This document shows positions 1 to 64,000 of a stretch of DNA of 64,000 nucleotides, piece by piece. Below the pieces are notes generated by a model. The model was not told the DNA's origin, ran no database searches, and saw nothing but the letters and a program-made list of their open reading frames with translations. This DNA is from Haliclona indistincta (Eukaryota; Porifera; Demospongiae; Haplosclerida; Chalinidae): contig OZ024784.1 of NCBI GenBank assembly GCA_964017065.1, positions 18,904,905 through 18,968,904 of the forward strand, written 5' to 3'. How positions within the stretch are numbered: position 1 is the first letter of the stretch; every line of letters starts with the position of its first letter. Position numbers and translations under genes: made by a program.

Positions 1-145
1 ATGTATCTGTCTGTCGGCAGGATTTCTGGTCGCTCGCTGAAAACTAAGCGCTGAAACGTGCAACACAAGCTAAACTCGATATTTGCTTGAAAATAAATTG
101 TAAGGATTTTGGTTATAAGGCTCTGTTCGTGAGTTACCTCGTCAA
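1..145. repeat. Fragment of Helitron-like repeat
   Basis: This stretch resembles the hairpin-side end of the repeats at 11651-12926 and 29708-30420. The shared blocks include AACTAAGCGCTGA and, compared with the reverse complement of about 30230-30330, a CTGAAACRTGCAACAC block followed by a GTGAGTTACCTCG-like block. The terminal hairpin itself would lie before the window. Similarity was judged by eye. Confidence 0.45.
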
Positions 146-182
146 ATCATTCTAGCGAGCCTGCAATGATTAGGCTTTATCT

Positions 183-505
183 AACACTTGTTAGGCCAGT
201 TTTAGAATATGGTGCTGAAGTGTGGCACCCGCATCTAATTATATTCAGGCACTTGAAAATGTGCAGAAGTTCGCTCTCCGTATTTGCTCTAAACAATGGC
301 AGATGAGTTACCCTGACCTGCTCAATCACTTCCAAATTCCAACCCTGGAAAATCGCCGTTTATTTTTGTCTCTTTGTACATTTTTTTAAATTGTAAATAA
401 AATTAATTACTTTCCTTCTGCTCTTATCCCACCTCACACCCCTTTATCTGTTTTACGCTCATCTAATCCTTATAACTATTCTGTTTCCTTTTCCCGTACC
501 ACTAG
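183..505 (+). pseudogene. LINE reverse transcriptase C-terminal fragment
   Basis: Translation across small breaks gives RPVLEYGAEVWHP, then ALENVQKFALRI and IPTLENRRLFLSLC. These are the conserved segments that follow the catalytic domain in CR1/jockey-like non-LTR retrotransposons. No start, catalytic FADD box or 3' end is present. The fragment stops in an AT-rich TAGATATTC repeat at 505-547, next to a different retrotransposon remnant. It is a dead fragment. Confidence 0.6.
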
Positions 506-539
506 ATATTCTAGATATTCAGATATTCTAGATATTCAC

Positions 540-1925
540 TAGATATTGCTCACACCGGAGTTAACATAACATCTCATGGAAGACCTTATCTTGGTGCTGC
601 TATTGGTACCAGAGAGTTTGTTGCCTCACATGTCAACTCCAAAGTTGAAGAGTGGATCTCATGCATCCAACACCTCACCACAATTGCCAAATCTCAACCT
701 CATGCTGCTTTCTCTGCATTTACGCATGGGCTGTCTAGTAAGTGGACTTACATTAGCCGCACCACTCCTAATTAACATCAGTGATCTATTACTACCTCTT
801 GACAATGCCATCCGTTCGTTACTCCTCTCTGAACTGACCGGTCAGCCTCCACCAAGCGACCTTCTCACTCGTCTTTTTGCCTTACCTGCAAGATTAGGAG
901 GGTTAGGAATTAAAATTCCATCAATGGCTTCTGAACGAGAGTACCTATCATCCATTCAGGCAACCAGTGCACTAAGTAACAAAATTCTCCTCCAAACTGA
1001 AAAATACAGTGAAGACACCTTGACTGCCCAACTACATGCCAAGTCATTGATTCGCAGTAATAACAGCTCCTACAATTCAAACACAGCCAAATCTATCTGC
1101 TCTCTACTTCCACAATCCCTCAATAAAGCTGTCTCCCTTGCACAAGAGCAAGGCGCTTCCACCTGGTTGACTGTCCTCCCTCTCGAAGAGCATGGCTTCT
1201 CTTTACATAAAGGAGCCTTTCGTGATGCTCTCGCTCTTCGTTACGGCTGCATGGTCCCTCATGAACATCTCATCACACTGTGCCTGCGGAAACAAACTTA
1301 CCACTGAACATGCATTTTCTTGTCCAAAAGGTGGCTTCCCTTCGATCAGACATAATGAGATCCGAGATATAACCGCTTCTCTTCTCACCGAGGTCTGCAA
1401 TAATGTCTCCATCGAACCCGAATTACAACCTCTCTCAAGTGAGACATTTTCATCTTGCCTCAGCAATCACTGGTGATGGTGCTCGCCTCGACATTGGAGC
1501 TGATGGCTTTTGGGGTAGTTCTTCCCAGAGAACCCTCTTCGATGTGAGAGTATTCAATCCGCTTGCACCTTCAAATAGCCATACCTCCATCCAGTCCTGC
1601 TATCGCAAGCATGAACTTGAAAAGAAGAGGGCCTACTCTCAGAGAGTAAGAGAGGTCGAGCATGCTTCTTTCACCCCCCTCGTTCTATCAGCTACTGGTG
1701 GGTTTGCAAATGAGGCAAAGACCTTTTACAAGCGGCTGGCTTCAATGCTTGCTGATAAATGAGACCAACGCTACTCCACCACGACCTTCTGGTTAAGATG
1801 CCGTATCAGCTTCTCTTTGCTAAGGTCAGCCATCAGATCTCTAAGGGGGTCGAGATCTTCAAGGGGACATGCCATCAGACCCTCCACTACTTCCACAGAT
1901 GTCATTGTCTCCGAAGCATGTATTT
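540..1925 (+). pseudogene. Decayed non-LTR retrotransposon with restriction-like endonuclease
   Basis: The C-terminal half of a retrotransposon polyprotein can be read across at least three frames: 560-745, then 576-1307, 1192-1476 and 1403-1762, with a tail to about 1925. In order it shows GRPYLGAAIG, a leucine-rich segment ending in ARLGGLGI, and a CxCG...H...C knuckle (CACGNKLTTEHAFSC). RHNEIRD, GARLDIGADGFW and FDVRVFNP follow, then a KKRAY motif and FTPLV. The knuckle followed by RHN, two spaced acidic residues and KxxxY is the layout of the restriction-like endonuclease of R2-type elements. I infer that family; I cannot name the clade. Frameshifts make it non-functional. Confidence 0.65.
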
Positions 1926-1975
1926 ATAATTAAATTATTTCTCCAAGACACTGTTTTTTATTATTATCTTATATA

Positions 1976-2635
1976 CAAGTAAAGTAAAAAAGCTTTAATA
2001 AAAAAACTGAAAAGTGTAGGGATGACTCTTAAAAAAGGAAAGGAACAAGATGGGATGATGCTTGCAAAAGTAAAGGAACAAGATGGAATAATGCTAAGCT
2101 TGCAAATGTAAAAGTCCCAAGTATCCCTACATCAGCGGCTTGCTGCGACGACGTGCAACTGACAAATACGGAATCCTCCTTCTATACCTTTACAATCGTC
2201 GATTACTTCATCGGACTGCGTCCTCCAAACACAGCTACCTGCAGCTTATTTACAACTGTCAACTACTTCATCGGACTGCGTCCTCCTAAACACAGATACC
2301 TCTAGTTATTTACAACCGTCAATTACTTCATCGGACTGCGTCCTCCAAACACAGATACATCTAGTTAATTACAACTGTCAACTACTTCATCGGACTGCGT
2401 CCTCCTAAACACATATACCTCTAGTTATTTACAACCGTCAATTACTCCATCGGACTGCGTCCTCCTTCAAGCCGCTGATGTAGGGATACTTGGGACTTTT
2501 ACATTTGCAAGCTTAGCATTATTCCATCTTGTTCCTTTACTTTTGCAAGCATCATCCCATCTTGTTCCTTTCCTTTTTTAAGAGTCATCCCTACACTTTT
2601 CAGTTTTTTTATTAAAGCTTTTTTACTTTACTTGT
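1976..2635. mobile_element. Fold-back element with tandem-repeat core
   Basis: Two about 166 bp arms (1976-2142 and 2469-2635) are essentially perfect inverted repeats, each beginning or ending in CAAGTAAAGTAAAAAAGC. Between them lie about five copies of a 60 bp unit containing CATCGGACTGCGTCCTCC (2200-2468). Each arm carries TGTAGGGAT near both of its ends, a motif shared with other elements in the window. There is no coding capacity. This is a typical fold-back DNA transposon, and the near identity of the arms suggests recent origin or conversion. Confidence 0.8.
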
Positions 2636-3420
2636 TCCTGTTACTTTTTTGATCACTATCAGTTTGAACTTATTAGTTGTATTCTATGTTAGATGTTATT
2701 TCATTTGACAACTCTGTGAGCAGCAGTTATACTAGTCTAGCAGATGTGCATAGCTGGGTCTGGAGAGTAAGGAGTGTAGTTTATTAAAATAATGTTTAAT
2801 ATTATCAATCATTCAACGAAAGGTTTGAACTAGTAAAGAGGTTAAGGACACAGACAGCAAAATATCAAGTCCAGGTATGATTTGACAACATGATACTTGT
2901 TAGTACAGTAATGGATGAAGGAAGAGACTAATACTGACAACTCATGATGCTGCAAGCCTAATAGTAGGAGCACGCCTAGTAGAACCTTGTTGATGTCAAT
3001 ATCACACTCACAGAGGCTTCTAGTCCTTTACAACTTACGCTGAGTGGTGTAGGAACCTTACTGTGCGTAGAATCTTGCTGTCGGTAAGCTCAGCCCGGAC
3101 TCGGAATACTCAGTTGTTCACGTCTGGGTATGTCAGTTTTAACCCGCCATCTGAAGCTTTAACGAACAGATCAGTGTTACTTAGGGTATAGTACTGCTCT
3201 AGACAAATTTCATACCTCTGGCTTGCGCGCTGAAGCGTCCAGAGCAGAGACAAAACGCAGTATGTCCAAAACGGCCCAAAAACCATGTTTTTCAAGGATT
3301 ACTCGCTTCTGGTAGTGTTTAATGCCTATCTAAGAAGTAAGTGCACTATTCCAGATGTATACACGTGCGATCGTGCAGGTTTGGTAGTGATTCGTTCACT
3401 CAGGACAGCGCTAGGCTCGT
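2636..3420. other. Gene-free stretch
   Basis: No coding region or structured repeat could be supported. Open frames here are short and match no family I recognise. Confidence 0.5.
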
Positions 3421-3423
3421 TCA

Positions 3424-3508
3424 AAGAAGAAAGAAAGAAAGAAGAAGAAGAAGAAGAAGAAGAAGAAGAAGAAGAAGAAGAAGAAGAAGAAGAAGAAGAA
3501 AGAAGATG
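3424..3508. repeat. GAA microsatellite
   Basis: A nearly pure (GAA)n tract. Open frames across it are poly-Glu or poly-Arg artefacts. Confidence 0.95.
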
Positions 3509-5660
3509 AACAATTCGCGTGGGCGGCGATTTTAGTTTACCACTTTAGAAACGTCTGTCAGCTTCGCCAAAGGTATTTCCATGCTCAGAACAATCGTCTG
3601 ATCAATCCTAGAAGTCTGGAATCTCGAGAAACGCTAAAACAGCGAAGATCTGCGACGGCTCTCTGAGAGTCGCCATCTTGATTTTCGTCGTCAAGCAAGC
3701 AGTCCCGGCGACTTTCATAGACTTCCTACAAGCGCTTACACTTCATATTCACTTAGAGATAGTTAAAATGCAGCAGAAATGTATAACAATAGAGATATGT
3801 GCGAAAACTCATTTTCACACTTGAGTAGCCGCCATCTTAGTTCGAGGTCATCCCTACATATCATTGCCGATCGGCAATGATAATAATTAGGTATCTTATT
3901 ATAAGTATTATTTATTATTATTATTATATATATTATATTCATTGTTATTTATGCATTGTTGTAAAATTGTGTATTATTATAATATATATTATAACGTAAA
4001 AAAAACTAGATATTCTAACTCTTTTATTTTACGTACTACTTTTTTACGTACTATTTTACGTACGATTTTTGTGATGTCACGCATAATAACTATGGCTGTG
4101 TAAAACGTCATAACTGTTGAAAACACATTAAGTCTGTGTAATAGTTATGACGCAACACATGCCAATAACAAACGTGTGACATCACAAAATCCATTAATTA
4201 GCAAGATGGCGGCAAGAAAACAGCACTCGAGCAGGAAAGAGTCTCGTTTGTCGCTGTGCACATTTCTAGGGACGCGTAGTGTGTGGCAAAGTGTGGATGA
4301 ATGTATTGGCTGTGCAGTCTCCTAGTATTGGAGCTTAACTCCCACGGAATCGGATTTCCCGCACCTAAAATTTTGGCTTGTCGCGAAACCCATCTTTTGC
4401 TCCCCTTCGCCGAACTAACGCTAGTTAAAGACGGACACTTGCCCACAGGTTAGCGCCCTAGGTGAAGGTTGTAATGCAGCGTTAAGAAATCTTAACTACC
4501 AGTAGTTCTGGAAATCCTAACTAAAAACTGTCGTTCCAGTGGGTGTGATACGCCGCCATGTTGTGACACTCCCACGTCACGTGACACAAAGCCATATGAA
4601 TGAGGGTGTTCGGTAAGGATAGAGGATCATAATGGTACCTGCAACATGATCATAGGACACTTGGTTCCTGAGATATGAAACAAAATGTCAAAAACATAGT
4701 TTTTTACTCTCTTCGTGTGGTCCACTGTATATAAATTATGGGAGAAAGTTTGATGTGCACACTCTTTGTTCTCCTATATCCCTTACAGTGCGACAGCCGA
4801 ACCACGTTGATAGGGTATGGCCACTGTCGATAGGGCATAACGGGGTGTGGCTATTATGGTGGGTGTGGTTTCTTCTGCTGGTACTGTTAGCGTACTTTGT
4901 ACCCACCTTTGCCTGATTCTGTAGTCGATTTTAGGTGTCGAATTGCTTTACAATTACTGACAAGCGATTTAATTGTAGTCCTTTCAGCTTTTGAAACACT
5001 AAGCAGCACCTGGACGATTGAAACCAGCATGTCATTCACTGACAGCCCAAGGTTCACTGCTGAGACATCCACTAGGTCAGTGACAACACTACCACGCCCC
5101 TGTAGTACTCTAGGCATGATCACACTGTCTGTAGCATCACCCATGATCTGCATGGTGTTACATCTTTAGTCAGTTTAGTGCCTTGTGCAAGCCTGGCAAT
5201 GCTTCTAAAGCTACCAGAGGTTTTTAGTTGTTGCTTGAAGCTCATGCCGGTCACTAGACTCTTCTAGTTCACTATTTTAGTGTCAACCCATGGCTGTTAC
5301 GCGGCTAGGCGCAAGCAAGCACTGCACACAGAGATGATCGATCATACACACACGATACTGCGTTTTTCCTTTGATCTTCAAAGCGTCGACACCGGAAGCT
5401 TGTAAGGATAAAAGATCCGACTCGGTGCCGACAAAGCAGGTGGTTTTATGCTACTTGAAGCTGCCTGAACATCTTTAGCAATTGTATTATTATGAATACT
5501 AATGAGCTGTTGTCTTTTGACAACATTTCAGTCACGAAAGGGTTATAATTTTGGAGACAAAATAGTGTTAGCTACACTGTTTGACTCCTATAGTATATAG
5601 GAAAGGGTAGGTAAAGAGTGTAGTTTTATCTGTACCATGCAGTCTATTGGTAGGCATCGA
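3509..5660. other. Intergenic, repeat-derived stretch
   Basis: No gene is supported. About 3820-3866 contains an inverted relative of the GATGGCGGCTAC...TGTAGGGATGA end seen at 19593. About 3873-3890 holds a short palindrome, ATTGCCGATCGGCAAT. A 267 bp open frame on the minus strand (4887-5153) has no recognisable domain and is not called. Confidence 0.4.
4071..4189. mobile_element. Possible miniature element with GTGATGTCAC ends
   Basis: GTGATGTCAC at 4071-4080 is repeated in inverse at 4180-4189. The inner AATAACTATGGC and the TAGTTATGACGC block pair loosely. No target duplication is clear. Confidence 0.35.
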
Positions 5661-6816
5661 CCCGGGTGGAACGAACCGCGAGATTTCACACTGCAGTCGC
5701 GATCTCGTTACATGTCCCGTGAACTCGTACAGATCACGTCAGATGTCGTCCTCGCGGGTTCTTACATTGTAGCACTATGCTAGGCGAGATCTCGAGCGAT
5801 GATGCGTGCCTCGAGTTGCCACCAAAAGTGCTAAATGGCTGTTCTATTTGCGTCGAGTGCGTTGTGTACGTACGCGTGTATCGAGGGCGCCTACGCTCCC
5901 GCTGTAAGCTCTAGCTGCGCGCGTTCAGTACAGCAATCAAGGCTGGCTGTTACTATCGTGGAGGCGAATTAAGCAAGAAAGGCGAGCAATCGGACTTGTC
6001 GAGCTCGATCTCCACAGTAATCTCGCTCGCTCTCGTGAGACCACTTGAGATACTGGTGATCGCGCGCGCTGCGAGTTGAGTGATCACGTGAGATACTGCA
6101 AGAGCAAGCGCGCGATCACCCGGGAACTGGCAAGATCTCACTGGATCTCTCCTTTCCGAGATTGTTACGGTGGCTTAAAGTACCAGATAACAAACTACCA
6201 ACGATGGAAAACTTGACTTGAACATCCAACCATCTCCAAGAAGGACCAAGACTACTGGGTTCATGCTCGAAGCTAGGACTAACTGTGTGATGACCCACTG
6301 CAGTAGATACAACAGAGATTCTAGTCACGGTTTAGTATTATAATATTGTTACATCATCAATTTAATAATAAAGACAAAGCTGTGTATAGATATAGTTGTC
6401 TAGCTTGCCGCCTGCTGTTAGTCTGCGTCGCGACTGCAACCTGGATGGAGAAAGACTAAGTCATAGCATAATAACAACAGCGCATCTAGTAATGTACCAG
6501 TATAACAGCAGCAGTCAGTAGCAACAACCATGGAAGAACACAGCGGGAACAAAGGTAGCTGAGATAGTTGATGTGTAGGTAGATCTCGGACAGCAGGCAG
6601 TGTTCGTACAGCGCTATATCATCCAAGCAAGTTAGTTTTCGCAGTAACAGTGCTAATTCTCCTGCCGTCGTGGTCCCGCGGTTTCTATCGCCGAGTAACA
6701 ACGAGATTCTAACAATATACCGCTGATAATCGGCGAGTTTCATCGTTAATAACTCGCGTCATGTCACCGTGATCACGCAACATTATTGTGAAATCTCGCG
6801 GTTCGTTCCACCCGGG
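5661..6816. mobile_element. Non-autonomous TIR element, 1.16 kb
   Basis: Terminal inverted repeats of 29 bp are perfect. CCCGGGTGGAACGAACCGCG opens the element and continues through AGATTTCAC to 5689; the inverse occupies 6788-6816. The interior is rich in GAGATC/GATCTC and CGCGCG words and has no long open frame or recognisable transposase. No target-site duplication could be seen, so the superfamily is unknown. Confidence 0.75.
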
Positions 6817-7510
6817 GATAATAGCAAGTTTCAGCCACATAGTGTTCGCTATCACGGAATGGCGAGCTCGTCGTGTGAAGACTAAGCACGATAGAGTTTT
6901 TACAATTTTTCTTTAGTTGTGTGAAACGTATGAAGCTAAAACTGCTCCTGCAAGTTTATCTTCCATTTGTGGAGGAGCCTAGTTGTGTATCGATTTCGCT
7001 GAGCAATGCTCGTATGCGATACTGCAGCTATGTACTGCTAGGCACATAATAGAATAAATACGGTCTGAATAATAATGTCTCAATCCATCACATAAACACA
7101 GTAACTGACAGCAGTGCTGCTTGTCAGTTAATTATTTGCGAGAAAATTTTTCAGCATTTACATGGTTAAAATTCCAGCAAGTATTTCGAGTTGTTCTTGC
7201 AGCTATGACTACCTGTGCATAATCGGATATTTGTCGTTTACGTACAGTGAAAGGAATTCCACCTGATGACCACTTAGTGTACAGCGGTTTAATAGTTCTT
7301 GCACAAGTGAGACTGAAAAGCGTAAAGCGCGATTCGTACCATAATTATTTGGATGGTATAATACATTACCACTACCTATATACATGACCACGGTTTGCAC
7401 TGTATGGTTGATGCTTTTCGCTTGCATTAAGTAATAAGTAATGATGTGTTAACATTGCTGGCAATGGTTGGATCAGTGTGATGACTTCAATGCATATCAA
7501 ATGAAAAGAT
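6817..7510. other. Gene-free stretch
   Basis: No coding feature is supported. About 7135-7178 (TTTGCGAGA...TCAGCATTTAC...GTTAAAATTCCAG) is repeated at 31389-31436, just upstream of gene A, so it is dispersed repeat DNA. Confidence 0.4.
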
Positions 7511-7517
7511 TTCACAA

Positions 7518-8041
7518 AACCCTCGGCGTGTTGCACATTGTAGAGTTATAGCTCCTTAGTTACATGGCTTTCAGAATTAGGAGCTTTGTAGCTAAAGCCA
7601 ACCTGCTTGCTATTGAAACTGTACTGCTAACCAGAAGACAGCAAAGTGCTGACCACAAGGACAAGGTGTGTCAAGTGGGCGTAACCGTGAACACGAGTAG
7701 GTAACCATTGGTCTTGGCTTTGACAGGCTTTTTCTTGAGATGTCTATGCACCCCCAGAGCTGTCATGAAGTTTAGATGGAATCTACAAGTACCTAGGTAG
7801 TCAACTATGGGCACGTTTGTCGTCAGAGAGGTCCAAGATGGCTGTCAAGGTGAGCCAGCCATACATAACTCGAGAACGAAAGCACTTTAGCAAAATCCAC
7901 GAGTCACATTGCAAGCCATTGTCGTGCTAAGCCTGTTCATACCTTTACCGAGTTTCAGAAGTGAGCGATTGTCTCTGCAGCTCGATGGACAGAACGAACG
8001 ACAAACCAAGTACCGTAACCCTCGCGCATGCGCCGAGGGTT
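7518..8041 (+). mobile_element. Helitron-like non-autonomous element, family 2 copy 1
   Basis: It begins AACCCTCGGCGTGTTGCACA and ends in a hairpin, TAACCCTCG-CGCATGCG-CCGAGGGTTA (about 8016-8042). The first 11 nt are the inverse of the last 11. A second copy in the same orientation lies at 37502-38038 with high identity throughout, including GTACCTAGGTAGTCAACTAT and CGAGTCACATTGCAAGCCA. There is no coding capacity. Short asymmetric inverted ends plus a 3' hairpin recall Helitron/Helentron non-autonomous elements; that assignment is inferred. Confidence 0.65.
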
Positions 8042-8930
8042 AATGAAAATTGGTTTGCTATCGGCCTTTGGTGAGATGTGTACCATATTCAATCATTTCT
8101 ATTATTTTGTGGACATTTGGCTTTCATTTTGCAGAATATTTGTGAGCGGATTTGAGAAAAGGGGTCACTTCGCGCATGTAATTTTCGAAGTAACGCATGT
8201 TTTCAACTTGCTGCCATTCATCCAAATTTGGTCCCATGGCTCTAAAATTTGATATGCAGCAAGCAGAATGATCACATATTATATACTAAAAATGTCATTG
8301 AGTTTCAACAATATTTGACCGACTAACAGCCATTTGAAAACAGGCGTGTGTTCAAAAATAACATGCGCGAAGTGACCCCTTTTCTCAAATCCGCTCACAT
8401 TTATGGAACCAACATAATAATTTTATGATTATTAAGTTGCTGTTGTCATAGCAACTGTTTACATGACAAACCACAACTAATCACAACTGTATACTTAGTG
8501 CTCATTAGCATTCCAATGTTACTGCACACATAATGCCATATGTCATGTGGACAGCTTCTTGCTTTATGTGATTGTCACATGGGCTACACGCATACTGAAT
8601 AAATATTAATTCATTGTTCTAATCAGGAACTTTTGTCTGTTACTAACTGCCCTGTTAGTCTCACTTACCATTATTTTGATAACACTGTATATTACTGATA
8701 AAAAAGTAGCCAGCGCACACTTTTAGTGTAACTACAAAACCAAGAGCCTAGCCAGTAAAATTATAGACAGAGCTACCATGTTTCTCCTGATCTCTCTCAC
8801 GGCTTATGTGTCAATCAAGCTATGAAGCTAAAACTGTAGCTTGAGGCTTCTTGTTACATGAACTGATAAACTTGTCAGTAGCATTATAAGGGTTTAACTC
8901 TCATATCCCGCATGCTAATACTTCCTCTTT
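8042..8930. other. Gene-free stretch containing a fold-back element
   Basis: Apart from the inverted repeat at 8141-8399, listed separately, no gene or RNA is supported. Confidence 0.4.
8141..8399. mobile_element. Short fold-back element
   Basis: TGTGAGCGGATTTGAGAAAA at 8141 continues through GGGGTCACTTCGCGCATGT and is repeated in inverse at 8358-8399, giving arms of about 42 bp. Total length is 259 bp with no coding capacity. Confidence 0.75.
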
Positions 8931-8934
8931 TGTC

Positions 8935-9090
8935 ATTATACTAGCTCTGGCTATAATTTTATACGTCAAAGGACACTTAGATCTGGTCTCTGTTGTTGGT
9001 CCGTCTTTAAAGTAGCTGTGAGGTTGCTCGAAACTGACGAACCTGGAACGGTGAAATTGATTTTCACTTTCTGTCATCAAAAGACAGATC
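8935..9090. repeat. Dispersed repeat
   Basis: A segment with ACGTC.AAGACACTTAGATCTG, GATTGCTCGAAA and ACCTGGAA.CGGTGAAA words recurs in the same orientation at about 19675-19795. Confidence 0.5.
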
Positions 9091-9349
9091 TCCAACCGTA
9101 GCATCCGTTGCAAGTACAATCAGCAGTCACACGCAACTTTTGAACCTGTATTTTCGCGAAGGAAAACAGTGCTTTCTGGTGGGCGTGGTTTTTAGTTTGA
9201 GGGATTGGCCATGCCCCCGGAGAGCCTCTATTTTTCTCGCTATAATGCAGGCCCAAAGTATCGTGTGACTGCTGGTTGTACCTGCTACGGATGCTACGGT
9301 TGGAGATCTTTCCTTAGATGCTAGTTTTGTGCTGGTGATGCCACGTTTA

Positions 9350-9830
9350 TGGTCATAGTTCTCTGTATTACGGTTAATCTTTTGAGCCTTTTCAGCCAGA
9401 TGGGAAACAGTAAGCATTTCGGCTGAAATTTTTTATATGCAGTGCTTAGGCTTAGTACTTTCAGAAAATGCTGGTAGGGATCCGTCTGTTCAATATGTCA
9501 CAAGAAGTAAAGCCCAAATATGTTGGAACCATGAGTCATTGGTAGTCTTGAAACGCTTATTTGGGGAGGTATTCTTGCCGATCTGAGCTGTTGCAAGAAC
9601 TGCCGAGATAGTACTAAACACGCGCAAGCAGAGCATTGACTGCTAACTGTCGCGAAGAGTTGAGGGATGCACCATTATTTAATCCCAAGGTCAAAGGTCA
9701 TGAAGTTGCCGATTTCAGCTGGCGATTGCAGAGATTTGAATATGCAGTTGTTTGTTACGCATATAGTGTTGTTTGTAACTGCAGATTCTCTGACTTTTAT
9801 TTTTCATTGCGGACCCTACTGCATAAGCAT
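9350..9830. repeat. Dispersed repeat, about 480 bp, copy 1
   Basis: It is highly similar to 26088-26580 in the same orientation, including GAGCCTTTTCAGCCAGATGG and GCATTTCGGCTGAAATTTTT. The second copy starts directly after the assembly gap. There is no conserved open frame between the copies. Confidence 0.75.
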
Positions 9831-10627
9831 CGTTAGTTACTGCCTGCTTTTTCTACGTCAGTAATTGATGGGTGTAACTTCTAATTTTAGTATTTCGCTA
9901 TCCTATGGGAGTGATTGACAGTCGCATGCCCTCTTGATTCTATACGCCCTTGTTATTACTGAGTAGTGCATGTAATTATTACTAGAAAACTAAGAGAAAT
10001 TATAAAGAAGTGATAGGAACAATGCACAACTGAACTCTGACCTTCTATACATTATGGATATGGACAAGTCAATGTGTAATAGTATAACTGGTGAAGAAGA
10101 CCTCGTACGTACCTCATGCAACAACTCTTCTGACATGTTGTGATTGAGCCAACTCCTCAACAGTGAGAATCAACATTTGAATAGGAGTGTCACTTAATTT
10201 TTGTAGATCTGATGCAGCATGTGCTACTGTTCCGTGTTTGGTTTACATTGTGGGCCAGTGACAGATTTCTTCACTGCTGATCATATTCGAGGTTTTGGTG
10301 TTGACATAAACATGGGCTTCTGAAAGACTCCTTGAGCTGAATCGAACAAAGCGATGTTTAAAATAGGCATGGTCGAGAATATTCTTACTTGAGGTTGTTC
10401 TGGCCTGTGCTTAAAATAGCGGAGCAATAGGGAGAAAGAACCACATGGTATACAGTGCATGCACAACTATAGCGGTGGAATTCCATTTCCGATTGCTATA
10501 CTTGTATATTATGCTCGTGATACGCAACTGATATTCATCGGTTTGATTATAGCTGTTCATGAAGCTCTCTTGTTTGCAATATTATTGTATTCCAATGTCT
10601 TTATGCACTGGTTTCCTTCATGTAAAG
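9831..10627. other. Gene-free stretch
   Basis: No gene is supported. At 9923-9955 GCATGCCCTCTT...CTATACGCCCTTG matches one terminus of the TIR element at 11871-12488, so a broken relative sits here. Confidence 0.4.
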
Positions 10628-11650
10628 GGGACGGTACAAAACCTGGACTCTGGACTGGACTGGACTGGACTGGACTGGACTCAAAAATAGACCGTGTTTA
10701 GGGTGTGACTAATATAAAGCCATGCCCACAATACTATTTTGCTCTCAAGATACCTGCAGCGACGCTGTAATGGGGAGATGGTAAAACCAGGAACGGGAAA
10801 CAAGGAAATGTGAAATAAGAAACGGCGCCATTATTGCACTAGAAACTACTACCTTAATGTCACTATTAATTGCGCAGACTTAATTTAGCGAATTTGACAA
10901 GGACAGATTTAGCGTGTACTAATTTTAGCGTTTTCACAAATTCTTTAATAAATATTTGTTATTGAGAATAACAAGAAGAAAATGGGTCCTCAGGAGGTAA
11001 AACTGTAGTTCCATCCAGAAGGCCTATAATTCCAGCTTTTTTCCACCCTTTTGCTATGATTTCCATTCCTTTGTTCGTAGTGAGGTAGTTATACAAAGCT
11101 ATCAACCATTTAGCATGGAGTGGTTTAATCACTGACAAACGAAAATCTACATCAATGTCCTCCAATTGCTTTCCATTGTCAAGTTGCTCTCTAATTGAAT
11201 CAGCATAGTACTCAGTAAATCGAGCTCTCAAGAACTTTTTAGCAGATCCATTGACTGTTAAGTCTAATGGTTGAAAGAAGTGTGTCATGTTAGCAGGTAC
11301 TAGAACTAGCTCTAGGTTGAGTGACTCCAACTTATCCAAGACTGGCTGCGTCATCTGCCCTTTAAACACATCCCAAACTATCAAGGCTTTCTGGTCAGCT
11401 GGTAGATTAAGGTCGGCACGTTTTCTAACCACATACGGATTAATAATTTTTTCAATGAGATTTAAAGTTTCGGCTTCATTTGACCAATGCTTAGGGTTCT
11501 GTGTAACAAGAAAACCGGATGGAAACTTTACACCACGTGGCTGGCTTGCTTCAGTTTTTCCTTTATATATTATTTGCATTGGTAAAAATTCACCAGCCAA
11601 TGTGACGACAAAGTTTCAAGTTATGTTACGTTTATCGGTGTAACCTTTTA

Positions 11651-12926
11651 TTATGCCTCGGTGGGCGGAGCCACGAGGCATACAGTAGTTCGTCGGTTTG
11701 TCCTTCATTCATTCATTCATTCATTCTGTCCGCAGGCAGAACTCCGCGTCGGCGAAAAACTAAGCGCTGATATTTGCAATACATGTTCAACTCGGTGTTG
11801 CCTCGGAATTGAATTGATAGACTTTTGGTTCCAAAGCTTTTGTTACCTTGAATGGCATTGCTGGACACGCCAAGGGCGTATAGAGAGAAGAGGGCATGCA
11901 ACGCAATAGTACCCGTGAAAACATCGAAATCTTAATTGTTACTAAGAATAGCACTTTCCGTTATCAATTATTGTTATAGTATACGGAGGGTAAACGGAAA
12001 CTAACGTCAACTACACAAAGTAATGGCAGACCAAGCTGAAGAACACTGCACTGCACCATACCATGCTGCGCGCGCGGATCACAGCCACGCCAGTCAAAGC
12101 GGAGAAAGACCGTGACTTCGTCTCCGTCCGATACTGCTCGTCGCCTGTTGCTGGTAAAATACTCTGCAGCCGATCAGCAGGAAGCGACAGCGCCAACGAT
12201 AGACAGCAGTTTCGTTTTACCTGCGTCTCAGCCAACGCCATCAGTGATACGCGACATGGTTGGCAACCACCAGTATCCACAGCTTCATGTCGACGATTGT
12301 AGATTTGTCAGCTAGTTTCCATTGGAGCACGCCTCGACACGCCTAGACAAGTACGCTGTATGACGCATCCACGTTTTGTGAACCTTGCGTGATGTCACAT
12401 CCGCGTGGGCGTAAAATCTAATTTTAGTAACAACTAGGATTTCGATGTTTCTATGCGTTGCATGCCCTCTTCTCTCTATACGCCCTTGGACACGCTCAGC
12501 ATTGTGGGACTTCGCTGAAGATAAAGCTGTCTACTATAGTCTTCTTCACAGCTTGTAAGACAATTCTTTACTCAAGGTAGTACAGTGAGTGCTGAGAAAT
12601 CAATCGTGCTATCGCTAAGCAGCGCCAGCTCCAGCAAGCTAGCAACCAGCGTTCACGAGCTGTGTTGATTATAGGCACGCCCAACTGAATTCCATGTGGT
12701 TAGCACTGCTAGGCTTCTGATTGCATAGTTGCAACCCACTAGCTTATTGTGCTAACAGTGCTTGTTGCAGCGCTCTTCAGCTTTAATTTCATCATACAGG
12801 AATTGCATTGCATAACTATTATACTGCATTGTGATTGCTGTACAGCAAGGTATAACAGCTGCAGTTTGTTGCTGTGTATGTGAAATGGTTGCATTCCACC
12901 GAGGCATCTGCACCTTTGGTGCTTCA
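11651..12926 (-). mobile_element. Helitron-like element inside the transposase, family 1 copy 1
   Basis: Read on the minus strand it begins TGAAGCACC, has a GCACC...GGTGC palindrome followed by AGATGCCTCGGTG, and ends in a hairpin ATGCCTCG...CGAGGCATAA (11651-11681). The same ends occur in the 713 bp copy at 29708-30420. The transposase frame on each side joins in phase (Val-Ala / Lys-Gly-Tyr-Thr-Asp) if the element is removed with no duplicated bases. Absence of a target duplication and the terminal hairpin favour a Helitron/Helentron relative. It carries a nested TIR element at 11871-12488. Confidence 0.6.
11871..12488. mobile_element. Nested TIR element with 7 bp target duplication
   Basis: About 34 bp terminal inverted repeats start CAAGGGCGTATAGAGAGAAG and continue through AGGGCATGCAACGC. 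GACACGC flanks both ends (11864-11870 and 12489-12495). The interior (618 bp total) has no recognisable transposase. It is inserted inside the Helitron-like element, so it is the youngest layer of a three-deep nest. Confidence 0.8.
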
Positions 12927-13734
12927 TTGCTACTGTTTTTGCTCCCCTAGAAGCCATTGTCGATCTTCCCATCGATACATATGATGAAGGAGTCTGATCA
13001 GAGTTAAGCACAAGCTCTGGTGGTATTGCGTATTTTTTTATTGTCTTATCAACACAACAAAGAAAATGGGTTCGACATTCATTGTACAGTCCAGGAGGCA
13101 CAGGTGGTCGAGAAGTAGTTGCCATTCTTGCACTAAATTTCATGCGTCTATAAATTGATTGAACCCAAGAACGAGGTAAGTTGATCTTACTGAGGTTTTC
13201 CTTAATTGTTCCACTCTCAGCTGATGCAATTAAGGCCTTTGCTGTAGCACGAACAATGTTGCTATTTACAACACCACCTCTTTTCCTTATAGCTTTCAAG
13301 AAAACAATCAATTTTCCATCAACTGGCAACAGTAATGGTGGGCGCCCCCGATGCTTAGATGGGATTTCTGTTACTGGTGCAGGATTTTGTTGTTTTCTTT
13401 CACTGTCTAAGCGCTCTTTGTAAGCTTTTTTAAAATTTCTTATAGTGCTCTCCTTGATGTCAGGATACGAACTGGCAGAAAAATGACGCATTGCTTTCAA
13501 GTTACCATTTTCAAGGGCATATTTCCCAATCTTTGCACGATCAGAAGGTCTTTTCTTGGTTGTTGTTGGATCACACAATTCAGACACACTACTCATAGTA
13601 GAATTGTACTCGACGATACCCAATCCCGATTCTTCCTGTGTGGGCATATGAGCGGGAACAGGTATTCTTTCCTCTTGAGAAGAGTCACAACTGCTGCTAG
13701 AAGCGCGAGTAAAACCGAATTGAAAGAGCGACAT

Positions 13735-13801
13735 GTCAACCAGATGACTAAACAGTTGCACGTGGAATGTAGGTGTAACCATCGTCAGCTGCCGACGCGA
13801 T
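13735..13801. promoter_or_regulatory. Presumed bidirectional promoter within the transposon
   Basis: A 67 bp gap separates the divergent start codons of the transposase and the HIRAN gene. I see no definite TATA box; the assignment rests only on the divergent arrangement. Confidence 0.35.
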
Positions 13802-14305
13802 ATGGCTGACATAAGCATGAAGTTTTTGTGTGGACTTCGAGGATTCCATGAGTACTGCAGTGTGTGGACGCCAGTGTTGAACGAAGTTCTTCGTGCGAAG
13901 CAAGAACAGAACAACCTACACGACCACTACGCTATCGCCGTGATAAAGCAGCACGGGTTGAGACAACAAGTTGTCGGACATCTGCCCAGAGAAATTTCTA
14001 GGTTCACGTGGTTTATCATCAACCATGGCGCTTCAGTCTCCGTCAAAGTCGTGGACGTCTACCAAAGAAGGTCGGCTCTGGTGCAGGGAGGGCTGGAGAT
14101 TCCCATAGAAGTATGTGTCGTCATGAAACTCTCGGATGACAATAAGAAGGCGCTGGAAACATACAAGACGTTGACAACTGAAAACTACGAGGAACCGGTT
14201 GATGGTCATTTCCCAGACATTACTCCAAGAGTTCTTGCTGATTTAGAAAGTACTAGCGAATCCGACACAGACGAAGAAGTAGAAGAAATGGACGACGATC
14301 AGTAA
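13802..14305 (+). CDS. HIRAN-domain protein carried by transposon
   Basis: An intact 167-residue frame. Residues about 14-100 fit the HIRAN fold: GFHEYCSVWTPVLNEVL, then NLHDHYAIAVIK, VVGHLPREISR and QGGLEIPIEVCVV. HIRAN domains bind DNA ends or damaged DNA in HLTF/RAD5-like helicases and also occur as stand-alone proteins. The C-terminus (about 145-167) is strongly acidic (Asp/Glu), like a nuclear interaction tail. It lies inside the transposon's inverted repeats, divergent from the transposase, so it is probably an element-encoded accessory protein rather than a host gene. The frame is unbroken although the transposase is dead. Binding to transposon ends is my inference. Confidence 0.7.
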   Translation: MADISMKFLCGLRGFHEYCSVWTPVLNEVLRAKQEQNNLHDHYAIAVIKQHGLRQQVVGHLPREISRFTWFIINHGASVSVKVVDVYQRRSALVQGGLEIPIEVCVVMKLSDDNKKALETYKTLTTENYEEPVDGHFPDITPRVLADLESTSESDTDEEVEEMDDDQ

Positions 14306-14427
14306 TGATATTCATTATAATAATCATTATCAACAAATTATTGCGTGTACTATTTTTAGCGTTTATTGACGGCATCGCTAAATTCGCTAAATTTAGTACG
14401 CGCAATTAATAGTGACATTAAGGTATA

Positions 14428-14653
14428 TCCTAAACCCAAGACCCTAAAATCTTCGCCTAACAGCGCCCAGTATGGACCTAACGGTGGCATGCAGTATGGA
14501 CCTAACGGTGCCATGCAGTATGGACCTAACGGTGCCATGCAGTATGGACCTAACAGCGCCCAGTATTCGCCTAACATGCCATAATAGTACTGGGCGCCGT
14601 TAGGTCCATGCTGGCGCCGTTAGGCGAAGGTTTTTAGGGTCTTGGGTTTAGGA
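14428..14653. mobile_element. Small fold-back element with 24 bp internal repeats
   Basis: ATCCTAAACCCAAGACCCTA at 14428 is inverted at about 14634-14653. Between them are four copies of a TATGGACCTAACGGTGCCAT-containing unit. It interrupts the right inverted repeat of the larger transposon: the left repeat is continuous at the corresponding ATTAAGGTA/GT.TTTCTAG point. Confidence 0.7.
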
Positions 14654-14956
14654 TTTAGTATTTTCTAGTTCAATAATGGCGCCGTTTCTTAATTCCTCGT
14701 TTCCCGTTTCTGGTTTTACCATCTCCCCATTACAGCGTCGCTGCAGGTATCTCGAGAGCAAAATAGTATTGTGGGCGTGGCTTTATATTAGTCACACCCC
14801 TAAACACGGTCTATTTTTCAGTCCAGTCCAGTCCAGTCCATAGTCCAGGTTTTGTACCGTCCCTGCATGTAAAGACACAAATACAATTCTTAAATTACAT
14901 TGTGAAAATTAATCTTATAATTATAACCACTTGTACATAATTATTAACGTATTACT

Positions 14957-17900
14957 ATGTGCAGGCGCATGCGACAATGTATCATTCGATTAATACTTTC
15001 TCTCTGTATACTAACAGCACACAATGTGTTCTCATCATCACTGCATGGAGCACCTCATCAATCTAGCTCCGCCCACTCATCTGGCAATTCATCTTATCGA
15101 CCATCTTGTGATCCTCAAACACACAGCAACCCAACTATTCCACCATATACTCCTGTCCTTTTTTACTACCCCTCACCTCATCAACAACCACACCTACCAT
15201 ACCCTCTACCTTATCACATGACACAACAACCAAACCCGTATCTTGCCTTACAGCATGGCTACTTCCCTCCTCCTCCTCTTCTCACTTCTATTTATGCTAA
15301 CCAGCATTCCAAAGTACCATCCTATCAGACCACTAGTGCTAATACACACACCCACTCCTCTCAATTCTCTCATGATCCTAGTCACGATGGTCCTTCTCTT
15401 CCTCAGCGAACTAGACTAGGCACTCCTTCTTTTAATTCCTTCACTACTGGTACAGCTCACCACTCATCATCTCATGTCACTCACTCTCACTCAACACCAT
15501 TCTCTCCAGCTCATGTTGGGCAATCATCCTCCAGTGGAACAATTTCCTCTAGGCCTGCACCATCTTATGATCTTCCTCCTTCTAATTATCCTAGACTAGT
15601 CACTGCACCATCCTCTCCCCTCACCACTTTTCATGGACCCACCAGTACAGTAGTGTTACACACTGCAGGGCCTCACCGAGATCCTGGATATGAGTCTACC
15701 AGTACAGCTGCTTCACCCTCAGTAGCCCCTCCCCCACCACATGCTACCACTGCTTCTCCTTACATGCAACGATATGTAAAATATCTCAGACAGCTCTATG
15801 TTGACACAAAGACACCAGTTTATGATAAAGAGTCTAGTTTATTATACTTCAAAGCTAAAGAATTTATAAATATAGCTCTGGTCCACAAGAGTGTTAAAAC
15901 TATGGCAGAAAGTGACAAGGAGGAGATGATCATGGACAGACTGCATGGTCATGTTAATGCGATCCAGAAAAAGAAGACAAAACTTAATTTTAATACTGTG
16001 TGTAAGTGTGATAATGGGAAGCTAGCTTGTAGTGTGCTTGTTGAGGGGGCACCTGGGGTTGGTAAGACTACGTTTGCGTTTGAGTTGTGCAAGCAATGGG
16101 CCAGAGGAGAGATCCTGCAGGAGTGGGGAGTGGTGGTTATTATCAAGCTGAGAGACAGGAGCACGAGGACAGCACAAACTATCTATGACCTCTTGTACCA
16201 TCCTGACCCTGAGATACGTAATCAAGTAGCGAAAGAATTTGTTGAACAAAATGGCAAGGGCTTGTTAATGATCTTAGATGGATATGACGAGCTGACTACT
16301 GAGCAAAAAGAATTTGGCTCTGTGATTCAGTTACTGATGAGTAGAAAGCTACTCTGTCGTGCCACACTAATGGTGAACAGTAGACCACTTGCCACTAGAA
16401 CACTCCATCCTGACTTTCAGCAGTCCATTGACCAGCACATAGAAGTGCTGGGGTTCACAGATAAGAACATTGAAGAGTACATCAACTCAGCTTGTGGAGA
16501 CAACCCAGAACTAGTAGAAGATTTCAAGGAGTACCTTTCCTGTCATCCATTCTCATCTTCTCTTATGTTCAATCCTCTACAATGTGCCATAGTAACTGAC
16601 CTTTACCGCAGCCACTGGCAGTGTGGGGACAAAGGGTTTGCCCCAAAGACCCTCACCGAACTATACACAGGTCTTGTCCATACTCTGTTACTACGATACC
16701 TCACACACCATCCTGTACACAAGAACAGAGACTGGAGATTAAGAGACATGAGTGAGCTACCAGAGGATGTGAAGCAGCAGCTTAAAGCAGTGACTGCACT
16801 AGCAGCAAAGGGAATAGAGAAGCAACAGTATGTGTTTGATGAAGAAGATGACAATGTACCATCAGAGACACTTGGTCTGATGCAGAGAGAGGAGGAACTG
16901 ACTGCAGGTATTGGGAGATCATCGTCACACAACTTTCTACATCTTACATTACAAGAATATCTTGCAGCAGTGCACTACTCCCAGCAATGTGACAAAGATG
17001 AACAACAACTATCACACATACTTGGACGAAAGGATCTTTTTCCTCTTAGTAACTTCCTAAAATACTATGGAAAGAAAAGAGAAAAGTCTTCATCTTCCTC
17101 AGCTACTCACTGGCCGGCGGTACTCTTCCTAGCAGGTAGAACACAACTCAGTGGTATTTGTCCTAACCTTCTGAAGACTGGTTTGCATCATAGTCGAGAT
17201 GCATCATCTGATTCATCAGTTGATGTGTCATTGCTTCATTTATTGTATGAGACTCAGTGTCCACAGCTCATTCAGTCAACTCTAGTCACTAGTAGAAAGT
17301 ATATTTCTGTTAGTGGTCGCTCTGCTCTAGACTGGTTTGTCATTGGTTACTGTATTGCCAACAGCACTAGCACTTGGAGAGTGGAAAAAATAGCTACAGT
17401 CAACACCGAATACTTTAATCATCTTGTCATGGGTCTAAAGTTAGCACCTCAGGATGGTAGTGGAGAGGGTAAGATAGTCTCTCTTGATCTCTGTGGATTG
17501 CAGTCTGAGATTTTTATGATTTTTTCATGGCTCCTGCATTTTACTAAAAGTATGTCTTCTATAAGAATTGGTACTCATAGAATAAGTCTCCACAAACTCA
17601 AGTTAGCTGAGCCCATTGTTGAAGATGTGTTTGGCAGTTATCCACTATTAGAAGAGCTTGCGATTGAAGGAGCCCCTAATAAATATTTTGAGATCAAGTT
17701 TCCTTGTATTCCTCAGCAGAGTAATCTTCACACTTTATCTCTTCATTATTGTTATCTCAACAGTGAAGCCACTAGCTCACTCATCCATTCACTGCAGTCT
17801 CCTAACGGTAGACTACTGCACAAACTGTCATTTAGTGACTGTAAGTTTATCACTACTGACCACACCTACAAGTTTTCTTCCTTTGAGTTGCTAGAAACTA

Positions 17901-19357
17901 ATGGTAAATATTCTTTGAAAGCTAAAGGTTCTTCATTAGCCATCAATCACTGGTTATTATACATACCATCCTATGCTAATCTAATGACTGAACTGAACTT
18001 GGATGTTACAGAACAAGATTCTTCACCAGATGAGACACTAGAGGGGATTAGTTTGAGCAATCTCCACACTCTGTCACTGACTAAATGTGAACTGAGATAT
18101 GAAACCACCAGCTCACTCATCCACTCTCTGCAGTCTAAACACTGCAAACTAAACAAACTAACACTACAAAACTGCACTATTCCTTCTACTGACAGCACTA
18201 TTCCATCTATTGATGATTTATCTTTCTCTGCGGAGGTGCAACATGTTAAATTTTCTCTGTTTGCTACTGGTTCTTGTAGTGCTATCAATCACTGGTTATC
18301 ACTATTATCATCCTACTCAGTTCAGTTGACTAAACTGATCTTGTCCATTACTAAACTAGAAGCCGATGAGACACTTGAGGGGATTGGTTTGTTTAGTCTC
18401 ATGTTAGAGATCTTGATCTTCAAGAGTACTTGTTTCTCGTTTTCAATTCCTCTATTACTTGAACTGCGTCAGAACAATCTTCACACTCTGTCACTGATAA
18501 AATGTGAGCTCAGCAGTGAAGCCACTAGCTCACTCATCCACTCTCTGCTCTCTCCAGACTATAAACTAAACAAACTGTCACTGTATGATTGCACTATTTC
18601 CACTACTGACCACACCCACATATACCAGTTCTCTTCCTTCACATTGCAACACACTAATGGTAAAGTGTGTTTGAATGCTACTGCTTCTTGTAGTGATATC
18701 AATCGCTGGTTATTACATGTATCCTACACAAAGCTAAAGTTGACTGAAACTATCTTTGAGATTAAACAACAAGATTCTTCATCTAATGAGAAACTTGAGA
18801 ATATTAGTTTGTATCGTGATGTGTTAGAGATCTTAAGAATTGATGGAAACTTTGGAAGTGTTATTGTTCCTCGATTGATAGGACAACAGCAGAACAATCT
18901 CCACACTCTGTCATTGAAAAGATGTAATCTCAGCAGTAAATCCACTAGCTCACTCATCCACTGCCTGCAGTCTCCTCGCTGCAGACTACACAAATTAACA
19001 CTGTATTACTGCACTATTCCCATTACTGACCACACCCTCCTCATCACAGCTATTTTCAGCAGCACCACGATAACACACCTTCTCTTTATTGATTATAACA
19101 TTGATACTCCATCACTCACAGCACTGGTCAGTGGTCTCAAACAGAACAGGACAATGGAGGAACTAGCTATTAACAATAGTTGGTACTCAGCAGATTTCAC
19201 TAAAGAACAGTTACAATTATTGATAGAGGGTGTAGAGAACAGTGCTGTGAAAAAACTTCATCTATATAGTAGCTACAAGAGGTGGTTGAGTGACTGTCCT
19301 TTCTCCAGAGATGATATGGTCATTGAGTGGTACGATGGTGTGAACGAGAAGTGGTGA
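14957..19357 (+). CDS. NACHT-LRR (NLR-type) receptor
   Basis: One long frame of up to 1,466 residues. Residues about 25-255 are rich in Pro, Ser, His and Thr and probably disordered. A helical pre-NACHT segment (YVKYLRQLYVDTKTP) precedes Walker A GAPGVGKTTFAFEL (about 363-376), Walker B LLMILDGYDEL (about 436) and VNSRPLATR (about 475). NFLHLTLQEYLAA (about 658) is the typical NLR winged-helix/HD2 motif. From about 920 come leucine-rich repeats with NLHTLSL..C.L and TSSLIHSLQSP, in supra-repeats of about 115-140 residues that include INHWLL. NLRs are cytoplasmic sensors of innate immunity. The start is doubtful: TTTCTCTCTGTATACTAACAG before 15020 looks like a 3' splice site, so the first 21 residues, including the hydrophobic run, may be intron. 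No CARD or Death domain is visible here; it could lie on an upstream exon. Confidence 0.85.
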   Translation: MCRRMRQCIIRLILSLCILTAHNVFSSSLHGAPHQSSSAHSSGNSSYRPSCDPQTHSNPTIPPYTPVLFYYPSPHQQPHLPYPLPYHMTQQPNPYLALQHGYFPPPPLLTSIYANQHSKVPSYQTTSANTHTHSSQFSHDPSHDGPSLPQRTRLGTPSFNSFTTGTAHHSSSHVTHSHSTPFSPAHVGQSSSSGTISSRPAPSYDLPPSNYPRLVTAPSSPLTTFHGPTSTVVLHTAGPHRDPGYESTSTAASPSVAPPPPHATTASPYMQRYVKYLRQLYVDTKTPVYDKESSLLYFKAKEFINIALVHKSVKTMAESDKEEMIMDRLHGHVNAIQKKKTKLNFNTVCKCDNGKLACSVLVEGAPGVGKTTFAFELCKQWARGEILQEWGVVVIIKLRDRSTRTAQTIYDLLYHPDPEIRNQVAKEFVEQNGKGLLMILDGYDELTTEQKEFGSVIQLLMSRKLLCRATLMVNSRPLATRTLHPDFQQSIDQHIEVLGFTDKNIEEYINSACGDNPELVEDFKEYLSCHPFSSSLMFNPLQCAIVTDLYRSHWQCGDKGFAPKTLTELYTGLVHTLLLRYLTHHPVHKNRDWRLRDMSELPEDVKQQLKAVTALAAKGIEKQQYVFDEEDDNVPSETLGLMQREEELTAGIGRSSSHNFLHLTLQEYLAAVHYSQQCDKDEQQLSHILGRKDLFPLSNFLKYYGKKREKSSSSSATHWPAVLFLAGRTQLSGICPNLLKTGLHHSRDASSDSSVDVSLLHLLYETQCPQLIQSTLVTSRKYISVSGRSALDWFVIGYCIANSTSTWRVEKIATVNTEYFNHLVMGLKLAPQDGSGEGKIVSLDLCGLQSEIFMIFSWLLHFTKSMSSIRIGTHRISLHKLKLAEPIVEDVFGSYPLLEELAIEGAPNKYFEIKFPCIPQQSNLHTLSLHYCYLNSEATSSLIHSLQSPNGRLLHKLSFSDCKFITTDHTYKFSSFELLETNGKYSLKAKGSSLAINHWLLYIPSYANLMTELNLDVTEQDSSPDETLEGISLSNLHTLSLTKCELRYETTSSLIHSLQSKHCKLNKLTLQNCTIPSTDSTIPSIDDLSFSAEVQHVKFSLFATGSCSAINHWLSLLSSYSVQLTKLILSITKLEADETLEGIGLFSLMLEILIFKSTCFSFSIPLLLELRQNNLHTLSLIKCELSSEATSSLIHSLLSPDYKLNKLSLYDCTISTTDHTHIYQFSSFTLQHTNGKVCLNATASCSDINRWLLHVSYTKLKLTETIFEIKQQDSSSNEKLENISLYRDVLEILRIDGNFGSVIVPRLIGQQQNNLHTLSLKRCNLSSKSTSSLIHCLQSPRCRLHKLTLYYCTIPITDHTLLITAIFSSTTITHLLFIDYNIDTPSLTALVSGLKQNRTMEELAINNSWYSADFTKEQLQLLIEGVENSAVKKLHLYSSYKRWLSDCPFSRDDMVIEWYDGVNEKW

Positions 19358-20393
19358 CTCTCAACTACTGATATGATGAGCTTAGTGTTATTGTTCTATG
19401 AAAATCTGTAACTACTTTCACATGAGTGATTTATATATTTTCTATAATTATTTATACTAGATATTATGCCTACAGTACACTAACCAGTACCTGACCTTTC
19501 CTCCATTGCTGTTGATCCTTCTTCTTACTCCTCACATTACACGTACCACTCAACCATTGCACGATATTAGGGAGGCACGGTAGTGACTCCCTATGTAGGG
19601 ATGAGCAAGAAAACAAGATGGCGGCTACATACAATGTATTAGCGTTCAAACGCTGATATTTCGCCTGGTGATGAATTTTGTACGTCCAAAGACACTTAGA
19701 TCTGCTATCTGGCGTTGCCCCATCTTACAGTAGCAAGGAGATTGCTCGAAATTGTTACTAAAGTGATGAACCTGGAAACGGTGAAAATCGAGTTTCGTCA
19801 TCTTCGTTTTCTTCTTTCTTCTTCTTCTTCTTCTTCAGCGCCCCTAGCGCCTTTACGCGAGCAGTGCCGAGACCAAAACACCCACGAACAGTCGTGAAAT
19901 TCTCCTGGCAGGTGCCTTTTGAACTTTGTTTTTAGCGAAACGGCGATATAAATTCCACGATTTCTCGATCGTGATCCATTGTCAGCTAAGTGTTAGACGC
20001 CATTATTGTGCATGTGATTGCGCAATACGCACGTGACCAAGCAGTGGTTAGCGCACGAGACCAACCACTAGCTAGTACTATAGTCGAGCTAGAGTTTCGC
20101 CGCGCCGTATGGATCACGGAGAACACATCCCCAGTATTTGTCTGGAGTCTTCGAAGAACGGTAAGCTTGTGTAGGTTCACCATTCTCCACTTGCTAGATA
20201 ATTATAACCGTCTACAAACAAGTGTGGGCGGGCTCGTATGCATTCATGCGTAGGCGAGCTGCAACAAAACAATTTTAGCTGCAAGTTTAGAAAAGCCATC
20301 AACAACTGGAAACATAATGGTGGAAACAAATTAGACGGCTCGGTAAACGCAAGATATTGAACTTCTTTTCGCTGAAAAAGAAAAAAAGGACAC
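19358..20393. other. Gene-free stretch with dispersed repeats
   Basis: TATGTAGGGATGAGC...ACAAGATGGCGGCTAC (19592-19630) is the inverse of a sequence at about 3820-3866. About 19675-19795 matches 8935-9090. A short TTC tract lies near 19808-19835. No coding gene is supported. Confidence 0.4.
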
Positions 20394-20808
20394 AAACAAG
20401 AAAATTAAAAAGATTTCTATCGAAATCAAAAGGATGTAGTGATGAGGAAATATACCACTGGTCCACAATGTAAACCAACAAGGAAAAAGCATGGAATGGT
20501 GACACGATTGACTTGCTAACAGACCATAGATCCCTACATCATGATCAGTGGCTGTACATAAGATCAATATTATGTCACAAGCTGAATTCAATTCAACGCA
20601 CTTGAGGTGTCAGTCAACGTCAACTAGCTGAATTAGCTATAGTCAGGCCATAGCAGCCACTGATGTAGGGATTTATGGTCTGTTAGCAAGTCAATCGTGT
20701 CACCATTCCATGCTTTTTCCTTGTTGGTTTACATTGTGGACCAGTGGTATATTTCCTCATCACTACATCCTTTTGATTTCGATAGAAATCTTTTTAATTT
20801 TCTTGTTT
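20394..20808. mobile_element. Fold-back element
   Basis: Arms of about 155-160 bp (20394-20554 and 20654-20808) are near-perfect inverted repeats starting AAACAAGAAAATTAAAAAG and ending in CCCTACATCA...CAGTGGCTG at the loop. The left arm has 6 extra bases (CATGAT) by the loop. It shares the inner TGATGTAGGGAT motif with the fold-back at 1976-2635. No coding capacity. Confidence 0.8.
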
Positions 20809-20829
20809 TACTATACAATGAACCGATGA

Positions 20830-21640
20830 TTCCTTCATTATCACAATGTTGAATCCTCGTAGACCACGTACACCCACAATATCCTTCTTAAAACTATCCC
20901 TCTCCACGATACTTCAGATCACAACATCCAAACCCAAATCATGGTCTAGCTCTCTCCACAATAACTAATCCTCGATTTTCTCGCGATCCTTTCCAATACA
21001 ATCACTTCCTTCCTCGGCGACTTCAACTTAACACTCTTTCTCGTCCTTCTCTTTATCATTTCAATGCACCATTATATCAAACCACTACTGCTTACAACAT
21101 GCACTCACCCACTCCTCGCAATTCTTTCGTAATCATAGGTCCTCCTCTTTCCCAGCGACCTAGACTTCTTTTTATCAATCCAATATGCAATTCTATCAGA
21201 CCACTATTGTTGATACATTCACCGGCCCACTCTCCTCTCAATTCTCTCATGATCCTAGTCACGATTATCTCAGTGACATAGACTAGTCACTGCACCATCC
21301 TCTTCCCTCAAGTACAGTAGTGTTACACACTGCAGGCCCTCACCGAGATCCTGGATATGAGTCTACCAGTACAGCTGCTACGATATCACACCTTCTCTTC
21401 ATTCATAGAGGCATTAATACTCCATCACTCACAGCACTAGTCAGTGGTCTCAAACAGAACAAGACAATCAAAGAGCTAGCTGTTGATAATAGACCTGATT
21501 CAGCAGGTTTTTTAAGTCATCAGTTCCAATAAAGTTGCTAGAGAACAGTACTGTGAAAAATTCTGGCTACATAATGGGTACAAGAAGTGGTTCACTGAGT
21601 GATACGATTATTTTCATCATGTGTACGAGAGATACTTCAC
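20830..21640 (+). pseudogene. NLR fragment, N-terminal region fused to LRR tail
   Basis: A decayed Pro/Ser/His-rich coding stretch (about 21060-21310, stops included) resembles the N-terminus of the NLR at 14957. It is followed by VVLHTAGPHRDPGYESTSTA, identical to residues about 234-253 of that NLR. Right after STSTAA the frame runs into ISHLLFIHRGINTPSLTALV, the C-terminal LRR region. The whole NACHT and most LRRs are missing, so this is an internally deleted copy. It is broken near 21530. Confidence 0.75.
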
Positions 21641-21659
21641 TCTTTCATACTGAAGTGAC

Positions 21660-22535
21660 AGTTGTACTTGTTTCAAATTCAGAGAACTAGTTAGCTGTCT
21701 TAAATAAACAAGTAAATTTTCTTTTCTCTATTTTTGGACTACTTTTTGAACTACTAAGAAAAATATAAAGCTGTTTAAGTGCAGCAGTCTGGTTTTGGTG
21801 CGTGCATAAAAGTTCTCGTTTGCTAGCTGTTTGGAAAGAGTTATTGAAGCACGAAAGAATGGCCTATTTTGATATTACTTGTTGGACTTGAAATTCTAGC
21901 CAAACTTTAAACATTAAATTATAGTCTCATAACTGCTTCCCGGTATTATTCAAGCATCTTTGGATTGAGATAGACTTCTCAGCATCATTGAGAAGACCTG
22001 ACATCATGTGAGACTGTGAGTAAACAGATAATCATTAATAAAACAAAACGCTGGACAGCCAGCTGCAACTGAGAATACCCATTGTATGTATCAGAGCAAC
22101 AGCAAAGACATTAGCTCACTATCTCTGCACTAATCTACTTTCTACGTCTTGCATATTGCATAAATTTTATACTTGATCCGGCACTTCTACCAGTTCTAGC
22201 TGGTTAGTTTCTTACTTACCATTGTGTGTATTACTCGACAAGAAACAACTATATCTTGCTCATCAACTACTACACTAGCTCACTCTGCATTCATTCCGAC
22301 TATAGACTGTGATTGTTTTAGTGAGCTCACGTACATGCGTTCACTGTGTTTGGAAGTGAAATACTCCATCAAGCACTGTTGCTGAGTTTATTTTTCAAAA
22401 CATGCTTAATATGCCAGCTTCTTTTACGTGTTGTACAGTTTGTTTTTACATATCTCATCATGGCACCATGGATAGCCTAATCAAGCCCTTACTGAACAAT
22501 CTGTCATTTTAATGACTGAACCTTTTCAATGTTGT
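21660..22535. other. Gene-free stretch between NLR remnants
   Basis: AT-rich sequence with no supported gene. The part nearest 22440-22540 has faint LRR-gene words (CTGTCATTTTAATGACTG) and may be eroded coding DNA. Confidence 0.3.
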
Positions 22536-22539
22536 CTTC

Positions 22540-24945
22540 CTTTGAGTTGCTAGAACCTGCTTCCATCTTACATTGCAAGAATATCTTGCAGTAGTGCACT
22601 ACTACCAGCAATGTGACAATGATGAACTACAACTATCACGCATTCTTGGACGAAAGGGTCGTTTTCCTCTTTGTAATTTTTTAATCTTATGGAAAGAAAA
22701 AGGCAACATTCCTCAGTTACTCACTGGCCGGCGGTACTCTTCCTAGCAGGTAGAACACAACTCAGTGGTTGTGACCCTAACCATTTCAAGCTTGGTCTGC
22801 ATAGTAGTTCATCATCTGATTCATCAGTTGATGTGTCATTGCTTCATTTGTTGTATGAGACTCAGTGTCCACAGCTCATTCAGTCAACTCTAGTAACAAA
22901 TGGAGACTTTATTTCTGTTAGTGGTCGCTCAGTTCTAGACTGGTTTGTCATTGGTTACTGTATTACCAACAGCACTAGTGCGTGGAATGTGAAAAAAATA
23001 GCTACAGTCAACTACGAATTCTTTAATCAGCTAGTCAGGGGTCTTGGTTTAGTACCTCAGGATGGTAGTGGAAGAGGTAGGATAGTTTCACTTGATGTTA
23101 GTGGATCTTTATCTGAGAATTTGAATGTTTTGTCACAGCTTACACCATTCAGTGAACATGTATCATCTATCACATTAGTTGTTCCTAAACGCTCTGTCCA
23201 GCACGATCAAATGACGAGTAATGAAGAACCAGCAGTTGAAAACTTTTTTGATAAATATCCGATTTTGGAAGATTTGTGGGTTGAAAATGCTCAGATCAAG
23301 TTTTGTTGTATACCTCAACATCATAATCTCCGTTTTCTGACATTGACAGAATGTATCCTCAGAAATGAAGCTACTAGCTCACTGATCCACTCCCTCCAGT
23401 CCCGTCTACTGTACGAACTGTCATTTAGCAACTGTACCTTTTCCACTACTATACTGACCAAACCTACAAGTTCTCTTCCTTTCAGTTGCTAGAAACTAAT
23501 GGTAAATGTTCTTTGAATGCTAAAGGTTCTTCTTTTGCTATCAACCACTGGTTATTGTACTTACCATCTTATGCTAATCTGTTAACTAAAATATACTTTA
23601 ATGTTCCCAAGGACTTGCAGGATTGTTCAACTGAAATACTTAAGGGGATTAGTTTTCAGAATCTCCACACACTGTCACTGTATAGGTGTCAACTTAGCAG
23701 TGAAACTATTGGCTCACTCGTTCGCTCCCTTCAGTCTACACACTGTGAACTACACAATATTTCATTTATATTTCATTGTTTGACTGCTCTCTCTCCGTTA
23801 CCGAACATATTTGCCTATTTTCATTCTATGAGTCACATGATAGTAATTTTTCTTTGTCTGCTACTGGTTCTTGTAGTGCTATCAATCACTGGTTATCACT
23901 ATTATCATCCTACTCGGTTCAGTTGACTGATCTCACATTGTCTATTTCTGAGCATGAAACCGATGAGACACTCGAGGGGATTGATTTGTTTTTTCATGCG
24001 TTAGAAAGCTTGAGCATTGACAATAGTCATAGTAAGAGCTTTTCTTTAGTCATTAAGAAGAGCCTCATCAGTCTATCATTGACGAAGTGTATTCTAAACA
24101 GTGAAATCACTAGCTCATTAATCCACTCTCTGCTTTCTCAAGACTATAAATTAGACTACCTGTTTCTGGACAAGTGCACAATTTCCACTGCTAACCACAC
24201 CTACATGTACCAGTTCTCTTCCTTTACATTGCAACACACTAATGCGTGTTTGAATGCTACTGGTTCTTGTAGTGAAATCAATCACTGGTTATTACAATTA
24301 TCATCCTACACAAAGCTAAGGTTGACTGAATTTATTCTTCAGATTGAAGAACAAGATTCTTCTCCTAATGAGACACTTGAGAATATTAGCTTGTATCATG
24401 ATGTATTGGGGATCTTGAGGTTTAAAAAATCGAACAGTTTTGTTCTTAATGGACAACAACAAAACAATGTCCACACTCTGTCACTATATGACTGTAACTT
24501 CAGTAGTAAAGACATTAGCTTACTCATCCTCTACTTGAAGTCTCCTCACTGCAGACTACACAAACTAGTACTTTATTGCTGCACTATTCCCACTACTGAC
24601 CGCACCCTCCTCATCACAGCTATTGTCAGCAGTACCACAATAACACACCTTCTCTTTATTAATGATGGCATTGATACTCAAGCATTGGTTGATGGTCTGA
24701 AAGAGAACAGAATATTGGAGGAACTGGTTATTGACGATTATTCTAAAAATTTCACTAAATCTCAGTTCAAATTGCTGATGGATGGTGTAAACAGCAGTGG
24801 TGTGAAAAAACTGCGGTCACACCACACCTACAATACATTTTTATGTAGTTATCCGCTTTCAAGAGTGGTCATTCAATGGTACAAAGATTGTGATGAAGTA
24901 TTCTTACAATGGTGTCCATCTCAAGGACTGGAACTACATCCATGA
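22540..24945 (+). pseudogene. NLR paralogue, C-terminal half, frameshifted
   Basis: It aligns with the NLR at 14957 from FHLTLQEYLAVVHYYQQC to the C-terminus. Frames change near 22700, 23450 and 23775 (open parts 22562-22700, 22689-23492, 23486-23926, 23776-24945). The LRR supra-repeats with NLHTLSL, SSLIHSL and INHWLL are retained in order. The NACHT domain and N-terminal region are absent. One frameshift could be a sequencing error, but three plus the missing ATPase indicate a pseudogene. The last 389-residue frame is intact and could be mistaken for a gene. Confidence 0.85.
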
Positions 24946-25440
24946 GGTTAGTTTCGTATTACTATTGTTGCATCTCAATATGGCTGTAAAATTATATTTT
25001 TCAGATTTTCTTGCATACTACTGTCTACATCAATTCAACTAATTACAGTACAGAACCACCTTCATACTATCAGTGAGTGACCTTCATTAACCCTTCCATC
25101 ACTCTATAGCTATTACATGATCCATTTACTGCTATTTAGGTGGCGGGTTGCTGGTGGAGTGGGCCAATGACTGTTGCCATGCTTATGAGAAACACACTAT
25201 AATGTGCTCAGAGACAGATGGAAGATAAGGTTATTTACTGTCTTTTTGCAATGACTAAGTGAAAATTTGTGTATCGCCTTCATGCACTAATGTAGTCTCT
25301 GATCACCCTCCGCTGTGTGTAAAAGACAATAGTAACTACAGAGACTGAACACATTGGTGTACCCTGATGCTTTACAATTGGTTTATACTTTTGCATTGCA
25401 AGAAGCCTGTACAAATCTCTGTGCTAGTGATGATGTGCTG
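24946..25440. other. Gene-free stretch
   Basis: No coding or structured feature is seen. Confidence 0.4.
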
Positions 25441-25884
25441 ATAGTGAGGGATTAGTAGTGATGGTGATAGTAGTGATGGTGATAGTAGTGATGGTGATAG
25501 TAGTGAGGGTGATAGTAGTGATGGTGATAGTAGTGATGGTGATAGTAGTGATGGTGGTAGTAGTGATGGTGATAGTAGTGATGGTGACAGTTATGAGGAT
25601 GATAGTAGTGATGGTGATAGTAGTGATGGTATGCTAGTAGTTATAGTGACTCTCTCTCTCGTAGTGATGGTGATAGTAGTGATGGTGATAGTAGTGAGAG
25701 TGATAGTAGTGATGGTGATAGTAGTGATGGTGATAGTAGTGAGAGTGATAGTAGTGATGGTGATAGTAGTGATGGTGATAGTAGTGAGAGTGATAGTAGT
25801 GATGGTGACAGTAGTGAGGATGATAGTAGTGATGGTGATAGTAGTGATGGTATGCTAGTAGTTATAGTGACTCTCTCTCTCTCT
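25441..25884. repeat. 15 bp minisatellite (ATGGTGATAGTAGTG)n
   Basis: A tandem array of 15 bp units with GTGAGAGTGATAGTA and GATGATAG variants. A higher-order copy of about 230 bp, ending TATGCTAGTAGTTATAGTGA and CTCTCTCT, appears twice (to about 25665 and again to the gap). The array runs into the assembly gap, so its true length is unknown. Confidence 0.9.
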
Positions 25885-26084
25885 NNNNNNNNNNNNNNNN
25901 NNNNNNNNNNNNNNNNNNNNNNNNNNNNNNNNNNNNNNNNNNNNNNNNNNNNNNNNNNNNNNNNNNNNNNNNNNNNNNNNNNNNNNNNNNNNNNNNNNNN
26001 NNNNNNNNNNNNNNNNNNNNNNNNNNNNNNNNNNNNNNNNNNNNNNNNNNNNNNNNNNNNNNNNNNNNNNNNNNNNNNNNNNNN
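25885..26084. other. Assembly gap
   Basis: Exactly 200 Ns, a conventional placeholder size. It interrupts a minisatellite on the left and a dispersed repeat on the right. Confidence 1.
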
Positions 26085-26580
26085 ATAGTTATCTGTGTTA
26101 TGGTTAATATTTTGAGCCTTTTCAGCCAGATGGCAAACAGTGAGCATTTCGGCTGAAATTTTTTATATGCAGTACTTAGGCTTAGTACTAACAGAAAATG
26201 CTGGTAGGGATCTGTCTGTTCAATGTCACAAAAAGTAAAGCCCAAATATGTTGGAAACACGAGTCATTGCTAGTCCTGAAACGTGTATTTGGGGAGGTAA
26301 TCTTGCCAATCTGAGCTGTTGCAAGAACTGCCGAGAAGGTACTAAGCACGTGCAAACAGAGCACTGACTGCTAACTGTCGCGAAGAGTCGAGAATGCACC
26401 ATTATTTAACCCCAAGGTCAAAGGTCACGAAAGTTGCCGATTTCAGCTAGCGATTGCAGAGCAACGAGCAACGATTTCAGAGATTTGAATATGCAGTTGT
26501 TTGTTACGTATATAGTGTTGTTTGTAACTGCAGTAAAGGCTAGATTCTCTGACTTTTATTTTTTTCATTGCGGACCCTAT
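26085..26580. repeat. Dispersed repeat, copy 2
   Basis: Highly similar to 9350-9830 in the same orientation. It probably begins inside the gap. It has small insertions relative to copy 1, e.g. near 26460-26475. Confidence 0.75.
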
Positions 26581-27147
26581 CTTCGTGTGGTCCACTGTAC
26601 GCGGATTTATACACAGGAAACGATTCTAAATAACGCCCGCGCCCCTGTCCCTCAGGCCGAATATCTTAATTATACGTTTTGAGAAATGAATACGCTCTCG
26701 ATCGAATACGCATACGTGTCACATCATAGCGCGCGCTAGCCTACCGTCAAGGTCATGAAGCTTGGCTTAGACTCAGTGTCACTTTTTATTAGCATCGGGA
26801 ACGAAGACAGTCTTCAAATTTCTGTTCAAAGGAACGTTAAGGGCAATGATGTGCAGACTGAGGTCAGTATGAATAACTTGTATTACAGTTATTGTTGTTA
26901 TATATATAAGTAATGCCACGGTCAGTTGGTTGTAAGTCTATAGATCGCTTTTAGGATGGAAATCTAGTGGCCGGCCCATTAAGCTGCTTGGCTTCTGCGC
27001 GAACGACCGAGTCGAACGTCGACTCTAGTGTTTTACCCATTCTCAGCTCATAATGTACAATTTTATATTAGTAGGGCAATTCAGCACTGAACACCTAGAT
27101 GGGCGTGGCCCGTTCTCACCTGTTTTGCGGGAGAGCGGGTTGAAAGC
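26581..27147. other. Gene-free stretch
   Basis: No gene is supported. TCTTCGTGTGGTCCACTGTA at 26580 also occurs at about 4709, suggesting another degraded repeat. Confidence 0.35.
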
Positions 27148-27717
27148 CTATACCTCTAGTCTGGCAGCCCCGCCTCTTCACATTATTGTGGAAGGGTCTG
27201 GCGTCAGCAATATTAATCAGTTCATCCAGTTGTACCTGTGGAATTTAAATTACGTCACATTTTCACGTGTTAATTAGTAACAAAATGGCAGCAATCAGTG
27301 TGCTGTTTGCTTTATCGATCTAGCTCCCAAATTGGCGAAAGAAGCAACCTTCGGTCAGCTTAAAAATTAAACTATGACATCTTATTCAAGCGCCAATGGT
27401 ACCGTGTTTACAACCTAAGTTACAAAGTCGAGCGTACAAGCCAGCTCTAGCATTCTTACTTACAACCACTATGTTCAGTAGCTCGTTCATGACATTTGCA
27501 TGGTCACAACAGGTGTACAGCGCGTTTACTGCAGCCAATACTGCGTGATTTCTAGGCGAACGTTCGTAGCTTATGAATATTCATGATTCTGCCGTGCGTT
27601 TCTGCAATCTGATTGGATCGCAGAAATCCCTGCGACTGGTACAACTGATTGATACTGCTGACGCCAGACCCTTCCACAATAATGCGAAGGGGTGGGGCTG
27701 CCAGACTACTATACCTC
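27148..27717. mobile_element. MULE-like MITE with 9 bp target duplication
   Basis: The element is 27157-27708, with terminal inverted repeats of about 55 bp starting TAGTCTGGCAGCCCC and ending in the inverse GGGGCTGCCAGACTA. CTATACCTC is duplicated exactly on both sides (27148-27156 and 27709-27717). A 9 bp duplication with long inverted repeats is typical of Mutator-like elements; the superfamily is inferred. There is no transposase. Confidence 0.85.
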
Positions 27718-28503
27718 AGAGCACAAAATCATGCTCACTAATCAGTTCAGAGTTTATGTGGCCATTTCCGGACTAAATGGAAAACAAAATGGCTAGCAAC
27801 AGCATGTGGCAGTGCACAGACCATTGTGGGCAGTCTCTGTTTATACATTGTAAATCCTTATGTAATCAGTGGTTAACACCAACTAGTATTCATGATGATT
27901 GTACACAGAACAAATCATTTTTCAACCTGGCCTCCCATAGAATGGCTAGGCGAGGACAGGCCACACCCGTCTACTGAGGTATCTAAAAAAGTAAAGTCAT
28001 CTTTGTAATTAGACTAAAAAGCTACTGTGTCCTGTTTTCAGCAAATAACAGCATCCATTGCCAGAAATGTAATACATTTTTTGGACATGAGCAATTTTTC
28101 TCATATTTTGCACACCAGGACGTGTTAACAGTCATCTACACATCTAGAAAGCACAAAAAGTTGACTAGAAGGACTGTGCTGAACCGCTGAGGAAGAATAG
28201 CTGCGATAAAGCTAGTATCAGTGAATACCGAATTTTAAAATTTCTAATTAACAGTACAAAATCACCAAATTTTGCCTCTGGGGGAAAAAATATGCGCACG
28301 TCTACCAGAGCTAAAACAAGCATCAGGCAAGTCTGTTAATAGCTGCGAGCAACAATCCGGATCGAACTAAGGCACACATTTTGTTACAAACTGGTAAAAC
28401 GTGTAAGAAATTTTGAAAATGTTCGAAATTCACGTACTAATGTATTACGTGAATGAGAGCGCTGACGATCGTCGGGGGAAAAAAAGACCGCGTGTGCGAG
28501 CGC
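27718..28503. other. Gene-free stretch
   Basis: A 201 bp open frame at 27777-27977 has no recognisable domain. Nothing else is supported. Confidence 0.35.
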
Positions 28504-28834
28504 TTAGCTATTAGGGCTGAAACGAATACTTGTACAATTCGACTATTCGACTATTCGATCGTTTTGACAGTATTCGAATGCTATTGCAGCTATTCGAATA
28601 TTCGTTTGAAGTCTTTTAGCAGTTGGGAAACTTGGGCTATTTGTAACCAGTCCACAAATCAAGCCTGAGCCCTGACTTTATGTTGATATACAACTTTCAA
28701 ACATATTTTGTTCTTGCGCACTGGTTGCTAGAGCTAGTTTTATTCCGATAATAGAGTATTCGACTATTCGTTCGTTTTAGCTAGTGACTATTCGAACATG
28801 AAAATGTGTTATTCGTTTCAGCCCTATTAGCTAT
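28504..28834. mobile_element. hAT-like MITE with 8 bp target duplication
   Basis: The element is 28512-28826, starting TAGGGCTGAAACGAATA and ending in the inverse TATTCGTTTCAGCCCTA (approximate inner part). TTAGCTAT is duplicated on both sides (28504-28511 and 28827-28834). The 8 bp duplication and TAGGG-type end fit hAT. The interior is rich in CGACTATTCG words and has no coding capacity. Confidence 0.88.
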
Positions 28835-29707
28835 GCATACAGCAGGTTAGCCACGAGTCTCTAGAGCATGTTTCCAGGTCGAACTAAGCTTTCCAGACGT
28901 TAGTTGGCCTTGGACGATGCGTTTTCAGGTCGCTCTCAATTCCCGTAATACATTAACTAAGGTTAGTATACGGAACAATATATGGAAAGATTAAACTCCG
29001 TGTCCAAGCATTTCTGGCAATGTTATAAAAATGGTAAGTGGTAAATCGTTACAGCTGAACGCTAGACTGTATGGCTGTGTCGAGGCTTTTTATCGCCCAG
29101 AAGAGCTGTTTGATTTGTTTTCTGGGCGTCTAAAGAAAGCCTCCGTGGCTACAGCAGCTCGTTTTTATAGCACTATGTACCTCGAACAAAGTTTAGTGGA
29201 ACTGGAAGGGTTAGCTGGGCTGTAGATCTAATGGGCGACAAGGAAATGAGCTTTTAACTCGTTTTTGAGGTAGAATATCCACCGACTTTCTGGGCGTGTA
29301 ATTGGACGCAGAAGAACACACTGTCTCCATGGCTTGCTTTGCAGGTAGAAAGGCAGCTGGTGGAAATGGATGATTCTGAACGGTACAGCAATTTCCAGAG
29401 CAACAGGCGGCACTGTCAAACCAGGCATCTTGGCTAAAAAATTGGCAATTTCTAGCAATCTAGTGGATTTCTTGTGGGCACGGTCAAATTTCGCAATAAT
29501 CGTTCAACAATGACTGTCCATGTAACACACAAATATGTGCTCGTTTTCAATCTCTGTACTATAAAATCTATGATTTCACTGACTGTATAACCATTACGCG
29601 TACAAACTAGTGCTGTGATCACTGTTAGTACGCAAAATCAACTTGCACAACGTGCGGGCTTGTTGTCAATGACGAGTGCGGTAAACCATGCCCACTTGAT
29701 GATCTAA
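28835..29707. other. Gene-free stretch
   Basis: A 64-codon frame (29031-29225) opens ATGGTAAGTGG and matches no family I know. No other feature is supported. Confidence 0.3.
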
Positions 29708-30420
29708 TGAAGCACCTAAGGTGCAGATGCCTCGGTGAAATGACAGTATGTCCACAAACACAACTATCCAACATTCCACAAACACAGCAACTGCAGATGC
29801 ATGTATACAGGATTTCTGTTACAGCAATCACAATGCAGTGCTTTAGTTATGCAATCAGAAGCCAATCAGTGCTAACCACAATTCAACTGGGCGTGTCTAC
29901 AGTGTTTAGCACAGCAGTCACACGCATACCATGCATGAGCAAGATAGCTTGCTTACACAATTTCTTTAGACATGCGCTGCTATCCTGTAGTGAAATTCTA
30001 ACCTATCAGCTTCTAGGCAGTCAACTGTGGATAGTTTTGTGCTAAGGAGAACTCTAGATAGCCATCAATCGTGAGGTAAGCAAATAACGTCATAACTCGA
30101 GAACGAAGCTTCATGTACAAGTCTGCCAAGCTGTTCACAAACTCACTGGCTGCAAGGCAGCTAGCTGTAGACAAATTTGTCTCCAGAGAAGTCTACATCA
30201 CCACCAACAGCCATCCAGGTGTGCAATTCACGCGGTAACTTACGCAATAAGCTTTAAAATCAAACTTCTTAAAATTCAAATCCGAGCAAGTATCGATTTC
30301 TACCCGTGTTGCATGTTTCAGTGCTTAATTTTTAGCGAGCGATGAGAAATCGTTGCGACAGAATGAATGAATGACAACACGACTACTGTATGCCTCGTGG
30401 CTCCGCCCACCGAGGCATAA
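29708..30420 (+). mobile_element. Helitron-like element, family 1 copy 2
   Basis: It starts TGAAGCACCTAAGGTGCAGA, containing the palindrome GCACCTAAGGTGC, followed by TGCCTCGGTG. It ends in a hairpin ATGCCTCG-TGGCTCCGCCCAC-CGAGGCATAA at 30389-30420. It is the opposite-orientation relative of 11651-12926. Flanks show no target duplication. Its interior shares ATAACTCGAGAACGAA and the GAGCGATG...GAATGA subterminal segment with the family at 7518 and 37502, so the two families look related. Confidence 0.65.
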
Positions 30421-31016
30421 CAACTACTGTGTACTAGAATCACTCTCTGGAGCAAAAAAAAACGCTGCTTCTTATTATAAAAGTAGTTTGACTTAACATT
30501 TTACCCCCTAATGACGCCATTAAGCGTTGTACATACTTCAGACATCATAACTTTATCAAAAATATTCCAAAATTAAGCTAAATTAATTTAAGAATACAAA
30601 TAAGCCCTGAATAGTCTGGTGGTTTTTGGTGCACCCCTGCACTAAATGTATTGGTGCGTGGTATATCTATGGCTTTAGCACAAATTTCAATTAAAAAATG
30701 TGACCCAATTTTGGTAAACCCGACTTATCGCGCAAAACATTGTTTCTAGCAAAACGTCGTTTTGTGTCAACAAGTGATAGTTGGTCAGTTTCGCGATTAG
30801 TTTAGTTTCATAAAATATGATCCTTTACCTACCTTCTCGTGTACCAGCGACGCTTGTGCGCACTCTAGTTTCCAGAGGAGAAGTGTTTAGTTTCAGCGAC
30901 TAGAATCGCCATTCATTGCGTGTAACGGAGGCGTGGTCACATGATAGAACAGTTGCCCTGACAACAGAAAGCAACGAACGAACAACAGTGCTTAGGTAAG
31001 CGAATAGTTCAGCTTT
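30421..31016. other. Upstream region of gene A
   Basis: No coding feature is supported. CAGTGCTTAG followed by GTAAGC at about 30993 could be a splice donor of a non-coding first exon, but I cannot confirm it. Confidence 0.25.
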
Positions 31017-31295
31017 GTGACTTCTGGTAGCATCTCCTATGGTCCTTGGGAACAGGAATACACAAAAAACTACTTACAAATAGCGCTCCAAGTGCCTGTA
31101 CACAGTGTTGCTAAGATAGAGAAGCATCGCGTGACATTTTACGTATACGGAGTTACATGTAGTATACGGACTTGCACACTAAATGGAAAACACATTTTTG
31201 TAATTTGCACTGTGCTTTTCGGTAGCCAGCCCCAAAGCACAAACTTTGAGCAAAATTTTGACGAGGTTGCTGCACTTTATTGGCTTCACGTCTAA
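31017..31295 (+). CDS. Possible upstream exon of gene A
   Basis: A 92-codon open frame without an ATG start. Part of it, KHIFVICTVLFGS...NFEQNFDEVAALYW, resembles a segment inside gene A's N-terminal region (HLHIVICGVSFEKSKNNFRQKFEEISKDIY in two pieces, about residues 178-205). The hydrophobic strand followed by an NF.Q.F.E helix suggests a duplicated small domain. It could be an exon of gene A or a pseudo-exon left by duplication. Exact splice sites are not clear. Confidence 0.35.
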   Translation: MTSGSISYGPWEQEYTKNYLQIALQVPVHSVAKIEKHRVTFYVYGVTCSIRTCTLNGKHIFVICTVLFGSQPQSTNFEQNFDEVAALYWLHV

Positions 31296-31544
31296 AGTGG
31301 GAGGAGCATCCTAACCTACTTTGGTGTGGGCGATTGCGACTACTCACTGGCAAAAAAGGATGGAATTGGAGACCATGCAGTAGCACAAAAGATGTTTGCG
31401 AGAGAATTAGTCAGCATTTACGAGGTTAAAATTCCAGTCATTATGGCTTCAACGGTGAACGTTTTACCTGCAATGATTACACATTAGTTTTGTTGCTTTT
31501 TATTCACAATATTCTGACAATATTAAAATTTTTGTTACATTCAG

Positions 31545-34500
31545 GTGCAACTCTGTAATAAGACTCTTTTACTGCTCGAGGAAGACAAAGAAGAGCCAGG
31601 ACAAGATTTTGGTACTTTGGTTTTGTCTTGTGGAGCAAATGGGTGTGTTTTAGAACACTTGCAAGCATTGTTGGCAGCATCTAGTAATAAACATTCTAAA
31701 CCAGTTGTGAAAAAAGTATCAGTTGGAAAGCCATACATGTATGAGCTAGATGAAGCATTGACAGCGCCAAGAAAGAAAAAATTTAAACTAGCACATGTAT
31801 CATCGTTGGCAGCATCAGGATACATGTACGAGGGAGAACAGAAAGGTTGGGAAAGGCTGTGCTTTTTAAACGATACCATTAAATTTTTTGAAGAACTTGT
31901 GGAGAAAGGATCCAGTGAACAATTATTTAAAGATCGATGTTTCAAATCACTTGTTGAATCTGGGGTATCAAATATTAATCCTAGCATAGTGCAGTTTCTT
32001 TGGAAATCAAGAACACGGATACGTTTGAAACCAAGCTTTGAAAAAAATTTTATAATTGATTCGAACCATTTACACATAGTCATATGTGGAGTCAGTTTTG
32101 AAAAGAGTAAGAACAACTTCCGACAAAAATTTGAGGAAATCTCTAAAGACATTTATCCATCTGATGAGTTAATACAGCCTGTATTCAATCCCTGTGAGTC
32201 GATTTATGACAATACAAGATTTGATGTGTCTGATGTAAACTCTTCTTCAACTGTGATTGAGTGCCAGTTAGATATTTCGAAAGGGCAAAGTTCTGAGGCT
32301 AATATTGATCGCAAATTCGCAAATATATTATCGTTTTTGAATTTTATTCGAGAGTTCGACCCACCTAAAAGTGATGATTATCAATTTACTACGATTGTTG
32401 ACCGTGACCTGGACTCTGGCCAATGTTTTGATATGCCTCCACTACCTAACGAGTGGAGAGCGGACAATCTTGCAGTTGTGCACCAGTTGCTTGAAGCAGG
32501 TGCAAACAGACAGATATTACAAGCTGTGGAAGAGTCTGTTACTATAAGAGTTGATTCTGATATTGATGAAAGTGTTGAAGAGTCTGTTACTAAGATGACT
32601 TCTGATATTGAAACTGAATTGGCTCAAGCTCCAGTTAAAAAGGGAATTCCATCTCAAGAGGATATAGAATGTGGTCCACTAATATTATCTAACTGGTGGC
32701 TAGCAGTAGCTGAAGCTTTACAAAATGAAGGTATGTATGAAAGTGCTATTAGAATACTTGAGGGAGTTGTTGAACATGGTCTCAATAATGGTTTGTTAGA
32801 CCATGTGTGTCTTGCCAACCATCGTCTCGGAGTGATTAAACTCAATCACAACCAGCCAACAGTTGCAATACAATACTTTGAAAAGGCAGTCCAATCATAT
32901 TCATCTTGTGACAAAAATAAGTTGGTTACCCAGTGTGCATTGTTCTCAAAACTTGGAATGGCTCATAAGAATGCCCGAGATATAGGCCCAGCTGTGCTGT
33001 CATACAAACAAGCAATTGCAGCAGGTGAAAGCGACTTCTCAGAGTCTGTTTCTTTTCTAGCAGGTAGCCATATCAATCTTGGTAATCTGTTCCACTCAGT
33101 TGGGGATCACACTGCTGCTGTTCCTCACTACAAGAAAGGTATTGAGCTCACTGAGCAATGTTGTGACATGGTTTCTCATGCTTGGGCTCATGGTAACCTT
33201 GGAAATACTTTCCTTAGTCTCTCCCAGCACAAGGAAGCTTTTGATCATCTTCAAATGTCTCTTGATCTTACTCTTCAACATGAGCCCACTCCTACTGCTA
33301 TTGGTCGTGCCTACAATAACCTCGGTACCTACTATCAAGCTGTGGGTGACCTGGACAAGGCAAAAGAATGCTATGACACAGCGCTAGGTCAAGGTGTGTA
33401 TGGTCAGGATCAAGCAGGCCAAGCTAGAGCATATGGCAACATTGGTAATGTCTACATGCTAGAGAAAAACCCAGAGAGAGCTGTTCCACACTACAGTGAA
33501 GTACTTCGCCTCACTCGTGATAGACTGACAGCTGCTGTAGCTCATCATAACAGAGGATGTGCTTACTTTGAGCTGGGACAAAAGAATAAATTTTTAGAAC
33601 AACGACCTAACCATTATTTAGTGTGTGGTGAGGTTGCCAGTCAAATGGAGAGTGAGCACAGGCTACCGTGCACTTTTCCAGATGATGTCAAGCACTATCA
33701 TCGTGCTCTCAAGGATCTCGACAAGGTTATAGTAGGCCATGAAGAGACATTTGCTAGCATCAAGGGTTCTAGTAGTGGTCTCAATCTCTCTGTTGCTTGG
33801 TTTGAAACAAATGCAAAGACCTTTCTTCGAGCTCAGGATTGTGCCTACAGTATTGGTGACCACAACAGAGCTCTGGTATATGCTGAGCAATGCCGGGCCA
33901 GAACACTTGGGGAATTACTGAACAACAAGACAAGTTGTATTGGATCTGCCCTCAGCACTCCTCTTCAATCAGACAGCATATCGTCTATAGTAAAACATCT
34001 CAAGATACCAAATGTTCCAGTAGTAGTGTTATCATACACTGGGACTAGACTGCTTGTGTGGGTGCTAGTATGGGATGGTGAGGAGGTCAAGATGACTTCA
34101 TTCGAGCAGAGACCAGATGAGGCAATGTTTGATGGAAAGACCTTTGATCACTACATACGATACAGTCTTAGTGAGATGCTGACCGGTGGTCTACAGCTAT
34201 ATGGTGGATTAGAGGACCAGACAATATCCGATGAGTCACCAGTAGCCAAACTGTTCGACCTGATAGGCAAGCCACTCCTGAGGATCTTAGAGATGATGGG
34301 ATGCAGTGGATCTAGAATGGTGCTTGTACCTGATAGCTACACTAAGCTCCTTCCCTTCTCAGCACTGTATGACACTAAGAGACAGTGCTTCCTTGGTGAC
34401 AGTCACTCTATAGTGTACTCACCTTCTCTTCTCACTCTTGGTGTCATGTCTCAGATACCTCCTGTAGCTGTGCAGGTTCCATTAGACAGTAAGGACATGT

Positions 34501-37177
34501 GTGTGGTTGGTAATCCCACCACTCCGCCATTCATGTACAACAAGGAAGAGTGGGACCTTGGTCCTCTACCATATGCCACTGAAGAGGCACGCTCAGTAGC
34601 TCACTTGCTCCAGACCACTCCACTGCTTCATCAAGACGCCACCAAGAATGCTGTACTGGCCAAGATCAGTCAGGCAAAGGTGATCCACCTAGCCACTCAT
34701 GGATCTGCTGGAGGTGGATTCCTTGTGTTAGGATCATCCTCTCATAACTTTGCCACAGTAACCAAACACACAGTGGAGGATCCTAGCGCTCTACTACTAC
34801 ATGCCTCTGAGCTGGAGTCTCTGGACATTAGTGCTGCTCTAGTGGTGTTGAGCTCGTGTGATAGTGGTCGAGGTGTGATCAGAGGAGATGATATACAAGG
34901 CATGGCTCGATCCTTCCTACTGGCAGGAGCCAGAGCAGTCCTCACTTCACTATGGAAAGCTCCTGATGAGAGTGCCAGCTTCTTCATGCTATACTTTTAT
35001 CGATATCTTCTTGATGGCCATAAGGCCAGTGTGGCACTACAGAAAACCTCACACAGTATCCGATGCTTTGTTAAATATTCTAACTTTGTTCACTGGAGTG
35101 GCCACCAGCTGACAGGCCAGGACGTCATGGTAACACAGACACTTTCCTCTGAAGATAAAGCTGTTCGTGACTCACTAGGGAACAAGTCCACCACTACCTT
35201 TCCTCGTTTTGATTTACTCCATAGTCTTACTGATGCTTTGAATAGTGACAATGTCCAGGTAACTCAGAATGTTATACAAGTACTACATTAATTATTTATT
35301 TATTTTATAATTATACAGTTGTTGTATGGTCCTCCTGGTGTTGATATGGTGGAGCCAGTGACTGACTTCATCTGCAAGAACTACTCACACTATCCAGGAG
35401 GCATTGTGTGGCTACATGGTAGTCACAGCATTGACGTTCTTCAGGTCAGTCACGTGCTGTTTTGATATAATGATTCATTGGTCTATTTTACAGATGATGT
35501 CAGAGACTTCAGATCGTGTTCTTGTCATATTAGATGGATGTGATGAAATACATCCAACTTGTCCCAAATCTTCTAATATTGATATAATCATTATCTCTAA
35601 TGGTGTTGCTGATGATATGAGGTGTCATGTCAGGAGCTCTCTCAATCGACCAGTATCAGTACATGCGGTCAAGCCACTATCAGAGCTACATGCCACACAG
35701 CGACTAGTCTATTCTGTCCAGAGCAGCTTCCATCTTCCTCCCAGTACAGCAGACCAGTCATCATTCCAACAGCTAGCTCACCTCACTATGGGCTCTCCTA
35801 TACTGATCAGGATGGTACAGTATCTGCTCCACCACAACATGAAGCACAGTAGCTCACCCAGTGAGGGATTACTGTACACCGTACACAGCATTGAAGAGAT
35901 GATGGAGGATGATGATGAACTAGCCACTGGTAGACTAGCTGTGATCAGTGCAGTGTGTGACACACTCTCCACTGCAGCTCAGAGACTGCTTCACTGCCTA
36001 TCATGTCTTAATGGACTACCAGTATCACTAGAGTATATTGAGATCATCGCTAATATGATCCAACCACGGCAACAACTAACACTAGTAACAGAGCTGAGAC
36101 AGGCTGCCGTCCTCCTAGGATACCCTTCACGTGTTGTGATAGGACCAACTAGTGACAAGACTCCATTACTGTATGTTCCAGTGAGTATTGCTGAGAGTAT
36201 CTGGAGTGAGAGTAGCTTACACAACAAGGCACTGAGTCTACTAGTCATCAAGAATGCTATAATGAAGGGACCTAGCTACTGTGATACCGCAGTGCGTCAT
36301 CAAGTACTGAAGAGCTGGGAGACAGCAATGATCAGTGACTCACAGGATCATGACACTGCTACTATACTGCTCTTGAAGGAACACTTTATTGAACTGATAG
36401 AGAGACATCAGCCAGCTGACACCACTCATGGCCCAATGCACTCTCTGGCACCTGCTCTGACACGATCTGACCTGTTGAAAAAACTAGAGCCTGTTGGTCA
36501 CTCTGACAACCCCTCTAGTAGTGATATACACCTGTTCTCAGTGAGTTACCCATGAATGACCCAGATTTGTGTTTTGCACCAGTCTTGCACTTAATCTTTT
36601 ACGTACATCATACAAGTACTTTTCCAAATCACTTTCCCACAGTCATGATGTTTCTTTCACCTGCAGGATACTTCTGGGTGCTCTTCTGCCTTGACTCACC
36701 AAGCGTCCATTGAACTGCCTCGTATGAATCACCAAGCGTCCATTGAACAGCCTCGTATGAATCACCCAGCGTCCATTGAACAGCCTCGTATGAATTACCA
36801 AGTGTCCATTGAACAGCCTCGTATGAATCACCAAGCGTCCATTGAACAGCCTTGTATGAATCACCAAGTGTCCATTGAACCGCTTACTCATCAAGTATCC
36901 ACAGAAAAGTCTGCTGAGACATCTAACATACTACATAATATTGAAATCAATTCAAAATTATCTGACATCAAGATTCGTGAGTTTGTGTAACAATAGTTAA
37001 TATTACCTGTTTCATTTATTATTCATACATAATGTAGGTATTTTAATATGGAAACATTATAATCCTGATCTTATTATTGGCAGTAAGTTTACTAATAATT
37101 ATTGTAACACTACACAATAATTACAAAATAAAATAAATTCTTTAGAAGCAATCAATGATGTACCAGTTGCTGAATAG
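31545..37177 (+). CDS. TPR-CHAT protease with NB-ARC-like C-terminal region (gene A)
   Basis: Exons by my reading: 31545-35258, 35319-35444, 35494-36540, 36667-36976, 37038-37082, 37146-37177, all GT-AG and in phase. 31545 follows TTACATTCAG, a splice acceptor, so the first exon is missing. Exon 1 encodes an unrecognised N-terminus (to about 300), tetratricopeptide repeats (about 380-690, e.g. NLGNLFHSVGDHTAAVPHY, AYNNLGTYYQAVGDLDKA), and a CHAT caspase-like domain (about 820-1200). Its catalytic His is in HLATHGS (about 1052) and Cys in LSSCDSG (about 1105). Exons 2-3 encode GPPGVDM, VLVILDGCDEI (Walker B-like) and VKPLSELHATQRL, resembling an NB-ARC/STAND ATPase whose P-loop lacks GK[ST]. 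Exon 4 has six 11-residue repeats. CHAT proteases are cysteine proteases; TPRs usually sense partners. A role in immunity or cell death is inferred. Confidence 0.85.
36692..36890 (+). repeat. 33 bp coding tandem repeat in gene A exon 4
   Basis: Six in-frame copies of HQASIEQPRMN-type units with slight variation. The corresponding exon of gene B (52861-52793) has only one, followed by a stop, so the array expanded in A or contracted in B. Confidence 0.85.
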
Positions 37178-37501
37178 GAGTGTGTATTGTGATGGTAAGC
37201 CTATACAATGTGATAATGTGATGCATACTTTTTTCCAATCCAGAAGATATTGATCCTAGTGATGATCATTACAATGACATGCACTGAACTGTAATAATGA
37301 TGTTCTGTCAGCTGAGCACCTGTTCAGTAATCAATGAAGATTGCAGCATTCTGCCATTATAGCTCTGAAAGAAATCAGTGAAACTTGTTGACTCTTGATC
37401 ATTAAATGTTTATCATTATTATTAAATATTATGCAATTCAATTAAGTTGTGAATCGAAGCACGTATCTGCAGCAGCAAGCATGAAAGAACAGACTTCACG
37501 A
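37178..37501. other. 3' flank of gene A
   Basis: Low-GC sequence with no further exon supported. The stop at 37175-37177 is predicted from the splice phase of three short final exons and is the weakest part of the gene A model. Confidence 0.4.
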
Positions 37502-38038
37502 AACCCTCGGCGTGTTGCACATTGTAAAGTTAGCTCCATATAGTTTTGGTTTGCAGAAGGAGCTTTGCAGCTAAAGCCAACCTGCTTGCTATTGAAACTG
37601 CACCGCTAACCAGAAGACAGCAAAGTGCTGACCACAACCGATACAAGGTGTGTCAAGTGGGCGTGACCGTGAACACTTAGTAGGTAGCCATTGCTCTTGG
37701 CTTCGATAGGCTTTTTCTTGAGATGTCTACGCACCCCCAAAAGCTGACCTGCAGTTTAGATGGAATCTACAAGTACCTAGGTAGTCAACTATGGGCGCGT
37801 TTGTTGTCAGAGAAGTCTATGATGGCCGTCATGCAAGGTGAGCCAGCCATAAACTCAAGAACGAAAGCACTTTAGCAAAATCCACGAGTCACATTGCAAG
37901 CCATTGTCGTGCTAAGCCTGTTCATACCTTTACCGAGTTTCAGAAGTGAGCGATGGTCTCTGCAGCTCATTGGACAGACAGAATGAGTGAACGAATGACA
38001 AACTAAGTACCGTAACCCTCGCGCATGCGCCGAGGGTT
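37502..38038 (+). mobile_element. Helitron-like element, family 2 copy 2
   Basis: It matches 7518-8041 over its whole length, begins AACCCTCGGCGTGTTGCACA and ends in the TAACCCTCG...CGAGGGTTA hairpin (38013-38038). It lies about 115 bp upstream of the TADA2B start codon, so it probably forms part of that promoter region. Confidence 0.7.
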
Positions 38039-38151
38039 AATAATGTACACACTCGACTGCTCATCTGATCTGTGCATTTTTGTGGCTCCAACAGGCACGT
38101 GATCACTCTAGCTTATACCACACCCAGGTTACCGCCCAGCGGTGCAGCAGC

Positions 38152-40168
38152 ATGGCTGAAGGTTAATTTCGTTATCCTGGTCGTATGTCGATAGTACTAG
38201 TGTCTATTGCAATATAACTAGTTGTGTGTGTGTTTCTTCTCTACAGCAGACGATACTCAGCGCTATCAGTGCGGTTACTGTGGCTGTGATATTACTCTAC
38301 GCCTCAAGTGTGCCGAGTGTAGCGACCTGGACCTGTGCCTACATGTTAGTAGTACAGCTGCTATAGATGCCGTGTGTATGCTTCATAGTTCATCACGTTA
38401 CAGTGCTTCTCATCTGGAGCTCGAGGAGGTACACACAAACCAGACCACGCCTACCAGCTCATAGTAAGCCCCGCCCATCAGTATCATGATATAGTGCTTG
38501 TCTCACTCTCCCTCTAGGATGAGGGTAGCTTTCCTCTACTGACAGATGACTGGGGAGCCATTGAAGAAGTGTTACTACTAGACGCTGTAGAGCAAGATGG
38601 GTTTGGTAACTGGGAAGATATAGCAGCTCATGTTGTCACCAAGACAGCTAGAGGTGTGTGTGCGTGTGTGTGTGAGTGTGTGTGTGTGTGCGTGCGTGTG
38701 CATGTCTGTGTGTGCGTGAGTGTTAATTAAATCATTAATATTCTCTACTTTAGAGAGCAGAGACCATTATAATGATGTCTATGTTAATGGAACTATTGGA
38801 GAGAGTAAGTCACTATAACTATACAATACTACTATCACTATCGTCACTAAGGTTTGTTACCACAAGACCATCATTGCAAGGCACTGGATAGAGGAGGAGG
38901 AGACAGTAAGCACCTTGTATTAGTACATTTGTTCACCTCTCTCTTTCTCTCCCTTCCTCCCTCCTCCCTTCCTCCCTCCTCTCTCCCTCCTTCCTCCCTC
39001 CCTCCCTCCTCCCTCCTTCCTCCCTCCGCTCTCCCTTCCTCCCTCCGCTCTCCCTTCCTCCCTCCGCTCTCCCTTCCTCCCTCCGCTCTCCCTTCCTCCC
39101 TCCCTCCCTCCCTCCCTCCCTTCCTCTCCTTCTCCAGTCCCACCATCTCCTCCATCATTTGTTCCTATCAAACTGGATCATTCTGAACAACAAGAGCTCT
39201 CTTATCTGCCATTGAGAGATGATTTTGAGAAAGTGAGTTACTTGCAGTAGGCTAGCGACAACACTTACAGACCTCAACTGGAATGCAATAGTAGTGCTAT
39301 GAACTTGTCCAGAGTTTTACTAAAGTTAATCTGCATTAGCAATCTTACTACTTGTGTTCATGTGTAAATCATGTTACTGTAGATCGGGAATTCTCATCTA
39401 TAAAAGTTTTCATCTGTTTAATTTTGTGCTAGCTTTGTTCATAATATAAATGTGTATCGTGTATTGTATGTTGATTTATTTTTTGTTGTAAGAAAAATAT
39501 AGCTAGCCTCGTCCCAAGGCTCCACCCCTCTCATTTATTTTGTTCCGAGAGAGAGCCTGCTCTCTAATCTCACATGACCAAGACAGGTGATTAGTGAACG
39601 TGGGCACAATAGCTCAACATGCTTGCATTCGACATGTGCTTCTAGTACGGACTGCAGCAGCTCACCAGTATGATCGATGTTCTATGTGAAATGGTGCCGA
39701 GGCTTTACAAGCTGCCTAGCTTGCCGATCGTTGGGCACGAAGGCATGTATGCGCTAAGTGTCAACCCATGCAGCTACTCGTTCCGAGCTCGGATCAACCA
39801 AGCACTAGAGAGATCACTGTCGAACATACCCTCCTCCCTAGCTAGTTCCTGACAGCAGCTCCAGTAGTACGACTGCACACTCATACACTGTTCATCGTGC
39901 GGTTTGCCTACCCACGCTCATTAAATTTTTGCACTTTTAGGCTGCGCTCACGTGAGATTAGTGACCAGACTCTCTGACGGAATAGAGAGCTAAGGAAAAT
40001 ATTGTAATGCCAAAAATGTCCTATTCTATTCACTTGGTGTTCTGATGTATTCAGGAATATAATAATGATGCTGAGAAGGTGATCAGTGGTATTACTATGA
40101 GCCATGATGATGATGAAGATATTGAGACTGGTGAGTGTACGCGGGTGTGTGTGTGTGTGTGTGCAAGC

Positions 40169-40221
<53 letters not shown>

Positions 40222-43200
40222 TGTATATAGCACTAAAGCTAGCCCATGTCAACATGTCTGTCTGTCTGTATGTAGCACTAAAGCTAGCCCATGTCAACAT
40301 GTCTGTCTGTATATAGCACTAAAGCTAGCCCATGTCAACATGTCTGTCTGTATGTAGCACTAAAGCTAGCCCATGTCAACATGTCTGTCTGTATGTAGCA
40401 CTAAAGCTAGCCCATGTCAACATGTCTGTCTGTATGTAGCTCTAAATCTAGCCCATGTCAACATGTCTGTCTGTATGTAGCACTAAAGCTAGCCCATGTC
40501 AACATGTCTGTCTGTATGTAGCACTAAAGCTAGCCCATGTCAACATGTCTGTCTGTATGTAGCACTAAAGCTAGCCCATGTCAACATGTCTGTCTGTATG
40601 TAGCACTAAAGCTAGCCCATGTCAACATGTCTGTCTGTATGTAGCTCTAAATCTAGCCCATGTCAACATGTCTGTCTGTATGTAGCACTAAAGCTAGCCC
40701 ATGTCAACATGTCTGTCTGTATGTAGCACTAAAGCTAGCCCATGTCAACATGTCTGTCTGTATGTAGCACTAAAGCTAGCCCATGTCAACATGTCTGTCT
40801 GTATACTAAAGCTAGCCCATGTCAACATGTCTGTCTGTATGTAGCACTAAAGCTAGCCCATGTCAACATGTCTGTCTGTATGTAGCACTAAAGCTAGCCC
40901 ATGTCAACATGTCTGTCTGTATATAGCACTAAAGCTAGCCCATGTCAACATGTCTGTCTGTATGTAGCACTAAAGCTAGCCCATGTCAACATGTCTGTCT
41001 GTATGTAGCACTAAAGCTAGCCCATGTCAACATGTCTGTCTGTATGTAGCACTAAAGCTAGCCCATGTCAACATGTCTGTCTGTATGTAGCACTAAAGCT
41101 AGCCCATGTCAACATGTCTGTCTGTATGTAGCTCTAAATCTAGCCCATGTCAACATGTCTGTCTGTATGTAGCACTAAAGCTAGCCCATGTCAACATGTC
41201 TGTCTGTATGTAGCACTAAAGCTAGCCCATGTCAACATGTCTGTCTGTATGTAGCACTAAAGGTAGCCCATGTCAACATGTCTGTCTGTATACTAAAGCT
41301 AGCCCATGTCAACATGTCTGTCTGTATGTAGCACTAAAGCTAGCCCATGTCAACATGTCTGTCTGTATGTAGCACTAAAGCTAGCCCATGTCAACATGTC
41401 TGTCTGTATATAGCACTAAAGCTAGCCCATGTCAACATGTCTGTCTGTATGTAGCACTAAAGCTAGTCCATGTCAACATGTCTGTCTGTATGTAGCACTA
41501 AAGCTAGTCCATGTCAACATGTCTGTCTGTATGTAGCACTAAAGCTAGCCCATGTCAACATGTCTGTCTGTATATAGCACTAAAGCTAGCCCATGTCAAC
41601 ATGTCTGTATGTAGCACTAAAGCTAGCCCATGTCAACATGTCTGTCTGTATATAGCACTAAAGCTAGCCCATGTCAACATGTCTGTCTGTATGTAGCACT
41701 AAAGCTAGCCCATGTCAACATGTCTGTCTGTATATAGCACTAAAGCTAGCCCATGTCAACATGTCTGTATATAGCACTAAAGCTAGCCCATGTCAACATG
41801 TCTGTATGTAGCACTAAAGCTAGCCCATGTCAACATGTCTGTATGTAGCACTAAAGCTAGCCCATGTCAACATGTCTGTATATAGCATTATATCCCACTG
41901 AAGCCATACTTCAAAGGATATTGCAGTGCTATAAATGTGATATAGCACGCTCAGTGCATATAAATCCCTTTGATGTTTGATATATGCACTGTGGTTATCA
42001 AAATAATTCTATTCAGTAACCCACTAATTGTTCATCAGGAAATGAATATTTGGAATAAATACAGGTATATATGGCGTATTGAATATGGGAAACATGGGAT
42101 AAACATTGTATAACCATTGTCAACAGTGAGACTGAAACTTTCATGTTCATTCAGTCATTATTTATGATTGTTCGCCAGCTGGTTCATTTCCAAAGTGGGA
42201 TCCATGTGGCATCGGAGGATAATACAGCGCAGCATAAGGATCAGGAACTGGAGGGAAGCACATCTGTGGCATTGCAGAAGAGTAGACATTCACGGTGCAG
42301 TTGTTGTATTGTGTCGCTGGTTGGCAAGATGCACTGGTGACTTTCGAACTGGTTTCTTCTTGCTTGCTATTACTTGGACCTTCTTCGAAAGTCTCCTTTT
42401 CTCCGCTCAAAATCTTGGAAACCTGTAGATTCTGCTTGTCAGTTACCCTTTCATACAGTCGAAGAGCATCTAGCGAACGATGACCAGTTCTAGCTTGGAT
42501 TATTCGCTCTGGTACACCTGCATCAAAAAGTGAGCTTGCTCCAGCTACTCGCAAACTGTGATTTGTTTTTTTTCCCGGTACACCTGCATCAGAGCACATA
42601 CTTGGCACCATTTTTGCTAGTTGGTTACGACCGACAGGCACTGCTGCGAACCATGGATGTGTAGAATCCCTAGGTTTTGATGGCAAAGGTCGACAATAGA
42701 AGATGTCCTTTTCAATTGCCGCCTTGGGTAATTTGCTGATGTAAAGGTCGAGGAGAAATACATGACACCTACAGCCAGCACTTGGATTAGCAACGATAGT
42801 CACACTTTTATGTTCGAGCCTCAACTCAGACAGACCTCCTTTCCGGTTCTTCGATGAATTTTCGCTGTACACATACTTGTCTGGATTTTTACTTCTTTCC
42901 AGCTGAGACAACTGCAAATCTCTGTGTTCTTGGCATCCCCTTAAACAAAAGCATTTCCCATTGTAGAAAAAAACGGAACGAAGAAGACCTAAAGGGGTAT
43001 CAATGTTGAGCGTTTCCGTTTCCCACAGGAGGTCTTCATCACTGGTTGTAATAGGCTCAGTGTGCTTTGAATTCGCTCCAACTCCTGATGCTCGTAGAGA
43101 CTTGAACAAGTTGTCTAGCAATGCAGTGAATTCAGAAAACATGGGATCTTTCCTAGCCAGAAAATTGGGATACGACGGATTCTGACCTCTCATGTGTCTC

Positions 43201-46200
43201 AGGAATCCCGTAAGTAGAACGTAAAGTGTCTTTGGCGGATAATTTTCTCCATTCTTTGTCCTCGTTTCCGTGGTAAAGACGCGCAGCCATTGGTTTAAAA
43301 TCGGAGGAGAACACGTGGCAGAAAGAAACTCTTCAGGGCAGGGGCTTTCTTTATTTCTCTGATTGTAGTCGTGAAACCATTCTGTGATGTTTTTAACTGC
43401 CCATCGAGTAGCCGTGGCGGTGTTTTTCGGTACCGACGGTTTAGACAGTTCTTCAATGGCGTCATTAGAAGCAGTACAAAATCGGCGCTGACCTTTCAAC
43501 GAGAGCGAGAGTCTTCTTCTCTTGCTCGCTGGTTCTTTGCCTTTCTCCATTCACATTTAGTACACTCAATGACTTGTAGATTCGACGATGGAGACGGATT
43601 TTCAACAAGCCACCTGGAGACAGTTTCAAGCGCTCTAGCTGCACACACGGGAACACGTGGTGCTTGCGCATGCGTACATACACACACCACCGGAAGTATG
43701 GCTTCATGCGAGATAAATTCGTTATATCACGTGCACTCGTGCAATATTGATTTATATGACCTCGCCCTCGGGCTCGGTCATATAAATCCAATATAGCACT
43801 CGTGCTGTGATATAACATATACCTAAAGCTAGCCCATGTCAACATGTCTGTCTGATAGCACTAAAGCTAGTCCATGTCAACATGTTTGTCTGTATATAGC
43901 ACTAAAGCTAGCCCATGTCAACATGTCTGTCTGTATATAGCACTAAAGCTAGCCCATGTCAACATGTCTGTATATAGCACTAAAGCTAGCCCATGTCAAC
44001 ATGTCTGTATGTAGCACTAAAGTTAGCCCATGTCAACATGTCTGTCTGTATATAGCACTAAAGCTAGCCCATGTCAACATGTCTGTCTGTATGTAGCACT
44101 AAAGCTAGCCCATGTCAACATGTCTGTCTGTATATAGCACTAAAGCTAGCCCATGTCAACATGTCTGTCTGTATGTAGCACTAAAGCTAGCCCATGTCAA
44201 CATGTCTGTCTGTATATAGCACTAAAGCTAGCCCATGTCAACATGTCTGTCTGTATGTAGCACTAAAGCTAGCCCATGTCAACATGTCTGTCTGTATATA
44301 GCACTAAAGCTAGCCCATGTCAACATGTCTGTATATAGCACTAAAGCTAGCCCATGTCAACATGTCTGTCTGTATATAGCACTAAAGCTAGCCCATGTCA
44401 ACATGTCTGTCTGTATGTAGCACTAAAGCTAGTCCATGTCAACATGTCTGTCTGTATGTAGCACTAAAGCTAGCCCATGTCAACATGTCTGTCTGTATGT
44501 AGCACTAAAGCTAGCCCATGTCAACATGTCTGTATGTAGCACTAAAGCTAGCCCATGTCAACATGTCTGTCTGTATATAGCACTAAAGCTAGCCCATGTC
44601 AACATGTCTGTCTGTATGTAGCACTAAAGCTAGCCCATGTCAACATGTCTGTCTGTATATAGCACTAAAGCTAGCCCATGTCAACATGTCTGTATATAGC
44701 ACTAAAGCTAGCCCATGTCAACATGTCTGTATGTAGCACTAAAGCTAGCCCATGTCAACATGTCTGTATGTAGCACTAAAGCTAGCCCATGTCAACATGT
44801 CTGTATATAGCATTATATCCCACTGAAGCCATACTTCAAAGGATATTGCAGTGCTATAAATGTGATATAGCACGCTCAGTGCATATAAATCCCTTTGATG
44901 TTTGATATATGCACTGTGGTTATCAAAATAATTCTATTCAGTAACCCACTAATTGTTCATCAGGAAATGAATATTTGGAATAAATACAGGTATATATGGC
45001 GTATTGAATATGGGAAACATGGGATAAACATTGTATAACCATTGTCAACAGTGAGACTGAAACTTTCATGTTCATTCAGTCATTATTTATGATTGTTCGC
45101 CAGCTGGTTCATTTCCAAAGTGGGATCCATGTGGCATCGGAGGATAATACAGCGCAGCATAAGGATCAGGAACTGGAGGGAAGCACATCTGTGGCATTGC
45201 AGAAGAGTAGACATTCACGGTGCAGTTGTTGTATTGTGTCGCTGGTTGGCAAGATGCACTGGTGACTTTCGAACTGGTTTCTTCTTGCTTGCTATTACTT
45301 GGACCTTCTTCGAAAGTCTCCTTTTCTCCGCTCAAAATCTTGGAAACCTGTAGATTCTGCTTGTCAGTTACCCTTTCATACAGTCGAAGAGCATCTAGCG
45401 AACGATGACCAGTTCTAGCTTGGATTATTCGCTCTGGTACACCTGCATCAAAAAGTGAGCTTGCTCCAGCTACTCGCAAACTGTGATTTGTTTTTTTTCC
45501 CGGTACACCTGCATCAGAGCACATACTTGGCACCATTTTTGCTAGTTGGTTACGACCGACAGGCACTGCTGCGAACCATGGATGTGTAGAATCCCTAGGT
45601 TTTGATGGCAAAGGTCGACAATAGAAGATGTCCTTTTCAATTGCCGCCTTGGGTAATTTGCTGATGTAAAGGTCGAGGAGAAATACATGACACCTACAGC
45701 CAGCACTTGGATTAGCAACGATAGTCACACTTTTATGTTCGAGCCTCAACTCAGACAGACCTCCTTTCCGGTTCTTCGATGAATTTTCGCTGTACACATA
45801 CTTGTCTGGATTTTTACTTCTTTCCAGCTGAGACAACTGCAAATCTCTGTGTTCTTGGCATCCCCTTAAACAAAAGCATTTCCCATTGTAGAAAAAAACG
45901 GAACGAAGAAGACCTAAAGGGGTATCAATGTTGAGCGTTTCCGTTTCCCACAGGAGGTCTTCATCACTGGTTGTAATAGGCTCAGTGTGCTTTGAATTCG
46001 CTCCAACTCCTGATGCTCGTAGAGACTTGAACAAGTTGTCTAGCAATGCAGTGAATTCAGAAAACATGGGATCTTTCCTAGCCAGAAAATTGGGATACGA
46101 CGGATTCTGACCTCTCATGTGTCTCAGGAATCCCGTAAGTAGAACGTAAAGTGTCTTTGGCGGATAATTTTCTCCATTCTTTGTCCTCGTTTCCGTGGTA

Positions 46201-49200
46201 AAGACGCGCAGCCATTGGTTTAAAATCGGAGGAGAACACGTGGCAGAAAGAAACTCTTCAGGGCAGGGGCTTTCTTTATTTCTCTGATTGTAGTCGTGAA
46301 ACCATTCTGTGATGTTTTTAACTGCCCATCGAGTAGCCGTGGCGGTGTTTTTCGGTACCGACGGTTTAGACAGTTCTTCAATGGCGTCATTAGAAGCAGT
46401 ACAAAATCGGCGCTGACCTTTCAACGAGAGCGAGAGTCTTCTTCTCTTGCTCGCTGGTTCTTTGCCTTTCTCCATTCACATTTAGTACACTCAATGACTT
46501 GTAGATTCGACGATGGAGACGGATTTTCAACAAGCCACCTGGAGACAGTTTCAAGCGCTCTAGCTGCACACACGGGAACACATGGTGCTTGCGCATGCGT
46601 ACATACACACACCACCGGAAGTATGGCTTCATGCGAGATAAATTCGTTATATCACGTGCACTCGTGCAATATTGATTTATATGACCTCGCCCTCGGGCTC
46701 GGTCATATAAATCCAATATAGCACTCGTGCTGTGATATAACATATACCTAAAGCTAGCCCATGTCAACATGTCTGTCTGATAGCACTAAAGCTAGTCCAT
46801 GTCAACATGTTTGTCTGTATATAGCACTAAAGCTAGCCCATGTCAACATGTCTGTCTGTATATAGCACTAAAGCTAGCCCATGTCAACATGTCTGTATAT
46901 AGCACTAAAGCTAGCCCATGTCAACATGTCTGTATGTAGCACTAAAGTTAGCCCATGTCAACATGTCTGTCTGTATATAGCACTAAAGCTAGCCCATGTC
47001 AACATGTCTGTCTGTATGTAGCACTAAAGCTAGCCCATGTCAACATGTCTGTCTGTATATAGCACTAAAGCTAGCCCATGTCAACATGTCTGTCTGTATG
47101 TAGCACTAAAGCTAGCCCATGTCAACATGTCTGTCTGTATATAGCACTAAAGCTAGCCCATGTCAACATGTCTGTCTGTATGTAGCACTAAAGCTAGCCC
47201 ATGTCAACATGTCTGTCTGTATATAGCACTAAAGCTAGCCCATGTCAACATGTCTGTATATAGCACTAAAGCTAGCCCATGTCAACATGTCTGTCTGTAT
47301 ATAGCACTAAAGCTAGCCCATGTCAACATGTCTGTCTGTATGTAGCACTAAAGCTAGTCCATGTCAACATGTCTGTCTGTATGTAGCACTAAAGCTAGCC
47401 CATGTCAACATGTCTGTCTGTATGTAGCACTAAAGCTAGCCCATGTCAACATGTCTGTATGTAGCACTAAAGCTAGCCCATGTCAACATGTCTGTCTGTA
47501 TATAGCACTAAAGCTAGCCCATGTCAACATGTCTGTCTGTATGTAGCACTAAAGCTAGCCCATGTCAACATGTCTGTCTGTATATAGCACTAAAGCTAGC
47601 CCATGTCAACATGTCTGTATATAGCACTAAAGCTAGCCCATGTCAACATGTCTGTATGTAGCACTAAAGCTAGCCCATGTCAACATGTCTGTATGTAGCA
47701 CTAAAGCTAGCCCATGTCAACATGTCTGTATATAGCATTATATCCCACTGAAGCCATACTTCAAAGGATATTGCAGTGCTATAAATGTGATATAGCACGC
47801 TCAGTGCATATAAATCCCTTTGATGTTTGATATATGCACTGTGGTTATCAAAATAATTCTATTCAGTAACCCACTAATTGTTCATCAGGAAATGAATATT
47901 TGGAATAAATACAGGTATATATGGCGTATTGAATATGGGAAACATGGGATAAACATTGTATAACCATTGTCAACAGTGAGACTGAAACTTTCATGTTCAT
48001 TCAGTCATTATTTATGATTGTTCGCCAGCTGGTTCATTTCCAAAGTGGGATCCATGTGGCATCGGAGGATAATACAGCGCAGCATAAGGATCAGGAACTG
48101 GAGGGAAGCACATCTGTGGCATTGCAGAAGAGTAGACATTCACGGTGCAGTTGTTGTATTGTGTCGCTGGTTGGCAAGATGCACTGGTGACTTTCGAACT
48201 GGTTTCTTCTTGCTTGCTATTACTTGGACCTTCTTCGAAAGTCTCCTTTTCTCCGCTCAAAATCTTGGAAACCTGTAGATTCTGCTTGTCAGTTACCCTT
48301 TCATACAGTCGAAGAGCATCTAGCGAACGATGACCAGTTCTAGCTTGGATTATTCGCTCTGGTACACCTGCATCAAAAAGTGAGCTTGCTCCAGCTACTC
48401 GCAAACTGTGATTTGTTTTTTTTCCCGGTACACCTGCATCAGAGCACATACTTGGCACCATTTTTGCTAGTTGGTTACGACCGACAGGCACTGCTGCGAA
48501 CCATGGATGTGTAGAATCCCTAGGTTTTGATGGCAAAGGTCGACAATAGAAGATGTCCTTTTCAATTGCCGCCTTGGGTAATTTGCTGATGTAAAGGTCG
48601 AGGAGAAATACATGACACCTACAGCCAGCACTTGGATTAGCAACGATAGTCACACTTTTATGTTCGAGCCTCAACTCAGACAGACCTCCTTTCCGGTTCT
48701 TCGATGAATTTTCGCTGTACACATACTTGTCTGGATTTTTACTTCTTTCCAGCTGAGACAACTGCAAATCTCTGTGTTCTTGGCATCCCCTTAAACAAAA
48801 GCATTTCCCATTGTAGAAAAAAACGGAACGAAGAAGACCTAAAGGGGTATCAATGTTGAGCGTTTCCGTTTCCCACAGGAGGTCTTCATCACTGGTTGTA
48901 ATAGGCTCAGTGTGCTTTGAATTCGCTCCAACTCCTGATGCTCGTAGAGACTTGAACAAGTTGTCTAGCAATGCAGTGAATTCAGAAAACATGGGATCTT
49001 TCCTAGCCAGAAAATTGGGATACGACGGATTCTGACCTCTCATGTGTCTCAGGAATCCCGTAAGTAGAACGTAAAGTGTCTTTGGCGGATAATTTTCTCC
49101 ATTCTTTGTCCTCGTTTCCGTGGTAAAGACGCGCAGCCATTGGTTTAAAATCGGAGGAGAACACGTGGCAGAAAGAAACTCTTCAGGGCAGGGGCTTTCT

Positions 49201-52200
49201 TTATTTCTCTGATTGTAGTCGTGAAACCATTCTGTGATGTTTTTAACTGCCCATCGAGTAGCCGTGGCGGTGTTTTTCGGTACCGACGGTTTAGACAGTT
49301 CTTCAATGGCGTCATTAGAAGCAGTACAAAATCGGCGCTGACCTTTCAACGAGAGCGAGAGTCTTCTTCTCTTGCTCGCTGGTTCTTTGCCTTTCTCCAT
49401 TCACATTTAGTACACTCAATGACTTGTAGATTCGACGATGGAGACGGATTTTCAACAAGCCACCTGGAGACAGTTTCAAGCGCTCTAGCTGCACACACGG
49501 GAACACGTGGTGCTTGCGCATGCGTACATACACACACCACCGGAAGTATGGCTTCATGCGAGATAAATTCGTTATATCACGTGCACTCGTGCAATATTGA
49601 TTTATATGACCTCGCCCTCGGGCTCGGTCATATAAATCCAATATAGCACTCGTGCTGTGATATAACATATACCTAAAGCTAGCCCATGTCAACATGTCTG
49701 TCTGATAGCACTAAAGCTAGTCCATGTCAACATGTTTGTCTGTATATAGCACTAAAGCTAGCCCATGTCAACATGTCTGTCTGTATATAGCACTAAAGCT
49801 AGCCCATGTCAACATGTCTGTATATAGCACTAAAGCTAGCCCATGTCAACATGTCTGTATGTAGCACTAAAGTTAGCCCATGTCAACATGTCTGTCTGTA
49901 TATAGCACTAAAGCTAGCCCATGTCAACATGTCTGTCTGTATGTAGCACTAAAGCTAGCCCATGTCAACATGTCTGTCTGTATATAGCACTAAAGCTAGC
50001 CCATGTCAACATGTCTGTCTGTATGTAGCACTAAAGCTAGCCCATGTCAACATGTCTGTCTGTATATAGCACTAAAGCTAGCCCATGTCAACATGTCTGT
50101 CTGTATGTAGCACTAAAGCTAGCCCATGTCAACATGTCTGTCTGTATATAGCACTAAAGCTAGCCCATGTCAACATGTCTGTATATAGCACTAAAGCTAG
50201 CCCATGTCAACATGTCTGTCTGTATATAGCACTAAAGCTAGCCCATGTCAACATGTCTGTCTGTATATAGCACTAAAGCTAGCCCATGTCAACATGTCTG
50301 TCTGTATATAGCACTAAAGCTAGCCCATGTCAACATGTCTGTCTGTATGTAGCACTAAAGCTAGCCCATGTCAACATGTCTGTCTGTATATAGCACTAAA
50401 GCTAGCCCATGTCAACATGTCTGTCTGTATATAGCACTAAAGCTAGCCCATGTCAACATGTCTGTCTGTATATAGCACTAAAGCTAGCCCATGTCAACAT
50501 GTCTGTCTGTATATAGCACTAAAGCTAGCCCATGTCAACATGTCTGTCTGTATGTAGCACTAAAGCTAGCCCATGTCAACATGTCTGTATATAGCACTAA
50601 AGCTAGCCCATGTCAACATGTCTGTCTGTATATAGCACTAAAGCTAGCCCATGTCAACATGTCTGTCTGTATATAGCACTAAAGCTAGCCCATGTCAACA
50701 TGTCTGTCTGTATATAGCACTAAAGCTAGCCCATGTCAACATGTCTGTCTGTATATAGCACTAAAGCTAGCCCATGTCAACATGTCTGTCTGTATATAGC
50801 ACTAAAGCTAGCCCATGTCAACATGTCTGTCTGTATGTAGCACTAAAGCTAGCCCATGTCAACATGTCTGTATATAGCACTAAAGCTAGTCCATGTCAAC
50901 ATGTCTGTCTGTATATAGCACTAAAGCTAGCCCATGTCAACATGTCTGTCTGTATATAGCACTAAAGCTAGCCCATGTCAACATGTCTGTATATAGCACT
51001 AAAGCTAGCCCATGTCAACATGTCTGTCTGTATATAGCACTAAAGCTAGCCCATGTCAACATGTCTGTATATAGCACTAAAGCTAGCCCATGTCAACATG
51101 TCTGTCTGTATATAGCACTAAAGCTAGCCCATGTCAACATGTCTGTCTGTATAATTATAGCACTAAAGCTAGCCCATGTCAACATGTCTGTCTGTATATA
51201 GCACTAAAGCTAGCCCATGTCAACATGTCTGTCTGTATATAGCACTAAAGCTAGCCCATGTCAACATGTACACTAGAAAACTTGTAGAAAGAGAGAAGAG
51301 GAAAAGGTGAGTGGGTGTGGTTGGTGTCTTCACTGTGTTGTGGGTGTGTCCTAAAGTATTGCTAAGCAACATGGCCTGATAGGAGGTAAACAAAGGATCA
51401 GTGGTGAGTGAATCATGGTAGCATTATAGAGTACTAGTATGATAATGTGTGTACAGCATTCAAGAGAAAGTTCTGTAAGGAAGAAAGGTATGTGCTCACA
51501 GACATTGACAAGAGGCTTTCTCACTGTGTTAGAGAGCTGAGGAATAAGTTGAGACCACTAGCTAGACTACTAAATGCTGAGGAATATGAGAAGCTAGTGA
51601 GCTCTATGAAACGTGAGTGACTGTGTGATCAGTAGTATGTGTGCTGTATTATAGCTGTCTCTTGTATTGGTAGGAGAGAGGCAGTTGAAGCAAAGGATCA
51701 AAGATCTCGCTATGTATCGGAGACACGGCATCACTAAGAGTGATGGTAAGGGTGACACGTGTGATCCTCTCTTATGGTGCCTCCTCTCTCAGATTGTGGT
51801 GAGTTCGATATGTTACGACAAGAACAAGAGAAAATGAAAGAGAACAAGGTAGACACATGTGTTGCAATAAAATTATCTTCCTCTGAATCTTTTTCTCCCT
51901 TCAAATTTCAGGAAATGTTTGGTCTCAGGTAATTCGCACACTTTTCAGTTACTGTCATGCATCCTGCCTTCCTTCTCTCTCTTTGTCATTATTTTTACCT
52001 CCTTCACTTCTCTGTATAGTGATGAACCAGTGTCACCAGGTGAGATACTCTAGTAGTAACAAGTAACTGCAGGTATCTCAGTGTTGTACGTGTGTGTAGA
52101 CATTGAGCTGACCTTACCACCAGAGATAGCCCTACTGTCATCATCAGAGAGGAAGGTACCATAACCTGACGATCCGACCACACCCACTTACCCACTCACC

Positions 52201-52661
52201 TCACCCACCCACTCACCTCACCCACCTTCTCACCCACCCACTCACTCACCCACTCACTCACCCACTCACTCACCTACTCACTCACCTACTCACTCACTCT
52301 CTCACTCACCCTTACTGACCTACCCACCCACTCACTCACCCTTGCTCACCCTTGCTCACCCACCCACCTACTCACTCACCCACACACTCACTCACTCACC
52401 TACCCACCCACCCACTCACTTACTCATTGTAGCTGTGTCAGTCATTATCTCTGAAGCCTCTGGTCTATCTCAATATTAAAGCTGATGTACTCAAGGTATG
52501 TGGCGCCATCATCCAGTACATCATGTGTGTGTGTGTGTCTATAGTCCTCTAAGCGACATGGCTATCCTAGCAGTAACAAGACAGTCAAACTACCCAAATC
52601 AATCAGTTCAGATACTAAACAGAAATTACTGAAACATTTTACTAGAGCAGGATGGATCTAA
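38152..52661 (+). CDS. TADA2B: Transcriptional adapter 2-beta (SAGA complex ADA2b)
   Basis: Exons read in continuous phase: 38152-38161, 38247-38428, 38518-38653, 38754-38804, 38852-38905, 39138-39232, 40055-40130, 51243-51306, 51357-51385, 51457-51612, 51674-51745, 51794-51848, 51912-51928, 52020-52039, 52100-52155, 52433-52495, 52545-52661. Domains: ZZ-type zinc finger (YQCGYCGCDI...CAEC), SANT/Myb (EEVLLLDAVEQDGFGNWEDI, then HYNDVYVNGTIG), the ADA2 core (LSYLPLRDDFEKEYNNDAE, then LKLAHVNMYTRKLVERE), coiled coil (ELRNKLRPLARLL, IKDLAMYRRHGITK) and a SWIRM-like end (LCQSLSLKPLVYLNIK...HFTRAGWI). The protein links the GCN5 acetyltransferase to SAGA in the nucleus. The C-terminal half of the ZZ finger lacks clear ligands. 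Intron 7 (40131-51242) is expanded by satellite DNA. The small exons 13-15 are the least certain. Confidence 0.9.
38654..38730 (+). repeat. GT-rich tract at a TADA2B intron start
   Basis: (GTGTGTGC) variants start at the 5' splice site of the intron after exon 3. Confidence 0.8.
38936..39128. repeat. CT-rich minisatellite in TADA2B intron 5
   Basis: Tandem TCCCTCCGCTCTCCCTTCC and CCCTCCTT units make up most of the intron between exons 5 and 6, with a pyrimidine-rich run into the CTCCAG acceptor. Open frames on either strand are low-complexity artefacts. Confidence 0.85.
39505..39995. mobile_element. Probable TIR element in TADA2B intron 6
   Basis: TTCCGAGAGAGAGCCTGCTC...CTAATCTCAC at about 39541-39575 is loosely inverted at about 39950-39985 (GTGAGATTAG...GACGGAAT). 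The 60-codon frame inside has no recognisable domain. Confidence 0.4.
40131..40220 (+). repeat. GT microsatellite at start of TADA2B intron 7
   Basis: GTGAGTGTACGCGG followed by (GT)n directly at the donor site; it leads into the satellite. Confidence 0.85.
42162..43550 (-). CDS. Crypton tyrosine recombinase, copy 1
   Basis: An intact 462-residue protein of the DUF3504/Crypton type. An N-terminal basic patch (KRRR, 10-13) precedes a SAM-like region (about 45-150) and a catalytic domain. Catalytic candidates are Arg204 in FCLRGCQEHRD, His331 and Arg334 in NHSLR, His357 in TGHRS and Tyr366 in LRLYER, so the R-HxxR-H-Y set is complete. The family cuts and joins DNA through a 3'-phosphotyrosine and inserts circular intermediates. 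The C-terminus (about 385-462) is Ser/Thr/Pro-rich without a known DNA-binding domain. It is antisense to TADA2B within its intron. Confidence 0.88.
   Translation of the reverse strand: MEKGKEPASKRRRLSLSLKGQRRFCTASNDAIEELSKPSVPKNTATATRWAVKNITEWFHDYNQRNKESPCPEEFLSATCSPPILNQWLRVFTTETRTKNGENYPPKTLYVLLTGFLRHMRGQNPSYPNFLARKDPMFSEFTALLDNLFKSLRASGVGANSKHTEPITTSDEDLLWETETLNIDTPLGLLRSVFFYNGKCFCLRGCQEHRDLQLSQLERSKNPDKYVYSENSSKNRKGGLSELRLEHKSVTIVANPSAGCRCHVFLLDLYISKLPKAAIEKDIFYCRPLPSKPRDSTHPWFAAVPVGRNQLAKMVPSMCSDAGVPGKKTNHSLRVAGASSLFDAGVPERIIQARTGHRSLDALRLYERVTDKQNLQVSKILSGEKETFEEGPSNSKQEETSSKVTSASCQPATQYNNCTVNVYSSAMPQMCFPPVPDPYAALYYPPMPHGSHFGNEPAGEQS
43721..43816. repeat. 96 bp palindrome beside Crypton copy 1
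   Basis: GTTATATCAC...AATATTGATTTATATGACC pairs with GGTCATATAAATCCAATATA...GTGATATAAC around a CTCGCCCTCGGGCTC centre. Identical palindromes recur at 46646-46741 and 49571-49666. It lies upstream of the recombinase start and could act as promoter or recombination site. Confidence 0.8.
44813..46747 (-). mobile_element. Crypton element, copy 2
   Basis: The same element and flanking satellite, offset exactly 2,925 bp from copy 1. It is part of a tandem higher-order repeat rather than an independent insertion. Confidence 0.78.
45087..46475 (-). CDS. Crypton tyrosine recombinase, copy 2
   Basis: Protein identical to copy 1 (42162-43550) at all 462 residues, with the complete R-HxxR-H-Y set. The only nearby difference I found is a G-to-A in the 5' flank (CACATGG at about 46580 where copies 1 and 3 have CACGTGG). 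Confidence 0.88.
   Translation of the reverse strand: MEKGKEPASKRRRLSLSLKGQRRFCTASNDAIEELSKPSVPKNTATATRWAVKNITEWFHDYNQRNKESPCPEEFLSATCSPPILNQWLRVFTTETRTKNGENYPPKTLYVLLTGFLRHMRGQNPSYPNFLARKDPMFSEFTALLDNLFKSLRASGVGANSKHTEPITTSDEDLLWETETLNIDTPLGLLRSVFFYNGKCFCLRGCQEHRDLQLSQLERSKNPDKYVYSENSSKNRKGGLSELRLEHKSVTIVANPSAGCRCHVFLLDLYISKLPKAAIEKDIFYCRPLPSKPRDSTHPWFAAVPVGRNQLAKMVPSMCSDAGVPGKKTNHSLRVAGASSLFDAGVPERIIQARTGHRSLDALRLYERVTDKQNLQVSKILSGEKETFEEGPSNSKQEETSSKVTSASCQPATQYNNCTVNVYSSAMPQMCFPPVPDPYAALYYPPMPHGSHFGNEPAGEQS
47738..49672 (-). mobile_element. Crypton element, copy 3
   Basis: Third member of the 2,925 bp tandem series; after it the satellite continues into exon 8 of TADA2B. Confidence 0.78.
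48012..49400 (-). CDS. Crypton tyrosine recombinase, copy 3
   Basis: Protein identical to copies 1 and 2, with all catalytic candidates kept. Lack of divergence, including at silent sites as far as I could follow, means a very recent duplication or an assembly duplication. Confidence 0.88.
   Translation of the reverse strand: MEKGKEPASKRRRLSLSLKGQRRFCTASNDAIEELSKPSVPKNTATATRWAVKNITEWFHDYNQRNKESPCPEEFLSATCSPPILNQWLRVFTTETRTKNGENYPPKTLYVLLTGFLRHMRGQNPSYPNFLARKDPMFSEFTALLDNLFKSLRASGVGANSKHTEPITTSDEDLLWETETLNIDTPLGLLRSVFFYNGKCFCLRGCQEHRDLQLSQLERSKNPDKYVYSENSSKNRKGGLSELRLEHKSVTIVANPSAGCRCHVFLLDLYISKLPKAAIEKDIFYCRPLPSKPRDSTHPWFAAVPVGRNQLAKMVPSMCSDAGVPGKKTNHSLRVAGASSLFDAGVPERIIQARTGHRSLDALRLYERVTDKQNLQVSKILSGEKETFEEGPSNSKQEETSSKVTSASCQPATQYNNCTVNVYSSAMPQMCFPPVPDPYAALYYPPMPHGSHFGNEPAGEQS
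52185..52430. repeat. CACTCACC minisatellite in TADA2B intron 15
   Basis: Tandem CACTCACC/CACCCACC units fill the intron before the CATTGTAG acceptor at 52432. Confidence 0.85.
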
Positions 52662-52792
52662 CACACCACATACACATCTTACACACAATAGTGATTTCAT
52701 CAATAATAATTCACATCAGTTATGCCACTAAGGTCAATGTTCTAGAATACGATAGGAGTGACAGGACATCTACACACACAACATAAAACAAC
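52662..52792. terminator. Convergent 3' ends of TADA2B and gene B
   Basis: Only 131 bp separate the two stop codons. No clear AATAAA is visible in either direction, so polyadenylation signals are unassigned and the transcripts may overlap. Confidence 0.35.
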
Positions 52793-55700
52793 TTAAGCAT
52801 TCATACGAGGCTGTTCAATGGACGCTTGGTGAGTCAAGGCAGAAGAGCACCCAGAAGTATCCTGTAGGTGAAAGAAACATCATGACTGTGGGAAAGTGAT
52901 TTGGAAAGTACTTGTATGATGTACGTAAAAAATAAGTGCAAGACTGGTGCAAAATACAAATCTGGGTCATTCATTGTGTGCTGTAACTCACTGAGAATGG
53001 GTGTATATCACTACTAGAGGGGTTGTCCGAGTGACCAACAGGCTCTAGTTGTTTCGACAGGTCAGATCGTGTCAGAGCAGGTGCCAGAGAGTGCATTGGG
53101 CCATAAGTGGTGTCAGCTGGCTGATGCTTCTCTATCAGTTCAATAAAGTGTTCCTTCAAGAGCAGTATAGTAGCAGTGTCATGATCCTGTGAGTCACTGA
53201 TCATTGCTGTCTCCTGCAGCTCTTCAGTACTTGATGACACACTGCGGTATCACAGTAGCTAGGTCCCTTCATTATAGCATTCTTGATGACTAGTAGACTC
53301 AGTGCCTTGTTGTGTAAGCTACTCTCACTCCAGATGCTCTCAGCAACACTCACTGGAACATACAGTAATGGAGTCTTGTCACTAGTTGGTCCTATCACAA
53401 CACGTGAAGGGTATCCTAGGAAGACGGCAGCCTGTCTGAGCTCTGTTACTAGTGTCGGTTGGTGCCGTGGTTGGATCATATTAGCAATGATCTCAATATA
53501 CTCTAGTGATACTGGTAGTCCATTAAGACATGATAGGCAGTGAAGCAGTCTCTGAGCTGCAGTGGAGAGTGTGCCACACACTGCACTGATCACAGCTAGT
53601 CTACTAGTGGCTAATTCATCATCATCCTCCATCATCTCTTCAATGCTGTGTACGGTGTACAGTAATCCCTCACTGGGTGAGCTACTGTGCTTCATGTTGT
53701 GGTGGAGTAGATACTGCACCATCCTGATCAGTATAGGAGAGCCCATAGTGAGGTGAGCTAGCTGTTGGAATGATGACTGGTCTGCTGTACTAGGAGGAAG
53801 ATGGAAGCTGCTCTGGACAGAATAGACTAGTCGCTGTGTGGCATGTAGCTCTGATAGTGGCTTGACTTCATGTACTGTCAATGGTCGATTGAGAGAGCTC
53901 CTGACATGACGCCTCATATCATCAGCAACGTCATGATTAGAGATAATGATTACATCGACATTAGAAGATTTGGGACAAGTTGGAGGTATTTCATCACAAC
54001 CATCCAGAATGATAAGAGCACGATCTGAGGACTCTGACATCATCTGTAAAATAGACCAATAATCATTACATAAAAAACAGCACGTGACTGACCTGAAGAG
54101 GCTCACTGCTATTATCATTGCTATGTAGCCACACAATGCCTCCAGGATAGTGTGAGTAGTTACTGCAGATGAAGTCAGTCACTGGCTCCACCATATCAAC
54201 ACCAGGAGGGCCACACAGCAACTGTATAAATTAAATTAATTATTATTAAGTTATGTTGCATGGGCATTAGTAATTATCATACCTGAACATCATTTAGTGA
54301 TCTACCATTCAAAGAATCAGTAAGACAATGAAGTAAATCAAAGCGAGAAAAGGCGGTGAAGCCTGTACCTAGAGAGACACGAACATCCTTTTCCTCAGAG
54401 GAGAGCGTATGTGTTACCATGATGTCCTGGCCTGTCAGCTGGTGGCCACTCCAGTGAACAAAGTTAGAATACTTAACAAAGCATCGAATGCTGTGTGAGG
54501 TTTTCTGTAGCGCCTCACTGGCCTTGTAGCCGTCAAGAAGATATCGATAAAAAAATAGCATAAAAAAACTGGCACTCTCATCAGGAGCTTTCCATAGTGA
54601 AGTGAGGACTGCTCTTGCTCCTGCCAGTAGAAAGGATCGAGCTATGCCTTGTATATCGTCTCCTCTGATCACACCTCGACCACTATCACACGAGCTCAAC
54701 ACTACTAGAGCAGTGGGAATATCCAAAGCTTCAACCTCAGCAGCATTTAGTAGCAGTGTTCCAGGATTCTCCACTGTGTGTCTTGTTATTGTCGCAATGT
54801 TATGAGAGGATGACCCCAACACAAGGAATCCACCACCAGCAGATCCACGAGTGGCTAGGTGTATCACCTTGGCCTTCTTGATCTTGGCCAGTACAGCATT
54901 CTTGGTGGCGTCTTGGTGAAGCAGTGGAGTGGTCTGGAGCATGTGAGCTACTGAGCGTGCCTCTTCAGTGGCATATGGTAGAGAAACAAGGTCCCACTCT
55001 TCCTTGTTGTACATGAATGGTGGAGTGGTGGGATTACCAACCACACACATGTCCTTACTGTCTAATGGAACCTGCACAGCTACAGGTGGCATCTGAGACA
55101 TGACACCAAGAGTGAGGAGAGAAGGTGAGTACACTATAGAGTGGCTGTCACCAAGGAAGCACTGTCTCTTAGTGTCATACAGTGCTGAGAAGGGAAGGAG
55201 CTTAGTGTAGCTATCAGGTACAAGCACCATTCTAGATCCACTGCATCCCATCATCTCTAGGATCCTCAGGAGTGGCTTGCCTATCAGGTCGAACAGTTTG
55301 GCTGCTGGAGACTCATCAGATATTGTCTGGTCCTCTAGTCCACCATATAGCTGTAGACCACCGGTCAGCATCTCACTAAGACTGTATCGTATGTAGTGAT
55401 CAAAGGTCTTTCCATCAAACATTGTCTCATCTGGTCTCTGCTCGAATGAAGTCATTTTGACCTCCTCACCATCCCATACTAGCATGCACCCACACAAGCA
55501 GTCTAGTGCCAGTGTATGATAACACAACTACTGGAACATTTGGTGTCTTGAGATGTTTTACTATAGACGAGATGCTGTCTGATTGAAGAGGAGTGTTGAG
55601 GGCAGATCCAATGCAACTAGTTTTGCTGTTCAGTAATTCCTCAAGTGTTCTGGCCCGGCATTGTTCAGCATATACAAGAGCTCTGTTGTGGTCACCAATA

Positions 55701-58700
55701 CTGTAGGCACAATCCTGAGCTCGAAGAAAGGTCTTTGCATTTGTTTGAAACAAAGCAACTGAGAGATCAAGGCCACTACGAAAAGCACACGGTAGGTTGT
55801 GCTCACTCTCCATTTGACTGGTAACCTCACCGCACACTAAATAATGGTTAGGTCGTTGTTCTAAAAATTTATTCTTTTGTCCCAGTTCAAAGTAAGCACA
55901 TCCTCTGTTATGATGAGCTACAGCAGCTGTCAGTCTATCACGAGTGAGGCGGAGTACCTCACTGTAGTGTGGAACAGCTCTCTCTGGGTTCTTCTCTAGC
56001 ATGTAGACATTACCAATGTTGCCATATGCTCTAGCTTGGCCTGCTTGATCCTGCCCATACACACCTTGACCTAGGGCTGTGTCATAGCATTCTTTCGCCT
56101 TATCCAGGTCACTCACAGCTTGATAGTAGGTACCGAGGTTATTGTAGGCACGACCAATAGCAGTAGGAGTGGGCTCATGTTGAAGAGTGAGATCAAGAGA
56201 GAGCTGAAGATGATGGAATGCCTCTTTGTGCTTGGAGAGACTAAGGTAAGTATTTCCGAGATTACCATGAGCCCAAGCATGAGAGATCATATCACCACAT
56301 TGCTCACTGAGCGTGATACCTTTCTCGTAGTAAGGAACAGCAGCAGTGTGATCCCCAACTGAGTGGAACAGATTACCAAGATTGATATGGCTACCTGCTA
56401 GAAAAGAAATAGACTCTGAGTAGTCACTTTCACCTGCTGCAATCGCTCGTTTGTATGACAGCACAGCTGGGCCTATATCTCGGGCATTCTTATGAGCCAT
56501 TCCAAGTTTTGAGAACATTGCACACTGAGTAACCAACTTATTTTTGTCACAAGATGGATATGATTGGACTGCCTTTTCAAAGTATTGTATTGCAACTGTT
56601 GGCTGGTTGTTAGTGAGTTTAATCACTCCGAGACGATGGTTGGCAAGACACACATGGTCTAACAAACCATTATTGAGACCATGTTCAACAACTCCCAGAA
56701 GTATTCTAATAGCACCTTCATACATACCTTCATTTTGTGAAGCTTCAGCTACTGCTAGCCACCAGTTAGATAATAATAGTGGATCACATTCTGTGTGTCT
56801 TATATTCTCTTGAGATTGAATTTCTTTTTTAACTGGAGCCTGAGCCGTTTTAGTTTCATTCTCATAAGTCATTTTTGTAACAGACTCTTCAACACTTTCA
56901 TCAATATCAGAATCTACTCCTTTGATGACAGACTCTTCCACAGCTTGTAATATCTGTCTGTTTGCACCTGCTTCAAGCAACTGACACACAACTGCAAGAT
57001 TGTCCGCTCTCCACTCGTTAGGTAGTGGAGGCATATCATAACATTGGCCAGGGTCCAGGTCAGGGTCAACAGTCATAGTCAATTGATCATCATCACTTTC
57101 GTGTTTCTTTTTGCAGAGTGGGTCATCGTACTCCCGAACAGAACCGAAATCCCATACTATTCTATTAGTATCATCTTCATTTGCAATTAATAATTTGCCA
57201 ATAGTAACCCCAGAACTTGGGCCTTTCTTTTTCTCTGCCAGTTCAAAGTAAGCACATCCTCTGTTATGATGAGCTACAGCAGCTGTCAGTCTATCACGAG
57301 TGAGGCGGAATACCTCACTGTAGTGTGGAACAGCTCTCTCTGGGTTCTTCTCTAGCATATAGACATTACCAATATTACCATATGCCCTAGCCTGGCCTGC
57401 TTGATCCTGCCCATACACACCTTGACCTAGTGCTGTGTCATAGCATTCTTTTGCCTTGTCCAGGTCACCCACAGCTTGATAGTAGGTACCGAGGTTATTG
57501 TAGGCACGACCAATAGCAGTAGGAGTGGGCTCATGTTGAAGAGTGAGATCGAGAGAGAGCTGAAGATGATGGAATGCCTGCTTGTGCTGGGAGAGACTTA
57601 GGTAAGTGTTTCCAAGGTTACCATGAGCCCAAGCATGAGAGATCATGTCACCACATTGCTCACTGAGCGTGATACCTTTCTCGTAGTAAGGAACAGCAGC
57701 AGTGTGATCACCAACAGAATGGAACAGATTACCAAGGTTGATGCTACCAGCTACTAGATCAGCAACAGGAGTGGACTGGTCACTCTCACCTGCAGTATTC
57801 GCTTCTCGATATGTCTGGACTGCTGAGCTGACATCTTGACCATTCTTCTGCACCTGTGCTAATTTTATGAGCATAGCACAGCGAGAGGGCTTGGGTGTGT
57901 CGACAAGTGGAAATAAGTGTTGAGACAGATCATTGTAAAGCTGAAGAGCCATTTGAAAGTGATGAACTGAACTAGCATTGCGATGATTGATGAGTTCAAT
58001 CTCTCCAAGACAATAATGAGCATACGAAGCACTGCCAGTAAACCGAGTCGCTCTTTGAAATACTACAATAGCCTCATCATACCTCTTCAGTCGCATTAGT
58101 GCTATACCAAGCAATATGTTCTTAGCAGCTTCTAGTTCTGCTGTTTCCCAGGGTTGCTCATCATCACTTAGCATCTGAAATATTGCATTATAGTCTTGTG
58201 CTTCTAATAGGTGTGATGCAGTCTCGAGCTGTTGAACAACTTTGATAGTTGCATCGCTATCAAGATTATTCAAATCTCGGTGAACAGGTGGATTGAGATG
58301 TATAATTATATATAAGGGACCTTCAGGTTGAAAAAAAGCATGCACATCTTCAATAGTTGCTTGGTCAGGCTTTCGATGAAACAAAACAACCTCATGAAAA
58401 TGGTTATCAGAATTAGACGATGGACAAGAAGATGGAGATACTGGAGTGGTTAGGCTAAAATTACTACCTGGTGATAATATATCACTCATATCTGTTTGAG
58501 AAGAACTAATGCTGGAATGTATGTCTGATGAAGTGACAAGCTGAGGTAAGCGATTGTTGGAAGGCTCATCAACAAATGGTGGAGCAGGACCTAGTAGTTG
58601 AGATGATCCATTTTTAGGAGGTATATTCACAAATGATGTGGCTGATTCAGAAGAAGGGGAAGCATTGTTTGGAGGTATATTCACAAATGATGTGGCAGAT

Positions 58701-59512
58701 TCAGAAGGAGGCAAAGCACTGCTGTGAGGTATATTCACAAATGATGTGGCAGATTCAGAAGAAGGGGAAGCATTGTTTGGAGGTATATTCACAAATGATG
58801 TGGCAGATTCAGAAGGAGGTGAAGCATTGCTGGGAGGTATTTTCACAAATGATGTGGCAGATTCAGAAGGAGTTGAAGCATTGTTTGGAGGTATATTCAC
58901 AAATGATGTGGCAGATTCAGAAGGAGGTGAAGCATTGTTGGGAGGTATATTCATAGATGAAGTGGCAGATTCAGAAGGAGGCAAAGCATTGCTGGGAGGT
59001 ATATTCATAGACGAAGTGGCTGTGCTAGTTTCGTAAGGCACTGCAAAAGACGGAGAACAAAATTGAGAAGGAGCTCTTTCACTAATTGTAGAGTACATAC
59101 TTGAGAATTTTTTTGTCATCAGATGCTGCTTAGTATCAAGTACAATTAGATAAAGAACAGATTTCTCGTGCCGAGATAGACTGAAGTGATATAACTTTGT
59201 AGGTGAAGGTACATATCGGGTGATGGTCAGTAGCTTTCTGCAAAAACTGAGATAGCCACTGGATGCTAATATACTAGCCATAACATAAGGATGCTTGGAG
59301 AAAATTGTCTCGTAGTAGTGGTTAGGATATTGAAAATCGGCAATGATGTCAGAATCACCGCGCTTCTTGAGCTGGGCCACGACAGCGGAGCGGACGGCAC
59401 TCTGGGCTGGTTTGTCGTCTTGGAATACATTGCTCAGAACTCTCGACGGATCTCGACGTCCGTCAATATCCTTGAAGATGTTAGTATTGACGTTGAGCTT
59501 CATCTTCCACAT
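52793..59512 (-). pseudogene. TPR-CHAT-NB-ARC-like paralogue with frameshifts (gene B)
   Basis: Exons correspond to gene A: 59512-54283, 54221-54093, 54043-52992, 52861-52793. Order: a unique N-terminus (MWKMKLNVNTNIF), eight 18-residue repeats (SFVNIPPNNASPPSES type, 58618-59035), a TPR block (about 58090-57240), a linker, a second TPR block (about 56760-55880), CHAT and NB-ARC-like regions. Relative to A it has 4 extra bases in GTGCATGCTAG (about 55483-55488), which break the frame at the start of CHAT, and 2 extra bases at about 53214-53219. The catalytic His of HLATHGS is Arg (HLATRGS, 54847-54849); Cys in LSSCDSG remains. Start 59512 is chosen as the first ATG; upstream codons are open. 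It is a pseudogene unless the indels are sequence errors, and in any case probably protease-dead. Confidence 0.82.
58618..59035 (-). repeat. 54 bp coding tandem repeat in gene B
   Basis: Eight in-frame copies of an 18-residue Pro/Ser/Asn-rich unit (T-S-F-V-N-I-P-P-N-N-A-S-P-P-S-E-S-A). Gene A has nothing similar in the sequenced part. Confidence 0.85.
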
Positions 59513-59663
59513 CACATGACTGTAATACTGTGGAGCTGTTGTGCAGGATAGTATAACTCGATTCTGGTACTCGCTGTGGTACTGGTACGAGGCTGCTGAC
59601 CACACCTATAGTTGGTTCCAATCAGAAGGTTGGTTGTTACTATGACAACAACCCATTGAGAGC
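59513..59663. promoter_or_regulatory. Presumed bidirectional promoter of gene B and coiled-coil gene
   Basis: About 150 bp separate divergent start codons at 59512 (-) and 59664 (+). No TATA box is seen. Conclusion is from gene arrangement only. Confidence 0.5.
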
Positions 59664-62600
59664 ATGTCGGGACAAGATCACTCTTTACCTGAGCTCCCTA
59701 GTAGCCGCGGGCTAACAGAAGGAGAACCAGGAAGGAGACACACATTACCGCCTGCTCTAGACACTAGCAGCAGACAGCAAGTGACCAGCCCTCCTCCTCG
59801 ACTAATGCTCAACAGGACAGCTCCTGTGTTCTTGTCGTCACGAGCACAGTCCAGACGAGTGAGTGAGTATGTGCGCCTATCACGAAGTGAGCTAGAACAC
59901 AAGGAGCAAGCTATGACATCCTTAAGGTAGGTAGCCAGACTCACTACTCCATCACTGCCTTCTCTTTCAACCCAGGAGTGTCAATATATCATTGCAGAGT
60001 AAAGTGAGAGAGCTAGAGGCCCATCAACAGGTTGCTGTAATGGTGAGCTAGATCAACAGCTAGCTGATGATAATACTGGTGTATAGCTGACAGGTGTGTG
60101 CCGCCAGCTAGCCAGCAGTGTGGGTAGTACAGCAGATGATGACATAGCTACTGAAACAATGGCGGACATGCTGACTACGAGAGTGGCTGCTCTAGTCAAG
60201 GAACACAGCCAGACATACACACAGGTGACCAGCCATTAGTGCACTAACACACACACAGGTGACCAGCCATTAGTGCACTAACACACACACAGGTGACCAG
60301 CCATTAGTGCACTAACATACACACAGGTGACCAGCCATTAGTGCACTAACATACACACAGGTGACCAGCCATTAGTGCACTAACATACACACAGGTGACC
60401 AGCCATTAGTGCACTAACATACACACAGGTGACCAGCCATTAGTGCACTAACACACACAGGTGACCAGCCATTAGTGCACTAACACACACAGGTGACCAG
60501 CCATTAGTGCACTAACACACACAGGTGACCAGCCATTAGTGCACTGACACACACAGGTGACCAGCCATTAGTGCACTAACACACACACAGGTGACCAGCC
60601 ATTAGTGCACTAACATACACACAGGTGACCAGCCATTAGTACACTAACACACACACAGGTGACCAGCCATTAGTGCACTAACATACACACAGGTGACCAG
60701 CCATTAGTGCACTAACACACACAGGTGACCAGCCATTAGTGCACTAACACACACAGGTGACCAGCCATTAGTGCACTAACACACACACAGGTGACCAGCC
60801 ATTAGTGCACTAACATACACACAGGTGACCAGCCATTAGTACACTAACACACACACAGGTGACCAGCCATTAGTGCACTAACATACACACAGGTGACCAG
60901 CCATTAGTGCACTAACACACACAGGAGACCAGCCATTAGTGCACTAACACACACACAGGTGACCAGCCATTAGTGCACTAACATACACACAGGTGACCAG
61001 CCATTAGTACACTAACACACACACAGGTGACCAGCCATTAGTGCACTAACATACACACACAGGTGACCAGCCATTAGTGCACTAACACACACACAGGTGA
61101 CCAGCCATTAGTGCACTAACATACACACAGGTGACCAGCCATTAGTACACTAACACACACACAGGTGACCAGCCATTAGTACACTAACATACACACAGGT
61201 GACCAGCCATTAGTGCACTAACACACACACAGGTGACCAGCCATTAGTGCACTAACATACACACAGGTGACCAGCCATTAGTACACTAACACACACACAG
61301 GTGACCAGCCATTAGTACACTAACATACACACAGGTGACCAGCCATTAGTGCACTAACATACACACAGGTGACCAGCCATTAGTGCACTAACATACACAC
61401 AGGTGACCAGCCATTAGTACACTAACACACACACAGGTGACCAGCCATTAGTACACTAACATACACACAGGTGACCAGCCATTAGTACACTAACACACAC
61501 ACAGGTGACCAGCCATTAGTACACTAACATACACACAGGTGACCAGCCATTAGTGCACTAACATACACACAGGTGACCAGCCATTAGTGCACTAACATAC
61601 ACACAGGTGACCAGCCATTAGTACACTAACACACACACAGGTGACCAGCCATTAGTACACTAACATACACACAGGTGACCAGCCATTAGTACACTAACAC
61701 ACACACAGGTGACCAGCCATTAGTACACTAACATACACACAGGTGACCAGCCATTAGTGCACTAACATACACACAGGTGACCAGCCATTAGTACACTAAC
61801 ACACACACAGGTGACCAGCCATTAGTACACTAACATACACACAGGTGACCAGCCATTAGTACACTAACATACACACAGGTGACCAGCCATTAGTGCACTA
61901 ACATACACACAGGTGACCAGCCATTAGTGCACTAACACACACACAGGTGACCAGCCATTAGTACACTAACACACACACAGGTGACCAGCCATTAGTGCAC
62001 TAACATACACACAGGTGACCAGCCATTAGTGCACTAACATACACACAGGTGACCAGCCATTAGTGCACTAACATACACACAGGTGACCAGCCATTAGTGC
62101 ACTAACACACACACAGGTGACCAGCCATTAGTGCACTAACACACACAGGTGACCAGCCATTAGTGCACTAACACACACAGGTGACCAGCCATTAGTACAC
62201 TAACACACACACAGGTGACCAGCCATTAGTGCACTAACATACACACAGGTGACCAGCCATTAGTACACTAACACACACACAGGTGACCAGCCATTAGTAC
62301 ACTAACATACACACAGGTGACCAGCCATTAGTGCACTAACACACACACAGGTGACCAGCCATTAGTGCACTAACATACACACAGGTGACCAGCCATTAGT
62401 ACACTAACACACACACAGGTGACCAGCCATTAGTACACTAACATACACACAGGTGACCAGCCATTAGTGCACTAACATACACACAGGTGACCAGCCATTA
62501 GTGCACTAACATACACACAGGTGACCAGCCATTAGTACACTAACACACACACAGGTGACCAGCCATTAGTACACTAACATACACACAGGTGACCAGCCAT

Positions 62601-64000
62601 TAGTACACTAACACACACACAGGTGACCAGCCATTAGTACACTAACATACACACAGGTGACCAGCCATTAGTGCACTAACATACACACAGGTGACCAGCC
62701 ATTAGTGCACTAACATACACACAGGTGACCAGCCATTAGTACACTAACACACACACAGGTGACCAGCCATTAGTACACTAACATACACACAGGTGACCAG
62801 CCATTAGTACACTAACACACACACAGGTGACCAGCCATTAGTACACTAACATACACACAGGTGACCAGCCATTAGTGCACTAACATACACACAGGTGACC
62901 AGCCATTAGTACACTAACACACACACAGGTGACCAGCCATTAGTACACTAACATACACACAGGTGACCAGCCATTAGTACACTAACATACACACAGGTGA
63001 CCAGCCATTAGTGCACTAACATACACACAGGTGACCAGCCATTAGTGCACTAACACACACACAGGTGACCAGCCATTAGTACACTAACACACACACAGGT
63101 GACCAGCCATTAGTGCACTAACATACACACAGGTGACCAGCCATTAGTGCACTAACATACACACAGGTGACCAGCCATTAGTGCACTAACATACACACAG
63201 GTGACCAGCCATTAGTGCACTAACACACACACAGGTGACCAGCCATTAGTACACTAACATACACACAGGTGACCAGCCATTAGTACACTAACACACACAC
63301 AGGTGACCAGCCATTAGTGCACTAACATACACACAGGTGACCAGCCATTAGTGCACTAACATACACACAGGTGACCAGCCATTAGTACACTTCTCACAAT
63401 GCTCTATTATGTTGTTAGCTGTGCAGTGTGAGGGAGGAACTAGAGAGTGTGAGAGGTGAGCTAGCAGCTGCTGAGGTGAAGATGACCAGTGCACAGTCAC
63501 AGCTCAGAGGACTGGAGAGTGTGGTCTCCAGCAAGGAGGCACTCAACCAGCAACTCAAGGTAATAATGAGGACAGATAATCAGTCTGATAGCTGAAGCCA
63601 TCATTAATTTTGTAGCACTTTCAACCTATACACCAAATTTTAATTGTCAACTTGTCATAAGTAATGTGTGGAATAGTGTGTGCTATCTGTGTAGGTCGAG
63701 CTTGAGTCTAGTCAGCAGTCCACAGCCCGATGCACTGCCATGGTGCAGTCACTACGCCAGCAACTGAGCAGTGCTGAGAGGGAGAGAGATACCACCCAAT
63801 CCACACGCCACACCATGCAGACAGAGATAGGCAGACTACAGCAGCAACTCAGAGACACTGTGAGTGATAGTGGGAGGGTGGATGAGTGACAGTGGGAGGG
63901 TGAATGAGTGACAGTGGGAGGGTGAATGAGTGAAAGTGGGAGGGTGGATGAGTGACAGTGGGAGGGTGGATGAGTGACAGTGGGAGGGTGGATGAGTGTC
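59664..64000 (+). CDS. Coiled-coil protein, N-terminal exons (incomplete)
   Basis: Predicted exons: 59664-59928, 59976-60042, 60087-60221, 63420-63558, 63695-63859; the gene runs beyond the window. The first about 65 residues are Ser/Pro/Arg-rich and probably disordered. From VRLSRSELEHKEQAMTSLR on, heptad-rich helices dominate (SLQSKVRELEAHQQ, then REELESVRGELAAAEVKM, then SLRQQLSSAERERD), which is classic coiled coil. I do not recognise the family; a cytoskeletal or ciliary scaffold is possible but not shown. ATG 59664 is the first in the frame. Exon 3 ends TACACACAG at the donor that has been amplified into the next feature. Exon edges are within a few bases. Confidence 0.75.
60222..63400 (+). 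repeat. 34 bp minisatellite made of an exon-end and 5' splice site
   Basis: About 95 units of GTGACCAGCCATTAGTGCAC plus TAACAYACACACAG, 32-36 bp long. The last 12 nt of each unit (ACATACACACAG or ACACACACACAG) copy the last 12 nt of exon 3, and the GTGACC that follows copies its 5' splice site. The array fills almost the whole intron. Variants alternate GTGCACTAACATAC and GTACACTAACACAC in a higher-order pattern. Confidence 0.92.
63860..64000 (+). repeat. 22 bp minisatellite starting at a 5' splice site
   Basis: GTGAGTGATAGTGGGAGGGTGGATGA-type repeats (GATGAGTGACAGTGGGAGGGTG, written in two parts as GATGAGTGACA and GTGGGAGGGTG) begin at the donor after CAGAGACACT and run off the window. Confidence 0.85.

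Follow-up and report, generated by a model that had tools for sequence, protein, structure and literature searches.

A probable acceptor-type mirage minisatellite in TADA2B of the sponge Haliclona indistincta

TADA2B and its repeat-filled intron

We analyzed a 64,000-nucleotide stretch of the Haliclona indistincta genome (contig OZ024784.1; hereafter the window), which holds TADA2B (also known as Ada2b) and exons of CCDC170 (Table 1). The original prediction had named TADA2B and its exon 8, and this holds up: when the 17 inferred exons are joined, there are no internal stops over 417 amino acids. In Pfam, the protein matches the TADA2A-like_3rd, Myb, and Ada2b C-terminal domains above the cut-off (and ZZ below it). 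Its top three matches are sponge proteins, at 52-53%. (Those from Halichondria and Amphimedon are named transcriptional adapter 2-beta-like; the match from Ephydatia is a hypothetical protein.)

The last repeat copy had been proposed to be the true start of exon 8, with a conserved LKLAHVNM segment. The open frame agrees with this. Also, in a protein alignment with 12 relatives, the residues T-A-LKLAHVNM are gap-free at the exon 7/8 junction, and K204 is invariant. If intron 7 ended at the first acceptor copy, it would be just 100 bp, which fits the other TADA2B introns (47-277 bp, save intron 6 at 822 bp). Separately, one TADA2B residue about 5 positions upstream of the junction is absent from all 12 relatives; since it falls within exon 7, we do not attribute this to the array.

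The repeated unit spans the boundary: it joins the 3' end of the intron to roughly the first 26 bases of exon 8. About 130 copies were predicted, and we counted 131: on the + strand of the whole window, the 23-base core CTAAAGCTAGCCCATGTCAACAT has that many matches when up to 4 mismatches are allowed, all of them within 40233-51245 and 116 of them exact. The nine bases 5' of the core are TATATAGCA in 62 copies, TATGTAGCA in 57, and something else in 12. Most of the 130 spacings between cores are 41 bp (95) or 37 bp (25); the others are 38 (3), 45 (2), 36 (2), and 1972 bp (3). The authentic acceptor and start of exon 8 are those of the outermost monomer, whose core is at 51245. TRF also recovers the array blocks (scores of 1642-2988, with a threshold of 50). 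A single array across 40221..51306 had been described. The repeat is real, but it forms four blocks (41+25+25+40 monomers), because a transposon breaks it three times. As these three interruptions are 1,943 bp each, more than half of the 11-kb stretch is not array. Blocks 1 and 4 are unlike blocks 2 and 3 in the order and type of their monomers.

We also used a 701-base query from the array's end to search the whole genome and found at least 24 matches, all at the TADA2B locus. (Only the best candidates were scored and common words were skipped, so such counts are lower bounds.) Neither this query nor the core scan of the whole window found monomer copies beyond the TADA2B locus.

Table 1. Features of TADA2B, its intron 7, and CCDC170 (positions within the window; a slash marks a splice boundary)
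Feature	Position	Strand	Remarks
TADA2B (Ada2b) gene	38152..52661	+	17 inferred exons; 417 aa; single open frame on exon joining
TADA2B exon 7	40055..40130	+	End ACTG/gtgagt
TADA2B intron 7	40131..51242	+	11,112 bp; nearly all array plus three transposon copies
(GT)n microsatellite	40145..40224	+	Abuts 5' edge of array
Array block 1	40221..41879	+	41 monomers; TRF and core scan
Crypton-like copy 1	41888..43822	-	462-aa ORF at 42162-43550 (-); right end approximate
Array block 2	43823..44804	+	25 monomers; TRF and core scan
Crypton-like copy 2	44813..46747	-	ORF at 45087-46475 (-)
Array block 3	46748..47729	+	25 monomers; identical to block 2 (982 bp)
Crypton-like copy 3	47738..49672	-	ORF at 48012-49400 (-)
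Array block 4	49673..51269	+	40 monomers; last one authentic
TADA2B exon 8	51243..51306	+	Start tatatag/CACTAAAGCTAGCCCATGTCAACATG...; purine-rich tail; donor gtgagt
CCDC170 exon 3	60087..60224	+	End ACATACACACAG/gtgacc
Donor-type array	60213..63391	+	Exon end ACATACACACAG and donor GTGACCAGCCATTAGTGCACTA; 34-bp unit
CCDC170 exon 4	63419..63559	+	Protein alignment

The interrupting element (about 1.9 kb) and the array together form a 2,925-bp unit in three copies. Among the 1,943-bp blocks, the first and third are exactly the same and the second differs by one base. The element's ORF is a tyrosine recombinase, with matches to DUF3504 (PF12012, 1.6e-36), QRICH1 (PF25561, 1.6e-7), and phage integrase (PF00589, 1e-6). 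From the R-H-R-Y residues, its HSLR, GH, and Y align, though weakly (E = 0.017), to the integrase IntI4; the first arginine lies outside the alignment. Copy 1 sits between TATAGCA and CTAAAGC of one monomer. These two strings adjoin in uninterrupted monomers, so there is no target-site duplication. Cryptons are not known to duplicate their target sites. DUF3504 is described as derived from the recombinases of animal Cryptons (PMC3212892), and the element resembles Crypton DNA transposons in having a tyrosine recombinase with a DUF3504-type domain, but it is a sponge family. It has relatives elsewhere in the genome; its best match is 98% in an ENA contig, with 50% in Amphimedon. The right end varies among copies (CATATAC is kept in 4 of 7 other right ends). 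We consider the element's presence within a splice-site array to be incidental.

About 9 kb downstream, CCDC170 contains a mirror image of the TADA2B array, built from an exon end and a 5' splice site. It has 93 CAGGTGACCAGCC sites (94.0 copies according to TRF), and the exon 3/4 junction is gap-free in an alignment to Geodia CCDC170. Both arrays are large, span a boundary, and fit within about 23 kb, with opposite polarities.

Acceptor choice

Each monomer was said to carry TATATAG or TATGTAG. This is true of most of them, but 5 of the 131 copies lack the AG. Among the 126 copies that keep it, just one, the last, gives the full-length protein, while the other 125 lead to a stop after 13-80 codons, if the exon continues to the donor of exon 8. 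A stop after about 12 codons had been predicted, and this holds for most of the earlier acceptors: in 93 of the 125, 13 codons precede the stop (counting a first codon that the intron divides), and in the rest, 17-80.

The continuity of the protein suggests use of the last acceptor. Over some 26 exon bases, the copies are nearly the same as the authentic acceptor, and so a rule of taking the first AG after the branch point could, by itself, pick any of them. The last one is most likely chosen because only there does a definable exon follow, with a purine-rich tail and with gtgagt 64 bases on. (The last 39 bases of exon 8 are 79% A or G, versus 46% purine for the array monomer.) GTRAGT occurs three times in 40231-51242, always in the transposon copies and never in the monomers. 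The GTRAGT pattern does not cover GTATGT, a possible donor in the TATGTAG copies, so internal pseudo-exons are possible.

A scan for yUnAy in the 60 bases upstream of 16 acceptors found no such branch-point motif before exon 8, but it does not discriminate, as eight of the other acceptors also gave no match. Our guess for the branch site is the exon-derived TGTCAAC, about 20 bases upstream. RNA secondary structure was rejected as the selector: for 324 nt spanning the last monomers and exon 8, the z score was 0.34, and 63 of 100 shuffles were at least as good.

Splice-boundary repeats in other genes

It had been suggested that no class of satellite of this kind was described, but the literature on amphioxus describes one. 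"Mirages" are minisatellites at exon/intron boundaries, of both acceptor and donor types (PMC3087553). They are reported from Adh3, the globins BflGb6 (acceptor-type) and BflGb9 (donor-type), troponin C, and PGBD5, with units that range from 10 to 72 bp for Adh3 and from 150 to 160 bp for the globins (PMC3087553, PMC3902484). In BflGb6, haplotypes with 3 and 6 units were counted (PMC3087553, PMC3902484). Mirages have been proposed as a path to new introns (PMC3087553). The sponge arrays share the boundary-spanning tandem units, the two polarities, and an AG or GT that many units, though not all, retain. In contrast, the sponge arrays have 131 and about 93 units, versus 3 and 6 in BflGb6, and the TADA2B array holds a nested transposon that is tripled along with it. 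Also, the amphioxus mirages were studied for RNA and length polymorphism, whereas the sponge arrays are known from one DNA assembly. Overall, the TADA2B array very likely belongs to the known mirage class, and it is unusually large. Among titles and abstract openings in the open-licence literature, we found no report of a mirage in a sponge.

There are similar repeats in human genes. The CBS repeat is located at exon 13, and Turri 1995 reportedly describes a multiple-splice-donor minisatellite, which we take to be that of IFI6 (6-16). By its notation, the 31-bp CBS repeat, c.1444_1467+7(16_21), comprises 24 exon and 7 intron bases, with 16-21 such units spanning the exon/intron boundary; unlike the TADA2B array, it is on the donor side, has fewer units, and has documented length polymorphism (PMC2630376). 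Judging by a title in the references of PMC2572611, the IFI6 (6-16) minisatellite places repeated splice sites in one transcript, as in TADA2B, but on the donor side.

Origin, alternatives, and significance

Very likely, the array is an acceptor-type mirage that arose by a tandem duplication spanning the junction of TADA2B intron 7 with exon 8 and later expanded within the intron to 131 copies. A 37-bp segment (TGTCTGTATATAG/CACTAAAGCTAGCCCATGTCAACA) would have been duplicated at the 3' end of the (GT)n tract, by slippage or by microhomology repair. (The microhomology is only 3 bases: TGT opens the unit and recurs shortly after it, in the exon's CAACATGTACAC.) An extra TGTC would have converted the 37-bp unit to the 41-bp form, and unequal exchange may have enlarged the array. 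Then, a single Crypton-like insertion in one monomer was probably followed by amplification of the 2,925-bp unit (25 monomers plus the element) to three tandem copies. All of the extra copies sit upstream of the true exon start and would leave with the intron, so the array would be tolerated. A transcript spliced to a wrong acceptor would meet an early stop and would probably undergo nonsense-mediated decay.

Does the seed of the array need a special explanation? It had been argued that an exon boundary, and not random intron DNA, was amplified. The boundary is indeed in the unit, but TADA2B is dense in introns, and about a third of segments of this size (31-35% of random 37-41-bp segments) cross a boundary, so chance can explain the array's position and no special process is needed. 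For random 34-bp segments of the CCDC170 stretch, the proportion is 23%. Although the closeness of two large arrays with opposite polarities might hint at a process by which repeats in this genome are preferentially seeded at exon/intron boundaries, these proportions make such a process very improbable. We also sampled 145 kb elsewhere in the genome, as 15 stretches of 10 kb (giving 15 TRF rows, with gene context inspected for two arrays), and recognized no further boundary-spanning array there. The sole sampled array with at least 10 copies and a period of at least 15 bp is wholly intronic by our reading, and a related array with a 32-bp unit on contig C5 (L040), read without a gene model, likewise appears to be purely intronic. 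Two candidates were set aside: a 43-bp array in L035 begins 36 bases past a donor-like gtaagc and, as we read it, excludes the exon, while a 102-bp array in L030 looks by eye like ankyrin-like coding repeats on the opposite strand.

It is also improbable, if slightly less so, that the array is real but shorter and that the assembler multiplied the array-plus-transposon unit. The sequence identity of blocks 2 and 3 over 982 bp and the single difference among the three elements are what such an error would leave, but the distinct monomer order and type in blocks 1 and 4 imply that at least those two are not copies. The contigs are large (46 for 144 Mb, with C2 at 19.2 Mb), although an extra copy of the unit is still compatible with this.

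An alternative that we rate somewhat higher, but still as unlikely, is that the array is a decoy or a dial: internal acceptors would lead to stops and degradation, so that array length tunes TADA2B output. The early stops from 125 of the 126 AG-bearing copies, whose acceptors are nearly the same, are consistent with this, as is the donor-like GTATGT of the TATGTAG copies. Lievers 2001 is said, by its title, to report reduced CBS activity. Human CBS alleles do vary in the number of 31-bp boundary units (PMC2630376), but amphioxus mirages are reported to be harmless to regular splicing (PMC3087553, PMC3902484). Also, exon 8 is marked by a purine-rich tail and a GTRAGT donor, neither of which is present in the monomers.

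A bolder idea, which we consider doubtful, is that TADA2B is a natural tandem test: out of about 126 acceptors, about 125 that are nearly identical to the true one over roughly the first 26 exon bases would be ignored, and exon context alone would pick the last. The array would be unstable in length, as amphioxus mirages are, and TADA2B output would vary between cells and individuals; together with the CCDC170 array, this would imply that giant mirages, both acceptor-type and donor-type, grow in sponges.

More than 100 acceptors at this locus have almost the same flanking sequence, and what sets them apart is the context downstream. If RNA confirms that the last acceptor is used, then the locus would, with unusual clarity, separate local acceptor sequence from exon context. 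It would also be an example of a short intron growing to over 11 kb with the protein undamaged, and the mirage class would reach from lancelets to sponges, with more than 20 times the copy number of BflGb6.

An acceptor-type array in intron 7 of TADA2B

The window lies within a 19.2-Mb contig (the genome is 144 Mb in 46 contigs). When we joined the exons of TADA2B, a 29-base exon was needed for a continuous frame. The nearest proteins to the product are from demosponges (Halichondria, 53%; Ephydatia, 52%; Amphimedon, 52%). Its Ada2 domains are matched in Pfam (the ZZ match is under the cut-off), and three of the five solved chains that it matches are Ada2 chains by name. On either side of TADA2B is a set of TPR-containing ORFs, and the two sets are oppositely oriented. 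Further upstream, two ORFs share stretches, by eye, with an ORF carrying a NACHT domain, so these are probably a cluster of NLR-like genes. An inverted repeat has the appearance of a foldback-like element.

Features of the window and of two other stretches (L029, the adjoining 5 kb; L040, on another contig)
Feature	Position	Strand	Description
Long inverted repeat	1980-2640		roughly 2000-2120 vs 2480-2620 (by eye), around 60-bp tandem repeat
NACHT ORF	14957-19357		1,466 aa
Two more ORFs	22689-24945		
Left TPR ORF set	31545-36555		CHAT domain found
Short flank	36600-36880		inverted recurrence near 52800 (by eye)
TADA2B	38152-52661	+	17 exons joined, single open frame of 417 aa
29-base exon	51357-51385	+	
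Right TPR ORF set	53201-59605		looks similar to left set (by eye)
Donor-type array	60213-63391		34-bp unit, about 93 copies, 93 CAGGTGACCAGCC sites; 9 kb downstream of TADA2B array
22-bp repeats	63861-64000 and L029 1-91		
Apparent separate gene	L029 1300-2830	-	within CCDC170 intron (by eye)
32-bp array	L040 644-1213		17.8 copies, within another apparent intron

Intron 7 is 11,112 bp long and contains 131 copies of the repeat unit, in agreement with the 130 or so of the original prediction. In the unit, intron 7 contributes its 3' end (TGTCTGTCTGTATATAG or ...TATGTAG) and exon 8 its first bases (CACTAAAGCTAGCCCATGTCAACA), and 116 of the 131 copies have the exact core. Successive copies are spaced by 41 bp (95/130) or 37 bp (25/130), with a few odd lengths. 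The TATATAG type, as in the real exon 8, predominates close to exon 8, and the TATGTAG type predominates in block 1. Blocks 1 and 4 together have 81 monomers, and we compared by column the 63 of them that sit 41 bp after the preceding one. The A/G column that separates the two types was off the majority in 30 of the 63, and every other column in at most 3.

Choice of the acceptor

The AG ahead of the exon-like part is retained in 126 of the 131 monomers. We used a script to take each of these as the start of exon 8, through to the exon 8 donor, and then to add the remaining exons. Among the 125 earlier copies, 93 gave 13 codons before a stop, in agreement with the early stop (after about 12 codons) that had been predicted, and the others gave 17-80. 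Because only the last copy gives a full-length protein, and because the exon 7/8 junction has no gap in an alignment to 12 relatives, we predict that splicing to the last acceptor is required for a functional mRNA. (All 12 are missing a single residue of exon 7, some five positions before the junction.)

How would the last acceptor be selected? The monomers lack a GTRAGT donor (GTATGT is present in those of the TATGTAG type). The true exon 8 runs for 64 bases up to a gtgagt donor, and its tail is purine-rich (79%, versus 46% for the monomer). On these grounds, exon definition would be our preferred selector. RNA folding gave no signal across 324 nt of the last monomers and exon 8.

A nested element and a mirror-image array

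The original prediction described a single array and overlooked three 1,943-bp blocks that split it into four parts (41, 25, 25, and 40 monomers). The first and third blocks are identical and the second differs at one base. All three have the same 462-aa ORF on the minus strand, and it matches DUF3504, QRICH1, and phage-integrase in Pfam, as would be expected for a Crypton-type tyrosine-recombinase transposon. (DUF3504 is derived from Crypton recombinases, according to excerpts of PMC3212892.) Relatives and fragments of the element occur elsewhere in the genome, and one is 97% identical across most of its length. From flank comparison, the element interrupts one monomer between its TATAGCA and its CTAAAGC, and target bases are not doubled. 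Its left end is TTATATC, and its right end is near CATATAC, which is retained in 4 of 7 other right ends compared. The period of array plus element is 2,925 bp. The simplest history would be a single insertion into the array, with later tandem copying of the entire array-plus-element unit.

Also overlooked was a mirror-image array in CCDC170, whose unit is the end of an exon, ACATACACACAG, and its 5' splice site, GTGACCAGCCATTAGTGCACTA. Nine exons were joined to give the CCDC170 protein, and L029 supplies the last four; the product matches CCDC170 of Geodia barretti (37% over 94% of its length), and the exon 3/4 junction aligns to that protein without a gap. The authentic boundary is the first copy, and the intron minus the array would measure 48 bp. 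The 22-bp repeats (GTGAGTGATAGTGGGAGGG...) are donor-adjacent, beginning one base into an intron of CCDC170; later copies have GATGAG in place of TGTGAG. The 32-bp array in L040 and the CCDC170 donor array share 77-78% identity across 82-86 bases.

Boundary repeats here and elsewhere

The original prediction held that a boundary, not random intron DNA, was amplified. The unit does span a boundary, but so do 1,196 of 3,458 random 41-bp windows (35%) and 1,084 of 3,462 37-bp windows (31%) of TADA2B with intron 7 shortened to 100 bp. For 34-bp windows of the CCDC170 stretch (intron 3 shortened to 48 bp), the count was 528 of 2,327 (23%). Boundary hits are ordinary because short introns are dense. 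Also, selection would often purge an exon-internal duplication, and a boundary-crossing one could be silent.

As a sample of the rest of the genome, we took 15 other stretches with 145,000 readable bases in total, or about 0.1% of the whole. TRF gave 15 rows in which the period was 15 or more and the copy number 2.5 or more; one of these reached 10 copies or more, and on reading of its context it is intron-internal. No boundary-spanning array was recognised in this sample, with gene context viewed for two arrays only. The sample speaks against giant mirages (minisatellites spanning an intron/exon boundary) being common in this genome.

It had been claimed that no such satellite class is described, which is wrong. 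Mirages are known from amphioxus, and PMC3902484 adds troponin C and PGBD5 to them. The human CBS VNTR resembles the TADA2B array in that its repeated unit spans an exon/intron boundary, by the notation in PMC2630376 (24 exon and 7 intron bases). Unusual here are the size of the array, the transposon nested in it, and the pairing of two arrays of opposite polarity.
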